Assembly (NCBI RefSeq): GCF_004322705.1 | Contig: NZ_SIZZ01000002.1 | Coordinates: 620,001 to 684,000, forward strand | Source: Dyella terrae | Lineage (GTDB): Bacteria; Pseudomonadota; Gammaproteobacteria; Xanthomonadales; Rhodanobacteraceae | Direction of reading: 5' to 3' | Length of the DNA stretch: 64,000 bases | In this document: piece by piece, positions 1 through 64,000 of the stretch | Layout: each line of letters opens with the position of its first letter | Position numbering within the stretch: the stretch's first letter is position 1 | The notes under the pieces: generated by a model | Databases searched by the model: none | What the model saw: only the letters and a program-made list of their open reading frames with translations | What the model was told of the DNA's origin: nothing | Position numbers and translations under genes: made by a program

Positions 1-363
1 TGCCACGGCAACATCGATCGGCGTCTCGGCCGACAGGCCGAAACCGCCAAGTCCACGGTAAGCCACCGGGCGCAGGTAGGCGGCATTAAGTCCGTTCTTC
101 TTGATGACCTCGCGGCAGGCTGCCGAGATCTCGTCCTGCGTATGCGGCAGTTCCATGTCGTAGATCTTGGCCGACTGGTACAAGCGCTTGATGTGATCCG
201 TCAGGCGGAAAATGGCCGCGCCATCCGGCGTCGCGTAGCTGCGAATACCCTCGAACACCGACGAGCCGTAATGCAGCGCATGGGACATCACATGCGTGGT
301 GGCCTCGCGCCAGGGCTTGATCTGGCCGTTCTGCCAGATCCATTCGGGATACTGCTGCGCCAT
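1..363 (-). CDS. ilvE: Branched-chain amino acid aminotransferase, N-terminal part (cut by window start)
   Basis: This is the first 121 residues of a fold-type IV PLP aminotransferase that interconverts leucine, isoleucine and valine with their 2-oxo acids in the cytoplasm. The start reads MAQQYPEWIWQNG, followed by the family stretch HALHYGSSVFEGIRSY and then RLTDHIKRL. These match the N-terminal domain of IlvE; the catalytic lysine lies beyond the window edge. The ATG is preceded by a GGAGAA ribosome binding site. It lies downstream of metF and the DUF4124 gene on the same strand, with a 153-base gap. D-amino acid aminotransferase shares the fold, but the FEGIRSY segment favours IlvE. Confidence 0.88.
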   Translation of the reverse strand, partial: MAQQYPEWIWQNGQIKPWREATTHVMSHALHYGSSVFEGIRSYATPDGAAIFRLTDHIKRLYQSAKIYDMELPHTQDEISAACREVIKKNGLNAAYLRPVAYRGLGGFGLSAETPIDVAVA

Positions 364-516
364 GTCGGTTCTCCGGAAAAATGAGCAATATGATAGCGCG
401 GGAGAGGGCTACGCGATGCTTTCGCTGCTGTCGAAGGCGCCGTACCGCAGCGCATGGCGGCCGTATGTGAAGGATGTGAAACAGCGGCATGCCGGCAATG
501 GGTGCCTGCGGCCTTC

Positions 517-1149
517 TTACTCGCCGCGTGGTCGCAGCCACAGGCAGCCGGAGCGGCGGACGATCGGGAATCGCGATTCACGCGGATTTCCCGAGCCATC
601 GTCACCGGCCGTTCGAACAACGAGTGCGCGCGCTTCACCTTCCGGGCTGCGTTCCAGTGATGGCGTGCCCGCATTCACCACGCCCGGTGTCGTGCTGAGG
701 TCGTAGATGTCGTCGTGCGCTTTGACGGGCGCAGGCATCGGCGCAGCGCCCTCTTCACTGATATCGAGCAGCGGGCGCTTCATAAGGTCGCCCAGGGCGC
801 GAATGTTGGCGACGACCGACTGGCGGCCTGCGCCATCCCACACCATCAGTCCTGCCAGACGATTCGGATCACGTGCGCCAAAAGCATCGAGCACACTCTG
901 TTTCAGCGCGCCGACGCTCCCTGCGCACAACACGGGTGGCGGTGCGACCACCAGGGTCGGCTCGCGCGTCATGGACACGCCAGGCGGCGGCGCTTTTTCG
1001 GGCGTGGCTACGGGCGTTGCGTTCAAGGCCGCGCACGGCTGGTCGGTAAACAAAGGGCGCCCGTCGGCGTCGACGCAGCGGTGCACGCCGTCCTGCGCAT
1101 GGACACGCAGGACGCACACGATCAGCAGGAGGAAAAAGGCGAGGCGCAT
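517..1149 (-). CDS. Secreted DUF4124-domain protein
   Basis: A small exported protein of about 210 residues. It begins with a hydrophobic signal sequence (MRLAFFLLLIVCVLRVHAQ), followed directly by a DUF4124-type segment (HRCVDADGRPLFTDQPC) with paired cysteines. DUF4124 is common in envelope proteins of Xanthomonadales; its biochemical role is unknown. The remaining C-terminal part, about 140 residues, has no motif I recognise. An in-frame GTG start at 1170 would add seven residues; I chose the ATG at 1149 because it gives a standard signal peptide. It follows metF by a few bases and is probably co-transcribed with it. Confidence 0.7.
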   Translation of the reverse strand: MRLAFFLLLIVCVLRVHAQDGVHRCVDADGRPLFTDQPCAALNATPVATPEKAPPPGVSMTREPTLVVAPPPVLCAGSVGALKQSVLDAFGARDPNRLAGLMVWDGAGRQSVVANIRALGDLMKRPLLDISEEGAAPMPAPVKAHDDIYDLSTTPGVVNAGTPSLERSPEGEARALVVRTAGDDGSGNPRESRFPIVRRSGCLWLRPRGE

Positions 1150-1178
1150 CCCGGAGAGGATACGCCGCACTTACCGGC

Positions 1179-2006
1179 TCAGATGCCGATTCTGTCCAGA
1201 ATCGAAATGGTCGCCTTGGCCCGGTTCAGCGTGTAGAAGTGCAGGGCAGGGGCACCGCCATCGAGCAGGCGCTGGCAAAGCTGCGCCACCACATCGGCGG
1301 CAAGTTCCCGCACGGCGTCGGCGTCATCGCCGTGGGCCTGCATGCGCTTGGCGATCCAGCGCGGGATCTCCGCACCGCACGCATCGGAGAAGCGCTTGAG
1401 CTGGCTGAAGTTGGAGATGGGCATGATGCCCGGCACCACCGGGACGTCCACGCCCAGGCGCTGCACGTCATCGACGAAGCGGAAATACGCATCGGCGTTG
1501 AAGAAGTACTGCGTGATCGCTCCATTGGCGCCGGCGTCGACCTTGCTCTTGAAGTGGCGCAGATCGGCGAGCGCGTCATCGGCTTGCGGATGGGTCTCCG
1601 GATAAGCCGCCACCTCAATGTGGAAATGATCGCCACTGTGCTGGCGGATGAAGGCGACCAGCTCGGCGGCGTAGCGGAAGTCGCCTGGCGTGGCCATGCC
1701 CGAGGGCAGGTCGCCGCGCAGGGCCACCACGCGGCGATAACCCGCCGCGCGATAGGCGTCGAGCAGCTCGGCGATTTCGGTGCGGGTGCCGCCCATGCAG
1801 GACAGATGGGGGGCCACATCCAGGCCATGCTGGCGGTGCAGGCGGGCCACCGTCTCCCCGGTGTAGCTCAGGGTCGAGCCGCCTGCGCCGAACGTGACCG
1901 ACACATATTCCGGTCCCCGGGCCTTCAGGCTGCGGGCGGCGCGGTCGAGCTGTTCACGCTGTTCGTCCGTTTTCGGCGGGAAGAATTCGAAGCTGATCTG
2001 GGCCAT
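1179..2006 (-). CDS. metF: Methylenetetrahydrofolate reductase
   Basis: A 275-residue flavoprotein that reduces 5,10-methylene-THF to 5-methyl-THF, the methyl donor for methionine synthesis. The N-terminus MAQISFEFFPPK is the family hallmark (the Glu takes part in catalysis). It is followed by YVSVTFGAGGST, HLSCMGGTR, LRGDLPSG and the internal PGIMPISNF motif. The length is normal for bacterial MetF. It serves the same methyl cycle as ahcY and metK in this window. In many relatives metF directly follows ahcY; here a serine hydrolase gene and a terminator lie between. A TATACT-like -10 element lies upstream at 2035-2040 on the minus strand, without a convincing -35 box. Confidence 0.95.
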   Translation of the reverse strand: MAQISFEFFPPKTDEQREQLDRAARSLKARGPEYVSVTFGAGGSTLSYTGETVARLHRQHGLDVAPHLSCMGGTRTEIAELLDAYRAAGYRRVVALRGDLPSGMATPGDFRYAAELVAFIRQHSGDHFHIEVAAYPETHPQADDALADLRHFKSKVDAGANGAITQYFFNADAYFRFVDDVQRLGVDVPVVPGIMPISNFSQLKRFSDACGAEIPRWIAKRMQAHGDDADAVRELAADVVAQLCQRLLDGGAPALHFYTLNRAKATISILDRIGI

Positions 2007-2120
2007 GTCACGTCTCTGTCCGGCAATGGATCAGAGTATATATCTCTTTCTCGCGATGGAGCGATAGAAGGAGCGGTGAACGGTAAACGGGTGAACGGGG
2101 TGGGAGCGCTTTTACCTTCT

Positions 2121-2147
2121 CCCTCCGGAAGAAGATGGTCCGGAGGG
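2121..2147. repeat. Stem-loop, dispersed-repeat-like, between serine hydrolase gene and metF
   Basis: A perfect 9-base inverted repeat (CCCTCCGGA and TCCGGAGGG) with a 9-base loop lies in the 206-base gap between the two minus-strand genes. It sits in a longer stretch (about 2113-2160, CTTCTCCCTCCGG ... GGATGAGGGG) that resembles dispersed intergenic repeats I associate with Xanthomonadaceae-type genomes. There is no T-tract on either side, so it is not a standard intrinsic terminator. Other copies cannot be checked from this window. Confidence 0.4.
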
Positions 2148-2212
2148 TCGGATGAGGGGTGGGTGTTCGCGGCGGAGGAGGTGCCCACGGAGTCCTGGAC
2201 TCACACCGGAAG

Positions 2213-3751
2213 TCAGTCGTTCTGACTCCCTTTTCGCAACGTCTTCAACTGCTCCTCGGCATTTGAATTATCCGGATTGAGTGTCAGCGATTTTTCGTAG
2301 TTTTGAATCGCCATCTCCCGCTGGCCGGCAGCCATGTATGCCTCGCCCAGGCTGTCATAGGCATTCGCATCCTTGGGGAACTCCGCCACGTTCATGGCGA
2401 ACACGCGAATGGCGCTGGCCGTGTCTTTGCGCATCAACTGCTGGTAACCGAGCGTATTCAGCGTGCCCGGCCCATGGCGATAGCCCTTGAACCCGGATGC
2501 CTTGGCCTGGCGGTAGGCGCCGAGGGCCGCATCGAGATCCTTCACGCCGGCGATCACGAGCACGATATCGCCCAGATCAGGGTCGCGGAATGTGGCGTGC
2601 CAGCCGTATCGCTCACCGATCACTCGCATGACAGCCTCGCCGATGCCGCTGAATCCATCGCCGTTACCCATCACGGCCAGGCCCTTGCCGGTGTTCGCAT
2701 CCATCATCAACGTCGACTGGAAACCGTCGTTGCCGCCGTTGTGCGCGAACGTACCGCGTGTCTGTTCCCAGCGCAGCCCAAAGCCCAGGCCAATGCGATC
2801 GCCGTCGCCTTCGCATTGCGGCTTGAGCATTTCCTGCACCATGGCCTGTGGCAGCACGTGATTGGACTTGCCCTGCGCGGAGCGCGCGATCTCGATGGCG
2901 AACAGCGCAAGGTCGGAAGGCGTGGTCCACAAGCTGTCAGGTGCCATTTCCGGATAGCGGTGATACTGGCCGGGAAGCGATTTGCCGGCCACGCTCGTGC
3001 CGGTGGGTGCGCGTGCGGCATCGGCCGGCGACAGCTCCATGCGAAACGTGCTGTGCTTCATGCCCGCCGGTGTCAGCACGTGTTGCTGCATGAACTCGTC
3101 GAAGGGTTGCTTGCTTACGTCTTCCATCAGCGCGCGCGCAATCACGAAGCCGCCGCCCGAGTAGCGACACAGGGTTCCGGGCGTCGCCGTGACGCGAATG
3201 GCGGGACTGTTCGATGGCGCTTCGCCATCGAGCATCTGGCGCAACGTCGGCATCGGTTTGCCCGCCTCGTAACCGGCGAAGCCATGCACATTGACGCCGG
3301 CGTTGTGGCTGAGCAGACGACGCAACGTGACCTTCTGCGTCTTCGTCAGATCGTTGGCGGGGACTTTCCACTGCACCAGTCGCTCATTGACGTCCTGGTC
3401 CAGATCGAGCTTGCCCTGGCTCACCAGCCACAAGGCGCCAGCGGCTGTCACGGGTTTGCTGATCGACGCCGCCTGAAACGGCGTCTCCGTGGTGATCGGC
3501 GTGCCGCCTTGTTCGCGAGTCGTGCCGATGCCGCCGGCCCAGGTGATCCGGTAGTCATCGATCACCGCGACGCTGACACCCGGAACGTGCAGCGAAGACA
3601 TCATCTGCCCGAGCGTGATGCGCAGGGTTTTTCCCTGCGCGGGAACTTCCAGCAAAACGGTGCCCTTGTCGATCGGCGGTTTGGACGTCTGTGCATGGAC
3701 CAGCGTGGGAAGCGCGAGCAGCGAAGCGAAGAGCGTGAAGGCGAGACGCAT
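2213..3751 (-). CDS. Serine beta-lactamase-like hydrolase with C-terminal TPR
   Basis: A secreted 512-residue protein of the class C beta-lactamase / penicillin-binding protein superfamily (MEROPS S12-like). After the signal peptide (MRLAFTLFASLLALPTLVHAQ) come the SxxK motif in QAASISKPV, the YxN-equivalent YSGGGF, and a late HNGGNDGF motif. The last ~100 residues hold a TPR-like region (NAYDSLGEAYMAAGQREMAIQNYEKSL). The substrate cannot be told; such proteins include esterases and D-amino peptidases as well as beta-lactamases. The start at 3751 is supported by a GGAG site and the signal peptide. It lies between ahcY and metF. A similar protein is encoded at 24284-25774. Confidence 0.8.
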   Translation of the reverse strand: MRLAFTLFASLLALPTLVHAQTSKPPIDKGTVLLEVPAQGKTLRITLGQMMSSLHVPGVSVAVIDDYRITWAGGIGTTREQGGTPITTETPFQAASISKPVTAAGALWLVSQGKLDLDQDVNERLVQWKVPANDLTKTQKVTLRRLLSHNAGVNVHGFAGYEAGKPMPTLRQMLDGEAPSNSPAIRVTATPGTLCRYSGGGFVIARALMEDVSKQPFDEFMQQHVLTPAGMKHSTFRMELSPADAARAPTGTSVAGKSLPGQYHRYPEMAPDSLWTTPSDLALFAIEIARSAQGKSNHVLPQAMVQEMLKPQCEGDGDRIGLGFGLRWEQTRGTFAHNGGNDGFQSTLMMDANTGKGLAVMGNGDGFSGIGEAVMRVIGERYGWHATFRDPDLGDIVLVIAGVKDLDAALGAYRQAKASGFKGYRHGPGTLNTLGYQQLMRKDTASAIRVFAMNVAEFPKDANAYDSLGEAYMAAGQREMAIQNYEKSLTLNPDNSNAEEQLKTLRKGSQND

Positions 3752-3821
3752 GGGGATGCTCCAGGACCGGATCGTCTGATTCTGATGCGCCAGGTCAGGC
3801 AAGGGTTGAAGACCAGGGCGC

Positions 3822-3850
3822 AAAAAAAACGGGCGCCGAAGCGCCCGTTT
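3822..3850 (-). terminator. Rho-independent terminator after ahcY
   Basis: Read on the minus strand, a GC-rich stem (CGGGCG/CGCCCG, extended by AAA/TTT pairs) with a short loop is followed by a run of eight T. It begins about 20 bases after the ahcY stop codon, so it should end the ahcY transcript before the serine hydrolase gene. Confidence 0.85.
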
Positions 3851-3872
3851 CCCGAATCGACACCAAGGTCGA

Positions 3873-5306
3873 TCAGTAGCGGTAATGATCCGGCTTGTAC
3901 GGACCTTCCACCGGCACGCCGATGTAGGCGGCCTGGTCGTCCGTGAGGCGGGTCAGCTTCACGCCGATCTGCTCCAGGTGCAGGCGAGCGACTTCCTCGT
4001 CCAGCTTCTTCGGCAGGCGGTACACGGTCTTCTCGTACTTGTCCTTGTTCGCCCACAGGTCGAGCTGGGCCAGCGTCTGGTTGGAGAAGCTGTTGGACAT
4101 GACGAAGCTCGGGTGGCCGTGGGCGCAGCCAAGGTTCACCAGGCGGCCTTCAGCCAGCATGTAGATGCTGTGGCCGGACTTGGCGAAGGTGTAGCGGTCG
4201 ACCTGCGGCTTGATGTTCTCGCGCGTCACGCCGTCGGCGGTGTTCAGGCGATCGATCTGGATCTCGTTGTCGAAGTGACCGATGTTGCACACCAGCGCGT
4301 TGTTCTTCATCGCCGCCATGTGCTCAAGGGTGATGATGTCCTTGTTGCCGGTGGTGGTGACGTAGATGTCCGCGATGCCGAGCGACTCTTCGACGGTGGT
4401 GACCTGGAAGCCTTCCATCGCCGCCTGCAGGGCGTTGATCGGGTCGATTTCCGTCACGATCACGCGGGCGCCAAAGCCCTTGAGCGAGTGCGCGCAACCC
4501 TTGCCCACGTCGCCGTAGCCGCAGACCACGGCCACCTTGCCGGCGACCATCAGGTCGGTCGCACGCTTGATGCCGTCGGCCAGCGATTCACGGCAGCCGT
4601 AGAGGTTGTCGAACTTGCTCTTGGTAACCGAGTCGTTGACGTTGATGGCCGGGACCAGCAGCTTGCCGGCTTCGGCCAGCTGGTACAGGCGATGCACGCC
4701 GGTGGTGGTCTCTTCGGACACGCCCTTCCAGTCGGCCGCGACCTTTTTCCAGAAGCCCGGGCGCTCCTTCAGCACGCGCTTGATCAGGTCCTTGATGACC
4801 TGCTCTTCGTGGTTGCCGCTGGCGGTGTTGATCCAGTTGTCGCCGTTTTCGGCTTCCAGGCCCTTGTGGATGAGCAACGTGGCGTCGCCACCGTCGTCCA
4901 CGATCAGCTGCGGGCCCAGTTCACCCGGGTGGGTGAGCATGTCGAGCGTGCATTCCCAGTATTCCTCCAGCGACTCGCCCTTCCAGGCGAAGACCGGCAG
5001 TTCGCCCGCGGCGAGGGCTGCGGCGACGTCGTCCTGGGTCGAGAAGATGTTGCACGAGGCCCAGCGCACCGAGGCGCCCAGCGCGCGCAGGGTTTCGGCC
5101 AGCACGGCCGTTTCCTTGGTGACGTGCAGCGAACCCGAAAGGCGCACGCCCTTGAGCGGCTGTTCCTTGGCGTAGCGGGCGCGGATCTGCATCAGGCCCG
5201 GCATTTCTTCTTCGGCCATGCGGATACGACGACGGCCGAGGTCGGCCTGCGAGATGTCACGGACCTTGTAGTCCTGGAAGGCCGCGTCTTTGCTGACTGC
5301 GTTCAT
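3873..5306 (-). CDS. ahcY: S-adenosylhomocysteine hydrolase
   Basis: A 477-residue NAD-dependent enzyme that splits S-adenosylhomocysteine into adenosine and homocysteine, removing the product inhibitor of SAM-dependent methyltransferases. Visible family segments are [20 protein letters not shown], the NAD-binding CGYGDVGKG (around residue 260), [13 protein letters not shown] and the C-terminal KPDHYRY with the conserved Lys and Tyr. The start MNAVSKDAA at 5306 is preceded by a CCGGAGCAAG site; a longer reading frame to 5366 would run into the riboswitch. An SAH riboswitch precedes it and a terminator follows it, so ahcY looks like a single-gene unit induced by its own substrate. Confidence 0.97.
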
Positions 5307-5349
5307 TTGGCTTGCTCCGGATAAGTGTGGCCCTGAAGCCACATCGTTG

Positions 5350-5438
5350 ACCGGGCGCCGTTCCAATGACGATCTGTCGAGCCTGGCCGCCTGACCCGTG
5401 GATACAGGTACTTGCGGTCGCAGCGCCCCTCGACAGGG
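5350..5438 (-). promoter_or_regulatory. SAH riboswitch controlling ahcY
   Basis: On the minus strand the leader contains CTGTCGAG ... CTCGACAG, a perfect 8-base outer helix. Inside it are the conserved core GGGCGCTGCGACC and GCCAGGCTCG. Downstream, CGGCGCCC can pair with GGGCGCTG, as in the pseudoknot helix of this family. This reproduces the layout of the SAH riboswitch (ahcY motif), which turns expression on when S-adenosylhomocysteine binds. A TATACT -10 element at 5445-5450 places the transcription start close to the first base of the outer helix. About 44 bases separate the element from the ahcY ATG. Confidence 0.93.
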
Positions 5439-5569
5439 TCGTGAAGTATAGCCAGACGACGCGTTAAAGAGGCGATCAGGCGCACGTCATCCATGACTGA
5501 TGGCCTAGGTCGCGGCCCTGTACAGCCGCTATGGTCGCAAGCTCTTTCGAGACAGGAACGACTCCGACC

Positions 5570-8071
5570 ATGGACCGACCGCTACGCCGCCTAGCCCTTG
5601 CCGCCTTCCTGCTGGCCGCGCTCCCGCTGGCCCATGCCGACAAGGCCGTTACGCCCACCGCTGCCACGGCCACCCAGGGCGGTTACCAGCTGCCGCCGGC
5701 ACCACTGCAGGCCCTGGTCGACGCGCCGCGTCCGCCGGCAGTGTCGCTCAGCCCGCACCGTGACCTGCTGGCGCTGACGCAGACGCCTGCACTGCCGGGC
5801 ATCGACCTGGTGGCGCAGCCGGAACTGAAACTCGCCGGCGTGCGCATCAACCCGCGCACGTACGCGCAGAGCCGGTTCTCCTTCGGTAGCGATCTTTGGT
5901 TGCTCGATATCGCCAGCGGCAAGGATATTCGTCTGACCGGCCTGCCGCAGCCGCTCTCCATCGCCTCGTCGGTGTGGTCGCCTGACCAGAAATACATCGC
6001 CTTCAATCAGGTGAACGCGATGGCGGGCACCAACGAGCTGTGGATCGTGGACGTGGCCGCGCGTTCGGCGCGGCGCCTCACCTCGCAGCCGCTCAATACA
6101 GTGTCTGGTCGCGGTTACGCCTGGATGCCGGACAGCCAGCAATTGCTTGTGCAATTGCGTCCGCAGGGGCAGGGCGATGCGCCTGTCGGCAACGGCATCC
6201 CCACCGGTCCGAATACGCAGGAAACCAAGGCCGGCGGTGGCGTCAAATCCATCCCCACCTATCAGGACCTGCTGCATAGCGAAGACGACGCGCGCGTGTT
6301 CGCGCATTACCTCACCGCGCAGACCGCACTGGTCGACCTGCAGGGCAAGGTCACGCCCGTGGGCGAGCCGACGATGACGCTGGCCGTGCGCCCGTCGCCG
6401 GATGGTCAGTACCTGCTGCGCCAGCGCGTGGAGCGTCCGTTCTCCTACGTCGTGCCGGTGGAGAACTTCCCGCGTCGCATCGAAGTCATCGACCTGGCCG
6501 GCAAGCTGGTCAAGGAAATGGCCCACCAGCCGCTGATCGAAGGCTTGCCCACGGGTAACGATGCCGTGCGCACAGGCGTGCGACAGATCGACTGGCGCGC
6601 CGATGCACCGGCGACGCTGGTGTGGGCCGAAGCGCAGGACGGCGGTGATCCGGCGAAGGCTGCGGACATTCGCGACCTGGTGCTGATGCAGTCAGCCCCG
6701 TTCTCGCAACAGCCGACGACACTGGCCAGGCTGTCCAGCCGCTACGCCGGTGCCTACTGGGGCAATGGCGACGTCGCGTTGATCGAAGAGTTCTGGTGGA
6801 AGTCGCGCAAGATCAAGGAATGGCGCGTTGCTCCGGATCACCCGGAACAGAGCGCCAAGCTCATGCACGAAGGCACCTCGGAAGATCGCTACAACGATCC
6901 GGGCACGCCGGCCACGCGACCTGACGAGCGCGGCCAGTCGCGTCTTATGTTCACTGCCGACGGCACCAGCATCTTCCGTCTGGGCGATGGCGCATCGCCG
7001 GAAGGTGATCGTCCTTTCGTCGACAAGGTGAACCTCGCCAGCGGCCAGGCGACGCGCCTGTTCCGCTCCGAGGCGCCGTACTACGAAGAGGCGCAGGCCC
7101 TGCTCGATACCGAAGGCGCGCGCCTGCTGACGTCGCGCGAAACGCCGGATGAGCCGACCAACTTCTATGTGCGCACGACTGCGGCCAAGAGCGCGCCGGT
7201 GGCACTGACGCACTTCGCCCATCCCACGCCGCAACTGCGTGGCGTGAAGAAGGAGCAGATCCGCTACAAGCGCAAGGACGGCGTCGAGCTCACGGCGACC
7301 CTCTACCTGCCGCCGAACTACAACCCGAAGAAAGACGGCCCACGCCCGATGCTCATGTGGGCTTATCCCGCCGAGTTCAAATCGGCCGACTCAGCTGGCC
7401 AGGTGACCGGTTCGCCGTACCGCTTCAACCGCATCAGCTACTGGGGCGCGCAGGCGTTTCTGGCGATGGGATACACCGTGCTGGACAACTTCTCCGTGCC
7501 GATCGTCGGCGAGGGCAAGAAGGAGCCGAACGACACCTATGTCCCGCAGCTGGTCGCCAGTGCCGAAGCGGCGGTGGACGAAGTGGTGCGTCGTGGCGTG
7601 GCTGATCGCAACCGCATCGCGGTGGGCGGCCACTCCTATGGTGCCTTCATGACGGCCAATCTCCTGGCGCACACCCGACTGTTCAAGGCCGGCATCGCGC
7701 GTAGCGGTGCTTACAATCGTACGTTGACCCCGTTCGGCTTCCAGGCGGAAGAGCGCAATTACTGGCAGGCCAAGGACGTCTACATGACGATGTCGCCCTT
7801 CAACTACGCCGGTGACATCAAGGACGCCCTCCTGATGATTCATGGCGAGCAGGACAACAACTCCGGCACGTTCCCGATCCAGAGCGAGCGCCTGTATGCG
7901 GCCATCAAGGGCCTCGGCGGTACAGCTCGCCTGGTGATGCTGCCCAACGAGGCACACGCTTATCGTGCACGCGAATCGATCATGCAGATGCTGGCCGAGT
8001 CCAATGCGTGGCTGGAGAAGTACGTGAAGAACGCGCCGGCGGCGCCGAAGGCGCCGGCCGCGACGAAGTAA
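5570..8071 (+). CDS. S9 family peptidase, glutamyl-endopeptidase-like (S9D type)
   Basis: A secreted 833-residue alpha/beta-hydrolase peptidase. A signal peptide (LAAFLLAALPLAHA) is followed by a beta-propeller-like N-terminal two-thirds and a C-terminal catalytic domain. The nucleophile is Ser689 in GGHSYGAFM, Asp762 lies in GEQDNNSGT, and His796 in NEAHAYR. The stretches WAYPAEFKS and RSGAYNRTLTPFGFQ resemble the plant chloroplast glutamyl endopeptidase branch (S9D), so cleavage after Glu is plausible but inferred. The ATG at 5570 was chosen for the signal peptide; an in-frame start at 5531 would add 13 residues. A terminator follows. It is divergent from ahcY. Confidence 0.88.
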   Translation: MDRPLRRLALAAFLLAALPLAHADKAVTPTAATATQGGYQLPPAPLQALVDAPRPPAVSLSPHRDLLALTQTPALPGIDLVAQPELKLAGVRINPRTYAQSRFSFGSDLWLLDIASGKDIRLTGLPQPLSIASSVWSPDQKYIAFNQVNAMAGTNELWIVDVAARSARRLTSQPLNTVSGRGYAWMPDSQQLLVQLRPQGQGDAPVGNGIPTGPNTQETKAGGGVKSIPTYQDLLHSEDDARVFAHYLTAQTALVDLQGKVTPVGEPTMTLAVRPSPDGQYLLRQRVERPFSYVVPVENFPRRIEVIDLAGKLVKEMAHQPLIEGLPTGNDAVRTGVRQIDWRADAPATLVWAEAQDGGDPAKAADIRDLVLMQSAPFSQQPTTLARLSSRYAGAYWGNGDVALIEEFWWKSRKIKEWRVAPDHPEQSAKLMHEGTSEDRYNDPGTPATRPDERGQSRLMFTADGTSIFRLGDGASPEGDRPFVDKVNLASGQATRLFRSEAPYYEEAQALLDTEGARLLTSRETPDEPTNFYVRTTAAKSAPVALTHFAHPTPQLRGVKKEQIRYKRKDGVELTATLYLPPNYNPKKDGPRPMLMWAYPAEFKSADSAGQVTGSPYRFNRISYWGAQAFLAMGYTVLDNFSVPIVGEGKKEPNDTYVPQLVASAEAAVDEVVRRGVADRNRIAVGGHSYGAFMTANLLAHTRLFKAGIARSGAYNRTLTPFGFQAEERNYWQAKDVYMTMSPFNYAGDIKDALLMIHGEQDNNSGTFPIQSERLYAAIKGLGGTARLVMLPNEAHAYRARESIMQMLAESNAWLEKYVKNAPAAPKAPAATK

Positions 8072-8091
8072 GCGTCACGGCGGTGATCCGG

Positions 8092-8124
8092 AAAAAGGGG
8101 CGCCTGTCGGGGCCCCTTTTTTTT
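8092..8124 (+). terminator. Rho-independent terminator after the S9 peptidase gene
   Basis: AAAAGGGGC and GCCCCTTTT form a stem around a short loop and continue into a run of T on the plus strand, about 20 bases after the stop codon. This separates the peptidase gene from ppc. Confidence 0.85.
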
Positions 8125-8218
8125 GCGCTCGCGCACGCCGTTCCAGGTCTTTTCGTTTCGCCTGAAACTAATCATCCTGGCGTTGCCGCAATGCACAAAA
8201 TCAACGCCCATTGGGTTA

Positions 8219-8234
8219 GTCTGGCCGTCCAGAC
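8219..8234. promoter_or_regulatory. Inverted repeat in the ppc leader
   Basis: GTCTGG, four bases, then CCAGAC form a perfect 6-base inverted repeat, ending about 20 bases before the ppc start. It could be a protein-binding site or a small leader hairpin; nothing else supports a role. Confidence 0.3.
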
Positions 8235-8255
8235 ATCCAAAACCACGTGGCATTG

Positions 8256-10961
8256 ATGAACCAGCAGCGCAGTCCTGAGTTCTTCCCGCACGACGCTCCT
8301 CTCCGCGAAGATGTCCGCCGCCTGGGCACCCTGGTCGGCACCATGCTGGCCGAACAGGTCGCTCCCGCGTTCCTCGATGAAGTCGAGACCATCCGCACCG
8401 CCGCCATTGCGCGACGCCATGAAGGTGCGCCGCTGGAACAGCTCGCCACGCTACTGACAGGTTTGAAAACCGCGGAAGCCGAATCACTCGCTCGTGCCTT
8501 CGCTACGTATTTCCAGGCGGTCAATATCGCCGAGCGTGTGCATCGCATCCGCCGCCGTCGTGACTACCAGCGCCTGGGCGATGCCCCGCAACCGGAGTCC
8601 TTGCTCGATGTCCTCCAGCAGTTGAAGGAGCAGGGCGTGGGCGCGGGCGAGCTGGTCGAGTGGCTCGATCGCCTGCATGTCGAGCCGGTGTTCACCGCGC
8701 ACCCCACCGAAGCCATGCGCCGTTCGCTGCTGGAGAAAGAGCAGGCCATCGTGCGCGCGCTGATCGACAACTTCGATCCCACGCGCACGCCGCAGGAAAA
8801 GAAGGAAGACGACGATCGCATCTTCATGGCGCTGTCGTCGGGCTGGCAGACGGCCGAGGCCTCGCCCGTTCGTCCCAGTGTCCAGGACGAGCATCACCAC
8901 GTCGGATTCTACCTCGCCAATCCGATCTATCGCATCGTGCCGGCGCTCTACGAATCGCTGACGGAGGCGCTGCAGGAAGTGTATGGCGTCGCCGTGGCAC
9001 TGCCGCGCCTGCTCAGCTTCGCCACCTGGGTGGGCGGCGACATGGACGGCAATCCGAACGTGGGTGCGGACACCATTGCCCAGAGCCTCGCGACACAGCG
9101 TGCGCACGTGCTCGAGCACTACAAGGCTGACATCGCCGGTCTGGCGCGACTGCTCAGTCAGACGGAGAGCCGCGTCGATGTCGATCCGCGACTGGATGCC
9201 CGACTCGCCGATTACCGGCGACGTTTTCCCCAGGCCGCTGCACATATCCGCCCGCGCCACGCGGACATGCTGTATCGCGGCTTCCTCACCGTGGTCGAGG
9301 CGCGGCTCGATGCCACGCTGGAAGACGACCATCCGGAAGGCTACGCCTCGTTCCGCGAACTGCTGGACGATCTGACCCTGATCCAGGACAGCCTGATCGA
9401 ACATCGCGGCCTGCATGCAGGCGCCTACGCGGTGCAACGCATGATCACCCGCGTGCGGACGTTCGGGTTTCACCTGGCGCGACTGGATGTGCGTCAGGAC
9501 TCGCGCGTACACGACGATGCGCTGGCGGCCTTGCTGGGGGATGAGGAATGGGCCGGCCGCGATGTCGAGCATCGCACCCGGACACTGCAACCTTTCGCCG
9601 GTGGCAGGACAGCGCTCAAGGGCAGCGACGACGCCAATGCGCAGTCGCTCAAGGGTGTGTTCGAAACACTGCATCGGTCACGTCGCATTTACGGTCGCGA
9701 GGCCATCGGCCTTTACATCATCAGCATGGCGCGCACGGCGGCCGACGTGCTGGCGGTGCTGGCGCTCGCACGCTACGGCGGACTGGTGTCCGACGAACAC
9801 GTGCCGCTGGATATCGCGCCGCTGTTCGAAACGGTGGACGATCTCACCAACGCTCCCGCCACGCTGCGCGCCTTGTTCGCCGATCCGGTGTACCGCGAAC
9901 ACTTGTCCTCGCGCGGCGGTCGCCAGTGGGTGATGCTGGGTTACTCGGACAGTGGCAAGGACGGCGGCACGCTTGCGTCGCGCTGGGGGTTGCAGCGGGC
10001 GCAGGTCGAACTGCTGGATGTCGCGAAGGAACACGATGTCCGGCTGTCGTTTTTCCACGGTCGTGGCGGATCGGCCAGTCGCGGTGGTGCGCGTATCGCC
10101 CCGGCACTGATGTCGTCGCCGCGCGGTTCGGTGGCCGGTGTGTTGCGTATCACCGAGCAGGGTGAAGTCATCCATCGCAAGTACGGCATCCGCGCGCTGG
10201 CCTTGCGCAACCTGGAGCAGACCGTTGGCGCGGTGTTGCGCGCCAGCCTGCGTCCGCGCGACGTCGAGGCGCGCGAGGAAGTGTGGCGCGAGCAGATGTC
10301 GGCGCTGGCATCGAGCAGCCGCAAGACCTACCGAGAACTGATCGATCGCGACGGCTTCATCGACTATTTTCGCAGCGCCACGCCGATCGACGTGATCGAG
10401 CGGATGAGCCTGGGTTCGCGTCCGTCGCGCCGTCGCAGCATGCGAGGCGTGCAGGATCTGCGCGCGATTCCGTGGGTATTCGCGTGGACACAGTGCCGCT
10501 CCATCATCACCGGCTGGTACGGGCTCGGCTCCGCACTGGAAGAGGGTGCGAAGCAATATGGCGACGAGGCCCTGATCGAAATGGCCCGCGACTGGCCCTT
10601 CTTCATCAACATGCTCGACGACGTGGAGATGGTGCTGGCGAAGAGCGACCTGGGCATCGCCGAGGCGTTCTCACGACTTGCCGGTGAGCGGCACGACGCG
10701 TTCTTTGGCCTCATTAAAGACGAATTCGAGCGCACGACGCATTGGCTCCTGCGTCTGAAAGGCAGCACGGAGCTGCTGGAGCAGTCGCCCCGGCTGGCGG
10801 TCTCGATTCGCCTGCGCAACCCCTACGTGGACCCCATGAGCCTGCTGCAGGTCGACCTTCTCAAACGCTGGCGAGACGCCGGTAGCGAAGAAGATGACCT
10901 GCTGCGCGCCCTGGTGGCTTGCGTCAATGGCGTCTCGCAGGGTTTGCAGAACACCGGCTGA
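8256..10961 (+). CDS. ppc: Phosphoenolpyruvate carboxylase
   Basis: A 901-residue cytoplasmic enzyme that adds bicarbonate to phosphoenolpyruvate to give oxaloacetate, refilling the TCA cycle. The catalytic histidine is in VFTAHPTEA near residue 145. The second catalytic region is [13 protein letters not shown], near residue 600, with the mobile-loop GGS motif. The C-terminus ends NTG, as is usual for PEPC, with the penultimate LRNPYVDP segment intact. The length is standard. No good ribosome binding site is visible; a GTG three codons upstream (8247) is also possible. A 6-base inverted repeat lies in the leader. Confidence 0.97.
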
Positions 10962-11038
10962 TCCTAAGCGGTTTCTGTGTTGCGCAAGAACTTGCGAAGC
11001 CGCTAGGCTGGAGACTTTCCCCGGCCTCCCGACCTCGC

Positions 11039-11659
11039 ATGTCCACTCCCCAGAACGCCCCCAAGCGCCTGAGTCCCTTGGCGATCCTCATTTTCGGCTC
11101 GCGCTGGCTGCAGCTGCCGCTTTATCTCGGCCTGATCTTCGCCCAGTGCGTCTACGTGTTCCTGTTCGGCAAGGAACTGTGGCACCTGATCCATGAAGCA
11201 CCGAAGCTCGGCGAGCAGGAAATCATGCTCATCGTGCTCGGCCTGATCGATGTGGTGATGATCTCCAACCTGCTGGTCATGGTGATCGTGGGCGGCTATG
11301 AAACCTTCGTCTCGCGCCTGCGCCTGGAGAATCATCCGGATCAGCCGGAATGGCTGTCGCACGTGAATGCCTCGGTGCTCAAGGTGAAGCTGGCGATGGC
11401 GATCATCGGCATCTCCTCGATCCACCTGCTCAAGACGTTTATCGCGGCGGGTGCGCTGGACGGCCTGCCGTTCTGCTCGGCGGAAACGCTGGCCCTCATT
11501 GCCGAGAATGGTGGTGCGGCGTCCGGTTATAAGTGCACGGCGCTGACGCCGACCGGCGTTATGTGGCAGACCATCATCCATCTGGTCTTCATCGTGTCCG
11601 CCATCGGCATTGCCTGGACCGACAAGCTGATGAACGGACACGCGCCGAAGCATCACTGA
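11039..11659 (+). CDS. UPF0114 (YqhA-like) membrane protein
   Basis: A 206-residue integral membrane protein with three or four hydrophobic segments. The motifs [37 protein letters not shown] and the [20 protein letters not shown] region are typical of the YqhA/UPF0114 family, whose function is unknown. The start [10 protein letters not shown] at 11039 is preferred to an upstream in-frame ATG because residues before it are not family-like. It follows ppc by 77 bases on the same strand and converges on uup. Confidence 0.85.
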
Positions 11660-11667
11660 CGATGAAG

Positions 11668-11696
11668 ACGGCTCCCGGGCGATGCACGGGAGCCGT
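11668..11696. terminator. Hairpin between convergent genes
   Basis: ACGGCTCCCG and CGGGAGCCGT form a perfect 10-base stem with a 9-base loop, centred between the convergent YqhA-like gene and uup. There is no clear T-tract, so it is a probable bidirectional transcript end rather than a textbook intrinsic terminator. Confidence 0.6.
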
Positions 11697-11707
11697 TGGC
11701 TACACGC

Positions 11708-13576
11708 TCAGCCTTCCAGCTCAGTCCAGCGCGCATAGGCCCGATCGAGCTCGGCCTGTACCTTGGCCAGCGCTTCGTTGGCTTTCAGGATCGCCGCGCT
11801 GTTCTGCTGGTAGAAGCCCGGCGCATTCATCGCTTCGCCGCGCGCTGCGACGTCCGCTTCGAGCTGTTCGATGCGCAGCGGCAGCTGCTCCAGTTCGCGG
11901 GCGTCCTTGTAGCTGAGCTTCTTCTTCGGCGCCTCAGGCGCGGCCGGTGCAGGTGCAGGCGCCGCAGCGGCTTTGGATGAGGCAGGCGTCGCCAGCACCT
12001 CGGTGGGGCGCTGGCGAAGCCAGTCGCTGAAACCGCCGATGTATTCGCCTACGCGACCCTGGCCTTCGAGCACCAGCGTGCTGCTCACCACGTTGTCGAG
12101 GAACTCGCGGTCATGCGATACCAACAGCAGTGTGCCCTGGTATTCGGTGAGCAGTTCTTCCAGCAACTCCAGCGTTTCCACATCGAGGTCGTTGGTGGGT
12201 TCGTCCATCACCAGCAGGTTGGACGGTTGCGCGAACAGCTTGGCCAGCAGCAGGCGATTGCGCTCGCCGCCGGACAGTCGCGTGATCGGCGCCCGGGCGC
12301 GTTCCGGCGAGAACAGGAAGTCCTGCAAGTAGCCGATGATGTGCTTGCGCTGTCCGTTCAGCTCAATGTATTCGCGACCTTCGGCCACGTTGTCGAGTGC
12401 ATTGAGCGAGTCGTTGAGCTGCGACCGATGCTGGTCGAAGTAGGCGATCTGCAGGCCCGTGCCCATGGTCACCGTGCCGCGCTCGGGCGTCAGTTCACCG
12501 AGCAGGATCTTCAGCAGCGTGCTCTTGCCGGCGCCATTGGGGCCGACGATGCCGACCCGGTCCCCGCGCATGATCGTGGTGGTCAGATCGTCGATCAGCA
12601 CGCGGCCGCCGTACGACTGATGCACGTGATCGACGTCGATCACCTTCTTGCCCGAGGCCTGCGCGCTGGCCATCGTCATGCGCACGTTGCCCGACAGCTC
12701 CCGGCGCTCCGCGCGTTCGCGACGCAGGGCCTTCAGCGCGCGGACGCGGCCTTCGTTACGCGTGCGGCGCGCCTTGATGCCCTGGCGAATCCACACTTCT
12801 TCCTGCGCCAGCTTCTTGTCGAACAGCGCGTTGGCTTGTGCCTCGGCGTGCAGGCGCTCTTCGCGGCGACGAAGGTAGTTGTCGTAGTCGCCGGGCCAGC
12901 TGGTGAGCTGGCCGCGATCGATCTCGACGATGCGCGTGGCGAGTGCGCGCAGGAAGCTACGGTCATGGGTGATGAAGATGATGCTGCCGGCGAACTGCTT
13001 GAGGAAACTCTCAAGCCAGCCGATGGCTTCGATGTCCAGGTGGTTGGTCGGCTCGTCCAGCAGGAGCACGTCGGGCTTGCGCACCAGCGCCTGGGCCAGC
13101 AGCACGCGGCGCTTCATGCCGCCTGACAGCGCCGCGAAATCGGTGTCGCCGGGGAGCTCCAGGCGGTCAAGCACGTCCGAGACGCGTTGGTCGAGGTCCC
13201 AGCCGTTGCGTGCCTCGATCTCCGACTGCACATCGCCCAGGGCGTCCATGTCCCCTTCGTGGAGCAGGTGGTGGTAGCGCGCCAGCAAGTGGCCGAGGTC
13301 GCCGAGGCCTTCGGAAACCACGTCAAAGACGCTGCCGGCCGTGTCCTGCGGCACTTCCTGGGCCATACGGGCGACGACAATGCCGTTCTGGATGCGGATT
13401 TCGCCATCGTCGGCTTTCAACTCGCCGGCAATGAGTTTCATCAGGGTCGATTTGCCCTCGCCATTGCGACCGACGATACAGACGCGCTCATTGGACTCGA
13501 TCGACAGGTCGACGTGCTCGAGCAGGAGGGGGCCGCCGATGCTGAAGTCGACGTGGTGCAGTTGGATAAGTGACAT
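11708..13576 (-). CDS. uup: ABC-F family ATPase, Uup type
   Basis: A 622-residue soluble protein with two ABC ATPase domains and no membrane segments. The first Walker A is GRNGEGKST (residues 36-44), with LSGGMKRR and LLDEPTNHLD. The second is GPNGAGKST near residue 345, with LSGGERNR and VMDEPTNDLD. A charged linker separates the domains. The C-terminal KKKLSYKDARELEQLP segment and following coiled coil are typical of Uup. ABC-F proteins act on ribosomes or replication intermediates; in E. coli, loss of uup raises transposon excision. It is divergent from the Ser/Thr kinase gene. Confidence 0.92.
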   Translation of the reverse strand: MSLIQLHHVDFSIGGPLLLEHVDLSIESNERVCIVGRNGEGKSTLMKLIAGELKADDGEIRIQNGIVVARMAQEVPQDTAGSVFDVVSEGLGDLGHLLARYHHLLHEGDMDALGDVQSEIEARNGWDLDQRVSDVLDRLELPGDTDFAALSGGMKRRVLLAQALVRKPDVLLLDEPTNHLDIEAIGWLESFLKQFAGSIIFITHDRSFLRALATRIVEIDRGQLTSWPGDYDNYLRRREERLHAEAQANALFDKKLAQEEVWIRQGIKARRTRNEGRVRALKALRRERAERRELSGNVRMTMASAQASGKKVIDVDHVHQSYGGRVLIDDLTTTIMRGDRVGIVGPNGAGKSTLLKILLGELTPERGTVTMGTGLQIAYFDQHRSQLNDSLNALDNVAEGREYIELNGQRKHIIGYLQDFLFSPERARAPITRLSGGERNRLLLAKLFAQPSNLLVMDEPTNDLDVETLELLEELLTEYQGTLLLVSHDREFLDNVVSSTLVLEGQGRVGEYIGGFSDWLRQRPTEVLATPASSKAAAAPAPAPAAPEAPKKKLSYKDARELEQLPLRIEQLEADVAARGEAMNAPGFYQQNSAAILKANEALAKVQAELDRAYARWTELEG

Positions 13577-13648
13577 CCGCCTATTCTAGCCTGCCGGCGC
13601 CCCGACACCGCCCGGTAGCGGCACCCGACAGCCCCGGCAGACTCGTCC

Positions 13649-13654
13649 TATACT
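13649..13654 (+). promoter_or_regulatory. Possible -10 element for the Ser/Thr kinase gene
   Basis: TATACT stands 23 bases before the kinase ATG in the short gap between divergent uup and the kinase gene. A CCGACA 18 bases upstream is a weak -35 match. This is based on pattern only. Confidence 0.35.
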
Positions 13655-13676
13655 GCGACAGGACAGGGGATAGCGC

Positions 13677-16544
13677 ATGACCAGGGAGTTGACTGACCGC
13701 TATCTGCGGGCCAAGGCCATTGCCATGGCGGCTGCGGATATGTCTCCAGAGGACCGCGAAGCGCACATTGCCGGCGAAACGGCGGGCGATGACGCCCTGC
13801 TGCGCGAAGTCCGCTGGATGCTCGCCGCCCTGGAAGACAGCCAGGCAACGGGCCTGCCGCGCATGGCGATTGCTTCACCCGATCTGACCGGCCATGACAC
13901 CACCGCCGCGGCGCCGCGCCACTACCGGGTGCTGCGCAAGCTTGGCGAGGGCGGCATGGGCGTGGTCTACCTGGCGGAGCGCAGTGATGGCGGTTTCGTC
14001 CAGCAGGTGGCGCTGAAAGTCCTGAGCGCCGCTTCCGAAGGCTCGCCCATTCTGGCCGAGCGCTTTGCACGCGAACGCCAGCTACTGGCGCGCCTGGATC
14101 ACCCCGGCATCGCGCGCCTGGTCGATGGCGGCGTGCTCGAAGGTGACAAGCCGTTCCTGGCGATGGAATACGTCGAAGGCGAACGCATCGATGTCTGGTG
14201 CGACGCGCAGCATCTGGATCTGCGTGCACGCATCGAGCTGTTCCTCAAGGTCTGTGGCGCCGTGGAATACGCGCACCGCAACCTGATCATCCATCGCGAC
14301 ATCAAGCCGGCCAATATCCTGGTCAACGCGCTGGGCGAACCCAAGCTGCTGGACTTTGGCATCGCGCGCATCGTGGACGCCGCGCCGGACGTGGCGATGA
14401 CGCAGACCGGTCAGCACGCGCTGACCCTGGCGTACGCGAGTCCGGAGCAGATCGAACATCAGCCGCTGACGACGGCCGCAGACGTCTATTCGCTGGGCGT
14501 CGTGTTGTACCAGTTGGTCGCCGGACGCCGCCCCTTCCAGCATCTGTCGACGCCGCACCAGCTGTCGAACGCCATCGTCAGCGGCGAGATCGTGCCGCCG
14601 GGCAAACTGGCCGCACAGCTGGCGACCGCCGCCGGAAAACGCGCGACGTCGCTGCCGGCCGATATCGACGCCATCGTGCTCAAGGCGATGCGCCGCCAGG
14701 CCAGCGAGCGTTACGCCACAGTGGGTGAGTTCGTCGCCGATCTGCAACGCTGGCAGGAGCATCGCCCCGTGCTGGCGCAGCGCGGCCGGGCACTCTATCG
14801 CTTTCGCCGCTTCGCCCAGCGCAATCGCTGGTCGCTCGCCGCGGTCAGCGTGCTTGTCATTGTCATCCTCGTGGCCTTGTTCGCTTCGTTGAACGCGCTG
14901 CAACAGGCGCGTCGTGCACGTGGCCTCGCCGAATCGCGACAGCATGAGCTGGAGCGGATGGTCCAGTTCCAGCAATCGATGTTCGAGAGCGTGGACATCG
15001 AAGCGATGGGACACGCCGTATCGCACGCGCAGGAACGCCAGCTGATCGACAAGCTCAAGGCCGATCCGTCGTTCACGCCGGTCATGGCCACCCGGTTGAC
15101 CGAGGCTTTCCAGGGCCTGCCGTCGAGCGCGATGGCGCGCGATGCCCTGGACACGTATGTGATTTCCCATGCGCTCACCAGCCTCGACGAGGCGTTCCCG
15201 AACGCACCGCTTCCGGCCGCCGATCTTCGCCAGTCGCTGGCCAAAGTGCTGATGACCATCGGCAGCTATGAGCACGCGACCCGCGAGCTGCGCAAGGTGC
15301 TTGTGGCACGTGAAACGCGTCTGCCTCCAGGTGACGTGGCAACCATCGCCGCACGCGTCGATCTTGCGCAATCGCTGATGCGGCAGGGACAGCTGACCGA
15401 AGCCATGCGCATCGCCTCGCGTGCCCGCGACGACGCCCAGGCGCTGCCGTTGAACACGTCGCTGCGCGTGGACGCCGAAGCCGCGCGCGCGCGCCTGCTG
15501 ACGGAAGAGGGCAAGTTGCAGGAAGCGTTGCAGGTGCAGGACGCCCTGCTGGCGCAGTTCCAGTCACGGCTTCCCGCCGACCATCCCTCGATGCTCCACT
15601 TGCGCGCCGATCGCATTGCCACGCTGATGGACCTGGGCCAGCGTGACCGCGCGCGTGACGAGCTCGAGCCGCTGGTCGCGTCCTACAAGCGCACCTTCGG
15701 CCCGGAGCATCGCGACACGCTCGATGCGATGGTGAGCCTGGCGGAGCTGCTGCATTTCCAGGACAACGAATACGAGCGCTCGCTTGCCCTGGCCAATGAC
15801 GTGCTGGCGGTGCGCGAGCGTCGCCTCGGCGCGGATCATCCGTCGACCCTGCAGGCCGCCGGCATCGCCGCCGCCAACATGGTGCGCCTTGCGCATGGCA
15901 AGGACGAACTGGCCCAGGCGCACGCCCGTCTGCAAAGCGTCATCGACCTGCGTACGCGCGTGCTTGGCGCAGAACACCCGCAGACGCTGCAAGCCATGAC
16001 CGACATGGTCCGCTTGCTCGCGAAGGAAGACGCCAACGCACAGGCGATCGAGCTGCAGCGCGTGATTCTCGCCGCGCGCGAGCATCGTCTTGGCACGGAT
16101 CATCCGGACACGCTGTTCGCGCGCGCCAGCCTTTCGAGTCTGCTCATTCGCACGGGTCAGTTCGCCGAAGCACGCAAGCTGGCCGACGCCGTGCTGGCAT
16201 CGCAGCGTCGCCAGTTCGGACCGGACTACTACCATAATTTCGGCGTGCTCGATCTCATCGGGCGTATCGAAAGCGCGGCCGGGCACTGGCCTGCCGCGCG
16301 CGACGCGCACATGGAGGCGCTGGCCGGTCGCGATCGCACGCTGGGTCGTGGCGATGCGCACACGGTGGAAAGCGCGACGCGTTCTTACGCTGCGCTCATG
16401 CACTGCGGCGAACCCGCGCGTGCTGAAGAGGTGCGCAAGACCTATCTCGCTGGCCTGATCGACACCGATCCGAGCACGCTCAATGCCAGCATGCAGAGCG
16501 TGCGCGAAGAGGCGCAGGAGACGCTGGCGGATTTCAGTCGCTGA
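13677..16544 (+). CDS. Membrane Ser/Thr protein kinase with C-terminal TPR domain
   Basis: A 955-residue Hanks-type kinase. The glycine loop GEGGMGVVY lies near residue 90 and VALKVL carries the ATP-binding lysine. HRDIKPANIL (H206, D208) and DFGIAR (D226) complete an intact catalytic set. A single membrane helix (about residues 385-405) separates the cytoplasmic kinase from a long, probably periplasmic, TPR region with repeats of the GxDHPxTL type (TPR_12-like). An N-terminal ~75-residue helical part precedes the kinase. The ligand and targets are unknown. Such kinases are frequent in Xanthomonadales. It stands alone, between uup and the AI-2E transporter gene. Confidence 0.9.
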   Translation: MTRELTDRYLRAKAIAMAAADMSPEDREAHIAGETAGDDALLREVRWMLAALEDSQATGLPRMAIASPDLTGHDTTAAAPRHYRVLRKLGEGGMGVVYLAERSDGGFVQQVALKVLSAASEGSPILAERFARERQLLARLDHPGIARLVDGGVLEGDKPFLAMEYVEGERIDVWCDAQHLDLRARIELFLKVCGAVEYAHRNLIIHRDIKPANILVNALGEPKLLDFGIARIVDAAPDVAMTQTGQHALTLAYASPEQIEHQPLTTAADVYSLGVVLYQLVAGRRPFQHLSTPHQLSNAIVSGEIVPPGKLAAQLATAAGKRATSLPADIDAIVLKAMRRQASERYATVGEFVADLQRWQEHRPVLAQRGRALYRFRRFAQRNRWSLAAVSVLVIVILVALFASLNALQQARRARGLAESRQHELERMVQFQQSMFESVDIEAMGHAVSHAQERQLIDKLKADPSFTPVMATRLTEAFQGLPSSAMARDALDTYVISHALTSLDEAFPNAPLPAADLRQSLAKVLMTIGSYEHATRELRKVLVARETRLPPGDVATIAARVDLAQSLMRQGQLTEAMRIASRARDDAQALPLNTSLRVDAEAARARLLTEEGKLQEALQVQDALLAQFQSRLPADHPSMLHLRADRIATLMDLGQRDRARDELEPLVASYKRTFGPEHRDTLDAMVSLAELLHFQDNEYERSLALANDVLAVRERRLGADHPSTLQAAGIAAANMVRLAHGKDELAQAHARLQSVIDLRTRVLGAEHPQTLQAMTDMVRLLAKEDANAQAIELQRVILAAREHRLGTDHPDTLFARASLSSLLIRTGQFAEARKLADAVLASQRRQFGPDYYHNFGVLDLIGRIESAAGHWPAARDAHMEALAGRDRTLGRGDAHTVESATRSYAALMHCGEPARAEEVRKTYLAGLIDTDPSTLNASMQSVREEAQETLADFSR

Positions 16545-16886
16545 CCGCTATCGGGCGCCGGTCCATCAGCGAAGCGAAGGCTAAGGTTTTATTCGTCGAT
16601 TCCTTTCAGCCCGCTTGCGTCGCCGCACCGGGACGAACTTCCATCGGGACACTTAAGTACTCAGGCGACGGATGCTAAGTATTTCTACTTACGCGCCATG
16701 CATTGGCGTGCGCGCGCGATTGGATCACGATATGCCGTGCGGCGACGGGCTCGACCTTGTCGCGGAAAACACGCGCCTCAGCCGACCATCCGCTCGCGCG
16801 TTTTCCGGACTGCCAGGCCTCGCCCAACCGCAACAGCTCCACAGACGCTCGGATCTTCCTGCTTACGCCGTGCAAGGAGAGGGTCG
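16545..16886. other. Intergenic region without a recognised gene
   Basis: The 342 bases between the kinase gene and the AI-2E transporter gene hold no convincing reading frame. A less GC-rich part near 16650-16695 carries two similar AAGTA-containing blocks (TTAAGTACT and CTAAGTATT) and may include the promoter of the downstream genes. I see no hairpin with a T-tract. Confidence 0.4.
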
Positions 16887-17993
16887 ATGCTGTCCACTTC
16901 GCTTCCCGAAAAGACCATGTCGCGCGCGACGCTGGATGCGCTACTGCGCGCCGGCCTGATCGCGCTTCTGGCTGTCGTGTGCTTCCGTATTTTCTATCCG
17001 TTTGCGAACTTGCTGGTGTGGTCGCTGATCCTGGCGATCACTTTGTATCCGCTGCATCTGCGCATGCGAAAGCACTTTGGCAATAAGGACGGACTCACGG
17101 CGACGCTGCTGGTGATCATCGCCCTGATCGTGATCATCGTGCCTGCCTATTTGCTTGGCGTGGCACTGTTCGATTCGGTCGACCAGGCGATGGAAGTTGC
17201 CAAGGCAGGCAATCTGCGCATTCCTCCGCCGAAGGATTCGGTCGCAGGCTGGCCCCTGGTGGGTGCGAAAGTGTATGCATTCTGGATGCAGGCCTCGACC
17301 GATCTGACCGGACTGCTTCAGCGCCTTACGCCGTGGCTGAAAGACGCCGCAGCGGTGATGCTGGGCGTGGCGGCGAGCATCGGATCCGGCCTGTTGATCT
17401 TCATCTTCGCGTTGATCATCTCTGGCATCTTCATGGCCTGGGGCGTGGAGTCCCGTGAGGCTGCGCTGAAGATCGCCGCTCGCTTCTTCGGTCCGGAAAG
17501 CGGCCCCCGCATCACCGAACTTTGCGCTGCCACCATCCGTGCCGTGGCGCAGGGCGTGGTGGGTATCGCGTTCATCCAGATGTTGCTGGTGGGCGTGGCG
17601 TTCGTGCTCAAAGGCATCCCAGGCGCAGGGCTGCTTGCGCTGGCCGTGCTGCTGCTGGGCATCATGCAGTTGCCGGCCACGCTGATTACGATCCCCGTGA
17701 TCATCTGGGTGTTTGCCAGCAGCGGCTTCTCCGGCGCGAACATCGTGTTTGCGGTGTACGTGTTCATCGCGGGCCTGGCCGACAATGTGCTCAAGCCGCT
17801 GTTGCTCGGTCGCGGCGTGGACGTGCCGATGCCCGTCGTGCTGATCGGTGCACTGGGCGGCATGGTGACGGGTGGCGTCATTGGCCTGTTCATCGGGCCC
17901 GTGGTGCTGGCCGTGGGTTACCAGTTGTTCTGGCACTGGGTGGAACAAGGCCAGGCGCCGGCACCGACGCCTGGCGAGACGCCTCCGGCCTGA
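16887..17993 (+). CDS. AI-2E family transporter
   Basis: A 368-residue inner-membrane protein of the AI-2 exporter / PerM family. It has two N-terminal membrane helices (LIALLAVVCFRIFYPFANLLVWSL), a soluble middle part, and a helical C-terminal half with IKGIPGAG-like FVLKGIPGAG and the DNVLKPLLLGRG motif that marks the family. The start at 16887 has a strong AAGGAG site; the longer reading frame from 16698 is not supported. Substrates vary in this family and cannot be assigned. The next gene, an outer membrane efflux factor, begins within 40 bases, so the two are probably co-transcribed. Confidence 0.87.
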   Translation: MLSTSLPEKTMSRATLDALLRAGLIALLAVVCFRIFYPFANLLVWSLILAITLYPLHLRMRKHFGNKDGLTATLLVIIALIVIIVPAYLLGVALFDSVDQAMEVAKAGNLRIPPPKDSVAGWPLVGAKVYAFWMQASTDLTGLLQRLTPWLKDAAAVMLGVAASIGSGLLIFIFALIISGIFMAWGVESREAALKIAARFFGPESGPRITELCAATIRAVAQGVVGIAFIQMLLVGVAFVLKGIPGAGLLALAVLLLGIMQLPATLITIPVIIWVFASSGFSGANIVFAVYVFIAGLADNVLKPLLLGRGVDVPMPVVLIGALGGMVTGGVIGLFIGPVVLAVGYQLFWHWVEQGQAPAPTPGETPPA

Positions 17994-18029
17994 GCCATGC
18001 GGGGCGCCTTCGTGCCGTGTCTTCACGCC

Positions 18030-19550
18030 ATGCGTCGATGGAGCGCGGGCGCGGCGTTCCTGCTCGCGGGTTGTGCCACGGTAGGGCCGGATTTCCATCC
18101 GCCATCCACCGGCAGCGCGACGTCATGGCACAGTGATGCGGTGGCTCAGTCGACGCAGTCAACCTCGACGGCAGACCTGAGCCCATGGTGGAAAGTGTTC
18201 GGCGATGCCGGCCTCGAACAGCTGATGTCCGAGGCCGACGCGCAGAACAACGATTTGAAGATCGCCGGCCTGCGCGTGCTCGAGGCCCGGGCGCAGTTGG
18301 GTATCGCGCAAAGCGGTCGCTATCCGCAGGTGCAGCAGATCGGTGCGTCGGCGTTGTACACCAAGAACCACCAGCACGACACCGGACTGCCGGGCGTGCC
18401 CGGTTCGTGGCAGTTTGGCGCGGGTTTCGACATCGGTTGGGAGCTGGATTTCTGGGGGCGCTTCCGTCGCGCGATCGAGTCGGCCGACGCTGCGTACTTC
18501 GCCAGTGAAGCCAATCGCGAAGACGTGCTGGTCCTGCTTCATGCCCAGGTGGCGGACACGTACTTCGTGTTGCGCACGGCGGAGGCAAGGTTGCGTATCG
18601 CCAAGGCCAATGCGGAACTGCAGCGTCGCAGTTTCGAGATCACCGAGCGCCTGTTCAAAAGCGGCGAGACCGATGAGCTCGACTTTCAACAGGCACGCAC
18701 GCAGTACCTGAGCACCAGCGCAAGCATTCCCGAGCTGGAGGGCCAGATCGAACTGGCGCGTCATGCGTTGAGCGTGCTGGTGGGACGTCCACCCGGTCCG
18801 CTGCCGGAGCTCGATGTCGCGCCCGACAAGGTCGGATACCTTCCGTTGGTCGACAAGGCGGTCGTCGACGACGTGCCCGCCCAGCTCCTTCTGCGGCGGC
18901 CCGATCTGCGTGCCGCGCAATGGCAGATGGCTGCCCAGTCGGCGCTGATCGGGGTCGCCAAGGCAGACCTTTATCCATCGGTTTCACTCGTCGGCACTTT
19001 GTCATGGAGTGCCAGTTCGCTGTCCGGATCGCCAAGTTCGCTGCTGCTTGGTGCAGGTCCCAGCATCAGCTGGAACATCTTCGATCACGGACGCATTACC
19101 AACAACGTACGCGTCCAGGATGCACGCCTGCAGCAACTGACCGTGGCGTACGAGAAAGCGGTGCTCAATGCCGCGCGCGAAGCGGACGATGCGGCGACGG
19201 GCTTGCTCACGGCGCTGCATCGCGATGGCATCCTGCATGATGCCGAGCAGGCGGCGCAGCGCTCGCTGTCGCTGGCCAACACGATCTATCGCGAAGGCTA
19301 TTCCGATTTCCAGCGCGTGCTGGATGCCCAGCGTGCCTTATCGGCACAACAGGATGCGTACATCGTCAATCGGGGCAATGCCGTTGGAAGCCTTATCGCG
19401 CTGTACAAAGCCATGGGTGGCGGCTGGCACACGAACGCGCCGCTGGTCGATCCGGCGACGCGCCAGCAGATGGAGCAGCGCACGAACTGGGACGATCTCC
19501 TCGGTGACAAGGCTTCCCCCACGGCCTCTGCAGGGACGACGACACCATGA
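18030..19550 (+). CDS. Outer membrane efflux factor lipoprotein (NodT/OprM type)
   Basis: A 506-residue TolC-like outer membrane channel. The signal peptide ends in a lipobox (FLLAGC), followed by TVGPDF, the usual start of mature OprM/NodT proteins. Two OEP repeats are visible, each with long helical stretches; WWKVFGDAGLEQL and RPDLRAAQ are family signatures. An ATG at 17997 would give an 11-residue longer protein with a poorer signal peptide. The stop overlaps the start of the adaptor gene by four bases (ATGA). It would form the exit duct of the tripartite pump encoded with the next two genes. Confidence 0.92.
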   Translation: MRRWSAGAAFLLAGCATVGPDFHPPSTGSATSWHSDAVAQSTQSTSTADLSPWWKVFGDAGLEQLMSEADAQNNDLKIAGLRVLEARAQLGIAQSGRYPQVQQIGASALYTKNHQHDTGLPGVPGSWQFGAGFDIGWELDFWGRFRRAIESADAAYFASEANREDVLVLLHAQVADTYFVLRTAEARLRIAKANAELQRRSFEITERLFKSGETDELDFQQARTQYLSTSASIPELEGQIELARHALSVLVGRPPGPLPELDVAPDKVGYLPLVDKAVVDDVPAQLLLRRPDLRAAQWQMAAQSALIGVAKADLYPSVSLVGTLSWSASSLSGSPSSLLLGAGPSISWNIFDHGRITNNVRVQDARLQQLTVAYEKAVLNAAREADDAATGLLTALHRDGILHDAEQAAQRSLSLANTIYREGYSDFQRVLDAQRALSAQQDAYIVNRGNAVGSLIALYKAMGGGWHTNAPLVDPATRQQMEQRTNWDDLLGDKASPTASAGTTTP

Positions 19551-20653
19551 CCGACGCTGCCGCGCCTGCTCCGGTCGCCGCTGCCGAGCCCTCGCGCAAA
19601 GCCGTGCGATGGGTTCTGGTGGCCATCGCCATCAGCCTCGTCTGGTATCTGCTCGCCGATCGCTACACGCCTTACACCGCGCAAGCGCGCGTGCAGGGAT
19701 ACGTGGTGCCCGTGGCTGCCGAAGCCTCTGGCAGGGTGGTTCGCGTGCTGGTGCGCAACAACCAGGAGGTCAAAGCGGGTGATCTGTTGTTCGAAGTGGA
19801 TGCCGAGCCTTATCGCATTGCGGTGGAGCGTTCCCGCGCCGATCTCGAAACCACGCGCCGGCAGGTAGGCGCAAGCACGGCCGGCATCGACTCGGCGCAG
19901 GCGTCGTTGCGCGCCGCCATGGCCAATGAAGTGAAGGCGCGCCAGGACAGCGATCGCCTGGAACGCTTATATCGCGAAGACCAGGGCACCGTGTCAGTAC
20001 GCCGCCTCGAAGTGGCGCGCGCGACCTACGAGCAGGCCATCAGTCAGGTAACCGCGGCGCGCGCCGAAGTGGTTCGCGCGCAGGAAACTCAGGGCGGCGG
20101 CGAAGCGGACAACGCGCAACTGCGCAGTGCGGCCGGTGCGCTCGAGAAGGCCGAACTGGATCTCACCAACACGCAGGTACGTGCGCGCTCGGCGGGGCTC
20201 ATCACCGACATGCGTGTCGAAGCGGGCCAATACGCGGCACCGGGCAATCCGGTCATGACATTGATCGCCATCAACGACGTGTGGATCAGTGCCGACATGA
20301 CCGAGAACAACCTCGGCCACCTCAAGCCCGGCTCGCCCGTGTCGATCGTGCTCGATGCACGCCCCGGTGAGGTGTTTGCCGGACGCGTGCGCAGCATTGG
20401 CTATGGCGTGAGTGCGGGCCAGCCGACACCGCCAGGCAGCCTGCCCACCGTGCAGAACAGCCGCGACTGGCTGCGCCCCGCCCAGCGCTTTCCGGTGATC
20501 GTCGAATTTGACGCCAAGGACCCGATTCCAGCGCGCGATCTGCGCGTGGGCGGGCAGGTGGAGGTCATGGCTTTTCCGACCCAGGGCAATCCGCTCAACC
20601 CGCTTGGTCGGCTGTTCCTGCGCATCATGAGCTGGCTGTCGTACCTCTACTGA
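19547..20653 (+). CDS. HlyD-family periplasmic adaptor (EmrA/AaeA-like)
   Basis: A 368-residue membrane fusion protein. It has one N-terminal membrane helix (VLVAIAISLVWYLL), then a lipoyl half-motif (VVPVAAEASGRVVRVLVRNNQEVKAGDLLFEVD), a coiled-coil hairpin (residues about 90-190), the second lipoyl half and a beta-barrel domain (VWISADMTENNL). It links the inner-membrane DUF2955 protein to the outer membrane factor. It overlaps both neighbours (4 bases upstream, 1 base downstream), which implies tight translational coupling. Confidence 0.92.
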   Translation: MTDAAAPAPVAAAEPSRKAVRWVLVAIAISLVWYLLADRYTPYTAQARVQGYVVPVAAEASGRVVRVLVRNNQEVKAGDLLFEVDAEPYRIAVERSRADLETTRRQVGASTAGIDSAQASLRAAMANEVKARQDSDRLERLYREDQGTVSVRRLEVARATYEQAISQVTAARAEVVRAQETQGGGEADNAQLRSAAGALEKAELDLTNTQVRARSAGLITDMRVEAGQYAAPGNPVMTLIAINDVWISADMTENNLGHLKPGSPVSIVLDARPGEVFAGRVRSIGYGVSAGQPTPPGSLPTVQNSRDWLRPAQRFPVIVEFDAKDPIPARDLRVGGQVEVMAFPTQGNPLNPLGRLFLRIMSWLSYLY

Positions 20654-21690
20654 TGGACGCCGGCATGCAGCAGGTGTTGGGCATGCGCGCATGGCGTCTC
20701 GCGCTGGGCACGGCGTTGTGCACCGCGATCAACTTTGGCATGGATCTGCCGTTGCCCATGGTGGCGCCGGCGTTTGCTGTGTTTCTGTTTGCTTCGCTGC
20801 CGCGTCCGCTGCCCTTGAAAGCCGGGCTTGGCTTGCTAGTGTTGGTGGCGCTGACCACGGGCAGCGGCATGCTGCTGGTGCCCCTTTTGCGCTACTACCT
20901 GATCGCCGGCGTGCTGCTGGTGGGTTTGTGCCTGTTCCTCGCATTCGCCTACGGGCTGCGTGGTGGAAGCAATCTGGTCGCAACGTTTCTCGCCGCCGGT
21001 CTCACCATGATTTCTGCCGCTGGTACGGCAGATCAACAGCTGGCCATGACGGTGATCAAGGCACTGGTCCAGGGCCTGCTGTTGGCGGTACTGGTGCATG
21101 CTGCCGTGCACGCGGCGTTTCCTGAAAGTGCGGCGGCGAAGAAGCCGCCGGCCGCAGGTGCCTTGTCTGCGGGCGAGGCCTCGCGACTGGCGCTGCGGGC
21201 GACCCTGGTCGTGCTTCCGGCTTTTCTTTTTGCCCTGGCCGATCCTTCCAGCTACATGCCCATCATCATGAAGTCCGTGAGCCTGGGGCGCCAAAGCTGC
21301 ACGGCATCGGCACGCGGCGCCGCACGCGAATTGCTCGGTTCCACGCTGATGGGCGGCCTGATGGCGATCAGCTGCTGGTTCGCCCTGCGCGCCTTCGTGC
21401 ACCTGTGGATGTTCTTTCTCTGGATGCTGCTGTTCGCCCTGTTCGCCGCGCGGCGACTCTATCGCCTGGCACCGTCGCGCCAGGGTGCCGGCTTCTGGCT
21501 CAACGCCATGGTCACGATGATCATCCTGTTGGCGCAGTCAGTGCAGGACAGCGTGGCGGGGAAGGACGTCTATACGGCGTTCGCCGTGCGCATGGGTCTG
21601 TTCATTGCGGTGACGGGTTATGCGTCGGCGATGGTGTGGTTGCTGGATACCTGGGCGAAGGGAAGGGCGGCGCAGGCTGCGCAAGCCTGA
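20653..21690 (+). CDS. DUF2955 / FUSC-like inner-membrane efflux component
   Basis: A 345-residue polytopic membrane protein with two sets of hydrophobic helices around a short charged linker (about residues 157-175). This is the layout of DUF2955 proteins, which are related to the aromatic acid exporter AaeB/FUSC group. The start LALGTALCTAINFGMDLPLP and the later MKSVSLGRQSCTASARGAARELLGSTL resemble FUSC family sequences. The gene order channel-adaptor-DUF2955 suggests a complete tripartite exporter, perhaps for aromatic acids or other small toxic compounds; the substrate is inference. A strong terminator follows. Confidence 0.82.
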   Translation: MDAGMQQVLGMRAWRLALGTALCTAINFGMDLPLPMVAPAFAVFLFASLPRPLPLKAGLGLLVLVALTTGSGMLLVPLLRYYLIAGVLLVGLCLFLAFAYGLRGGSNLVATFLAAGLTMISAAGTADQQLAMTVIKALVQGLLLAVLVHAAVHAAFPESAAAKKPPAAGALSAGEASRLALRATLVVLPAFLFALADPSSYMPIIMKSVSLGRQSCTASARGAARELLGSTLMGGLMAISCWFALRAFVHLWMFFLWMLLFALFAARRLYRLAPSRQGAGFWLNAMVTMIILLAQSVQDSVAGKDVYTAFAVRMGLFIAVTGYASAMVWLLDTWAKGRAAQAAQA

Positions 21691-21708
21691 CGGGCTCATC
21701 GTGCACAC

Positions 21709-21742
21709 AAAAAAAACGGGCCGCTGAATGCGGCCCGTTTTT
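21709..21742. terminator. Bidirectional Rho-independent terminator
   Basis: ACGGGCCGC and GCGGCCCGT form a perfect stem with a 5-base loop, flanked by A-tracts on the left and T-tracts on the right. It can therefore end transcripts from both the DUF2955 gene (plus) and metK (minus). Confidence 0.9.
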
Positions 21743-21765
21743 GTATCGCCTGAAGCAGCCGTGGC

Positions 21766-22965
21766 TTACTTCAGCTTGGCGTCGGCGCGCAGCGCGGCAG
21801 CCTTGTCGGTCTTTTCCCACGAGAACGTGGAGTAGACCTTGCCATCCGGACCCTTCACTTCCTGCGGGGTGCGGCCGAAGTGGCCGTAGCTCGCGGTCTG
21901 CTGGTACATCGGGTGGATCAGGTCGAGCATCTTGATGATGCCGTACGGACGCAGGTCGAAGTGCTTGCGGATCAGCTTCTCGATCTTCTCGTCGGCGATC
22001 TTGCCGGTGCCGAAGGTGGTGACTGAAATCGAGGTCGGCTCAGCGACGCCGATGGCGTACGACACCTGCACTTCGCAGCGGTCGGCAATGCCGGCAGCCA
22101 CGATGTTCTTGGCGACGTAACGGGCAGCGTAAGCGGCCGAACGATCCACCTTGGACGGATCCTTGCCCGAGAACGCACCGCCACCGTGACGGGCCCAGCC
22201 GCCGTAGGTGTCGACGATGATCTTGCGACCGGTCAGGCCGCAATCGCCCACCGGGCCGCCGATCACGAACTTGCCGGTCGGGTTGATGTGGAACTTGGTG
22301 GCCTTGTGCAGCAGCTTGGCCGGCAGCACGGGCTTGAGGATGTGCTCGCGGACGGCCTCGATGAGGTCCTTCTGCTTGATATCCGGGTCGTGCTGGGTCG
22401 ACAGCACCACGGCATCGATGGCGGTCGCCACGCCGTCTTCATAGCGCAGGGTGACCTGGCTCTTGGCGTCCGGACGCAGCCACGACAGCGGCGAGTTCTT
22501 CTTCTTGCGGATCTTGGCCTGCTGCTCGACGAGGCGATGCGAGTAGTAGATCGCCGCCGGCATGTAGTCCTTGGTTTCGTTCGTCGCGTAGCCGAACATC
22601 AGGCCCTGGTCGCCAGCGCCCTGTTCTTCCGGCTTCTTGCGGTCCACGCCCTGGTTGATGTCCGGCGACTGCTTGCCGATCAGGTTCAGCACGCCGCAGG
22701 TCTCGCCGTCGAAACCGACGTCCGAGGAGTCGTAACCGATGTCGGTGATGACCTTGCGGGTCAGGCCTTCGAGGTCGACCCAGGCGCTGGTGGTGATTTC
22801 ACCGGCGACGATCGCGACGCCCGTCTTCACCATCGTTTCGCAGGCCACGCGCGCACGCGGATCCTGCGCGATGATCGCATCGAGGACGGCATCGGAGATC
22901 TGGTCGGCGACTTTGTCCGGATGGCCTTCGGAGACCGACTCGGAGGTGAAGAGGAAGTTGCTCAT
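21766..22965 (-). CDS. metK: S-adenosylmethionine synthetase
   Basis: A 399-residue cytoplasmic enzyme making SAM from methionine and ATP. The N-terminal [24 protein letters not shown], the central [12 protein letters not shown] and the later [23 protein letters not shown] are signature motifs carrying the ATP, metal and phosphate-binding residues. The length is slightly above that of E. coli MetK. I looked for SAM riboswitches or MetJ-type boxes in the ~220 bases upstream and found neither. It feeds the same methyl cycle as ahcY and metF. Confidence 0.97.
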
Positions 22966-23187
22966 CGCGGTATATATCCTTCCTTACGGATAAAGAGATA
23001 AAAGAGACCGGCCATGATACATGGGGTGGTCAGGGTTTGCACTACCAGCATGCCCGCCCCAGGTGACGATTTCATGCCGATTCAGCCGTTTGGACGTCCG
23101 GGCGGCGGCCTGGGGAAGGGCGGGACCGGGCAAGGATACGCCGGCCGGGGCGCCGGAATAAGACCGTTTCGGGCCCAAGCGGCGGCG

Positions 23188-24174
23188 TCAGGCCGCGAGG
23201 ATCAGCGGGTCCTGCAGCGAGGCGAAGTAATCCGCCGTGAGCTGCAGCTGTTCCTGGGGCGACTCGGCCCGGTTCACAACATGGCGGAACGCCGCGTTTT
23301 CAGGACGATCCTTGGCGTACCAGCCCAGGTGCTTGCGCGCGATGCGCACACCCTGCGGCTCGCCGTAAAAGGCGTACAAGTCCTGCAGGTGCCCGGTGAG
23401 GATGGCGCAGACCTCGGCCGGCGTCGGCTCCGGCAGAAGCTCGCCGGTGGCCAGGTAGTGGGCGATCTCGCGGAAGATCCAGGGGCGGCCCTGGGCGCCG
23501 CGGCCCACCATGACGGCGTCGGCACCGGTCACCGCCAGCACGTGCTTCGCCTTCTGGGGCGTCAGCACGTCGCCGTTGGCGAACACGGGGATACCCACGG
23601 CCTGCTTCACGGCGGCGATGGTGTCGTACTCGGCATCGCCTTCGTACTTGTCGGCGCGCGTGCGGCCATGCACGGCGAGGGCGGCGATGCCAGCGTCCTC
23701 GGCGATGCGGGCGATGGTCAGGGCGTTCTTGTTGTCGCGGTCCCAGCCCGTGCGGATCTTCAGCGTCACCGGCACGTCCACCGCGTCGACCACGGCCTTG
23801 ACGATGCGGGCCACCAGCGGCTCGTCCTGCAGCAGGGCGGAGCCTGCCCAGACGTTGCACACCTTCTTGGCCGGGCAGCCCATATTGATGTCGACGATCT
23901 GGGCGCCGTTGTCGGCGTTGTAGCGGGCCGCGTCGGCCAGCATGCCCGGGTCGTAGCCGGCGATCTGCACGCTTACCGGTTCGGGTTCGCCCTCATGGTC
24001 CATGCGGCGCAACGACTTGCGCGTATTCCACAGGCGCGGGTCGGCCGTGGTCATCTCGGACACGGCGAGACCCGCGCCCAGCCGTTTGCACAGCAGGCGG
24101 AAAGGCTTGTCCGTGACCCCGGCCATGGGCGCGAGCACCACGGGCGGGTCGATGAGGTAAGGGCCGATCTGCAT
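23188..24174 (-). CDS. dusB: tRNA-dihydrouridine synthase B
   Basis: A 328-residue FMN enzyme that reduces uridine to dihydrouridine in the tRNA D-loop. The TIM-barrel start PPVVLAPMAGVTDKPFR, the active-site segment VDINMGCPAKKVC (catalytic cysteine) and VMVGRGAQGRPWIF (FMN phosphate site) identify the DusB branch. The start MQIGPYLIDPP at 24174 is family-like; the frame runs upstream to 24222 without good residues. In enteric bacteria dusB is followed by fis; here the next gene on the same strand is metK and no fis is present. Confidence 0.95.
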   Translation of the reverse strand: MQIGPYLIDPPVVLAPMAGVTDKPFRLLCKRLGAGLAVSEMTTADPRLWNTRKSLRRMDHEGEPEPVSVQIAGYDPGMLADAARYNADNGAQIVDINMGCPAKKVCNVWAGSALLQDEPLVARIVKAVVDAVDVPVTLKIRTGWDRDNKNALTIARIAEDAGIAALAVHGRTRADKYEGDAEYDTIAAVKQAVGIPVFANGDVLTPQKAKHVLAVTGADAVMVGRGAQGRPWIFREIAHYLATGELLPEPTPAEVCAILTGHLQDLYAFYGEPQGVRIARKHLGWYAKDRPENAAFRHVVNRAESPQEQLQLTADYFASLQDPLILAA

Positions 24175-24283
24175 CCGCCCATTGTAGCGGGAGCGCCCGG
24201 GTGGCGTCGGATGGCGCCACACCGGGGTCCCGGGGTCCGGCTAATGGCCGTGGCGGGTCGCTCCAGCCACCCCGGGGGGAGAC

Positions 24284-25774
24284 TCAGGACTTCTTGCCGT
24301 CCGCCGCTTCCATCTCGGCAATCTGCTTGCGCGCGTTCTCGTTCTGCGGATTCAGTTCGAGCGATGTGCGGAAATCGCGGATCGACTGCGGGATGTCACC
24401 TGCGGCACGCCGCGCTTCGCCAAGACTGTCGAATGCGTTGCCGCTCTTCGGATGCTGCTCGGTGTTGTAGACGAAGATCGCGAGTGCTTCGGGCGTGCGC
24501 TTTTGTTTCAGAAGCGCATAGCCCCACAGGTTCACGTCGTCTTCGGACAGCGTGAGCTTGGGCCAGGTCTTGCGCACCTGCGCGACCGTGTCGCTCACAT
24601 GCGCATAGCCAACCTTGTCGAGCGTTGTCTTAAGCGCCGAGAACCCGGGCGATTCACCCCACACGCGCCGCATGATGTTGTCGGACATCTGCCACAGCTG
24701 GCCCTGCAACATGCCGCTGCTGCGGTTGGTGAGGAACACGATGCCGTAATCCGCGTCCGGATAGAGATCAATCAGGCTGGAGAAACCGAACGTGCCGCCG
24801 GTGTGGCTCAGGCGTGTTTCGCCATCCATCGTCGTGTTGATGACCCAGTTGTAGCCGATGGTCTTGTTGTCGCTGCGCCAGGCCGGCTGATGGGTGAGGT
24901 CGATGGCGGCGTTGCCGCCTTTGAGTTGGGCGGTGATGTAGCGCGCCATGTCGGCCGCGCTGTAGTGCAGGCCGCCCGCGGCAAGAATCACCGGCGCATC
25001 CAGCGCGGGTGCCACGGCGCCGCCGTCTTTGTAGCCCGTGGCCATCAGTGCCTTGCGGCTGTTGCCGATGCCGCTCTGCATGCCGAACGGCTTTTCGATG
25101 CGCGTGGCGAGCAATTGATCGAACGGCTTGCCTTCGATCTTCGCCACCGAGACGCCCACCAGTTCGGCCGCCAGGTTCGAGTGCTTCGGCGTGCTTCCGG
25201 GTGCGGTGGCCAACGACACTGACTGGAGATCCTTGAGCAGCGTGGCCTGCGAATAGGCGTTCAGCGCCTGGGCGATCTTCAGCGAGATCTGGTCGGGCGG
25301 CACATCCTTGGCCAGCGCGCTGAAGTCGGGGAGGTTGTCGGGCAGACCGCTGGTGGTGGTGACCAGGTCGATCAGCCGGACCGGCTTACCTTCGAATGCC
25401 AGGTTCGAATAATCACCCGGCAAAAACTGGCGAAGCTCGTCGCCGGGCTTGGCCTTGCCGGCCACGATCGATTGCGCAAGGAGCAGGCTGCCAAAGGTCT
25501 TGCTGATGGAGCCGATCTCGTAAACCGTGTCCTTCGTCGGCGCCTGCGGCTTGTCGCGCGAGATCGTGCCGAAGTTGTAGAACGTGGCCTTGCCGTCGCG
25601 CACCACGGCGATGGAGATCGCATCCGTGCGGCCTTGCTTGATAAGGGCTTCCGCTTCGCTTCGGATCACGGTCTGCATGTCTTCGCTGCCGGGAGCGACT
25701 TCGCGGGCAGTTGCAGGCAAGGCGGCGGCGAGGGAGAAGGCGAGGGCGGTCAGCAGGTACGGCGAGCGTTGCAT
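24284..25774 (-). CDS. Serine beta-lactamase-like hydrolase with C-terminal TPR (second copy type)
   Basis: A secreted 496-residue serine hydrolase of the class C beta-lactamase superfamily. A signal peptide (LLTALAFSLAAALPATA) is followed by the SxxK motif in GSISKTFGSL, the YxN-equivalent region at PKHSNLAAEL, and LSHTGGTFGFSS, corresponding to the KTG-like motif. The last ~60 residues form a TPR (AFDSLGEARRAAGDIPQSIRDFRTSL). The same architecture occurs at 2213-3751, so the two are probably distant paralogues. The ATG at 25774 has AAGGA at good spacing. The substrate is unknown. Confidence 0.82.
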   Translation of the reverse strand: MQRSPYLLTALAFSLAAALPATAREVAPGSEDMQTVIRSEAEALIKQGRTDAISIAVVRDGKATFYNFGTISRDKPQAPTKDTVYEIGSISKTFGSLLLAQSIVAGKAKPGDELRQFLPGDYSNLAFEGKPVRLIDLVTTTSGLPDNLPDFSALAKDVPPDQISLKIAQALNAYSQATLLKDLQSVSLATAPGSTPKHSNLAAELVGVSVAKIEGKPFDQLLATRIEKPFGMQSGIGNSRKALMATGYKDGGAVAPALDAPVILAAGGLHYSAADMARYITAQLKGGNAAIDLTHQPAWRSDNKTIGYNWVINTTMDGETRLSHTGGTFGFSSLIDLYPDADYGIVFLTNRSSGMLQGQLWQMSDNIMRRVWGESPGFSALKTTLDKVGYAHVSDTVAQVRKTWPKLTLSEDDVNLWGYALLKQKRTPEALAIFVYNTEQHPKSGNAFDSLGEARRAAGDIPQSIRDFRTSLELNPQNENARKQIAEMEAADGKKS

Positions 25775-25884
25775 GGCGTGCATCCTTGGGCGCGATGGGC
25801 TTCGTCCACGCCACGGTAACCTGCGGCCACGCCTGGCGCCTAATGACGCAAGTCACGTTCAACCCTTTGGCCGTGTCGGGCATC

Positions 25885-25919
25885 AAAAAAGGCCGCCAGG
25901 TTGCCCGGGCGGCCTTTTT
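25885..25919. terminator. Rho-independent terminator after the nucleoside permease gene
   Basis: AGGCCGCC and GGCGGCCT form a strong stem with A-tract and T-tract on either side. On the minus strand it lies just after the stop codon of the permease gene; it could also end plus-strand transcripts. Confidence 0.85.
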
Positions 25920-25942
25920 GGATGACACCTGACCCCGAGGGG

Positions 25943-27205
25943 TCAGTGCGTCGGCAGCGGTGCGCCAGCGGCGGCCGGATCGTGCTTGTGCTTGAACAGC
26001 ACCATGAAGGCGATGGCGACGATGAGCGAATACGTCGCAAACGTCATCCAGATGCCCGGCCAGTCCTTGCTGCCATCGGTATGGGTGAAAAAGGCCTCGA
26101 TGACCAGGCCGCTGATCGAGCTACCCAGCACGGCGCCGATGCCATTCGTCATCAGCATGAACAGGCCCTGCGCACTCGCGCGAATGGCGGGGTTGGCCTG
26201 GCCTTCCACGAAGAGCGAACCGGAAATATTGAAGAAGTCGAACGCCATGCCGTAGACGATGCACGACAGCACGATCATCCACAGGCCAGCACCCGGATCG
26301 CCATAGGCAAACAGACCAAAGCGAAGCGTCCAGGCCAGCATGCTGATGAGCATCACCGTCTTGATGCCAAAGCGCTTCAGGAAGAACGGAATTGCCAGGA
26401 TGAAAAGGGTTTCCGACACCTGCGAAATCGACATGATGATCGCCGGGTAGCGCACGGCAATCAGGTCCTTGAAGGCATCCTCTTTGGCGAAATCATGCAG
26501 GAAGGTGTCGCCGTAAGCGTTGGTCAGCTGCAGTGCCGCGCCCAGCAACATCGCGAAGATAAAGAAGATCGCCATCTGGCGGTTGCGGAACAACGCGAAG
26601 GAGGTCAGGCCAAACGTATCCAGCCACGAATGATTGTCCTTGCGCTGGAACGTCGGCGGCGCCTTTGGCAGCGTGAACGCATAGAGGCCGAGCAGCACGG
26701 CCGCAGCAGACGCAACATAGAACTGGCCGGCCGAGGTTTCCAGGCGCAGAATGCTCACCGTCCACATCGCGGCGATGAAACCCACAGTGCCCCACACGCG
26801 GATCGGCGGATACACCTTCACGATGTCCGCGCCATCCTTCTTGAGCGCGTTGTAAGCCACGGCGATCGAGAGCGAGATCGTCGGCATGTAGAACATCATG
26901 TTGAGCAGCATCACCCAGAACATCAGGTGCGGCGACTCGACCATTGGCACGCAGAACAGCATGACGGCGCCGCCGATGTGCATCAGGCCGTAAAGCTTTT
27001 CCGCATTGACCCATTTGTCAGCGATGACGCCCGCGATCGAGGGCATGAACAACGAGGCGATGCCCATGGTCGAGAAGATCGCGCCGAACTGCGCGCCCGA
27101 CCAATGCTTGTTCTGGAACCAGTACGCGCCGATCGTGATCAGCCACGCTCCCCACACAAAAAACTGCAGGAAGCTCATGATGATAAGGCGGAGTTTGATG
27201 CTCAT
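25943..27205 (-). CDS. Nucleoside permease, NupG/XapB-like MFS transporter
   Basis: A 420-residue membrane protein with about twelve hydrophobic segments. The start KLRLIIMSFLQFFVWGAWLITIG and the following STMGIASLFMPSIAGVIADKW closely resemble the nucleoside:proton symporter family (NupG, XapB). It should import nucleosides across the inner membrane; exact specificity is not readable. The start MSIKLRL at 27205 is preferred to the upstream ATG at 27223. It has its own terminator and is divergent from the LysE-type gene. Confidence 0.88.
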   Translation of the reverse strand: MSIKLRLIIMSFLQFFVWGAWLITIGAYWFQNKHWSGAQFGAIFSTMGIASLFMPSIAGVIADKWVNAEKLYGLMHIGGAVMLFCVPMVESPHLMFWVMLLNMMFYMPTISLSIAVAYNALKKDGADIVKVYPPIRVWGTVGFIAAMWTVSILRLETSAGQFYVASAAAVLLGLYAFTLPKAPPTFQRKDNHSWLDTFGLTSFALFRNRQMAIFFIFAMLLGAALQLTNAYGDTFLHDFAKEDAFKDLIAVRYPAIIMSISQVSETLFILAIPFFLKRFGIKTVMLISMLAWTLRFGLFAYGDPGAGLWMIVLSCIVYGMAFDFFNISGSLFVEGQANPAIRASAQGLFMLMTNGIGAVLGSSISGLVIEAFFTHTDGSKDWPGIWMTFATYSLIVAIAFMVLFKHKHDPAAAGAPLPTH

Positions 27206-27438
27206 CAGGTTTTCTTGGTCCAATGGTCGCCACGGCCATCACGGTTAAACCCGGCGCACGGATAACGGGGGCGGCACGTTAGCGTGACCCACCCGTTCCG
27301 GCACTCGGATTTCCCCTGTGTGAGGCCCCGGAACCGCCGGGACCTTAGCCAAAACAGTGGCAGCGTAGAGGACCGGCCACCCGCCGACAAGCTGCGAAGC
27401 CGCATTTTCCCGCGTGATCACCGCCGATAGGTCCACTT

Positions 27439-28068
27439 ATGAACCTGTTCCTGACGATTGCCCTGGTCCATCTGATCGCCCTGATCAGCCCCGGCCCCGA
27501 TTTCTTCTTCGTGTCGCAGACTGCCGTGAGCCGCACGCGCCGCCAGGCACTGTTCGGCGTCATCGGAATCACGCTGGGCATGGTGGTGTGGTCGGCGCTG
27601 GCGCTGCTGGGCCTGCAACTGCTGCTGCACAAGCTCGCCTGGCTGGAGCGGCTGATCACCATGGCGGGCGGCCTCTACCTGACGTGGATGGGTTTGAAGA
27701 TGCTGCGCGGCGCATTCAAAGCACCCGCCGATGGCATGCCGACCCAAAAGGTGAAGATCGAACAGAGTGACTGGGCGACGCTTCGCTCCGGGTTTCTGAC
27801 GAACCTCGCCAATCCGAAGGCCGTGGTCTATTTCGGCAGCGTCTTCTCCGCTTTCCTCAGCGGCAGCGTGACATCGTCAACGCGCTGGGGCATCTGGACG
27901 CTGGTGGTGGTGGAAACCTTCGTGTGGTTCGCCATCGTGGCCGCGTTCTTTGCGCTGCCGGCGATGCGACGTGGCTATCTGCGCCTCTCACGCTGGATCG
28001 ATGGCGCGGCGGGAGCGGTGTTCGTCGCGTTCGGTCTGCATCTGGTGCTGGGGAAGAAGGGCGTCTGA
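27439..28068 (+). CDS. LysE/RhtB family amino acid exporter
   Basis: A 209-residue inner-membrane protein with six predicted helices. The N-terminal HLIALISPGPDFFFVSQTAVSRTRRQA and the later GFLTNLANPKAVVYFGSVFSAFL are the two conserved blocks of the LysE/RhtB superfamily, which export amino acids such as homoserine, threonine or lysine. The substrate cannot be inferred. The 215-base region upstream, shared with the divergent permease gene, shows no clear operator. Confidence 0.9.
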   Translation: MNLFLTIALVHLIALISPGPDFFFVSQTAVSRTRRQALFGVIGITLGMVVWSALALLGLQLLLHKLAWLERLITMAGGLYLTWMGLKMLRGAFKAPADGMPTQKVKIEQSDWATLRSGFLTNLANPKAVVYFGSVFSAFLSGSVTSSTRWGIWTLVVVETFVWFAIVAAFFALPAMRRGYLRLSRWIDGAAGAVFVAFGLHLVLGKKGV

Positions 28069-28108
28069 CCGATAGGGGCGGGGTGCGCCGACCGCGCGCG
28101 CCGCTCGG

Positions 28109-28537
28109 TTACGCCGCGACGCGCAACGCCGGCGACGGGCCGCCCCCGCCCAGCTGGCGCAGCGCAATCGCCAGCGCGATGCGATAGCCCTGGCCCAGGT
28201 CACCCTGGCTGATGATCGTCGCCACCGGTGCGTGATGCGCGCCGCATGTCAGCGACTCGCTGCAGTCGTCGTGGACTTCCACGTAGGGGCGGTCCAGTTG
28301 ATCGAGTGCGTCCTGAAACGAATCCGGATCATCGTGGGCTTGCCGTGCGAGCTCACCCGGATCGATCAGGGTAAATTCCGACGCGCGTGCCGCTCGCACA
28401 TGGGCGAGCAGCTCACGCCATCGCCCGCAACGACAGAACTCCAGTGTTTGGCCGGCCGCTTTCGCCAGCGCGTGCAGTTGATCAAGCACGGCACGGGTGG
28501 GCAGGCGACCCGCTGCATGCGGCCCCTGGATGATCAT
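28109..28537 (-). CDS. Divergent AroQ-like protein (type II dehydroquinase fold), probably inactive
   Basis: A 142-residue protein matching the length and order of type II 3-dehydroquinate dehydratase. It has an IIQGPH start (for VLHGPN), a helix VLDQLHALAKAAGQTLEF, LIDPGELA (for IINPGAYTH), DDPDSFQDALDQLDRPYVEVHDD (for SVALRDALLAVSIPFIEVHLSN), and the C-terminal ATIISQGDLGQGYRIALAIAL (for GVICGLGATGYRLALESAL). The N-terminal lid loop with the catalytic Arg and Tyr (NLLGxREPxxYG) is missing, and the Asn of NPG is Asp. It is therefore probably not a dehydroquinase. The long upstream in-frame extension to 28843 is not family-like. This assignment comes from motif alignment by eye. Confidence 0.6.
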   Translation of the reverse strand: MIIQGPHAAGRLPTRAVLDQLHALAKAAGQTLEFCRCGRWRELLAHVRAARASEFTLIDPGELARQAHDDPDSFQDALDQLDRPYVEVHDDCSESLTCGAHHAPVATIISQGDLGQGYRIALAIALRQLGGGGPSPALRVAA

Positions 28538-28771
28538 GATGCTCAACGTGGATGGTCCATCGGCGCCGGATCGGCGGTAAGGCCATCGTTCCACGGCATG
28601 ATGTAAACGGGCTACGCCGAAAGGGCGGCGCGCCGTAAATTCAGCGCAAAACGTCTGGCGGTGATGGCGCAAAAAACTGCGACCGGGGTCCGCTGCGCAT
28701 GGGGCTGGAACGACGCACCACGCATTTGCCAGAATGCGTCCACATCGCATTCTCCGGGGGGAGGGAACGAC

Positions 28772-29569
28772 GTGCTGGGATGGTTTCGCAGGAAGTCCTT
28801 GCTCGGCGACGAGCTGAGTGCATGGCAGTTCGACTGCTGCCAATGGCTGTTACGACACACGGGCGGTTTTCCCGCGCTCAGGGAATCTCCGATGGTGCAG
28901 CCGACACCCCGGTTCTTTCCCGATCGCGGTCTGCGGGGTACCGCGATGGCCGATGCGATCTTCGCGCGCGTCAAAGGCTATGCCGGCATGGGCACGTGGC
29001 CGTGCAAACTGCACATGCAGGAGGACGATCCCGACGCCAAAGTCGGCCCGACCCTGCTGGTGCAGAACACGCCGCACTCGCCCGCGGGTACGTTTCGCAA
29101 GGCGGATGCCGGCGCGCTGATCACCTATCACCCGCGCCAGCTGGACGACCCGATGAGCCTGGTCGCCACCTTTGCCCATGAGCTGGCGCACTATCTGACG
29201 GGCGGCGCCACCGAGCCGCCGCCCGGTGGCTGGGAAGTGTGGGAACACGCCACCGACATGGGCGCTGTCTTCCTGGGCTTCGGCATCTTCATGGCCAACT
29301 CGCGCTTCAACTTTTCCCAGTACACCGATGGCCAGGTGATGGGGTGGAAGTGGCGTCAGCAAGGGTATGTGTCCGAGCCGGAGATCTTGCACATGCACGC
29401 CATCCGCTGCGCCTTGCTCGGGACGCCGCCCCGAGAAACGCTGGCGTACCTGAAACCCTCCTTGCGCGGGATCTTCAAGCGCGTGCTGGCTGATGTGCAG
29501 CGGCAGAACCATGTGTTGCAGGAGTTGCGTGGCGTTGCGCCGTTGATGGCCGAGGTGGCGCACGCTTGA
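28772..29569 (+). CDS. Putative zinc metalloprotease-like protein (HExxH)
   Basis: A protein of about 265 residues with the zincin motif HELAHYL in its middle (around residue 136) and a downstream conserved-looking WEHATDMGAVFLGFG with further His and Asp that could supply the third ligand. No signal peptide is apparent. I recognise no family. The start is taken as the GTG at 28772, which has a GGGAGGGA ribosome binding site eight bases upstream; the longer frame from 28661 overlaps the divergent promoter region. The secreted-protein gene at 29598 follows closely. Confidence 0.6.
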   Translation: MLGWFRRKSLLGDELSAWQFDCCQWLLRHTGGFPALRESPMVQPTPRFFPDRGLRGTAMADAIFARVKGYAGMGTWPCKLHMQEDDPDAKVGPTLLVQNTPHSPAGTFRKADAGALITYHPRQLDDPMSLVATFAHELAHYLTGGATEPPPGGWEVWEHATDMGAVFLGFGIFMANSRFNFSQYTDGQVMGWKWRQQGYVSEPEILHMHAIRCALLGTPPRETLAYLKPSLRGIFKRVLADVQRQNHVLQELRGVAPLMAEVAHA

Positions 29570-29597
29570 GTTGGGGCGAGTCATTCAGGGAGGGAGC

Positions 29598-30077
29598 ATG
29601 TTGAAAGCATGGAAGGCTCTGGCGCTTGGCTTGCTGGGTCTGGCGCATGTCCAGGCGGCGAATGCAGCACGCGATCCGATGTGTGCGCCGCTGAAAGCGT
29701 TTGTCGCCTCCATCGCGCCGAAAGAGTCGAAGCAGGTTCTGTTTCGCACCTCATGGTTCGGTGGTTTCAAGGATGATCCGCAAACCGAGCGATCGGTCAT
29801 GGCCAAGCGCTGCGACGATTCGGGTTATGCGCCGGGGCGAACGCTCTGCGATGCGTTGATCACTTACGGCGTCACCGAGTTTGCAGAGCTCAATGCCATG
29901 TCAGCCATTCACTGCCTGGCTCCGGACATGCGATTCGGCCGCCATACCACGCTACGTCGCATCGACCTGGAGATTTCCAGCGGCACGGACTCGCGCGGCA
30001 GCTTCATCACCCTCCACTTTGCGCCCGATGAAGCGATCGGCGGGAACGTCCTGACCATCACGGCGAAGGGTTATTGA
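29598..30077 (+). CDS. Hypothetical secreted protein
   Basis: A 159-residue protein with a clear signal peptide (LKAWKALALGLLGLAHVQAANA) and four cysteines in the mature part (MCAPL, KRCDD, TLCDAL, IHCLAP), suggesting two disulfides. A strong GGGAGGGAG ribosome binding site supports the ATG at 29598. It starts 28 bases after the metalloprotease-like gene and may be expressed with it. I do not recognise a family. Confidence 0.6.
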   Translation: MLKAWKALALGLLGLAHVQAANAARDPMCAPLKAFVASIAPKESKQVLFRTSWFGGFKDDPQTERSVMAKRCDDSGYAPGRTLCDALITYGVTEFAELNAMSAIHCLAPDMRFGRHTTLRRIDLEISSGTDSRGSFITLHFAPDEAIGGNVLTITAKGY

Positions 30078-30167
30078 GACGCGCCGCAGGGCCGTGAAAT
30101 ACGCAACGAGGTCGTCTACGATGCACGCCCGGCTGCCACGTGGTCGCTGCACATCCTGCGCCTTGCC

Positions 30168-30383
30168 ATGAAACCCGAAGACCTCCAGCGCCTCGTCACC
30201 CTCCCCATGCCGTATGGCAAGTACCAGGGCCGCCTTATCGCCGACCTGCCAGGTGCCTATCTGGCCTGGTACGCGCGCAAAGGGTTTCCGCCGGGTGACC
30301 TGGGCAATCTGCTGGCGCTGGCCCTGGAGCTGGATCACAACGGCCTGAAGGGGTTGCTGGATCCGCTGCGCAAGCGGCGATAG
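30168..30383 (+). CDS. DUF3820 family small protein
   Basis: A 71-residue protein with the DUF3820 pattern: MPYGKYQGRLIADLPGAYLAWYARKGFP and a C-terminal basic helix. Family members are small cytoplasmic proteins of unknown function in many proteobacteria; some related domains occur beside exonucleases. It stands alone between the secreted protein gene and the ABM-domain gene. Confidence 0.8.
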   Translation: MKPEDLQRLVTLPMPYGKYQGRLIADLPGAYLAWYARKGFPPGDLGNLLALALELDHNGLKGLLDPLRKRR

Positions 30384-30459
30384 TTTTTTTGTTGGGCACC
30401 GATCCGTTTCGGCTCCCCGCATCGTCCTTGGTGTGCCTCTCTCAAGAAGGAGCCACGCC

Positions 30460-30789
30460 ATGTCCACCCAAGCCATCACCCTGATCAACGTCCTCAAGGT
30501 CGAGCCGGAGCATCAGGCCGAGCTGATCGATCTCCTCAAGCAGAACATCGACAACGTCATCAGCACGCTCGGCGGCTGGAGGGCGAGCCGGTTGATTGCA
30601 GCCGCGGATGGTCGCAGCGTGGTCATTCATTCGGAATGGGAAACGCCCGCAGCGGTGGACGCCATGCGGGCCGATCCCCGGATGCAGGCTTACTTTCCGC
30701 GCATCCGGGCCCTGGCCCAGTTCGAGTCGGTTGCCGGTGGCGAGGTGTTCTCGCGGCGTTCGACCGCTCGCGATACTGTGTCGGCATGA
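30460..30789 (+). CDS. Antibiotic biosynthesis monooxygenase (ABM) domain protein
   Basis: A 109-residue ferredoxin-like alpha/beta barrel protein. The strand-helix pattern TLINVLKVEPEHQAELIDLLKQN ... VVIHSEWETPAAVDAMRADP is typical of ABM-domain proteins, small dimeric enzymes acting on quinone-like or polyketide-like compounds, or on haem. AAGAAGGAGC upstream supports the start at 30460. The stop codon overlaps the start of the sigma factor gene by four bases (ATGA), so the two are translationally coupled; the ABM protein may be a target or sensor partner of that sigma factor. Confidence 0.8.
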   Translation: MSTQAITLINVLKVEPEHQAELIDLLKQNIDNVISTLGGWRASRLIAAADGRSVVIHSEWETPAAVDAMRADPRMQAYFPRIRALAQFESVAGGEVFSRRSTARDTVSA

Positions 30790-31679
30790 CGGCCACGCCT
30801 AAGTCGACCATGACCGATGAGTCCTTCGAAGCCCGCCTGGGCGAACTGCGGCCACGGCTGCATCGCTACTGCGCGCGCATGCTCGGCTCGTCCGTCGACG
30901 GCGAAGACGCGGTGCAGGACGCCTTGCTGAAAGCCCTGCGTGCGCAAGGGGAGGGCCAGTCGGTTGATCATCTGGAAGCCTGGCTTATCCGCATCGCGCA
31001 CAACACCTGCCTTGACCTGCTGCGCAGCCGTGCGCGCTACAGCGTCGTTCCCCTCAACGACGACATGGACGAGGTATCGGAGCCGGACGAGCATGTCGTC
31101 GAGGTGAGCTTCCACGTCTTCCTGCGACTGCCCGAGCTTCAGCGCTGCGCCGTGATCCTCAAGGACGTGCTCGGGCATTCCATCGACGAAGTGGCGGACA
31201 TCGCCCAGACCACGCCGGCGGCCGCGAAGTCGGCCTTGCAGCGTGGACGGGTGGCCTTGCGGCAGCTGGCGCATCATCCCGATGAAACGCGCCTGCCGCT
31301 GATGTCCGATGCGAACCGCCAGAAGGTGAGTACCTTTGTCCGCCTGTTTCAGCAGGGCGACTTCGATGCCATTCGCGCCATGCTGGCTGACGACGTGCAA
31401 CTGGATCTGGTCAACCGGCTCAAGCTTCAGGGGCGCGACGGCGTCACGCCGTACTTCACCCGCTACGCCGAGGCGACGCGCTGGCGCTTTGTCTTCGGTG
31501 CCATGGAGGGTCGGCCGGCGATGCTGGTGTTCGACAGCGAGGGCGAGGGTGGCAGCGAGAGCCGGGCACCGTCGCATTTCGTGCTGGTCGACTGGCAGGG
31601 CGACCGCATCGCCGTGATCCGTGACTACCTCTTTGCGCCGTATACGCTGGAAGCGGCCGACTGGGTGCGCCTGGCCTGA
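30786..31679 (+). CDS. ECF-like RNA polymerase sigma factor with C-terminal SnoaL-like domain
   Basis: A 297-residue sigma-70 family factor. Region 2 is at the N-terminus (LHRYCARMLGSSVDGEDAVQDALLKAL ... HLEAWLIRIAHNTCLDLLR), region 4 in the middle (LPELQRCAVILKDVLGHSIDEVADIAQTT), and a ~110-residue C-terminal domain resembling SnoaL/NTF2-like folds (RLFQQGDFDAIRAMLADDVQLDL). This matches ECF groups in which a fused SnoaL-like domain replaces an anti-sigma factor. The ATG at 30786 overlaps the upstream stop, so the long frame from 30636 is rejected. Confidence 0.88.
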   Translation: MTATPKSTMTDESFEARLGELRPRLHRYCARMLGSSVDGEDAVQDALLKALRAQGEGQSVDHLEAWLIRIAHNTCLDLLRSRARYSVVPLNDDMDEVSEPDEHVVEVSFHVFLRLPELQRCAVILKDVLGHSIDEVADIAQTTPAAAKSALQRGRVALRQLAHHPDETRLPLMSDANRQKVSTFVRLFQQGDFDAIRAMLADDVQLDLVNRLKLQGRDGVTPYFTRYAEATRWRFVFGAMEGRPAMLVFDSEGEGGSESRAPSHFVLVDWQGDRIAVIRDYLFAPYTLEAADWVRLA

Positions 31680-31793
31680 ACAGCAAGGTAAAGGATGAGC
31701 CCGCTTCACTCATCGAGCCGGTTTTCTTGTCATCGCCACGACAAGGCTTGCCTCAGGGTACGAGTCTCGTAGTTCCGGCAGGTGATGGGCTTG

Positions 31794-32354
31794 ATGCACA
31801 AACGGCGACAGCTTCTTTTTGTTCAGGGTGGTGGGAAAGGCGCGCATGACGCGTGGGACGACCGCCTTGTCGACAGTCTTGGCTGGGAGCTGGGCCCGGC
31901 ATGGTCCATTCACTACCCGCGCATGCCCGACGAGGACGACCCGACCTATGGCGCGTGGAAACCCGCGCTGGAGCGCGTAATGGACGAACTGCCCAAAGGC
32001 TCGGTCCTGATCGGCCATTCCGTCGGCGGCACCGTGCTGATGAAGCTGCTGGCCGAACACCATGCGCGCAAGCCGGGCGCCATCGTGCTGCTGGCGCCGG
32101 CGTTCGTAGGCGACGGAGGCTGGTCCAGCGATGATCTGGAGGTGCCACCAGACATAGGCGCCCGCCTGCCCAAGGGCGTGCCCATCCACATTTTCCAGGG
32201 CATGGCCGATGACGTGGTGCCGCCGGCCCACGTGGATCTCTATGCGCGAGCGGTGCCACAGGCCCACATCCATCGCCTGCCGGGCCGCGACCATCAGCTC
32301 AATCAGGACTTACAGGAAGTAGCGGAAGAAATCCGCTCGCTGTCGGTGCATTAG
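31794..32354 (+). CDS. Alpha/beta hydrolase (RBBP9/YdeN-like)
   Basis: A 186-residue small serine hydrolase. The nucleophile elbow is IGHSVGGTV, with a later Asp in MADDVVPPAH and His in GRDHQLN, giving a complete triad. An early LFVQGGGKGAHDAW strand-loop supplies the oxyanion region. The substrate is unknown. In-frame starts at 31782 (GTG) and 31785 (ATG) are also possible; 31794 has the best-spaced purine-rich site. It is a single gene between the sigma factor and TPR genes. Confidence 0.8.
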   Translation: MHKRRQLLFVQGGGKGAHDAWDDRLVDSLGWELGPAWSIHYPRMPDEDDPTYGAWKPALERVMDELPKGSVLIGHSVGGTVLMKLLAEHHARKPGAIVLLAPAFVGDGGWSSDDLEVPPDIGARLPKGVPIHIFQGMADDVVPPAHVDLYARAVPQAHIHRLPGRDHQLNQDLQEVAEEIRSLSVH

Positions 32355-32436
32355 TTGCCCGGGGATAGGCCGTTTGACTGACCGCCGCATGCGCCCCGCC
32401 GGTGCACAATGCGCGGGATGCTTCAGGGAGGTGGCC

Positions 32437-33960
32437 ATGTCACGTCTGATACCGGTCCTTTGGGGCCTTGTATTCGCAAGCACGGCCGTCCTAGCGGACG
32501 AGATGCACGACCACGGCGTGCCGGAAAAGCTGGGGCAGGTGTCCTTCCCCATCTCCTGCAAGCCTGGCGTGCAGCAGCCGTTCAATCGCGCCGTCGCACT
32601 ACTGCATTCCTTTGCCTACAAGGCCGCCGACGAGGCCTTCCACCAAGTCGCCGAGGCCGATCCCGCATGCGCCATGGCGTACTGGGGCATGGCCATGGTG
32701 CAGTTCCATCCCGTGTGGCAACCGAGCTTGCCGGCCGAGACCTTTGCCGAGGCGCAGCAGCACGCCCTGCAAGCCGAGCACCTCGGCGCGAAGACCGATC
32801 GCGAACGGGATTTCATTCACGCCGCAGCGGTGCTCTACCAGTCCAACGATGGCATGAAGAGCGATCAGCGCACGCAGGCTTATGAACAGGCCATGGCAAC
32901 CGTCGCCAAGGACCAGCCCAAGGATGTCGAAGCGCAAGTCTTCTACGCACTTTCCATGCTGGCCAACGCCTCACCCACCGATCGCACACACGCCAAGCAA
33001 AAGCAGGCCATCGATATCCTTGAGCCGCTCTATCGCACCCACCCCAATCATCCCGGCCTCGCGCACTACCTGATCCACGCTTGCGACAGCGCCGAACTGG
33101 CACAGCGCGGACTACCCGCCGCCCGCATGTACGCACGCATCGCCCCATCCGCACCCCATGCGCTGCATATGCCATCGCACATCTTCACGCGCCTTGGCCT
33201 GTGGGACGACTCCATAAAGTCGAACATCGCCTCCAAGAACGCCGCGCACGCACAAAACGACAGCATGGGCGAGCTCCATGCCATGGACTATCTGGTGTAC
33301 GCCTATCTCCAGGAAGGCAAGGACACCGACGCACAGCGCATCGTTGATGAAGCCAAAGGCATGCAGTCCCTCGATATGAATAACTTCGCCGTGGCGTACG
33401 CCGTTACCGTCATGCCGATTCGCATGGCGGTGGAGCGAGGGCGATGGGATGATGCCGCACATGCAGCCGCGCCTGATGGCGTCCCGCCGTCGGTCATCGC
33501 CATTGCCGTATGGTCAAAGGGGATGGGTCTGGCTCGCACGGGAAACGCGCAGGGCGCACGGGCGCAGGTGGACCAGCTCCGTGTCATCGAAAAAACGCTG
33601 CACGATTCCGGCGACGACTATGGGTCCGCACAAACCGGCGTTCTGGCGGACGAAGTAAGCGCTTGGGTCGCGCAGTCGATGGGCAAGCCCGCGGACGCGG
33701 TAGAGATCCTGCGTGCCACGGCTGACCGCGAGGACGCCATTGAGAAGCGGCCTGTCACACCAGGCCCCGTATGGCCGGCCCGCGAGCAGTTGGGGGACCT
33801 CTTGTTGGCGCAAGGCAATCCGAAAGAGGCATTAGTGGCGTACAGAAATGCCCTCGCGGTTGCGCCCGGGCGCAGGCATGGGATGGAAGGGGAGCGGAAA
33901 GCGTCAGGCTCAATATCCAAGTCGGTGCCCGCTGGCCCTTCCGCTGCCTTGCAGCTTTAG
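32437..33960 (+). CDS. Secreted TPR protein of unknown function
   Basis: A 507-residue protein with a signal peptide (LIPVLWGLVFASTAVLA) and several TPR-like repeats. Notable are FNRAVALLHSFAYKAADEAFHQVAEADPACAMAYWGMAM near the start and HLIHACD-like YLIHACDSAEL in the middle, which resemble a family of secreted TPR proteins often annotated only as hypothetical. AGGGAGG upstream supports the start. The last ~25 residues are low in TPR character and end only 8 bases from the T4SS virD4 stop codon, so the natural C-terminus may have been altered when the T4SS locus arrived. Confidence 0.78.
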   Translation: MSRLIPVLWGLVFASTAVLADEMHDHGVPEKLGQVSFPISCKPGVQQPFNRAVALLHSFAYKAADEAFHQVAEADPACAMAYWGMAMVQFHPVWQPSLPAETFAEAQQHALQAEHLGAKTDRERDFIHAAAVLYQSNDGMKSDQRTQAYEQAMATVAKDQPKDVEAQVFYALSMLANASPTDRTHAKQKQAIDILEPLYRTHPNHPGLAHYLIHACDSAELAQRGLPAARMYARIAPSAPHALHMPSHIFTRLGLWDDSIKSNIASKNAAHAQNDSMGELHAMDYLVYAYLQEGKDTDAQRIVDEAKGMQSLDMNNFAVAYAVTVMPIRMAVERGRWDDAAHAAAPDGVPPSVIAIAVWSKGMGLARTGNAQGARAQVDQLRVIEKTLHDSGDDYGSAQTGVLADEVSAWVAQSMGKPADAVEILRATADREDAIEKRPVTPGPVWPAREQLGDLLLAQGNPKEALVAYRNALAVAPGRRHGMEGERKASGSISKSVPAGPSAALQL

Positions 33961-33968
33961 TTGGAATG

Positions 33969-35657
33969 TCAAATCTCAAGGCGGGGGACTTCAATCTTTG
34001 GAAAGACACGTGAACTGAAGTGGCTGTCCTCGTAGTACCGGATCTTCTTGCAGAGAATGGCGTTCTCCAGGCCCTCGAGGAAAATGATGCTGTTCTTGGG
34101 GCTCATGGCTTTGATTTCCTGCGGAAGCATGAGGGCTCTACGCTCGTCGCTGGCGCTACGTGTCCGGTCGCGCCACTTTCTTCCTCGCGTCACGCTCGAT
34201 CGCCTTACCGTGGTGTAACCAAGCATTTCAGAGTACTCCTGAGCGTCTTGTTGCTCACGTGGCGTGAACACGATCTGGGCGGCGTGATTGGTAATCAATG
34301 TTCTGGCCACGTCCTTTCCGTAGGTGGCGCTGAGTTGCGACATGCTTTGTATGATGGGGAATAGTCGTAAGTTGTATCCAGCCATGTACGATACGGCGGA
34401 TGCGACGATATCGATCCTCCCAATTGAGGTGAACTCGTCCATCAGAAGGAGACATTGATGGCGCAGTTCAGAGTTCGACTGCGGAAGCTCTTTTGTGTTC
34501 TGCTGGATCAACTGACTGAAGAATAGATTGAGAATGAGCTTCGCCTCGGCCAGCCGATTGGGCTGGATGCCCACGTAGATCGTCATGGGCACCTTTCGAA
34601 CATCTGTCAGTAGAAAATCATCCGCGCTTGTCGCTGCGTCGACGGTTGGATTGATCCATGCATTCAGTGGCTCCTTGAACGTGCCCATGACTGAGGCAAA
34701 GGTCTCATCGGCAAGTCCAAGCAAATTTGAAAAGGCGATCTGGCTCGCATCGCTTAGCCACGTCTTCGATGAGAGTGTCAGTATGTGCGCCCTCAGGTCC
34801 GTGGCATCTCTGCCGCTGGACAGACGATAAATTCGCCCAAGCGTTGGGGTGTCGCGCAAGTCAGACGCGAGACCCATGGCCACCTCACCATCGTACTTTT
34901 CGAAGAGAAAGAGCGTGAAAGCCATGAAGGCGTTTCTTGCCTGGCTTACCCAGAATTTATGATCGTCTGAAACATCCGGATAAAGCGTTGCTGCGATGGT
35001 CATTAGGTCGGAGACCCGGAAGGAGGGTTCCGCTGACACGTAGCTCAACGGGTTCCAGCGCCGGGTGCACCTGTCTTCTGCAAACGGATTGAATAGATGG
35101 ATCTTCTGCCCCTGAAGTGCGCGCCAGCCGCTCGTCAGTTCGAAATTCTCAAGCTTGATATCCAGGACGACTACGGAATCCTGATAGTCGAGCAAATTGG
35201 GAATGACAATGCCGACGCCCTTCCCTGACCGTGTTGGAGCCGCAAGTATGGCGAAACGCTGTCCCGACATTCGGATCAGCCGATTTCGGGCCTTTCCCAG
35301 GATGAGGCCCTTCCTGGAATGACTGACTAAGCCTTGTGCTCGGATCTCCCTCCACCCAGCGAAACGCGCGCTGCCGTGCAGCGCGGCTCGCTTTCCGCGC
35401 CAAAGGAATCCTGCGAGTACCAGCGCCAGGGTGGTACTGATCCCGAGGCCCACTAGCCCGGCGCCGATAACGCTGGCACCCATCGAGGGGGTTGGCATCG
35501 GGGAGCCGCGCAGCGATGCAAGCGTGTAGTAACCGAGCATGCGATCGGGTAATTCCACTCCGGATCCCATGCTTAGAATGTAACCAGCGGCGATCTCCCC
35601 AATGAGCAAAGATACGCCTGCTACCACAAATGTGGCTGCAATCCTCCATTTTTGCAT
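33969..35657 (-). CDS. virD4: T4SS coupling protein VirD4
   Basis: A 562-residue inner-membrane ATPase that recruits substrates to the type IV secretion channel. It has two N-terminal membrane helices (about residues 7-28 and 61-85), Walker A APTRSGKG (141-147), a Walker B-like LLLMDEFTSIG near residue 400, and FTPREQQDAQEYSEMLG, all typical of VirD4/TraG. In X-type systems VirD4 binds the XVIPCD domain of effectors. It is the last gene of the twelve-gene minus-strand locus and converges on the TPR gene with an 8-base gap. It is separated from virB6 by 192 bases without a visible gene. Confidence 0.93.
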   Translation of the reverse strand: MQKWRIAATFVVAGVSLLIGEIAAGYILSMGSGVELPDRMLGYYTLASLRGSPMPTPSMGASVIGAGLVGLGISTTLALVLAGFLWRGKRAALHGSARFAGWREIRAQGLVSHSRKGLILGKARNRLIRMSGQRFAILAAPTRSGKGVGIVIPNLLDYQDSVVVLDIKLENFELTSGWRALQGQKIHLFNPFAEDRCTRRWNPLSYVSAEPSFRVSDLMTIAATLYPDVSDDHKFWVSQARNAFMAFTLFLFEKYDGEVAMGLASDLRDTPTLGRIYRLSSGRDATDLRAHILTLSSKTWLSDASQIAFSNLLGLADETFASVMGTFKEPLNAWINPTVDAATSADDFLLTDVRKVPMTIYVGIQPNRLAEAKLILNLFFSQLIQQNTKELPQSNSELRHQCLLLMDEFTSIGRIDIVASAVSYMAGYNLRLFPIIQSMSQLSATYGKDVARTLITNHAAQIVFTPREQQDAQEYSEMLGYTTVRRSSVTRGRKWRDRTRSASDERRALMLPQEIKAMSPKNSIIFLEGLENAILCKKIRYYEDSHFSSRVFPKIEVPRLEI

Positions 35658-35849
35658 TCGTGGACTCCATACTGCTTGTTGCTTCTCACAGGGGGCTTTA
35701 AGGCCGCGCTCTCCTTCGTCGATGGGGTGCGAAGGTTCGCTCCTCGGGCTGGAGGAAACGTTTCATGAATCATGTGAAGCTGGTTGAATGCCGGGTCAAC
35801 CCATGTGGCGCAAGTGCTTCTCCGGCAGTGTCTTTTGACGATGCGAAAC

Positions 35850-36983
35850 TTACGCGCGACCCATCCGATCCGTCTTTATAACGTCAAGGTCGCCTGGGTT
35901 TTCTCCGGTTACAGATACCCTCGTAGCTGTCTGCAACTGCACTCCGGGGTCGGGGGTTGATCGAGGACTTGCAGGTTCGTCGTGCATGGCGCCTCCGTCC
36001 CGAGTCGGAGTCCCGTGCCCATAGGGCTGTCCCGAATGGGGTGTGGAACCTGCATTCAGTCCATGAGGCCTCGGCGAGGTGCCGCTGTGAAATGCCGAGT
36101 GGGCCATGAAGTGGCCGAGTGTTCCCTGAAAGAACATGGCTGCCATCGGAGGCACAGAAATGACTAGTACCGTCAGAAGCACGCCGATGCCACCTTGCTG
36201 CATGGCCTGGAATGTCAGGCTCTCGCTATCGATCTTAAGAAACCAGCCGGCGACCTTGGCGAGCCAGAATGCCTCTCCTACGCGATAGGTCAGCTTCAAG
36301 ACGATGTTGCAAACCACGCTCAAGAGCGCCATCGAGAAAAGGGTCCCTATGCCGTACAAAAGCCATCTTCGAAAGAGCTCCTTCGATTGTTCGAACAGTA
36401 GGCAAAGAATGAACAATGGACCCAAGCCAATGAACAGGCTGATGCCGAACTGATAGAGCAGAAGCATCGCAGCCGCCGCCATCGGGGGGGCCGCAGTGCC
36501 GACCGTTGCCATTGCAATGGCGCGCTCCTTGAGGGAGTGCGCCTCAGCATCTCCTGATGTCACCTGGATGCCCGAAATGATCGAAATGGCGACCTGCGTC
36601 AACGCCAGGGTCTTGTCTATGGAGTCGGCTGTGCCCGAGTTGCGCTTCCCGGTAAAGGCGTAGTGAATCTCCTTATCCAAGCCAACGGTCAGCCAGGATT
36701 GGAGGTCGGTTCCTGCTACTGCCATGGTTGACGATGCGGCGACAACCACCGTGTTTCGTGCGAGCCCCATGACAACGCCCATGATGGGCTCACGAGATCC
36801 GCCCGAGAGGATGCGAAACCCTCGTTGCATAATCCAAAGGGTCAGTAGGCTGAGGGCAGCAGCACTTGCCCATGCGGCAAACCTCCGCATCAATCCATTG
36901 CCAAAATCATCAATCTCGTCGCGGAGAAACTGATAGATCAGGGCGAAGTAGGCAAAATCACCAAAGTCGTCAGGCATGGGCAT
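35850..36983 (-). CDS. virB6: T4SS inner-membrane protein VirB6
   Basis: A 377-residue polytopic protein, part of the inner-membrane platform. It has several hydrophobic helices (for example ASAAALSLLTLWIMQ and MAAAAMLLLYQFGISLFIGLGPLFILCLLFEQSKELFRRWLLYG), the TrbL/VirB6 family pattern. The last ~80 residues are a hydrophilic, His/Gly/Pro-rich tail, a feature of VirB6 in these systems. It sits 36 bases downstream of virB5. Confidence 0.88.
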   Translation of the reverse strand: MPMPDDFGDFAYFALIYQFLRDEIDDFGNGLMRRFAAWASAAALSLLTLWIMQRGFRILSGGSREPIMGVVMGLARNTVVVAASSTMAVAGTDLQSWLTVGLDKEIHYAFTGKRNSGTADSIDKTLALTQVAISIISGIQVTSGDAEAHSLKERAIAMATVGTAAPPMAAAAMLLLYQFGISLFIGLGPLFILCLLFEQSKELFRRWLLYGIGTLFSMALLSVVCNIVLKLTYRVGEAFWLAKVAGWFLKIDSESLTFQAMQQGGIGVLLTVLVISVPPMAAMFFQGTLGHFMAHSAFHSGTSPRPHGLNAGSTPHSGQPYGHGTPTRDGGAMHDEPASPRSTPDPGVQLQTATRVSVTGENPGDLDVIKTDRMGRA

Positions 36984-37019
36984 GTAGTATTTGCTGGGAG
37001 CGGAACTGTGGATTGCCCA

Positions 37020-37784
37020 TCACTTATGGCTGAGTGCCGCCTTCAATGCGACGGCGCCGACGACCTTTCCCCAGGGGCCTTGACCTTGTAGCGCCTTGCG
37101 CGCGTAAACGCCCTGCATCTGTTCGAGCGTACGAATTTGCATCTCGCACTGCTGAACGTTGCTTTGCCATTGCTCGCGCGACTGGGAGATCTTGTTGGTT
37201 AGGCGCTCTATGTCAGCTGCAATCGCCTGAAGATTGCCAGGTGATTTACCAGCCTCATTGATCTGGCGACTCTCAAGCCCGTTAAGATCCTCCTTTGCCT
37301 GATCTAGGGCGGCGAGATACTCCACCGTGTCGTTGAACTGGCGATTCTTCGTCCTGACAATCCCTTCGCAAAGCCTCTGCTGCTCCGCTCTGATGTTGCC
37401 ATCATCCGCGCTTAGGACGCCATTTAGGATTCCAGTTACGTCTCCAAATGACGATGCATCTGACTGACATGACTCGCGAACGCCAAAGTCTTCATCAATT
37501 TTCTGAAATTCGTTTTTGAGCGTTAATTGCGCCAACTCTTTGGGGGCTAGCGTGACCAGCTGGAGCTTCCAGTGATCTATCTGTTCTTTCCATTGCTTAA
37601 GCTCTTTGCTCCAATGGAGGACCTGAGCGCCATGGCGGCTGGCTTGCGTGAAAAACTCGCTGGCCTGAAGCTTGGTGTGTAATGCATCAGTGACGACCCA
37701 TTGCGCATGCGCCGTCTGGGTCGACTGAATGGCGAAAGTTGAAATGATTGCCGCGAAAAGAATATGAAGGGGCTTCTTGCCCAT
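37020..37784 (-). CDS. virB5: T4SS pilus-associated protein VirB5
   Basis: A 254-residue secreted protein with a signal peptide (LHILFAAIISTFAIQSTQTAHA) followed by QWVVTDALHTKLQASEFFTQASRHGAQVLHWSKELKQWKEQI, a helical VirB5-like start. Further heptad-rich helices follow (about residues 150-220), with two or three cysteines. Position in the operon, size and helical content support VirB5, the minor pilus tip component; sequence conservation in this family is low. The start at 37784 has AAGGAA; the longer frame overlaps virB4. Confidence 0.8.
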   Translation of the reverse strand: MGKKPLHILFAAIISTFAIQSTQTAHAQWVVTDALHTKLQASEFFTQASRHGAQVLHWSKELKQWKEQIDHWKLQLVTLAPKELAQLTLKNEFQKIDEDFGVRESCQSDASSFGDVTGILNGVLSADDGNIRAEQQRLCEGIVRTKNRQFNDTVEYLAALDQAKEDLNGLESRQINEAGKSPGNLQAIAADIERLTNKISQSREQWQSNVQQCEMQIRTLEQMQGVYARKALQGQGPWGKVVGAVALKAALSHK

Positions 37785-37834
37785 ATGCTTGTTCCTTGTG
37801 TGGTGTGCGCTATTGGGCGGTAGAGAGTCGCCGC

Positions 37835-40249
37835 TCAACGACTTCCTTTCCGTCGTGCGTAGAACTTTGGAAGCCATTCATTGGTGGGCAGCATTTCGAT
37901 CGAGACGCCTTTGATGTCTGCTTCCTCTTTGAGGACGTCATGGAGAACCTCAATGTTGTCGGTGGAGCTCGATATCACTGACAGTGGGTCATGCAGGCCC
38001 CTCAGATTGAGCTGACATACGCTTGCGAAGTGGCCCTGCTTCACGAGGAATGCGCGTGAACGCTCGTCAAGACCGGTGACGACCTGGTATTCAGCTTCGG
38101 TGAGCTTCAAACCATTGATGTAGTCATGCCTGCTGGCATTCGGATTTGGCAAAAGAATCATCGTTGCAGTCTGCTCGATAAGTGCTGCAGCGATGTCGCT
38201 TGATAGTGCGTCTTCTGGACTCTGCGTGGCGAAAATCCCGAGGCCGTTCTGTTTGCGGATCGTTTTTTGCTTATTCTTCGCAAACTCTTTCAGGCCGCCG
38301 CCACCGTCAAGAATTTTCCAGAACTCGTCCATGACATAAATCAGGCGACGTCCGTCGATCAATCCTTCCAGTCGATGGAGGAGGTAATTGATCACTGGCG
38401 ATCGGGTCTCTGTGTTATCGATGAGATCCGTGTAGTCAAAGCCGATGATCTTGGCCTTGGTCAGATCAATGGTGTCTTCAGGGTTGTCGAATACCCAGCC
38501 CAGTGACTGACCTGAAGTCCACCGCTTTAGCCGTGTGTAGATGCCATCATCGCCAAGGTTGGGGAAGCTGTTCCGAAGATTGGCGAGACCTCTTAGGGGA
38601 ACGGGCGTATCCAGTATGGCCGCGACCGCGCGATGAATATCCTCTTCTTCTCTTGACGAGTAAGCGCTCTTTCCCGCGAGCTCCTTGATAAGAGCGGCAA
38701 GGAACTGGCGATTTGATGGTGTGTCGTCACAATGCAACGGGTTGAATCCCGTGGGCTTCCCATTCTCCAGCGCGAGATAGTTTCCGCCGCATGCTCTGAC
38801 AAAAATTTCGGCTCCACGATCCTTGTCAAAGAAGAAGATGGTGGGAACCGGTTCGAGCTTCTGAACCTGGCTGAGAAGAAAATTGATAAGAGCGGTCTTC
38901 CCGGTTCCGGACTTTCCGATGACGAGCGTATTTCCAATGGCCTTCTCGCCGAATGAGTTCTCGCCAGGGGACGTGGCGTGAAAGTTGAAGTAGTAGGGCT
39001 GTCCATTGGTTGTCTGTAGTGTTGTTACACACGGACCCCACGGATTGCCATCCTTCTTTCCGGAGGCAAAATTGTGCAGTGGTGAAAGGCCAAGGAAATT
39101 CAGGGAACTAACGTTTGCCAGGCGCGTCCGGTAACGCCAGTTCCCGGGCAGTTGTGCATAGAAGGCAGCCATCACGGCGATGTCCTCCTTAACGCTCACG
39201 AACCCCGCGTTGGACAGCTCCGCCCGCGCGGCCGCTAAGTTCTGCGAAAGGCGCTCTTGGGATTCTGCGTAAACTGCAAGATTGGAATGGTATTCGCCAA
39301 GGACAAAGTTCCCCGAAGCGAGTTGATCCATCGCATAGTCGAGCTCGCCGATCTGACTGACCGCTTTGTCTCCGGAGGAGATCATCATTCCCTTGGTTCG
39401 ATCCAGAGCCTTCAGTGCCTCATGACGACCCATCGGGCTGAATGAATGTGTGAGGACGTACTCGAAGCTGAGATACTTGAGGCCATTCAATATTCCGGGA
39501 AATGTGCCTTCCGGGTATTCCTTGATGTTAAGCATTGCGCCGTAGTCATGCCTCCCGTCGGGCTCAGTTATGACGAAATTTCCTGTGCTTGGCGAGCACC
39601 TGAATGTGCTCGTGGCAAGGTATGTGCGCGCAGGCGCGCTGAGAACAGGCACGGGCTCGCTGCTGCGGTTGATGATGTAACCGAACAGCTCGTAGATCTC
39701 CGAAAAGACGATGCCGCCGGCACCCTCATACAGGCCAAGTCGGGAAAGACTGTAGTCTTTCAGGCCGGCCTCGACACCCCCCGCAAGATCCAGGGAGGTG
39801 GATATGGCTTGTTCCTGAAAAGCGCGCAAGTTGTCTGCGCTCAGATTGCGACGCCGCCTTCTTCCCGCCACTACCTCAGGCCGGTAAATCATGGTTAGAA
39901 AGAGATCGTTGACCATGAGGCGCTGGCTTGAGAGAGTTTCAAAGTAGGCGTCGGAGAGCTCTTGATTAAATACGTGATTGAATCTTGAGTCGTCTCGCAG
40001 TCGTCCCTTTCGACGTATGTCGTGCACCCAGAATGCGACATTGTTGAAGTCAGGGGCCCGCAGCGATTGAATGAGACGGTTGAAGGTCGCGTGCCGGTGC
40101 TCGATCTCCCAATCTTCGCGCCCGATGAAAGGATAGCCATCCATACGCCAGCACATGACGTAGTCTCCTCCGTTAGTCCTGGCAACTGTCGGTGAGACAT
40201 GGCTGGAAAGGGGGATGTTGTCTCCAGGATATGCGTTGGGTTGGGGCAC
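37835..40249 (-). CDS. virB4: T4SS ATPase VirB4
   Basis: An 804-residue ATPase that powers assembly of the secretion machine at the inner membrane. Family segments include HATFNRLIQSL, GNTLVIGKSGTGKT (Walker A near residue 445), FFFDKDRGAEIFVRACGGNYLAL and IYVMDEFWKIL (Walker B). The predicted start is a GTG at 40249 with AAGG just upstream; no better ATG precedes it. It follows virB3 by about 40 bases. The length is typical of VirB4. Confidence 0.94.
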   Translation of the reverse strand: MPQPNAYPGDNIPLSSHVSPTVARTNGGDYVMCWRMDGYPFIGREDWEIEHRHATFNRLIQSLRAPDFNNVAFWVHDIRRKGRLRDDSRFNHVFNQELSDAYFETLSSQRLMVNDLFLTMIYRPEVVAGRRRRRNLSADNLRAFQEQAISTSLDLAGGVEAGLKDYSLSRLGLYEGAGGIVFSEIYELFGYIINRSSEPVPVLSAPARTYLATSTFRCSPSTGNFVITEPDGRHDYGAMLNIKEYPEGTFPGILNGLKYLSFEYVLTHSFSPMGRHEALKALDRTKGMMISSGDKAVSQIGELDYAMDQLASGNFVLGEYHSNLAVYAESQERLSQNLAAARAELSNAGFVSVKEDIAVMAAFYAQLPGNWRYRTRLANVSSLNFLGLSPLHNFASGKKDGNPWGPCVTTLQTTNGQPYYFNFHATSPGENSFGEKAIGNTLVIGKSGTGKTALINFLLSQVQKLEPVPTIFFFDKDRGAEIFVRACGGNYLALENGKPTGFNPLHCDDTPSNRQFLAALIKELAGKSAYSSREEEDIHRAVAAILDTPVPLRGLANLRNSFPNLGDDGIYTRLKRWTSGQSLGWVFDNPEDTIDLTKAKIIGFDYTDLIDNTETRSPVINYLLHRLEGLIDGRRLIYVMDEFWKILDGGGGLKEFAKNKQKTIRKQNGLGIFATQSPEDALSSDIAAALIEQTATMILLPNPNASRHDYINGLKLTEAEYQVVTGLDERSRAFLVKQGHFASVCQLNLRGLHDPLSVISSSTDNIEVLHDVLKEEADIKGVSIEMLPTNEWLPKFYARRKGSR

Positions 40250-40288
40250 GTCCTTGGCTCCGTGATATGACTTGAAATGCCTGAACGG

Positions 40289-40585
40289 TCAGGGCGTGAC
40301 TCGACCACCAAGGGGGCTTACTACCCACAGGCCCTCGTGAAGCGCGACATTGGACACGCCCATTCGGGTTTGGATGTGAAGCCCAAGGAGCCTGAAGATC
40401 ATTTCGTCGCGCTTGGCCATCTGTTGCATGGCAACGACGATGAATGGTCCGAAGATCAGCAGCGTCATGCTGACGTACATTGCCAACAGAAGGCACGATC
40501 CGGCTCCAAGAAAGAACGGAACATACGGGACGCCTAGAAACATGGGTGGCCTTGTGCAGCCGCGGAATAGGACGTTCTTACGCAT
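40289..40585 (-). CDS. virB3: T4SS inner-membrane protein VirB3
   Basis: A 98-residue protein with the VirB3 pattern: RKNVLFRGCTRPPMFLGVPYVPFFLGAGSCLLLAMY, that is, the short basic/Arg-Pro N-terminus followed by a hydrophobic hairpin. It associates with VirB4. The start ATGCGTAA overlaps the virB2 stop codon, supporting this shorter start over the frame from 40645. Confidence 0.9.
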   Translation of the reverse strand: MRKNVLFRGCTRPPMFLGVPYVPFFLGAGSCLLLAMYVSMTLLIFGPFIVVAMQQMAKRDEMIFRLLGLHIQTRMGVSNVALHEGLWVVSPLGGRVTP

Positions 40586-40949
40586 ACGAACGAAGCGCCG
40601 AGATGACCATGGCCGCGCATTGTTCTGCGGATCCTTCCTCTCCAATAAGCATTTTGGCGACCTGAGCCGCTGCGCCGATAAGCATCCCTCCTATCAATAT
40701 GGGTGCGACGTCGCTGATTCGTTTGTGCGCAAATGCGATCTGATAGCCCGATAAGATGATCGCGATGGTGACAACGGTCACCGAAGCCAAATTGAGGATA
40801 TTGTTGACGTTGCTAAAGAAGCCGCAGACTTTTTGATCGGCACCGGCCAAGCCGTCTGCCAATGCGATGTCCGGTAGCACAGTTGCGGCGCAAGCGATTC
40901 CTGTCCATGCGAGGAGCTGAAATGTCGTCAGGCGTTCTACTGATTTCAT
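40578..40949 (-). CDS. virB2: T4SS major pilin VirB2
   Basis: A 123-residue prepilin with a long signal sequence (TTFQLLAWTGIACAATVLPDIALA) and two hydrophobic helices in the mature part (NILNLASVTVVTIAIILSGYQIAFA and APILIGGMLIGAAAQVAKMLIG) separated by a short basic loop, HKRISD. This is the VirB2 arrangement. In-frame ATGs at 40997 and 40961 are alternatives; none has a clearly superior ribosome binding site. It overlaps virB3 at its end. Confidence 0.88.
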   Translation of the reverse strand: MKSVERLTTFQLLAWTGIACAATVLPDIALADGLAGADQKVCGFFSNVNNILNLASVTVVTIAIILSGYQIAFAHKRISDVAPILIGGMLIGAAAQVAKMLIGEEGSAEQCAAMVISALRSYA

Positions 40950-41015
40950 TGGTATGGCCATCCTTGGTTGTGCGTTAGCGAATTTGAGTGGTTTCAAACT
41001 GTTGGGTGTTGGGTG

Positions 41016-41771
41016 TCAGAACACAAAAGCGCCGTCTCCATCCTCGCGACCTGACCCACTCCCGATAAACGTCGGCGTGACAACTGACGGACCGTGCGCG
41101 GCCTTTGGGGTGTGGCTTCCCGGAACGCTGGGACTTTGCCTTGCCTGTGACCCAGCATCTTGGTTGCTGGCGTCAAATGAGGGCGAAAGCGCGGCCGCCT
41201 CTTGACGCCCAGTGGCGCGGGCCTGGTCGAGGCGCTTGATGAGATCATCCATCTCCTGGGAATCAACCTGTTCGGGGGAAGTTGATTCCTGAAATTTCCC
41301 ATCCTTCTTGCGTCGAGCCCATGCGGGCGCGCGTGCGGTGCCTCGCATTGACGTCAGTACCTTGCCCACATACCCGTGGCGAAAGCCTGTCGTGAAGTTT
41401 CCTGAGTAGTAGCAACTGATGGCCTTCGGCCAATCACCATCTGCTCTCGTCCGGCACTGTTCGAGTACGCTTGATCCTGCGCGAAGATTGGTGCACGGAT
41501 CGAACGCATCGGCAGGAGTGGCGATTGCGTAGGCGGCAAAGTTTGATTTGTTGAGTTGCGCCAGGCCAAGGGAGTAGTTTCGGCCTGTTCGTTCAAGCAT
41601 GTCGGCGGTGCTTACTGCTTCGCCGAGGTTTTTAGGCTGACGAACCAGGTGTCCGCCGACTACACCAATGGCGTAGGGATTGTAATTCGACTCCACTCGG
41701 ACAATGTGGTGCATGACTCGCGCGGTCTCGGGTGAGACACCGCAGCTTGAAATATCGAGAACAGGTATCAC
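41016..41771 (-). CDS. virB1: T4SS lytic transglycosylase VirB1
   Basis: A 251-residue murein-cleaving protein with an SLT domain in its first ~150 residues. The catalytic Glu27 lies in HHIVRVESNYNPYAIG, with SLGLAQLNKSNF and ISCYYSGNFTTGF following. A long hydrophilic Ser/Pro/Gly-rich tail ends in AFVF. It opens the peptidoglycan for the secretion channel. No conventional signal peptide is visible, as in some VirB1 proteins. The start overlaps the virB11 stop by four bases (ATGA). Confidence 0.92.
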   Translation of the reverse strand: MIPVLDISSCGVSPETARVMHHIVRVESNYNPYAIGVVGGHLVRQPKNLGEAVSTADMLERTGRNYSLGLAQLNKSNFAAYAIATPADAFDPCTNLRAGSSVLEQCRTRADGDWPKAISCYYSGNFTTGFRHGYVGKVLTSMRGTARAPAWARRKKDGKFQESTSPEQVDSQEMDDLIKRLDQARATGRQEAAALSPSFDASNQDAGSQARQSPSVPGSHTPKAAHGPSVVTPTFIGSGSGREDGDGAFVF

Positions 41772-42826
41772 GAGTGCTTCCTCACTATTTCATGATCCGA
41801 AGCACCCGGAGGCCGGAAGTCGATATCGGTGATTCTTCGCTTTCCCTGATGGGAAGCGATATGGACCACAATGTCGATCGTCATTTTCAGAAGGTCCTTG
41901 ATGGTGTTGAATTCGAGACCCGATCCTTCTGCGGACGCCTTGATCATCAGTGCTAGCTGATCCCAGGCCTGCTCTGCGCTACCCGCGTGACAGCTAGTGA
42001 TCGACCCGGGATGGCCCGACGCACAATTGCGTATAAAGAAAAAGGACTCGTCACCCCGAAGCTCCGCAAGGAGGATCCTGTCGGGCTTCATGCGTAGACA
42101 GGCTTCCATGCAGGTCTTGGCGGTTACGTTGCTGTCGCTCTGCCCCCCTTTGGAGTAGAGCAGGTGAACAACATTGGGCTGTTGCAGAAAGAGCTCCCGC
42201 GCATCTTCGATGGTTATCAGGCGCTCGTGTGACGGGATCTGGCTTACCAGGGCCTTCATGAAAGTTGTCTTGCCGCTTCCTGTAGCCCCAGCGACAACTA
42301 CATTCTTTCTGCATGAAACAGCCGCCTTGAAGAACTCAGCGTATCTACCATCTGACTTGAGCTCCAGCATGCGTACATCTTCCGGAGGCATGACCGATTG
42401 TCGATCGGCAAGCTCGCTGAAGAATCCATCGCGTTCATAGTCGCAAAGTGAGCGCGATGTCCTTGAAGGTAGTCTGATCGTAATCGACAAAGTGCCTGAT
42501 TCGCAGGCTGGAGGAATGACGAACTGGGCGCGTTGACCAGTGGGGAAGGTGAGGGAAACGACGGGATCCATCGTTGTAATTCGCTGGCCTGTGTGGCTCT
42601 CGTTCACGACAGCGGTGCAGAACTGGAGTGCGCGTTCGAGTGTCAATGTTGGTGCAGGATGACATTGCCATATGCCGTTTCGTTCGACATAGATCTGGCC
42701 GGGTTTATTGACACATATCTCAGTTACGTCAGGACATTCCATCAGCTCCGCTATGCCAAGCGCAGCGTACTGATGTTGAAGGAATGGGTTTGTAGCGAGT
42801 TTGTGCATGGATGGAATGACGATCAA
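41768..42826 (-). CDS. virB11: T4SS ATPase VirB11
   Basis: A 352-residue hexameric ATPase of the secretion ATPase family, cytoplasmic at the base of the channel. An N-terminal domain (TEICVNKPGQIYVER) is followed by Walker A GATGSGKTT (180-188), the Asp box TIEDARELF, Walker B RILLAELRGDESF and a His box SGHPGSITSCHA. The length is typical. It is linked to virB10 upstream and virB1 downstream by four-base overlaps, so the three should be translated together. Confidence 0.95.
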   Translation of the reverse strand: MIVIPSMHKLATNPFLQHQYAALGIAELMECPDVTEICVNKPGQIYVERNGIWQCHPAPTLTLERALQFCTAVVNESHTGQRITTMDPVVSLTFPTGQRAQFVIPPACESGTLSITIRLPSRTSRSLCDYERDGFFSELADRQSVMPPEDVRMLELKSDGRYAEFFKAAVSCRKNVVVAGATGSGKTTFMKALVSQIPSHERLITIEDARELFLQQPNVVHLLYSKGGQSDSNVTAKTCMEACLRMKPDRILLAELRGDESFFFIRNCASGHPGSITSCHAGSAEQAWDQLALMIKASAEGSGLEFNTIKDLLKMTIDIVVHIASHQGKRRITDIDFRPPGASDHEIVRKHS

Positions 42827-44022
42827 TGCGCTTTAATGGTTTGGCTGAAGTCGACATCTTTCGCAACGAAGATGCTTACGATCGTGCCTTGGTTGATGGT
42901 GACGGTGGCTGGCCGGTTGGCCGCACGTCGAACTGCCTGCTTTGCGATGTTTTGGATGGTTTCCGCCGTATTACTCTCGAACGGGTCTTGCGTGACGATT
43001 CCGCTGCTGGTGCTCGTCTGTGTGGGGCCATATTTGGCGCCTGCGTATTTGAAGGCGTCACTGAAGATGCTGATCCAAAGCGCTGCGGAGATTCGACTTC
43101 CCCAGTGGGCGGAATAGTGACCCGGGTGGCCTGCGCTACCAAGATTGTCAACGCCGGGACTTTCCATGTCGATGTTCACTCCATTGGGAGTAATGGCGCG
43201 CTCCCAGATGACGCCAATTCTTCCTGAGTCGGGTTCGGCGTCGTACTGACCCATTACTTTGGTGCCTTTGGGTAATAGGAGATGCTTACCCGTGAACGAG
43301 TAGACTGGCTCTGTCACCACGCAAGAAGCAAAGCCGGGGTGGTCGGTGATGATCCGAGTTTGAAGTGCGCACCGTATGGAAGTGCCTTGGGCCATCAAGG
43401 TGTCTTTCTGTTCGAGGGCGTAGGCCTTATCGGGTTGGCCGGCTGCGGCTTTGCGGACGCCGGCGCCAAGCGAACTGACAAGTGCATTCGCGGCCGACGG
43501 TTCGGAAATAGCGCCGGGTATGCCGCCGGGTATGCCGACCCCTGGCAGGATGCCGGTGTCTCCCGCTTGCTTTCTGCGTTCAAGGAGAGATTCCCGCTCT
43601 GCGTTCGGCTTAGGAATCAAAGCAAGTTGTGGTGAAGTGGGCTCTCGAGATGTCGGTAAATTGGCCAGAGGGATAGGTGCAGATGGCTGCGATCGGACGG
43701 TACTCGTCCGGATGGGTTTACTCGGTGCAGCGGGTACAGTAACTAGCTCCTCTGGGTTTCGCGTCGGCTCTTTCCCTCCACGGGAGCCAATCGCGCCAAA
43801 TAGCAGCGCAGTGGTGGTGGCCAGAAGGGTTGCGATGGCAGCCATCATCAAAATGGGGCGCGCGCCGCGGCCCTCCGCGGAAAGCGTACTCAAGCGAGGT
43901 GCTGCTTCTTCGAGATTGGGATGTGAGGAGGGAGGGGTGGCCTTTACGCCATCGTCGGGATTGCCTTTGCCTGGTGACTGTGTGCTTTCATTTTGGCGTT
44001 CGTATGGATTCTGTTCGTTCAC
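42823..44022 (-). CDS. virB10: T4SS core complex protein VirB10
   Basis: A 399-residue protein that spans both membranes. It has a hydrophilic cytoplasmic N-terminus, a membrane helix (about 56-78), a Pro/Thr-rich periplasmic linker, and a C-terminal TrbI/VirB10 domain with LMAQGTSIRCALQTRIITDHPGFASCVV and LLPKGTKVMGQYD. The antenna region is near SRISAALWISIFSDAF. It joins VirB7 and VirB9 in the outer-membrane core. Four-base overlaps link it with virB9 and virB11. Confidence 0.94.
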   Translation of the reverse strand: MNEQNPYERQNESTQSPGKGNPDDGVKATPPSSHPNLEEAAPRLSTLSAEGRGARPILMMAAIATLLATTTALLFGAIGSRGGKEPTRNPEELVTVPAAPSKPIRTSTVRSQPSAPIPLANLPTSREPTSPQLALIPKPNAERESLLERRKQAGDTGILPGVGIPGGIPGAISEPSAANALVSSLGAGVRKAAAGQPDKAYALEQKDTLMAQGTSIRCALQTRIITDHPGFASCVVTEPVYSFTGKHLLLPKGTKVMGQYDAEPDSGRIGVIWERAITPNGVNIDMESPGVDNLGSAGHPGHYSAHWGSRISAALWISIFSDAFKYAGAKYGPTQTSTSSGIVTQDPFESNTAETIQNIAKQAVRRAANRPATVTINQGTIVSIFVAKDVDFSQTIKAH

Positions 44023-44792
44023 TTCGTGGCATTCCTTCGAATGCCTACGACGCGCCGGCCATGTCTAATGATCAGATAGGGGTAGGTGCCGTGGACGACG
44101 ATAGTGTCGCCAGAGACGCTTGTATTGATCATGGACTCTTCTCCGTGCGCCTTCTCTCTCGCGAAAATGGCTGGGAAGTCTCCTGAGGGGGAGCCAGGGT
44201 GCCGCGCCATGCGTAGATACGTGAATCGACCGTCGTCGTACGCGTTGACCGGTATCAACCATGGGTGGGTGCGGTCGTGGGTCGAATAGTCGTAGTTGAA
44301 GTTGTAGCGACGTTCCTTCAGAAGATCAGTGCTCAATTCAGGGGGCGCGATCGTCTCCTGCCGGTCTTGAGCGGGGTCAGCCGCGATTTCAGCAGCATCG
44401 GGCGGGGTCACGATGACCCGATATTGAACGCCCCTCTTTTTGGCCTGTTCAATCGTTTTCCAGTCAGTTGCTACCACCTTGAGTTCAAAGATGTAGGTGC
44501 GCGACTCCGTTCGTACGATCAGATTGGTGTCAACGTCTACGTCTTTGGGGCGTACGTAGAAGACATTGTCCCTCCGGGACAGGCTCCAGCCGCTGCTGAA
44601 TCCGCTGCTGAAATCAAGAACCTTTTCGTGCTTGTCGAGCTCGACCTGAGTTGTGATGCCGAGACCTGTGCGCACTTCCATGACTTTGTCTCGCTCAAAG
44701 CCAAGTCGGCTCACGGCGTCTGCGTGTGCATCCACTGTCAGCATTCCGGAAAGAAGGGTGAGGTAGGCGAAAGCTGAGTAGTGCCTCTTCAT
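44019..44792 (-). CDS. virB9: T4SS core complex protein VirB9
   Basis: A 257-residue periplasmic protein with a signal peptide (YSAFAYLTLLSGMLTVDAHA), an N-terminal domain with FSSGFSSGWSLSRRDNVFYVRPKD and ELKVVATDWKT, and a C-terminal domain containing RRYNFNYDYS and TYPYLIIRHGRRVVGIRR, the family signature that binds VirB7. An in-frame ATG at 44867 overlaps the virB8 stop (ATGA) and would add a 25-residue N-region; I chose 44792 because the signal peptide is then regular, but coupling argues for the other start. Confidence 0.92.
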   Translation of the reverse strand: MKRHYSAFAYLTLLSGMLTVDAHADAVSRLGFERDKVMEVRTGLGITTQVELDKHEKVLDFSSGFSSGWSLSRRDNVFYVRPKDVDVDTNLIVRTESRTYIFELKVVATDWKTIEQAKKRGVQYRVIVTPPDAAEIAADPAQDRQETIAPPELSTDLLKERRYNFNYDYSTHDRTHPWLIPVNAYDDGRFTYLRMARHPGSPSGDFPAIFAREKAHGEESMINTSVSGDTIVVHGTYPYLIIRHGRRVVGIRRNATK

Positions 44793-44863
44793 TCGGTGGA
44801 TGCATGAAGGGCCATTGATGCGGCCTGGGCGAATTGAGAGTGAGTGGTTGTGAGCGAGGCATG

Positions 44864-45631
44864 TCATGATGTGGTCTCTTCGATGGCATGACTTTCTCCC
44901 GGTTTGACGCTCTCGCCGAAGTCATCGTCTATCCGGTAGTTCGAAACCTGGAATCCGAGCGGATTCTCAACACGATCCCGTTCATCCATTTTCAATCCAG
45001 GCTTGTAGGAATAAGTCAGGGTAGCGATCTTGCCGTCCAGCAAGACGGACGTCCCGGAAGACTTGGCATATACCGATCGTTGGAATCTAACCGTTGCGCC
45101 GGTGGGCGCTTTGTTGGTTGCGCTACTGTGAAGCACGATGCTCAGGATCCGGACCCGGAGAGCTCGTTCCTTTCCGTACACGACGTACGGACTATCAGGA
45201 TTACTGTCGGCGTAGATTGCGCGATAGGCGGAGGCGACTCCTGGCGACGACATGACGAAAACTGTCTTCCAGTCACGCATGCGCATGATGGCCTCGTCGT
45301 AGGACTCGCGAGCCATGACGTAACGGGCAATGTGGCTGCGATTGACGGCCTCGCTGGTCGTGATCTGGCCGAGCGTGCGATCATCAGCGAGCCGTGAAAC
45401 GGTGGATGTTCCGGTGTATGCGTCGGCCATAACCAGGAAGGGTGTCTTTTCCTTAAGTGGAATGACAAAGATATATCCGCCTGCGAGAACCACCGTGGCG
45501 ACCATCGCTGCCGAAGCAACCCACCATGCGCGGCGCTCGCTCCTTCGGGACATTTCTTCGAGCGTCACCTCGAAATTGATCCCGCGTTTGACGGTCTCTT
45601 CCACTCTCGTTGAGTTTTTGTTCTTGTGCAT
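44864..45631 (-). CDS. virB8: T4SS inner-membrane protein VirB8
   Basis: A 255-residue bitopic protein: cytoplasmic N-terminus, one membrane helix (about 36-57), and a periplasmic NTF2-like domain. SPYVVYGKERALRVRILSIVL and the late NPLGFQVSNYRIDDDF are conserved VirB8 segments. It links the inner-membrane ATPases to the core complex. virB7 precedes it by 32 bases. Confidence 0.93.
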   Translation of the reverse strand: MHKNKNSTRVEETVKRGINFEVTLEEMSRRSERRAWWVASAAMVATVVLAGGYIFVIPLKEKTPFLVMADAYTGTSTVSRLADDRTLGQITTSEAVNRSHIARYVMARESYDEAIMRMRDWKTVFVMSSPGVASAYRAIYADSNPDSPYVVYGKERALRVRILSIVLHSSATNKAPTGATVRFQRSVYAKSSGTSVLLDGKIATLTYSYKPGLKMDERDRVENPLGFQVSNYRIDDDFGESVKPGESHAIEETTS

Positions 45632-45663
45632 TGTTTTGCGCAGGTTGTCTGGAGGTTTCTTCT

Positions 45664-46167
45664 TCAGGCGCCGTTGTTGCCGGTGCCGGTATTGCCTGAC
45701 GTGGTTGATTCAGATGGCGGGTTCGCGCTGCGTACGACAATGCGAAGCGGCTCAATGTCGACCCGGATGCCTTGTGGAAGGTAGATGCGGTTCAATTCAT
45801 CGGCAGCGCGTGTGATATCGGTGGTGTGAATGCGGCTGACTGGCTGATGGAGCGTGAAATCTTCTGCGACGCCGTAGTCGAGTCGCCGGCCGCTGTCTTT
45901 AGCCCATCGCAGCAGGAGATGGGTCAACGTGGTATCTAGCGGTGATGCGAAGTAGACGTAGGCAGGGTCGATCGGTATGCCCGTGGTGCTTCTTGCGTAA
46001 TGATTGATGGGCTTCCACCGGCCGCCATAATCAGGCGCCCTTGGCGGTCCGCATGCGGCGAGGGCGGCGAACACGATGGCGAGAAGCGTGTGTCGAAATG
46101 CGCCGCGGCCTGGTTCCGGCCGGACACATCTCCATGCGGATGACACAAGTTGGATCGCACAGGTCAT
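45664..46167 (-). CDS. virB7: T4SS lipoprotein VirB7 with C-terminal N0-like domain
   Basis: A 167-residue outer-membrane lipoprotein. The lipobox is LAAC with the lipidated Cys39, followed by the short VirB7 region (about 45-75). Residues about 78-150 (LTHLLLRWAKDSGRRLDYGV ... DELNRIYLPQGIRVDIEPLRIVVR) have the alternating helix-strand layout of an N0/STN domain, as in Xanthomonas VirB7; ordinary VirB7 lacks this and is under 60 residues. The tail is Ser/Gly/Asn-rich. The ATG at 46167 has GGAG with 5-base spacing. It is the first gene of the T4SS locus. Confidence 0.85.
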   Translation of the reverse strand: MTCAIQLVSSAWRCVRPEPGRGAFRHTLLAIVFAALAACGPPRAPDYGGRWKPINHYARSTTGIPIDPAYVYFASPLDTTLTHLLLRWAKDSGRRLDYGVAEDFTLHQPVSRIHTTDITRAADELNRIYLPQGIRVDIEPLRIVVRSANPPSESTTSGNTGTGNNGA

Positions 46168-46531
46168 GTTGTCTCCGGGCGAGCGAGTCCGTACCGCTGA
46201 TTTCATCAGCGATTTCGGGATTGAGTGGTCGGTGGTGAGCGATCACAGCGTGATCGGCTGCCTGGCGAAGGAATTGCAGCGGTGCCGTTTTGAGCGGTGC
46301 TGATGGCCTTCGCGACGAGTGCAAATGGTCCGCGAGTTGCGCATTGGGAACAACCCCGATCGGCCCGACTTTCGCCCCGGCTTGTGATCAGGGCATTCAG
46401 TCAGTGCGTGTAGTCCTATTACCGTGGCACCCGCGGTGGGGGTGTTCGTCAACCCACGACGCATGATGACAATGCGGATGCTCGTTTGGCGCTGCGACTC
46501 GTGGGAATGCTGCTCCCAAAAGGCCGCGTCC
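46168..46531 (-). promoter_or_regulatory. Intergenic region before the T4SS locus
   Basis: These 364 bases between yraN and virB7 hold no convincing gene (a 100-codon minus-strand frame here has no start signal or protein character). The region must contain any dedicated promoter for the T4SS operon. A TTGACG at about 46445-46450 on the minus strand is a candidate -35 box, but no -10 box lies at the right distance. No direct repeats marking an insertion end were found by eye. Confidence 0.35.
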
Positions 46532-46891
46532 TCAAACCTGCTCAAACGCGGAGCGGTACCATGTCATTTGAGCGGACTCAAAAGGGCCGTCGTGCGCAAC
46601 GACATCGAAACGGCACGGCGCATGGACGTAACGCGAATGGGTCGCGAGCCAAAGCTGTGCTGCTGCAATCAGCTTTCGTTGCTTGGGCGCTGTTACCGAT
46701 GCGGCAGCCCCACCTTGCGTGGCGCGCAGTCGATGCCTCACTTCCACGAAGACGATGGATTCATCATCTCGCATGACGAGATCGATCTCGCCAAAGCGCG
46801 TCGTGTAGTTGCGTTCGATCAGTTGAAGCCCGGCGCGCTGCAATTCCTTGCAAGCGCGCTCTTCAAAAAGTGCTCCTGCTGCCCGCATCAA
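46532..46891 (-). CDS. yraN: UPF0102 family endonuclease-like protein YraN
   Basis: A 119-residue small protein with a restriction-endonuclease-like core: FEERACKELQRAGLQLIERNYTTRFGEIDLVMRDDESIVFVEVRHR, containing the E-D-ExK-like set (EIDLV and VEVR). YraN is widespread; its cellular role is not settled. Its start overlaps the lpoA stop by four bases, and the lpoA-yraN pair is the standard neighbourhood in gammaproteobacteria. Confidence 0.92.
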   Translation of the reverse strand: MMRAAGALFEERACKELQRAGLQLIERNYTTRFGEIDLVMRDDESIVFVEVRHRLRATQGGAAASVTAPKQRKLIAAAQLWLATHSRYVHAPCRFDVVAHDGPFESAQMTWYRSAFEQV

Positions 46892-48708
46892 CCCTGCGGC
46901 GGCGGCGTCGCGTTCTGATCATCAGTCACCGGCGGCGCCTGCATCGGCGCGTTGTCGAGTTCCAGGCTGCCGCTTAGCGGTTTGGCGATGCCTTCGTCGA
47001 AGCGGGCCCAGACAAGGACGCGGCGGACGCGGCCGAACTGGTCGGCGGTGAGTTGGCCGCTGGCGCCGGGCAGGTAGCTGCCGGCGTGTTCGCGCAGCCA
47101 GTCGATGTAGGGCACCAGGCTCCATGCGTCCATGCCAAAGGCGAAGAGGCGGGCGGAGGCGCCGCGTGCGGCGGGGAGTTGCGCGGCGATGTCGGTGTGG
47201 TTGGGGAGGCCCGGTTGGGCGTCGAACAGCCACGGGGCGTCGCAGAATTCGACGCCGTCGAGATCGCGGTTGGCGCTGGCGTCGTCGCTGCCGGCGTAGA
47301 CGTGCGAGGTGCCGAAGATGGGCAGGCTGACGCGGGCGAGGCGCAGCTGCGGCACGAGCAGGCGTGCTTGCTGCGGGCGCATGCTGATAAACACGCCGGC
47401 GTCTTGTGCGGCGTTGCTGGCGTTGAGGCCGGCGATGGCCTGGGCGTAGTTGATGCCGCTGACTTTGGCGAGGCCGGCGACGGTGCCGCCGCGCGCTTCG
47501 AACTCGGCCTTGAAGGCGTTGGCGGCGCGCTGGCCGAAGTCTTCGGCGGCGACGACGACATAGGCACTGTGCAGGCCGCGCTCGATCATGTGATCGGCGG
47601 CTTGTGCGCCTTCGGTTTCCGGCAGCAGGCCGAACTCGGCCACGCCGCTTGCCGGGAGGCTCTTGTCGTCAGGGTGGTTGAGCGCGAGCAGCTGCACGGG
47701 CAGATCGTTGAGGCCGAACAACGCGGACACTTCGCCGCGCGTGAGAGGGCCGACCACGAGCTTGGCGCCATCGGCGACGGCTTGCTGGTAGGCCTTGACG
47801 GCGCCGGCGGCGGTGCCGCCGCTGTCGTACACCTTCACTTCCGGGCGTGGTGCGTGGTTGCGCGAGGCATCGGCGTAGGCGGCGAAGAAGCCTTCGCGGA
47901 TGGCGGCGCCGGCACCGGCGAAGCTGCCGCTGCCGGGAATGAGCAGGGCCACGCGCTCGGGCATTTTGTAGCCTTCGCGCACGTTGGCGTTCTGGCCCGG
48001 CATCATGGTGCCGACTTGCTGCTCGAGCTGCGGCGCCGTGCGGGCGACGGCGACGCCGAGCTGGTTCAGGGCTTCGTTGACCCACGGCAGCATGATGTCG
48101 CCTTGCTGCATGGCGGCTGCGCGCTGCTTGAGCGGATCGGCGCCGAGCTTGGTGAGGGCGGCAAGGATCTGCTTGCGGTTCTGGCTCTGGTCGAGGCCGC
48201 TCAGCTGCGCATCCATCTCGACGCGGCTGTGCGCGGAACCCCAGAAGTCGTTGCTGTCGAATTGCGCGGTGGCGCGAAGTTCCAGCAGGCGCAGGCGCAA
48301 GGCGGCGGGCACGGCCACTTCCGGTTGCGTGGTGAGCTGCAGGGCGCGGCGCGGGTCGTGCTGGGTCAGCGCGTATTCGGCCTGAAGCAGATCCAGGCGT
48401 ACCGGCTGGTCATCGGTGAGGCGTTGGCGCTTGATGGTGTTGAGGAAGGGCGCGGCCTGGGCGAGCTGGCCATCCTGGCGATAGGCCTCGGCGGCGAGCA
48501 GCTGGTAGTAATCGGCGTGGCCGGGCGAGGTCTGCGCCAGGGCGAGGTAGGCCCTGGCGGCATCACTGAACTTGCCTTGCGACGCCAGCGCGCTGGCGCT
48601 CTGTTCGGCGGATAGTTCGGCCTGGGTGCGCGGCGTGGGAGCCGTAACGCATCCGGAAAGGGCCAGCGATATCAGCAGGCCGAGGCCTGCGGCGCGAATC
48701 AGGCGCAT
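46888..48708 (-). CDS. lpoA: Penicillin-binding protein activator LpoA
   Basis: A 606-residue outer-membrane lipoprotein that activates PBP1A for peptidoglycan synthesis. A signal peptide with lipobox LSGC is followed by an N-terminal TPR region (about 30-250) and a C-terminal domain like periplasmic amino acid-binding proteins (RVALLIPGSGSFAGAGAAIREGFFAAY ... VVGPLTRGEVSALF). The start at 48708 gives the lipoprotein signal; the frame upstream to 48936 overlaps rsmI and is rejected. It is divergent from rsmI, as in E. coli. Confidence 0.94.
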   Translation of the reverse strand: MRLIRAAGLGLLISLALSGCVTAPTPRTQAELSAEQSASALASQGKFSDAARAYLALAQTSPGHADYYQLLAAEAYRQDGQLAQAAPFLNTIKRQRLTDDQPVRLDLLQAEYALTQHDPRRALQLTTQPEVAVPAALRLRLLELRATAQFDSNDFWGSAHSRVEMDAQLSGLDQSQNRKQILAALTKLGADPLKQRAAAMQQGDIMLPWVNEALNQLGVAVARTAPQLEQQVGTMMPGQNANVREGYKMPERVALLIPGSGSFAGAGAAIREGFFAAYADASRNHAPRPEVKVYDSGGTAAGAVKAYQQAVADGAKLVVGPLTRGEVSALFGLNDLPVQLLALNHPDDKSLPASGVAEFGLLPETEGAQAADHMIERGLHSAYVVVAAEDFGQRAANAFKAEFEARGGTVAGLAKVSGINYAQAIAGLNASNAAQDAGVFISMRPQQARLLVPQLRLARVSLPIFGTSHVYAGSDDASANRDLDGVEFCDAPWLFDAQPGLPNHTDIAAQLPAARGASARLFAFGMDAWSLVPYIDWLREHAGSYLPGASGQLTADQFGRVRRVLVWARFDEGIAKPLSGSLELDNAPMQAPPVTDDQNATPPPQG

Positions 48709-48797
48709 GGGACGTCCCTTGGATTCTGTCGATATGACGGGCAGATGGGCGATCATAGCCGATCGTATCGCCAGCCCCACGCCGAGGAATGCCGCAG

Positions 48798-49631
48798 ATG
48801 TCACATGAACAACCCGGATGCCTGTGGGTGGTTGCCACGCCCATCGGCCATCGCGACGACTTCTCGGTGCGCGCCGTCGAAACCTTGCGATCGGTGGACG
48901 TGATTGCCTGCGAAGACACGCGGCACAGTCGTCCACTCCTTATGCATTACAACATCGCCACGCCGCAGATCGCCCTGCATGAGCACAACGAGCGCGACGC
49001 GGTGGATGCGATCATCCAGCGCATGCTGCGCGGGGAATCGGTGGCGCTGATCTCCGACGCGGGCACGCCGCTGATCAGCGATCCGGGTTACCGGCTGGTG
49101 CGTGCGGCGCGTGCGGCGGGTATTAAATGTGTGCCGGTGCCGGGCGCGTGCGCGGCGATCGCGGCGCTGTCGGTGTCGGGGCTGCCCAGTGATCGCTTCG
49201 TGTTCGAGGGGTTCCTGCCGCCGAAGTCGTCGGCGCGCAAGGCGCGTCTGCAAGAGCTCGCTGGCGATACGCGCACGCTTATCTTTTATGAGTCCTCCCA
49301 TCGCGTCGCTGAGAGCCTGGCCGACATGGCCGAGGTGTTCGGTGCCGAGCGCGAGGCGGTGCTGGCGCGCGAGCTGACCAAACTGTTCGAAACGGTGCTG
49401 GGCGAGCCGCTGGGCGAGCTGGCCCGGCACGTGGTGCGGGACACCGACCAGCAGAAGGGCGAGTTCGTGCTGATGGTGCGCGGGCGGGGCGAGGATGCGG
49501 ACGGGCGCGTGGCCGAGGGACTGCGCGTCTTCGGCATCCTTAAGGAAGAGCTGCCGCCGGCGAAGGCGGCCAAGCTGGCCGCGGCGATCACGGGTGCGCC
49601 GCGCAAGGCACTTTACGGCTCCGGCGACTGA
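48798..49631 (+). CDS. rsmI: 16S rRNA (cytidine-1402-2'-O)-methyltransferase
   Basis: A 277-residue SAM-dependent methyltransferase that modifies C1402 in the ribosomal decoding centre. It shows the tetrapyrrole methylase fold with LWVVATPIGHRDDF, ACEDTRHSRPLL, ALISDAGTPLISDPGYRLV and FEGFLPPKSSARKARL, all RsmI signatures. The start at 48798 has GAGGA at nine bases; an ATG at 48789 lies too close to it. The order yraN-lpoA / rsmI / rnpB is conserved in gammaproteobacteria. Confidence 0.96.
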   Translation: MSHEQPGCLWVVATPIGHRDDFSVRAVETLRSVDVIACEDTRHSRPLLMHYNIATPQIALHEHNERDAVDAIIQRMLRGESVALISDAGTPLISDPGYRLVRAARAAGIKCVPVPGACAAIAALSVSGLPSDRFVFEGFLPPKSSARKARLQELAGDTRTLIFYESSHRVAESLADMAEVFGAEREAVLARELTKLFETVLGEPLGELARHVVRDTDQQKGEFVLMVRGRGEDADGRVAEGLRVFGILKEELPPAKAAKLAAAITGAPRKALYGSGD

Positions 49632-49686
49632 ACCGGCACTCAGGTAACGCTGGGGCCTGAGATCACCTTCCTATAGAATGCGCGGC

Positions 49687-50053
<367 letters not shown>

Positions 50054-50069
50054 CTTTATCACGGATGAG

Positions 50070-50108
50070 CTCATTCACATTCCCGCCTTTGGCGGGGATG
50101 TGGGTGAG
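50070..50108 (+). terminator. Long hairpin after rnpB
   Basis: An 18-base stem (arms 50070-50087 and 50091-50108) with a TTT loop follows the RNase P RNA. Three pairs are G-U in a plus-strand transcript and would be A-C mismatches on the other strand, so the structure is selected on the rnpB strand. There is no T-tract; it may be a processing or termination signal. Confidence 0.6.
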
Positions 50109-50303
50109 ATTTGTCCGGATGTAAGGCTCGGATGAATGCGGATTCATCTGAAGGGCCTTCGAAGGGTCTGTAAGTACCTTCCTAGGCATCACGCCTGGCG
50201 CAAAAAATCTCCTGCATTCAAACACCTCTGGATGCTTCCTGAGAAAAGGCTGGAATTACTGCCACACCCTTGCCTTTCTCATTGATTCACAAGCAAAAAT
50301 CCC
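50109..50303. other. Intergenic region between rnpB and mraZ
   Basis: I see no gene here. A small hairpin GATGAAT/ATTCATC (50131-50148) and a near-palindromic GAAGGGCCTTC lie in it. The stretch is less GC-rich than its surroundings and leads into the mraZ promoter. Confidence 0.4.
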
Positions 50304-50332
50304 TTGACAGTCTCATAGGGCGAGACTATCGT
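50304..50332 (+). promoter_or_regulatory. Promoter of the dcw cluster (mraZ promoter)
   Basis: TTGACA (50304-50309), a 17-base spacer, and TATCGT (50327-50332) form a good sigma-70 promoter in front of mraZ. A perfect 6-base inverted repeat, AGTCTC and GAGACT separated by seven bases (50309-50327), fills the spacer and touches both boxes. Transcription should start near 50339, inside the MraZ boxes. Confidence 0.75.
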
Positions 50333-50366
50333 GGGTTCCGGTGTGAAATCGTGGGAATTCGTGGAG
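50332..50366 (+). promoter_or_regulatory. MraZ operator: four TGGGN-type boxes at 10-base spacing
   Basis: TGGGT, TGTGA, TGGGA and TGGAG occur at 50332, 50342, 50352 and 50362, each separated by exactly five bases. MraZ is known to bind TGGGN repeats with 5-base spacers before its own operon. Two boxes match TGGGN fully and two have one change. The array covers the predicted transcription start, and its last box overlaps the ribosome binding site. Confidence 0.85.
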
Positions 50367-50376
50367 CCTATTGGTC

Positions 50377-50823
50377 GTGTTCCAGGGTGAAACCGCCATC
50401 ACTGTTGACGATAAGGGCCGCCTGGCCATCCCGACTGCATATCGGGATCAGGTGGCGGGCGTCTGTGCCAATCGTCTGGTGATCACCTACAACCCGTTCG
50501 AGCCCGGCTGTCTGTGGGTGTTTCCGTACGGGGAGTGGGAGCAGGTACGCGACCAGGTCAATGCGCTGCCCAAGGTGAAGGCCGCCCACCGCGACATGCA
50601 GATGAAGCTGGTGGGTGCCGCGACTGTCGTCGAGCCCGATAGCGCTGCTCGCATCCTGTTGCCCGCAAGTCAGCGCGCGGCGGCAGGCATCGAGAAGAAA
50701 GCGGTGCTGCTGGGCATGGGCAACAAGTTCGAGCTTTGGAGCGAACAGGCGCACCTCGCGAAGATCCGCCAGACCATCGGCGAAGACGACATCACCGACG
50801 AAATGGCTGACCTGCGTCTGTAA
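50377..50823 (+). CDS. mraZ: Transcriptional regulator MraZ
   Basis: A 148-residue DNA-binding protein, the autorepressor of the dcw cluster. It holds two SpoVT/AbrB-like halves: [23 protein letters not shown] near the N-terminus and [23 protein letters not shown] in the second half. The start is taken as GTG at 50377, giving the usual FQGE N-terminus; a TTG at 50371 lies closer to the GGAG site and cannot be excluded. A 213-base gap with no clear gene separates it from rsmH. Confidence 0.94.
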
Positions 50824-51036
50824 CGGCCTCCGGGCGGTTGCGGCGCAGCGCAAGAAACGGGACGGGAGCGGGAGTGCGGCATGGCCAAGAGCCTGGACCT
50901 ATGTGTCAAGTCGCGCCCGGCAAGTGGCCATGCAGTGGCTGTCATGCGACAGCGGGTGTATGGGCCCGGAAGTTCTTCGGGTCTCACACACGCAGTAGCT
51001 GATTACCTCGGCATGGACACACGGGCGACTTGAAGC

Positions 51037-51966
51037 ATGGCAACCAGCTCTGAATTGCGGCACATCCCGGTAATGCTGACTGAAGCAGTGGAGGGACTCG
51101 CCGTGCGGGCAGGCGGGCGTTATCTCGATGGCACCTTCGGCCGCGGCGGACACGCTCGCGAGGTGCTGTCGCGCCTCGGTCCCGACGGTCGCCTGCTGCT
51201 GATGGATCGCGATCCCACCGCCATCGCCACGGCCCAGGCTGAATTCGCCGGCGATCCGCGCGTGTCCATCCGCCACGCAAACTTCTCGACGCTGGGCGAG
51301 TGGGACGAAACCGCCGCCGGCCTCGACGGCATCCTGCTCGACCTCGGCGTGTCCTCGCCCCAGCTCGATGAAGCCGCCCGTGGCTTCAGCTTCATGGCCG
51401 ATGCGCCGCTGGACATGCGCATGGACACCACGCAGGGCGAAAGCGCCGCGGATTTCCTCGCCCATGCTGACGAGCGCGAGATCGCCGACGTGCTGTGGAC
51501 CTTTGGCGATGAGCGATTCAGCCGCAAGATCGCCCGCGCCATCGTTGAGCGCCGCGCCGAACAGCCGATCACCCGCACCGGCGAACTGGCCGCGCTGATC
51601 GAGCGCATCGTCGGTCGTCGCGAGCCGGGCAAGAACCCGGCCACGCGCAGCTTCCAGGCGCTGCGCATCCGCGTGAACCGCGAGCTGGATTCGCTCCAGG
51701 TCGGCCTCAACGCCGCGCTGGATCGCCTTAACGTCGGCGGTCGCCTGTCGATCATCAGCTTCCACTCGCTGGAAGACCGCGCGGTGAAGCTGTTTATCCG
51801 TGACCACTCCGGTCGCGTGCAGGGTAGTCGCCGTGGCCCGCCCGTGGCTGCCGCACCTGCGCGTCTTGCCGCCGTCGGCAAGGCGCAGTTTCCGTCCGAC
51901 GCCGAGCTGGAAGCGAACCCGCGTTCGCGTTCGGCCGTGCTGCGCGTGGCGGAGAAGCTTTCATGA
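51037..51966 (+). CDS. rsmH: 16S rRNA (cytosine-1402-N4)-methyltransferase
   Basis: A 309-residue SAM-dependent methyltransferase (formerly MraW). [14 protein letters not shown] at the start, [14 protein letters not shown] (SAM binding), [22 protein letters not shown] and the C-terminal [16 protein letters not shown] are family signatures. RsmH and RsmI methylate the same nucleotide, C1402 of 16S rRNA; both genes are in this window. It overlaps ftsL by four bases. Confidence 0.97.
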
Positions 51967-52235
51967 AGGCACTGGGCGTGGCCTGCCTGCTGATCATCCT
52001 CGCGGCCGTCCTGGCCAGCGCGGTCGGCGTGGTGTGGACGCGTCACGAGAGCCGCGTGTTGTTCGTCGAGCTGACCCGGCTGCAGAACCAGCGCGACGAA
52101 ATCAATATTGAATACGGCAAGCTGGAACTGGAGCAGGCCACCTGGGCCGAGCCGCGTCGCGTCGATACCGAAGCGCGCCAGAAGCTGGGCATGGTCAACC
52201 CGCGCCCGCAAGACATCCAGCTGGTGCGCCGATGA
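51963..52235 (+). CDS. ftsL: Cell division protein FtsL
   Basis: A 90-residue bitopic protein: a short cytoplasmic tip, one membrane helix ([22 protein letters not shown]) and a periplasmic coiled coil ([29 protein letters not shown]). It forms the FtsQLB complex at the septum. Size, position between rsmH and ftsI, and the coiled coil identify it. Four-base overlaps occur at both ends. Confidence 0.93.
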
Positions 52236-54049
52236 ACATGCGCCCGCGCAACCACCTTCCCACCAGCTCTCGCCGTCGCGGCAATGGACCGAGCGCCCGC
52301 CGTCGCATGGTGGTCGTGGTGGCCGTGCTGTCGCTGGCCTCGATGGGCCTGGTGGCGCGCGCGTTTGACCTGCAGGTGGTGCGCAAGGAGTTCTACCAGA
52401 CGCAGGGCGACGCCCGCTTCCTGCGTGAAGTGCCGATCGCCGTTTCGCGCGGCACCATCTTCGATCGCAACGGCGAGCCGCTGGCGGTGTCGACGCCGGT
52501 GATGTCGATCTGGGCCAACCCGTCCGAAGTGCTGGAAAGCGAAGACCGCATTCCGGCGCTGGCCAAAGCCATCGGTGCCGATCCGGCGCAGATCAAGGAT
52601 TACCTGCAGCAGCGCGCCGGTCGCGAGTTTGTGTATCTGCGTCGCCAGATGAGCCCCGACGCGGCGCAGGCCGTTCTGGACCTGGGCATCCCGGGCGTCA
52701 ACGGCCAGCGCGAATTCCGCCGTTTCTATCCGTCGGGCCCGGTCACCTCGCACATCCTGGGCTTCACCAATATCGACGACCACGGCCAGGAAGGCCTGGA
52801 GCTGGCGTTCGACGACTGGCTCGCCGGCAAGCCGGGCGCCAAGCGCGTGATCCGCGATCGCATGGGCCATGTGGTGGAAGACGTGGAGCAGGTGCGTGCG
52901 CCGCAGCCGGGTCGCAACATCACGCTCAGCATCGATCGCCGCATTCAGTTCCTTGCTTATAACGAGCTGAAGAACACCATCGAGAAGTCGGAGGCCGACT
53001 CCGGCACGATGGTGGTGCTGGACGTGTCGACGGGCGAAGTGCTGGCCATGGTCAGCTGGCCGACCTACAACCCCAATGCCCTGCGCACCAGCACCGCCGA
53101 ACAGCGCCGCAACCGCGCGATGACCGACGTGGTGGAGCCGGGGTCGACGATCAAGCCGATCCTGATGGCTGCCGCGCTGTCGACGGGCAAGTACACGCCG
53201 ACCAGCCCGCTGATCGACACGGGCAACGGCAACTTCTATTACATGACGCACACCATCCGTGACACCCACGCCTGGGGTGTGCTCACGCCGACGGGTGTCA
53301 TCCAGAAATCCAGCAACATCGGTGCGGCCAAGATCGCCATGACGCTCGACACGGGCCTCATGTACGACACCTACCGCGCCTTTGGCTTCGGCAGCAGCAC
53401 CAACAGCGGCTTCCCGGGTGAGGCCGCCGGCTATATGAAGGTGGGTCGCGACTGGCGCCCGCTGGAAAAGGCGATCATGGCCTACGGCTACGGCCTCAAC
53501 GCCACGCCGCTGCAGCTGGCCAACGCCTACGCCACCATCGGCAACCAGGGCGTGATGCACTCGCCGTCGTTCGTGAAGGGTGCCGAGGGCGATACGCGTC
53601 AGATCATCGACCCGACCATCGCGCAGAAGCTGGTGCAGATGCTCGAATCGACCACGCAGCCGGGCGGCACCGCCGCGCCGTATGCCTGGATCGCCAACTA
53701 CGCCGTGGCGGGCAAGACCGGCACCGCGCACAAGGCGATGAACGGCAGCTACGCCAAGAACAACTACAGCGCGGCGTTCGCGGGCCTGGTGCCGGCGAGC
53801 CATCCGCGCATGGCTGCCGTGGTGATCATCGATAACCCGCGCAAGGGCAGCTACTACGGTGGCCTGGTGTCCGCGCCCGTTTTCGCCAAGGTGATGGATG
53901 GCGCCTTGCGCCTGCTGGATGTCCCGCCCGACAACATCGGGCGTTGGTATGTCGGCGGTCCGCTGCAAGGCAATAGCGGGTTGGTCGGCACCAAGCCGCC
54001 GGAAGCGCCCGTTGTAGAAGACGCGCCCGTCGAGGATTTCACGCCATGA
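52232..54049 (+). CDS. ftsI: Septal peptidoglycan transpeptidase FtsI (PBP3)
   Basis: A 605-residue class B penicillin-binding protein that cross-links septal murein together with FtsW. A basic N-terminus and membrane helix (MVVVVAVLSLASMGLVARAF) precede the dimerisation domain with RGTIFDRNGEPLA. The transpeptidase domain has the catalytic serine in EPGSTIKP, KSSNIG (SxN) and AGKTGTAHK (KTG). The length is normal. Overlapping starts and stops join it to ftsL and murE. Confidence 0.97.
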   Translation: MNMRPRNHLPTSSRRRGNGPSARRRMVVVVAVLSLASMGLVARAFDLQVVRKEFYQTQGDARFLREVPIAVSRGTIFDRNGEPLAVSTPVMSIWANPSEVLESEDRIPALAKAIGADPAQIKDYLQQRAGREFVYLRRQMSPDAAQAVLDLGIPGVNGQREFRRFYPSGPVTSHILGFTNIDDHGQEGLELAFDDWLAGKPGAKRVIRDRMGHVVEDVEQVRAPQPGRNITLSIDRRIQFLAYNELKNTIEKSEADSGTMVVLDVSTGEVLAMVSWPTYNPNALRTSTAEQRRNRAMTDVVEPGSTIKPILMAAALSTGKYTPTSPLIDTGNGNFYYMTHTIRDTHAWGVLTPTGVIQKSSNIGAAKIAMTLDTGLMYDTYRAFGFGSSTNSGFPGEAAGYMKVGRDWRPLEKAIMAYGYGLNATPLQLANAYATIGNQGVMHSPSFVKGAEGDTRQIIDPTIAQKLVQMLESTTQPGGTAAPYAWIANYAVAGKTGTAHKAMNGSYAKNNYSAAFAGLVPASHPRMAAVVIIDNPRKGSYYGGLVSAPVFAKVMDGALRLLDVPPDNIGRWYVGGPLQGNSGLVGTKPPEAPVVEDAPVEDFTP

Positions 54050-55521
54050 CGGGCCAGCGCCTCGACCAGCTTTTGCAAGGTATCGCCGACGCCCCGGGTG
54101 CCGGCGATATCGTCGTCTCGGGCCTCACGCTCGATTCCCGCCAGGTGCGCGCGGGCAACGCCTTCTTTGCGCTGCAGGGTACGCGCGGCCACGGCATCGA
54201 CTTTGCCGCCGGTGCGGTGGAGAAGGGTGCCCAGGTGGTGCTGGCCGAAGCGCCGGCACGCCAGGCCCCGACGCTCGGTGTGCCTGTAGTGTGGATCGAC
54301 AATCTGCATGCGCAGGTGGGCGAGATCGCCTCGCGCTTCTACGGCCGTCCGTCCGAAGCCATGCATGTGGTGGGCGTTACCGGTACCAACGGCAAGACGT
54401 CCACCGTGCAGCTGATCGCGCAGGGCCTGCATCACCTCGGTCACCGCGTCGCCACGATCGGCACGCTGGGTGCGGGCATGCACGGGCATGTCGAAGAAGG
54501 TGAGCGCACGACGCCGGATGCCATCCATGTGCATGCGCTGATGGCCTCGTTCCGCGAGCAGGGCGCGACGCATGTGGCGATGGAAGTGTCCTCGCATGCG
54601 CTGGAGCAGGGTCGCGTGGGCGCCGTGGCGTTCGACACGGCTGTGTTCACCAACCTGACGCGCGATCACCTTGATTACCACGGCAGCATGGAAGCCTATG
54701 GCGACGCCAAGGCCAAGCTGTTCGCCTGGCCGACGCTGACGCATGCCGCGATCAATGTTGACGACGCGTTCGGTCGCGAACTGCTCGGTCGCGTGCCGTC
54801 GCGCGTGCGCACGCTGCGCATGAGCGCGGTGGCGGATCTGGCTTCCGACGTGCGTGCCTCGCATATCGAAACCTCGGCCGAAGGCCTGCGCTTCGACTTG
54901 CATACGCCGTGGGGTTCGCGTCCGGTGCAGACGCACCTGATCGGCCGCTTCAACGTCGACAACATGCTGGCGGTGATCGCCAGCCTTGGCGCGCTGGGCG
55001 AGCCGTTCGAACGCATTCTCGACGCCGTGCACGCGCTGCATCCGGTCGATGGCCGCATGAGCCGCCTCGGCGGCCATCATGGCCAGCCGCTCGTGGTGGT
55101 GGATTACGCGCATACGCCGGACGCGCTGGAGCAGACGCTCAAGGCCGTGCGCGCGCATGGCGAAGGCCGACTGATCTGCGTGTTTGGCTGCGGTGGCGAG
55201 CGCGACGCCGGCAAGCGCCCGCTGATGGGTGCGATCGCCGAGCGCCTGGCCGACGTGGCCATCATCACCGACGACAATCCGCGCGGCGAAGACGGCGACG
55301 TCATCGTGGCGAACATCGTTGCGGGGCTCAGCCGTCCCGACGACATGCTGATCGAGCGTGACCGCGCCAAGGCCATCGCGCTGGCACTGAACATGGCACG
55401 CACCGGCGACGTGGTTCTGATCGCCGGCAAGGGCCACGAAACTTACCAGGAGGGTGCGCAGGGCAAGCGCCCCTTCGATGATCTTGCAGTCGCTCGTGCT
55501 GCGCTGGAGGTTCGCGCATGA
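54046..55521 (+). CDS. murE: UDP-MurNAc-tripeptide synthetase MurE
   Basis: A 491-residue cytoplasmic ligase that adds the third amino acid to the peptidoglycan precursor. The ATP-binding motif is VTGTNGKTSTVQL; FTNLTRDHLDYHGSMEAY follows, and the DNPR motif (TDDNPRGED, near residue 408) marks specificity for meso-diaminopimelate, as in Gram-negative bacteria. The late AGKGHETYQ is also conserved. It is coupled by four-base overlaps to ftsI and murF. Confidence 0.97.
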   Translation: MTGQRLDQLLQGIADAPGAGDIVVSGLTLDSRQVRAGNAFFALQGTRGHGIDFAAGAVEKGAQVVLAEAPARQAPTLGVPVVWIDNLHAQVGEIASRFYGRPSEAMHVVGVTGTNGKTSTVQLIAQGLHHLGHRVATIGTLGAGMHGHVEEGERTTPDAIHVHALMASFREQGATHVAMEVSSHALEQGRVGAVAFDTAVFTNLTRDHLDYHGSMEAYGDAKAKLFAWPTLTHAAINVDDAFGRELLGRVPSRVRTLRMSAVADLASDVRASHIETSAEGLRFDLHTPWGSRPVQTHLIGRFNVDNMLAVIASLGALGEPFERILDAVHALHPVDGRMSRLGGHHGQPLVVVDYAHTPDALEQTLKAVRAHGEGRLICVFGCGGERDAGKRPLMGAIAERLADVAIITDDNPRGEDGDVIVANIVAGLSRPDDMLIERDRAKAIALALNMARTGDVVLIAGKGHETYQEGAQGKRPFDDLAVARAALEVRA

Positions 55522-56885
55522 TGCGTCTGAATACCATTGCCCTGTGGACCCGCGGACATCTGGTCGGCAACGACGTGGACGTCCATGGCGTGGCCATCGA
55601 CACCCGCAAGATCGCCGCCGGCGATGTGTTCGTCGCCATCAAGGGCGAGCGCGTCGACGGGCACGATTTCCTGGCGCAGGCCGCCGAAGCGGGCGCCGTT
55701 GCTGCGATGGTCCAGCGCAAGGTGGATTCGCCGCTGCCGCAGGTCATCGTCGATGACACGCAGCTGGCGCTCGGCGACCTGGCGAGTGCCGTGCGCGCGC
55801 AGAGCAATGTGCGCGTGGTCGGCATCACCGGCTCCAACGGCAAGACCACCGTGAAGACCCTGGCTGCGTCGATCCTGTCGCGCCACGGCCGCACCCACGT
55901 CAATGCCGGCAACTACAACAACGAGCTGGGCCTGCCGCTGACGCTGCTGGCCATGCCGCAGGACGCCGAGTACGCCGTGCTGGAAATGGGCGCGGGCAAG
56001 CCGGGCGACATCGCCTACCTGGCTGCCATCGCGCGGCCCGATATCGGCCTCGTGAACACCATTGCGCCGGCGCATCTTGAGCGCATGGGTAGCGTGGAAG
56101 GCGTGGCCGAAACCAAGGGCGCGCTGTATCAGGCGTTGCCGGCGGACGGCGTGGCGATCATCAATGGTGACGATGCGTTTGCGAGTTTCTTCGCCGGGCT
56201 GGCGAACGGTCGCAAGCAGCTGCGTTTTGCGCTCGACCACAAGGCCGACATCGGCGCGGACATCCTCGACCAGCGCGTTGACGGTTCGAGCTTCGTGCTG
56301 AGCACCCCCGTGGGCGACGCCGAGGTCGCGCTGCCGCTGCCGGGCCGCCACAACATTGCCAATGCGCTGGCTGCGGCCGCCATCGGCATCGCGCTGGAAG
56401 TCCCGCTCGACACCATCGTCGCCGGCCTGGAAAACGTGCCGGGCGTGGCCGGTCGCCTGAATGCCGAAAGCATGCCCGGCGGCTGGACCCTGATTGACGA
56501 CAGCTACAACGCCAACCCCGGTTCCGTCGCTGCCGCCATCGATACGCTGGCACTGGCGCAGGGCGAGCGCTGGCTGGTGCTGGGCGATATGGCAGAGCTT
56601 GGGCCGACCGGGCGAGCGTTGCATGCATCCATTGGCGAACGCGCGCGTCAGCGCGGCGTGGATCGCCTGTTCGCCGTTGGCCCCCTCAGTGCGGCAGCGG
56701 CAGAAGCCTTCGGCGCAGGCGCCGAACATTTTGAGGACAAGACGGCATTGAGCGCTTCCTTGCGCAAGCAGATCCATGCCGGCGTCACCTGTCTGGTCAA
56801 GGGCTCGCGCTCGGCTGGCATGGAACAGGTGGTTGCCGCGCTTCGCAACGACACCCAGGCGGGAGGCGCAGATCATGCTGCTTGA
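55518..56885 (+). CDS. murF: UDP-MurNAc-pentapeptide synthetase MurF
   Basis: A 455-residue ligase that adds D-Ala-D-Ala to the UDP-MurNAc-tripeptide. [14 protein letters not shown] is the ATP-binding motif; [16 protein letters not shown] and [17 protein letters not shown] are MurF-specific. Its partner Ddl is encoded further down the same operon. Its last 11 bases overlap the start of mraY. Confidence 0.97.
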
Positions 56886-58077
56886 ACTCGCCGACTGGAT
56901 GGCACGCCACTTCACTGCGCTGCATCTTTTCCAATACATCACCTTCCGCACGATCATGGCGGCGCTCACCGCGCTGTCCCTCTCGCTGCTGTTCGGCCCC
57001 TACCTGATCCGCAAGCTGGCGGACCTGAAGGCAGGGCAGGTGGTGCGCAAGGATGGCCCGCAGACGCACCTGTCCAAGGCCGGCACGCCGACCATGGGTG
57101 GCGTGATGATCTTGCTCGCCGTCGCCATCAGCACGTTGCTGTGGGCCGATCTGCACAATCGCTATGTGTGGGTGGTGCTGGCCGTGCTGCTGAGCTTCGG
57201 CGTCATCGGCTTCTACGACGACTACAAGAAGCTGGTGCTCAAGGACAGCCGCGGCCTGGCCTCGCGCTGGAAGTATTTCTGGCAGTCGGTGTTCGGCCTG
57301 ATCGCCGCGCTGTTCCTGTACTTCACCGCGCCGACCACGCCGCCCCCGTGCGTGAAGCCGGTGACCGCCGTCGTGCAGCACGCCGAGCCGGTCGCCAAGA
57401 GCGCGCTGGAACTGCGCCTGACCAGCGAGCCGGCGCCGATCGCCTGCGCGAAGGAAGTCGCCGAGACCGCGCTGTTCGTGCCGCTGTTCAAGCAGGTCGC
57501 GATTCCGCTGGGTCTGTGGTTCGTGGTGCTGACGTACTTCATGATCGTGGGCTTCTCCAACGCGGTGAACCTCACCGACGGACTGGATGGCCTGGCGATC
57601 ATGCCGACGGTGCTGGTCTCCGGCGCGCTGGGCGTGTTCGCGTACCTGGCCGGTAACCGCGTGTTCTCCGAATACCTCGGCATCCCGTCGATTCCGGGTG
57701 CGGGTGAGTTGGCGATCCTGTGCGGCGCGCTCTCGGGCGCGGGCCTGGGTTTCCTGTGGTTCAACACGTATCCCGCGCAGGTGTTCATGGGTGACGTTGG
57801 CGCGCTGGCCATCGGCGCCGCGCTGGCCGCGATTGCCGTGATCGTGCGCCAGGAAGTGGTGCTGCTGGTGATGGGTGGCGTGTTTGTGATGGAAACGGTG
57901 TCGGTGATGCTGCAGGTGGCGAGCTTCAAGCTCACCGGCAAGCGCATCTTCCGCATGGCGCCGATCCATCATCACTTCGAGTTGAAGGGCTGGCCCGAGC
58001 CTCGCGTCATCGTTCGTTTCTGGATCATCAGCGTCGTGCTGGTGCTCATCGGCCTCGCCACGTTGAAGGTGCGCTGA
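56875..58077 (+). CDS. mraY: Phospho-MurNAc-pentapeptide translocase MraY, with an extra periplasmic loop
   Basis: A 400-residue membrane enzyme that transfers phospho-MurNAc-pentapeptide to undecaprenyl phosphate, making lipid I. The conserved cytoplasmic motifs are intact: [37 protein letters not shown] and [13 protein letters not shown]. Compared with E. coli MraY (360 residues) there is an insert of about 40 residues at roughly 155-197, between FLYFTAP and FVPLFKQV. It holds Cys159 and Cys191 and lies in a periplasmic loop. The start MLLELADW at 56875 is the family start and overlaps murF. Confidence 0.96.
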
Positions 58078-59321
58078 TGTTCGGATCCTCGCAAGCCAAA
58101 CGCCGACAAGGTCCGCAGGGCAGCTTCGATCTGCTGCTGCTGATCGCGCTTGTCGGTTTGGCGTGCGTGGGTCTGGTGATGATTACGTCCAGCTCGATTG
58201 CCGTGGCCGACAGCCAGCATCTGGGTCCGTTCTATTTCCTGAAGAAGCACCTGATGTTCCTGGGCCTGGGCCTGTTCCTGGCCGGCTTCGCCATGCGCAC
58301 CGAGCTAAAGGTGCTGGAGAAGAACGCGTTCCTGCTGATGATGGTCGCGTTCATTCTGTTGCTGATGGTGTTCCTGCCCGGCATTGGCATGCGCATCAAT
58401 GGTGCGCGTCGCTGGTTGAACCTGGTGGTCACCAGCTTCCAGCCGGTGGAAGCAGTGAAGCTGATTCTGGTGGTCTATATCGCCAGCTATCTCGTGCGTC
58501 ATCGGGAAAGCGTGGAAACGCGCTTCCTCGGCCTGCTCAAGCCGATCATGGTGGCGGGCCTGATGGTGCTGATGCTGCTGGCGCAGCCGGACTTTGGTTC
58601 GGCCACGCTGGTGATCGCTGTGACCATCGCGATGGTGTGGTTGGGCGGCGCGCGTCCGATCTTCCTGTTCGGCATGGGCCTGCCGCTGATGCCGCTGCTG
58701 GCGATCGCCGCCACCAGCGAAAGCTATCGCGTGAAGCGCCTGACCTCGTTCATGGATCCGTGGAAGGACCCATTCAACGACGGCTTCCAGCTGACGCAGT
58801 CGCTGATGGCGATCGGTCGTGGCGAATGGACGGGTGTGGGCCTGGGTTCGAGCGTGCTGAAGCTGTCGTACCTGCCCGAAGCGCATACCGACTTCATCTT
58901 TGCGGTGATCTCCGAGGAGCTCGGCCTGGCCGGCATCATCGGCGTGATGAGCCTGTTCGCGCTCACCGTCGGTCGCGGCTTGTACATGGGCCTGAAGGGC
59001 GTCGAGATCGGCCAGCGTTTCGCCGGCTACGTTGCCTTTGGCATCTCGCTGATGATCGGCCTGCAGACCATGGTGTCGATTGGCGTGAACCTCGGCGCGC
59101 TCCCGACCAAGGGCCTGACGCTGCCGCTGATCAGCTACGGCGGCTCGTCGATGGTGCTGACCTGTGCCATGGCCGGCGTGCTGCTGCGTGCCACGTATGA
59201 AATCAACCGTGCCATGGACGCCCGCCAGATGGCGGCCCGCGTTCCGGGCATGGCCGTGCCGGATGCCAATCCGGCCGTCGCCACGGCTGCCGCGCGGGAG
59301 CGCGAGGCGGTGAGCGCATGA
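58077..59321 (+). CDS. ftsW: Septal peptidoglycan glycosyltransferase FtsW
   Basis: A 414-residue SEDS polytopic membrane protein that polymerises lipid II at the septum with FtsI. Conserved segments include [40 protein letters not shown] and [11 protein letters not shown]. It follows mraY directly (TGATG, one-base overlap); in most gammaproteobacteria murD would lie between them. A four-base overlap joins it to murG. Confidence 0.97.
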
Positions 59322-60394
59322 GCAAGCACGTGGCGCCCGTGTTGATCATGGCCGGCGGTACCGGCGGTCACATCTTCCCCGGCCTGGCCGTGGCCGAAAC
59401 GCTGCGTCACCAGGGCGTGCCGGTGGTCTGGCTGGGTGCAGTCGGCGGCATGGAAACCAAGGTTGTGCCGGCGCATGGCATTGAACTTAAGACCGTTGCC
59501 GTGGGCGGCTTGCGCGGCAAGGGCATCGCGACGCGCCTGATGGCGCCGCTGATGCTGGCGCGTGCGCTGCTCGCATCGTTGCGCGTGATGATGACGGTGC
59601 GTCCGCGCAGCGTGTTGTCGATGGGCGGTTATGTGGCCGGCCCCGGCGGCGTGGCGGCTCGTCTGCTGGGCAAGCCGCTGCTGGTGCACGAGCAAAATCG
59701 CGTGGCCGGATTCACCAATCGCAAGCTCGCCGCGCATGCCGCGCGCGTGATGGAAGGTTTCGACGAAACGCTGCCGAATGCCGAGTGGGTCGGTAACCCG
59801 GTGCGTGGCGCGATTGCCGCGCTGCCCGCTCCGAGCGACCGCTTCGGTGCGCGCGAAGGTCGGGCACGCCTGCTCGTCCTGGGCGGCAGCCTTGGCGCAC
59901 GAGCGCTCAACCTGGCGCTGCCGCAAGCGCTGGCCGTGCTGCCTGTCGCGCAGCGTCCTGAGGTGCTGCACCAGTGCGGCAGCCGCGGCGTGGACGAGGC
60001 GCGCGAGGCCTACGCCAAGGCCGGCGTCGACGCGCAGATCGTTCCTTTCATCGAAGACATGGCCGGTGCTTATGCATGGGCCGACCTGGCGGTGTGCCGT
60101 GCTGGCGCGCTGACCCTGGCCGAGTTGACCGCTGCCGGTTTGGGCGCGGTGCTCGTGCCGTTCCCGCATGCGGTGGATGACCACCAGACGCGCAACGCCG
60201 AAGCCCTCGTGGCGGCGGGCGCGGCCGAATTGATTCAGGAGCGAGATCTGGACGTACAGCAGTTTGCGCAACGCCTCGAGGCGTTGCTGGATGATCGCCA
60301 GCGCATGCTGGGCATGGCCAACGCCGCCCGCACGCTGGCGAAGCCCGATGCCGCCGCGGTGATCGCGCGCGCTTGCGTGGAGGTGGCCGCATGA
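59318..60394 (+). CDS. murG: Lipid II synthase MurG
   Basis: A 358-residue GT-B glycosyltransferase on the inner face of the membrane; it adds GlcNAc to lipid [20 protein letters not shown] at the N-terminus, [28 protein letters not shown] and the C-terminal [15 protein letters not shown] (UDP-GlcNAc site) are signatures. It is joined to ftsW and murC by four-base overlaps. Confidence 0.97.
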
Positions 60395-61830
60395 CGCCGC
60401 GTCGTCTCCTCGCGCACGAAGATTTGATGGCCACGTTCCAGCGCGTCCACTTCATCGGCATCGGTGGCGTGGGCATGAGTGGTATCGCCGAAGTGCTGCA
60501 TAACCTCGGCTATGCCGTGTCCGGTTCGGACAAGTCGAACTCGTCGACCGCGCAGCGCCTGGCGAGCCTGGGTATCACGGTGCATGTCGGCCATGCCGCT
60601 GAAAACGTCGGCGACGCTGACGTGGTGGTGACTTCCAGCGCGATCCATGCAGACAACCCGGAACTGGTCGCGGCGCGCGCGCTGCGCGTGCCGGTGGTGC
60701 CGCGTGCCGAAATGCTGGGCGAGCTGATGCGATTCCGCCGGGGTATCGCGATTGCCGGAACGCACGGCAAGACGACCACCACCAGTCTCACCGCAAGCGT
60801 GCTGGCCGAGGCGAAATACGACCCGACCTTCGTGATCGGCGGCCAGCTCAATGCGGCCGGCGCGAATGCGCGACTGGGCACCGGTCAGTACCTCGTCGCC
60901 GAAGCCGATGAATCCGACGGCTCGTTCCTGATGTTGTCGCCAGTGGTTGCCGCCGTCACCAACATCGACGCCGATCACCTGGAGAACTACCAGGGCGACT
61001 TCGCGCTGGTGAAGAAAGCCTTTGCCGACTTCCTGCATCGCCTGCCGTTCTACGGCCTGGCCGTGTTGTGCGTTGACGATCCGGAAGTCGCCGCGCTGGC
61101 GAAGAGCACGTCGCGCCGCGTGATGACCTACGGCATCGATACCACCGACGCCGACGTGCGCGCCTCCAACCTGTCGCAGCACGGCTTCGAAATGCATTTC
61201 GACCTGTGGCTGCCGGGTCGTGCCGATGCGCTGCATGTGAAGCTCAACCTGCCGGGTCGCCACAACGTGCTCAACGCGCTTGCCGCCGCCGCCATCGGCT
61301 GGCAGCTGGGCGTGGAAGCCGAAGCGATCGCCCGCGCGCTGGAAGGTTTCCAGGGTGTCGGTCGTCGCTTCCATCGCCGGGGCGAACTGGCGCTCGACAA
61401 GGGCACGGCCCTGCTCGTGGATGACTACGGTCACCACCCGCGCGAGCTGGCGGCGGTGTTTGCCGCGGCGCGTGGCGGCTGGCCGGACCGTCGCCTGGTG
61501 GTCGGCTTCCAGCCGCATCGCTACAGCCGTACGCGTGATCTGCTCGACGACTTCGCCAACGTGCTGGCTGAAGCGGACGTGCTGGTGCTGACGGAGGTCT
61601 ATCCGGCCGGTGAAGCGCCGATCGCTGGCGCCGACGGCCGCGCGCTGGCGCGTGCGGTCCGTGCACGCGGCAAGGTTGATCCGGTGTTGATCGATCATCC
61701 GCGCGATTTCAAGGAAACGCTGCCGACGCTGCTGCGTGACGGCGATCTGTTGTTGCTGCTCGGTGCGGGCGATATCGGCGCCGCTGCCGTGGACATCGCC
61801 AACACCGGCAACCTGAGGACGAGCAAGTGA
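60391..61830 (+). CDS. murC: UDP-MurNAc-L-alanine ligase MurC
   Basis: A 479-residue ligase that adds L-alanine to UDP-MurNAc. [17 protein letters not shown] is the N-terminal UDP-binding motif, [12 protein letters not shown] the ATP site, and [15 protein letters not shown] the C-terminal domain motif. The ATG at 60391 has GGAGG and overlaps the murG stop; a second ATG at 60427 gives the shorter common N-terminus. murB, next to murC in some relatives, is not here. Confidence 0.97.
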
Positions 61831-62774
61831 AGACGATTACCGATCCCGCACAATTTGGCCGCGTCGCTGTCGTCCTGGGCGGCAGCTCGGCCGAGCGCGA
61901 GGTCTCCCTCGACTCCGGTCGCGGTGTGCTCGCAGCGCTCAAGGCGCGCGGCGTGGATGCGCATGCCATCGACGGCATCCCCGCGCTGCTCGACGCCGTG
62001 CGGGCCGGTCACTTCGCGCGCGTGTTCAACATCCTGCATGGCGGTGGCGGCGAGAACGGCGAGCTCCAGGGCGCGCTGCAGGCGCTGCGCGTGCCGTTCA
62101 CGGGCTCGGGCGTGCTCGGCTCGGCCCTGTCGCTGGACAAGATCCGCGCCAAGCAGGTGTGGCTGTCGCTGGGCCTGCCGACGCCGCGCTTCAAGGCGCT
62201 GCCGCACGGTGCCGATGTGCATGCCGCGGCACGCGAGATCGGCTTCCCGCTGATCGTGAAGCCGGCGTGGGAAGGTTCGAGCGTCGGCGTCACCCGCGTG
62301 TTCGACGAAAAGGATCTCGATGCCGCCGTGGAACTGGCGCGTCGCTATCCGGGTGAGCTGTTGATGGAAACGCTGATCGAAGGCGATGCCAGCGAAGGTG
62401 GTGAGTTCACCGTCGGCATCCTTGGTCGCCAGGTGTTGCCGACGATCAAGATCGTCCCGAAGGGCGAGTACTACGACTACAACGCCAAGTACATCGCCGA
62501 AGACACGCAGTACATCTGCCCGGGTCTGAGTGGCGATGCCGAACGCGAGATGCAGGCACTGGCGCTGACCGCGTTCGACGCGCTGGCCTGCGGCGGTTGG
62601 GGGCGCGTCGACGTGATGCGCGACAAGCACGGTCGCAACTGGCTGCTGGAAGTGAACACTGCGCCGGGCATGACCTCGCATTCGCTGGTGCCCAAGGCCG
62701 CCAAGGCGATCGGTATCGACTACGAGACGCTGTGCTGGCGCGTCCTCGAAACGAGCTTCAGGGAGGATGCGTGA
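61827..62774 (+). CDS. ddl: D-alanine--D-alanine ligase
   Basis: A 315-residue ATP-grasp enzyme making the D-Ala-D-Ala used by Mur[21 protein letters not shown] at the start, [46 protein letters not shown] and [18 protein letters not shown] are DdlB signatures. It overlaps murC by four bases and ftsQ by four bases (GTGA). Confidence 0.97.
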
Positions 62775-63514
62775 GGGGAGCTATCCGCCTCGTTGCCTGG
62801 TGTCTGGCCATCGCGCTGGTGGCGCTCCCGATCGTGGGCGTGCTGCGCGGATGGTTTGCGGCCAATCGCTGGCCCGTGACCCAGTTGACGGTGCAAGCCG
62901 AGTTCAAGCACGTGAGCGCTGACGAAGTCCGCGCCGCCGTGCTGCCGCGTCTCGGCAAAGGCTTCTTCGCGCTCGATCTGGATGGTGTGCAGAAGGCCGT
63001 CGCAGCGATGCCGTGGGTGGAATCGGTCGAGGCGCGCAAGCGCTGGCCGGACACCCTCGTGCTGCGCATTTACGAGCGCCAGGCGTTTGCGCGGTGGAAC
63101 GACAAGCAGCTGATCAGTCGTCAGGGCATGGTGTTTGACGCGCCACCGAGCGAAGCGGACATGGCGCTGCCGTCGTTGCACGGCCCGGATGCACGTCTTG
63201 CTGAAGTTGTGAGCTTCTATGCCGAAACAACCAAGGCTTTCGGTGGCATGCATCTGCGCATTACCGGGGTGGCGCTGACCGAACGCGGCAGCTGGTCGCT
63301 CACCACCGAGAGTGGCGCGCAGATCGTGCTGGGCGATCGCGATCAGGCGGGTCGCCGCCTGCGTCGCTTCCTGGACGTCTTTCCGCAGATCAAGGCCACC
63401 CACCCGGAAGGCTTCGAATACGCCGATCTTCGCTACACCAATGGATTTGCCGTGCGTTGGCCAACCACGCAAGCCCCCGCCAACGTCAACTCTAAGAGCA
63501 CGCCCAATACATGA
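62771..63514 (+). CDS. ftsQ: Cell division protein FtsQ
   Basis: A 247-residue bitopic protein: one N-terminal membrane helix ([19 protein letters not shown]), a POTRA domain ([68 protein letters not shown] split over residues 38-105) and a C-terminal beta domain. It recruits FtsL and FtsB. The start is GTG inside the ddl stop (GTGA); the longer frame from 62597 lies within ddl and is rejected. Confidence 0.94.
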
Positions 63515-64000
63515 AAACTCGTAACGACAAGCAGTTGGTCGTCGGCCTCGACATCGGCACCTCCAAGGTGGTGGCGATCGTGGGTGAGTACGAGCCGGGC
63601 GAGCCCATCGAGGTCATCGGCATCGGCACCCACGTCTCGCGCGGTCTCAAGCGCGGTTCGGTGGTCGACATCGAATCGACCGTGCACTCCATCCAGCGTG
63701 CCGTGGAAGAGGCGGAGCTGATGGCCGGATGCGATATCCGCTCGGTCTACGCTTCGATCTCCGGCAGCCATCTGGAAACCCGCAACTCGCACGGCACCGC
63801 GCCGATCCGCGACCGTGAAGTGACGCCGGGCGATCTCGACCAGGTGCTGGAAGCTGCCAGCGCGGTCGCCATCCCGGCCGACCGCAAGGTGCTCTACAAG
63901 GAATCGCAGGAATACCGCATCGACGGCCAGGACGGCATCCGTTCGCCGGTCGGGATGAGTGGCGTGCGTCTGGAGGCGAGCGTGCATCTGGTGACCGGCG
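63511..64000 (+). CDS. ftsA: Cell division protein FtsA, N-terminal part (cut by window end)
   Basis: The first 163 residues of an actin-like ATPase that anchors FtsZ to the membrane. QLVVGLDIGTSKVVAIVGEY is the phosphate-1 motif, and GSVVDIESTVHSIQRAVEEAELMAGCDI, ASISGSHLETRNSHG and the 1C-domain region follow as in E. coli FtsA. ATGA overlaps the ftsQ stop. ftsZ is expected just beyond the window. Confidence 0.95.
   Translation, partial: MKTRNDKQLVVGLDIGTSKVVAIVGEYEPGEPIEVIGIGTHVSRGLKRGSVVDIESTVHSIQRAVEEAELMAGCDIRSVYASISGSHLETRNSHGTAPIRDREVTPGDLDQVLEAASAVAIPADRKVLYKESQEYRIDGQDGIRSPVGMSGVRLEASVHLVTG

Follow-up and report, generated by a model that had tools for sequence, protein, structure and literature searches.

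X-T4SSs and the vir locus of Dyella terrae

Type IV secretion systems of the Xanthomonadales type (X-T4SSs) were described by four criteria: a chromosomal location, a VirB7 with a C-terminal N0 domain, all 12 class A subunits and one or more XVIPCD effectors encoded in the genome (PMC6536674, section 5). Their VirB8 is longer, at 290-370 aa, through an AQGP-rich C-terminal extension (PMC6536674), and in most Xanthomonas virD4 is located before virB7 (PMC6536674, section 5). According to PMC7286519 and PMC6759196, X-T4SSs fire their effectors as a cocktail, and PMC11253643 gives TfcB as an effector by which the T4SS of Stenotrophomonas maltophilia kills bacteria. The T4SSs of X. euvesicatoria seemingly do not lyse other bacteria (PMC10432156); the chromosomal T4SS cluster of this species is incomplete.

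The window analyzed here, a 64-kb stretch of DNA on a 1.06-Mb contig of Dyella terrae, carries 12 intact X-T4SS genes, all on the minus strand, at 33969-46206. Their order is virB7-8-9-10-11-1-2-3-4-5-6-virD4, as had been claimed in an earlier note on this DNA, and none of the 12 frames is interrupted across about 11.5 kb. The setting is chromosomal: the vir locus adjoins yraN, lpoA, rsmI and the mraZ/mraW/fts/mur genes, and the same place (yraN/lpoA/rsmI side) was found in 5/5 Dyella congeners compared (G001-G005, including D. marensis, D. subtropica and Dyella sp. SG609), i.e., in six species in all.

A Pfam scan found families for 10/12 subunits, the exceptions being VirB7 and VirB5. VirB7 (45664..46206; 46206 and the in-frame ATG at 46167 are alternative starts) is an outer-membrane lipoprotein with an N0 domain. 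Using phmmer, it was matched to VirB7 in the X. citri core structure (6gyb_a, E 4.7e-30), to 2l4w (E 4.6e-27) and, over its C-terminal domain, to 3ov5 (E 5.7e-16), which we take to be a structure of the N0 domain. The other core proteins are VirB9 (44019..44867; CagX, PF03524, E 8.2e-45), for which a signal-like start suggests a likely true start near 44792, and the core channel protein VirB10 (42823..44022; TrbI, PF03743, E 1.5e-51), whose best solved chain is X. citri 6gyb_c (E 4.6e-80). Together with the pilin VirB2 (40578..40997; TrbC, PF04956, E 1.3e-12) and the lytic transglycosylase VirB1 (41016..41771; SLT, PF01464, E 2e-13; signal peptide not apparent), these bear out the earlier statement that core, pilin and transglycosylase are all present.

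The same holds for the three ATPases, which were said to have intact Walker motifs. We found GATGSGKTT in VirB11 (41768..42826; T2SSE family; TIGR02788 VirB11, 414 bits against a cut-off of 250), GKSGTGKT and YVMDEFW in VirB4 (37835..40249; CagE_TrbE_VirB; TIGR00929, 702 bits against a cut-off of 643) and APTRSGKGVG in the coupling ATPase VirD4 (33969..35657; T4SS-DNA_transf, PF02534, E 9.3e-104). The remaining inner-membrane components are VirB8 (44864..45631; 255 aa; PF04335, E 4.4e-44), VirB6 (35850..36983; TrbL, PF04610, E 5.2e-21) and VirB3 (40289..40645; PF05101, E 5.7e-20), which likely starts near 40585, the congener proteins beginning at residue 21 of this frame. The frame at 37020..37877 had no Pfam or NCBIfam match and was assigned to the minor pilin VirB5 because of its position, its signal-like N-terminus, a cysteine pair read from the sequence (32 residues apart, fitting the X-T4SS feature of 11-33 residues) and an identity of 26-27% to VirB5 in four congeners; no frame was matched in G003. 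Between virB6 and virD4 lie only 192 bp (35658..35849), and the effector block that congeners carry there is missing.

D. terrae thus agrees with all four published X-T4SS criteria (PMC6536674), with VirB5 as a tentatively identified subunit. VirB4 shares 69-75% identity over its full length with the X-T4SS VirB4s of the family. An X-type VirB4 was present in 70/233 family genomes, including G175 (VirB4 cut by a contig end) and G061 (VirB4 in two frames), and the next VirB4 group stands at 39-42% identity; the best-ranked plasmid VirB4 reaches 42%. The earlier assignment to the X-T4SS family is therefore upheld, and VirB4 groups with its X-T4SS counterparts at a wide distance from the conjugative type, a separation that rests on identities since the tree itself had no conjugative rows. 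The further statement of a match to X. citri and Stenotrophomonas in order and gene content was correct for the subunits and inexact in three respects: virD4 is at the other end, VirB8 lacks the extension and the locus holds no effector gene. Loci of other Dyella, of Rhodanobacter and of Lysobacter likewise have virD4 after virB6, and VirD4 shares 58-62% identity with its X-T4SS counterparts in the five congeners and with the second copy in G005.

Counted from the NPLGF motif, the VirB8 tail is 33 aa long, the shortest of the 60 measured among 63 distinct VirB8 proteins (three lack the motif), the next shortest having 62 aa. A frameshifted tail was rejected, since the other frames after the stop hold no long AQGP-rich stretch. 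Two further features described in PMC6536674 were not matched exactly. The VirB7 motif [T/S]EIPL reads TGIPID in D. terrae, a motif that is not strict because it was exact in only 35 of the 65 frames assigned to VirB7, of which a few may be wrong. The VirB10 helix P[S/T]Lh[E/D/Q]RRh reads ESLLERRK; with the last residue left out of the pattern, it was found in 54/63 VirB10 proteins.

The XVIPCD protein and its partner gene

XVIPCD proteins, whose presence in the genome had been suggested as a check on the first reading, are not absent, yet exactly one was found (81.1 bits against a cut-off of 24.9 in a PF20410 profile search). A profile of 24 XVIPCD sequences yielded no second XVIPCD protein in the genome even at E up to 10, which led us to reject missed effectors as the cause of the small repertoire; in the other 19 genomes this profile matched 16/19 at E 1e-3 or better, and none in G083, G152 and G175. 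An assembly gap is unlikely too, because the assembly has 9 contigs and its completeness is listed as 100.

The effector gene is located 0.61 Mb from the vir locus and encodes 449 aa with a GH19 (PF00182), a PGB (PF01471) and an XVIPCD (PF20410) domain. The protein aligns to TfcB of S. maltophilia (7r6s) over both the GH19 half and the XVIPCD half (E 1.1e-33); unlike TfcB, it carries a PG_binding_1 domain that separates these halves. Its sequence predicts a TfcB-like GH19 peptidoglycan hydrolase. Only 3 bp separate it from the gene upstream, whose product has a weak signal-like N-terminus, no Pfam family within cut-off and no convincing match among solved structures. Homologues of this partner gene stand beside an XVIPCD protein in 7/11 non-self loci, and in 6/7 of these the effector resembles that of D. 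terrae in its GH19 half. The upstream gene is a putative immunity gene, for which XAC2610 offers a precedent (PMC10933484).

Taken together, we consider it likely that this is a chromosomal Dyella X-T4SS at a genus-wide locus, reduced to a single recognizable weapon, an effector passed into Gram-negative neighbors. VirB7, VirB9 and VirB10 would form the core channel, VirB2 and VirB5 the pilus and VirB3, VirB4, VirB6, VirB8 and VirB11 the inner-membrane engine. VirD4 would recruit the cytoplasmic effector through its C-terminal XVIPCD and pass it via the channel into a touching Gram-negative cell, where the 449-aa GH19 protein would cut the target peptidoglycan while the upstream gene product would shield the producer. 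Assembly, secretion and killing are predictions, and a bacteria-killing role is plausible. The case for killing is less strong than in a typical X-T4SS, given one XVIPCD protein, versus 6-8 in congeners, and a strongly diverged apparatus. The absent VirB8 tail, the changes at 51/786 otherwise invariant columns described below and the inexact VirB10 and VirB7 motifs count against the proposed reading, as do the seemingly non-lytic T4SSs of X. euvesicatoria.

Divergence of the apparatus and its possible causes

VirB4 shares 73% identity with that of congeners, compared to 86% among the congener groups. Five flanking genes show 79-91%, compared to 82-92% among congeners; being only slightly more distant, they led us to reject a generally fast genome. 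The apparatus has a GC content of about 55% versus about 65% in its surroundings (about 9 points lower, with fairly sharp edges), and its GC3 of 0.63 was the lowest of 27 systems, the shared vir genes of congeners having 0.79-0.92. In two trees, one of which took in 51/53 sources (L143 and L145 being without a usable VirB4), the end branch measured 1.1-1.2 changes per column; in the other, with 36 systems, it was the longest. Among 786 columns invariant in the 35 other systems, 51 were altered in D. terrae; 34 of these other systems showed private changes at 2.5% or less and one at 4.3%, in a measure that falls where a system has near relatives in the comparison. The next most changed system, G083, lacks an XVIPCD protein, and its 30 kb of compared sequence gave no match to virD4.

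Our best reading is a one-effector X-T4SS that is still under selection and whose machine either underwent unusually rapid change at its locus or gave way to that of an unsampled relative. It is not a neutral relic, since 12 frames stayed open despite 1.1-1.2 changes per column and the ATPase motifs were kept.

Replacement of the whole apparatus at its native locus, from an unsampled X-T4SS lineage of lower GC and without relaxed selection, is a serious possibility to which we give somewhat less than an even chance. Its rival is accelerated evolution in situ; membership of the X-T4SS family would be unaffected. The GC difference and its edges favor it, as does the finding that several conserved subunits (VirB4, VirB7-11, VirD4) show roughly equal divergence from their counterparts in congeners and in other genera. 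For a clade with all five congeners the p-AU was 0.043, whereas one with G001-G003 was not rejected (p 0.275), and in the apparatus tree the congeners themselves are not monophyletic. The neighboring yraN, with a GC3 of 0.61 and 63-70% identity to congeners whose two groups share 73-80%, fits a replacement; however, yraN of G005 also has a low GC3 (0.67). No flanking direct repeats of the vir locus were found, no donor above 76% was detected among 398 genomes of the order (116 matched at E 1e-150) and all of the best 5000 plasmid records were below 60%, which speaks against a replacement.

We regard it as unlikely that the system is dying, i.e., that with the loss of the effector block the apparatus became mostly useless and is drifting, killing being gone and the frames still unbroken. 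The small repertoire, the longest branch, the 51/786 changed columns, the lowest GC3 and the state of G083 would all agree with this. Moreover, private changes at conserved columns reached at least 0.4% in 10/11 systems with three or fewer XVIPCDs and in 1/16 with more, a 27-system comparison in which cut-offs were set after seeing the data and effector-poor systems were included deliberately, not at random (the GC3 ranking used 27 systems chosen in the same way). Independent pairs never went in the opposite direction, with only 4-5 pairs and a sign test that was not significant. Against this stand the 12/12 open frames over about 11.5 kb at more than one change per column, where neutral drift would presumably have brought many stops, as well as the kept ATPase motifs and the remaining effector with its recurring partner gene. 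Simple pseudogene decay is disfavored by the 12 open frames and the kept motifs.

Less probable still is a cargo without XVIPCD, consisting of atypical effectors or aimed at a non-bacterial target. T4E-like proteins lacking XVIPCD, which may or may not be T4SS cargo, have been described for L. enzymogenes and X. citri (PMC10989847), and the apparatus was retained despite the small repertoire. However, no candidate lies in the locus, and the XVIPCD protein with its partner is a sufficient substrate.

No integrase or relaxase family was found among the 60 frames of the window that were scanned against Pfam, and profile searches with the relaxase families PF03432 and PF08751 gave 0 matches in the genome (in the controls, each matched in 1/14); this agrees with the earlier statement as far as relaxase and integrase genes are concerned. 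A conjugative system, suggested by the VirB/VirD4 architecture in general, was rejected as highly improbable in view of the VirB7 N0 domain, a VirB4 identity of X-T4SS type with the best-ranked plasmid VirB4 at 42%, a chromosomal locus common to six species, the missing PF03432 and PF08751 relaxases and genome searches that gave no second VirD4 at E up to 0.001 and no second VirB4 at E up to 1e-100.

Arsenal size and comparison with known systems

The presence of the apparatus does not imply a full killing arsenal, because 11/70 family genomes with an X-type VirB4 encode 0 or 1 XVIPCD (PF20410). We tentatively propose, as an idea with rather low odds, that the strength of constraint on an antibacterial secretion machine is set by how many effectors it serves, loss of most effectors releasing the coupling protein, the core and the VirB8 tail and leading towards a dedicated single-cargo exporter. 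If so, D. terrae would be the extreme example, with milder independent cases in other Rhodanobacteraceae. In the literature searched on XVIPCD, X-T4SS effectors and Dyella T4SSs, no title or abstract opening dealt with an X-T4SS of reduced effector content, which is no proof of absence. With one recognizable effector, D. terrae offers a simple natural strain in which machine and cargo can be studied one to one, and it raises the question of the minimal arsenal at which the machine is kept. It also naturally lacks the VirB8 tail, a part to which PMC6536674 assigns no known role.

Dyella congeners share with D. terrae the chromosomal place, the gene order and the subunits, except for the unmatched VirB5 of G003. 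They differ in carrying 3-4 XVIPCD effector genes between virB6 and virD4, where D. terrae has none, and 6-8 XVIPCD proteins per genome; in two congeners viewed gene by gene, this block also held small secreted-protein genes. Their VirB8 has 318-325 aa in four cases and is a 387-aa frame matching from residue 66 in the fifth, compared to 255 aa in D. terrae.

The X-T4SS of X. citri 306, the source of core 6gyb, has all 12 subunits and the VirB7 N0 domain in common with D. terrae, and among solved structures its VirB7 and VirB10 match those of D. terrae best. In contrast to X. citri 306, D. terrae has virD4 following virB6, an effector-free locus, no counterpart of the 98-aa VirB8 extension (PMC6536674, Table 2) and one XVIPCD protein versus the 12 first identified in X. 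citri. The effector-poor X-T4SSs of genus g11 (G092, G094, G095, G097) resemble that of D. terrae in their short virB6-virD4 distance without XVIPCD genes, with 1-3 XVIPCDs per genome; unlike D. terrae, they have kept the VirB8 tail and have ordinary branch lengths, and their VirD4 shares 45-49% identity with that of D. terrae.

The vir locus and its family

Twelve open frames on the minus strand (window 33969-46206) follow one another in the transcription order VirB7, 8, 9, 10, 11, 1, 2, 3, 4, 5, 6 and VirD4, and Pfam and solved-structure matches bear out the gene set and order proposed in the earlier note. Ten of the 12 subunits were named by Pfam. VirB7 was recognized by its matches to the X. 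citri structure 6gyb_a (E 4.7e-30) and to 3ov5 (E 5.7e-16), the top solved-structure match of VirB10 was likewise from X. citri (6gyb_c, E 4.6e-80), and VirB5 was tentatively assigned by position and weak similarity. The locus is neighbored by yraN, lpoA and rsmI, followed by mraZ, mraW, ftsL, ftsI and mur genes, and no direct repeats of at least 18 bases were found within 33.0-47.2 kb of the window. The reported absence of relaxase and integrase genes held, since none of 60 window frames matched either in a Pfam scan and the whole genome had no match to the relaxases PF03432 and PF08751.

Assignment to the X-T4SS family was confirmed by VirB4, which showed 69-75% full-length identity to X-type VirB4 in 70 of 233 family genomes (these genomes including one whose VirB4 is partial, 76%, and one whose gene is split, 67 and 75%), versus 39-42% to the next group among family genomes and 42.1% to the top-ranked plasmid VirB4 (the best 5000 plasmid records all lay below 60%). 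The review in which the class is named, PMC6536674, sets four criteria, and all four features are found in the Dyella terrae system: a chromosomal location, VirB7 with an N0 domain, all 12 subunits and an effector with an XVIPCD (PF20410) in the genome. The C-terminal extension of VirB8, which that review calls distinctive of X-T4SSs, is absent here: counted from the first residue of NPLGF, the VirB8 tail is 33 residues long, versus 62-148 residues in 59 others carrying the motif.

X-T4SS genes were also noted in other family genomes. A second, stand-alone X-type VirD4 in the congener G005 (contig C17, stretches L050/L051) is 58% identical to the window's VirD4; close by, a frame of some 1200 aa carries a weaker XVIPCD, and the 40-kb stretch had no VirB match. 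For the clusters of G083 (L204/L205) and G152 (L206), stretches of 20-30 kb were fetched and showed no virD4 match, and neither genome had an XVIPCD protein by PF20410; in G152, an XVIPCD-like remnant (20 bits) follows virB6. Two X-type VirB4 genes apiece are present in G100, G118, G121 and G122, those of G100 lying near opposite ends of a single contig. The X-type virB4 at G061:C1:4259695-4262095 is split between two frames that overlap, and G061 encodes four XVIPCD proteins. XVIPCD matches also occur without X-type VirB4 in G021 (only at E 7.1e-4), G074, G080, G088, G164, G169 and G182, where they may be relics or reflect another use of the domain.

A single XVIPCD effector and its partner gene

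The genome search for XVIPCD effectors suggested in the earlier note did find one, but only one: PF20410 identified 1 protein here and 6, 6, 8, 7 and 8 in the five congeners, and a profile of 24 XVIPCDs found no second in the genome at E values up to 10. The number of XVIPCD proteins per X-type genome has a median of 6 (70 genomes); three of these genomes have none and eight, this genome included, have one. The X-T4SS occupies the same chromosomal place in all five congeners, which carry XVIPCD genes between virB6 and virD4 (three each in G001, G002 and G003, four each in G004 and G005); in this genome virB6 and virD4 are 192 bp apart. Among 80 named loci, 19 have same-strand virB6 upstream of virD4 within the fetched stretch (some congeners being counted again), at 3.7-9.9 kb and with 1-5 XVIPCD frames, counted by frame; in the remaining 61, virD4 is elsewhere or virB6 is out of view. 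The short distance is not unique to Dyella terrae, since it is also about 0.6-1.9 kb between match ends, without XVIPCD, in 4/4 genomes fetched from genus g11. On the other side of virD4, the interval to LysE (window 28109-33960) spans about 5.9 kb, versus about 1.5-4.1 kb in the five congeners, and is therefore partly particular to this genome; it holds a sigma-70/SnoaL protein, a TPR protein, a small alpha/beta-hydrolase-like frame and several unknown frames.

The effector gene lies 610 kb away from virD4; in G077, G084, G193, G197, G200 and G202, virB4 has an XVIPCD gene no more than 7 kb away. The 449-aa product of the effector gene combines GH19, PG_binding_1 and XVIPCD and, along most of the protein, shares 37-39% identity with effectors encoded inside the loci of G004 and G005. 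TfcB (7r6s) was the top solved-structure match, with both domains aligned and two glutamates of the GH19 part coinciding. A 277-aa frame, a candidate immunity gene, ends 3 bp upstream. It had matches (E 0.01 or better) in 17 other family genomes and in none of the five congeners. An XVIPCD protein adjoins the partner homologue in 7 of 11 non-self loci fetched (L229-L232, L234, L236 and L237) and none does in L233, L235 (a 12-bit match left uncounted), L238 and L239. Six of the seven partner-linked effectors resemble this effector in the GH19 half, over 140 residues in L236 and just 48 in L230 because the open frame is short; the L237 effector shows no such likeness. The pair is flanked (L055, 9037-9821 and 12194-12655) by many short repeats, translated HAGESRHP/MPAKAGIQ, which are an intergenic repeat family and possibly linked to how the pair reached its site.

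Divergence of the apparatus

We compared the mean identity of this genome to its congeners with that between congener groups G001-G003 and G004-G005. The respective values were 73.2 and 85.9% for VirB4, 71.3 and 89.6% for VirB11, 62.9 and 87.3% for VirD4, 57.3 and 80.0% for VirB9, 56.2 and 75.9% for VirB8, 45.2 and 75.1% for VirB7, 62.9 and 79.1% for VirB3, 50.7 and 70.3% for VirB1, 50.4 and 61.9% for VirB10 and 53.2 and 60.4% for VirB2. VirB5 (24.7 and 28.7%) and VirB6 (45.5 and 47.1%) are variable everywhere. Flanking genes gave 79.3 and 82.4% (LpoA), 80.9 and 83.7% (RsmI) and, for three others, 84.7-91.0 and 86.5-91.7%. The vir genes have a GC content of 52-60% and a GC3 of 0.58-0.67, the GC3 of the LpoA, RsmI and LysE genes being 0.83-0.86. 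For six shared subunits, GC is 55.4% versus 64.8% for the rest of the stretch, and their GC3 of 0.63 is the lowest among 27 systems (next, 0.71). The yraN gene (window 46532-46891), adjoining virB7, has a GC3 of 0.60 and is unusually distant from its congener homologues (63-70%).

This genome has the longest end branch (1.1-1.2, versus at most 0.7 for others) in both the VirB4 tree (51 rows) and the six-protein tree (36 rows, the too gappy G089 being left out). Of the 786 columns that do not vary among the other 35 rows, 51 are changed here; the corresponding share is 4.3% for G083 and 0-2.5% for the remaining 34 rows. Those ATPase motifs that were checked are intact. We lean slightly toward rapid evolution in place, under weaker constraint and with few effectors, because the locus, its gene order and its neighbors are those of the genus Dyella. 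Replacement of the apparatus by that of an unsampled X-T4SS is slightly less favored; no VirB4 above 76% (itself partial) was found in 233 family genomes or 398 drawn from the order. Forcing this genome to group with the five congeners together came at a cost of 35.7 log units (p-AU 0.043), and forcing it to group with G001-G003 at one of 7.5 log units (p 0.275); the congeners are not themselves a clade in the apparatus tree.

We propose, as a hypothesis and not a result, that fewer XVIPCDs go with more private changes at conserved columns. Over 27 systems, a non-random set, Spearman's coefficient was -0.51 (-0.47 without this genome), neither value being corrected for relatedness. Private changes reached at least 0.4%, with cut-offs chosen afterwards, in 10 of 11 systems with at most three XVIPCDs and in 1 of 16 others. 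Four or five independent pairs were available, none opposite in direction (sign test, 0.125-0.5).

Probable mechanism and comparison with known systems

Most likely, VirD4 would export a single peptidoglycan hydrolase, guided by its XVIPCD, into neighboring bacteria, and the producer would be guarded by a cognate protector protein. We infer both export and bacterial killing by this system. TfcB (PMC11253643) and the X-Tfe XAC2609 (PMC10933484) offer precedents for the mechanism. The system is a variant of the X-T4SS, complete in its subunits, with a repertoire of one effector, without the VirB8 tail and with a strongly diverged apparatus.
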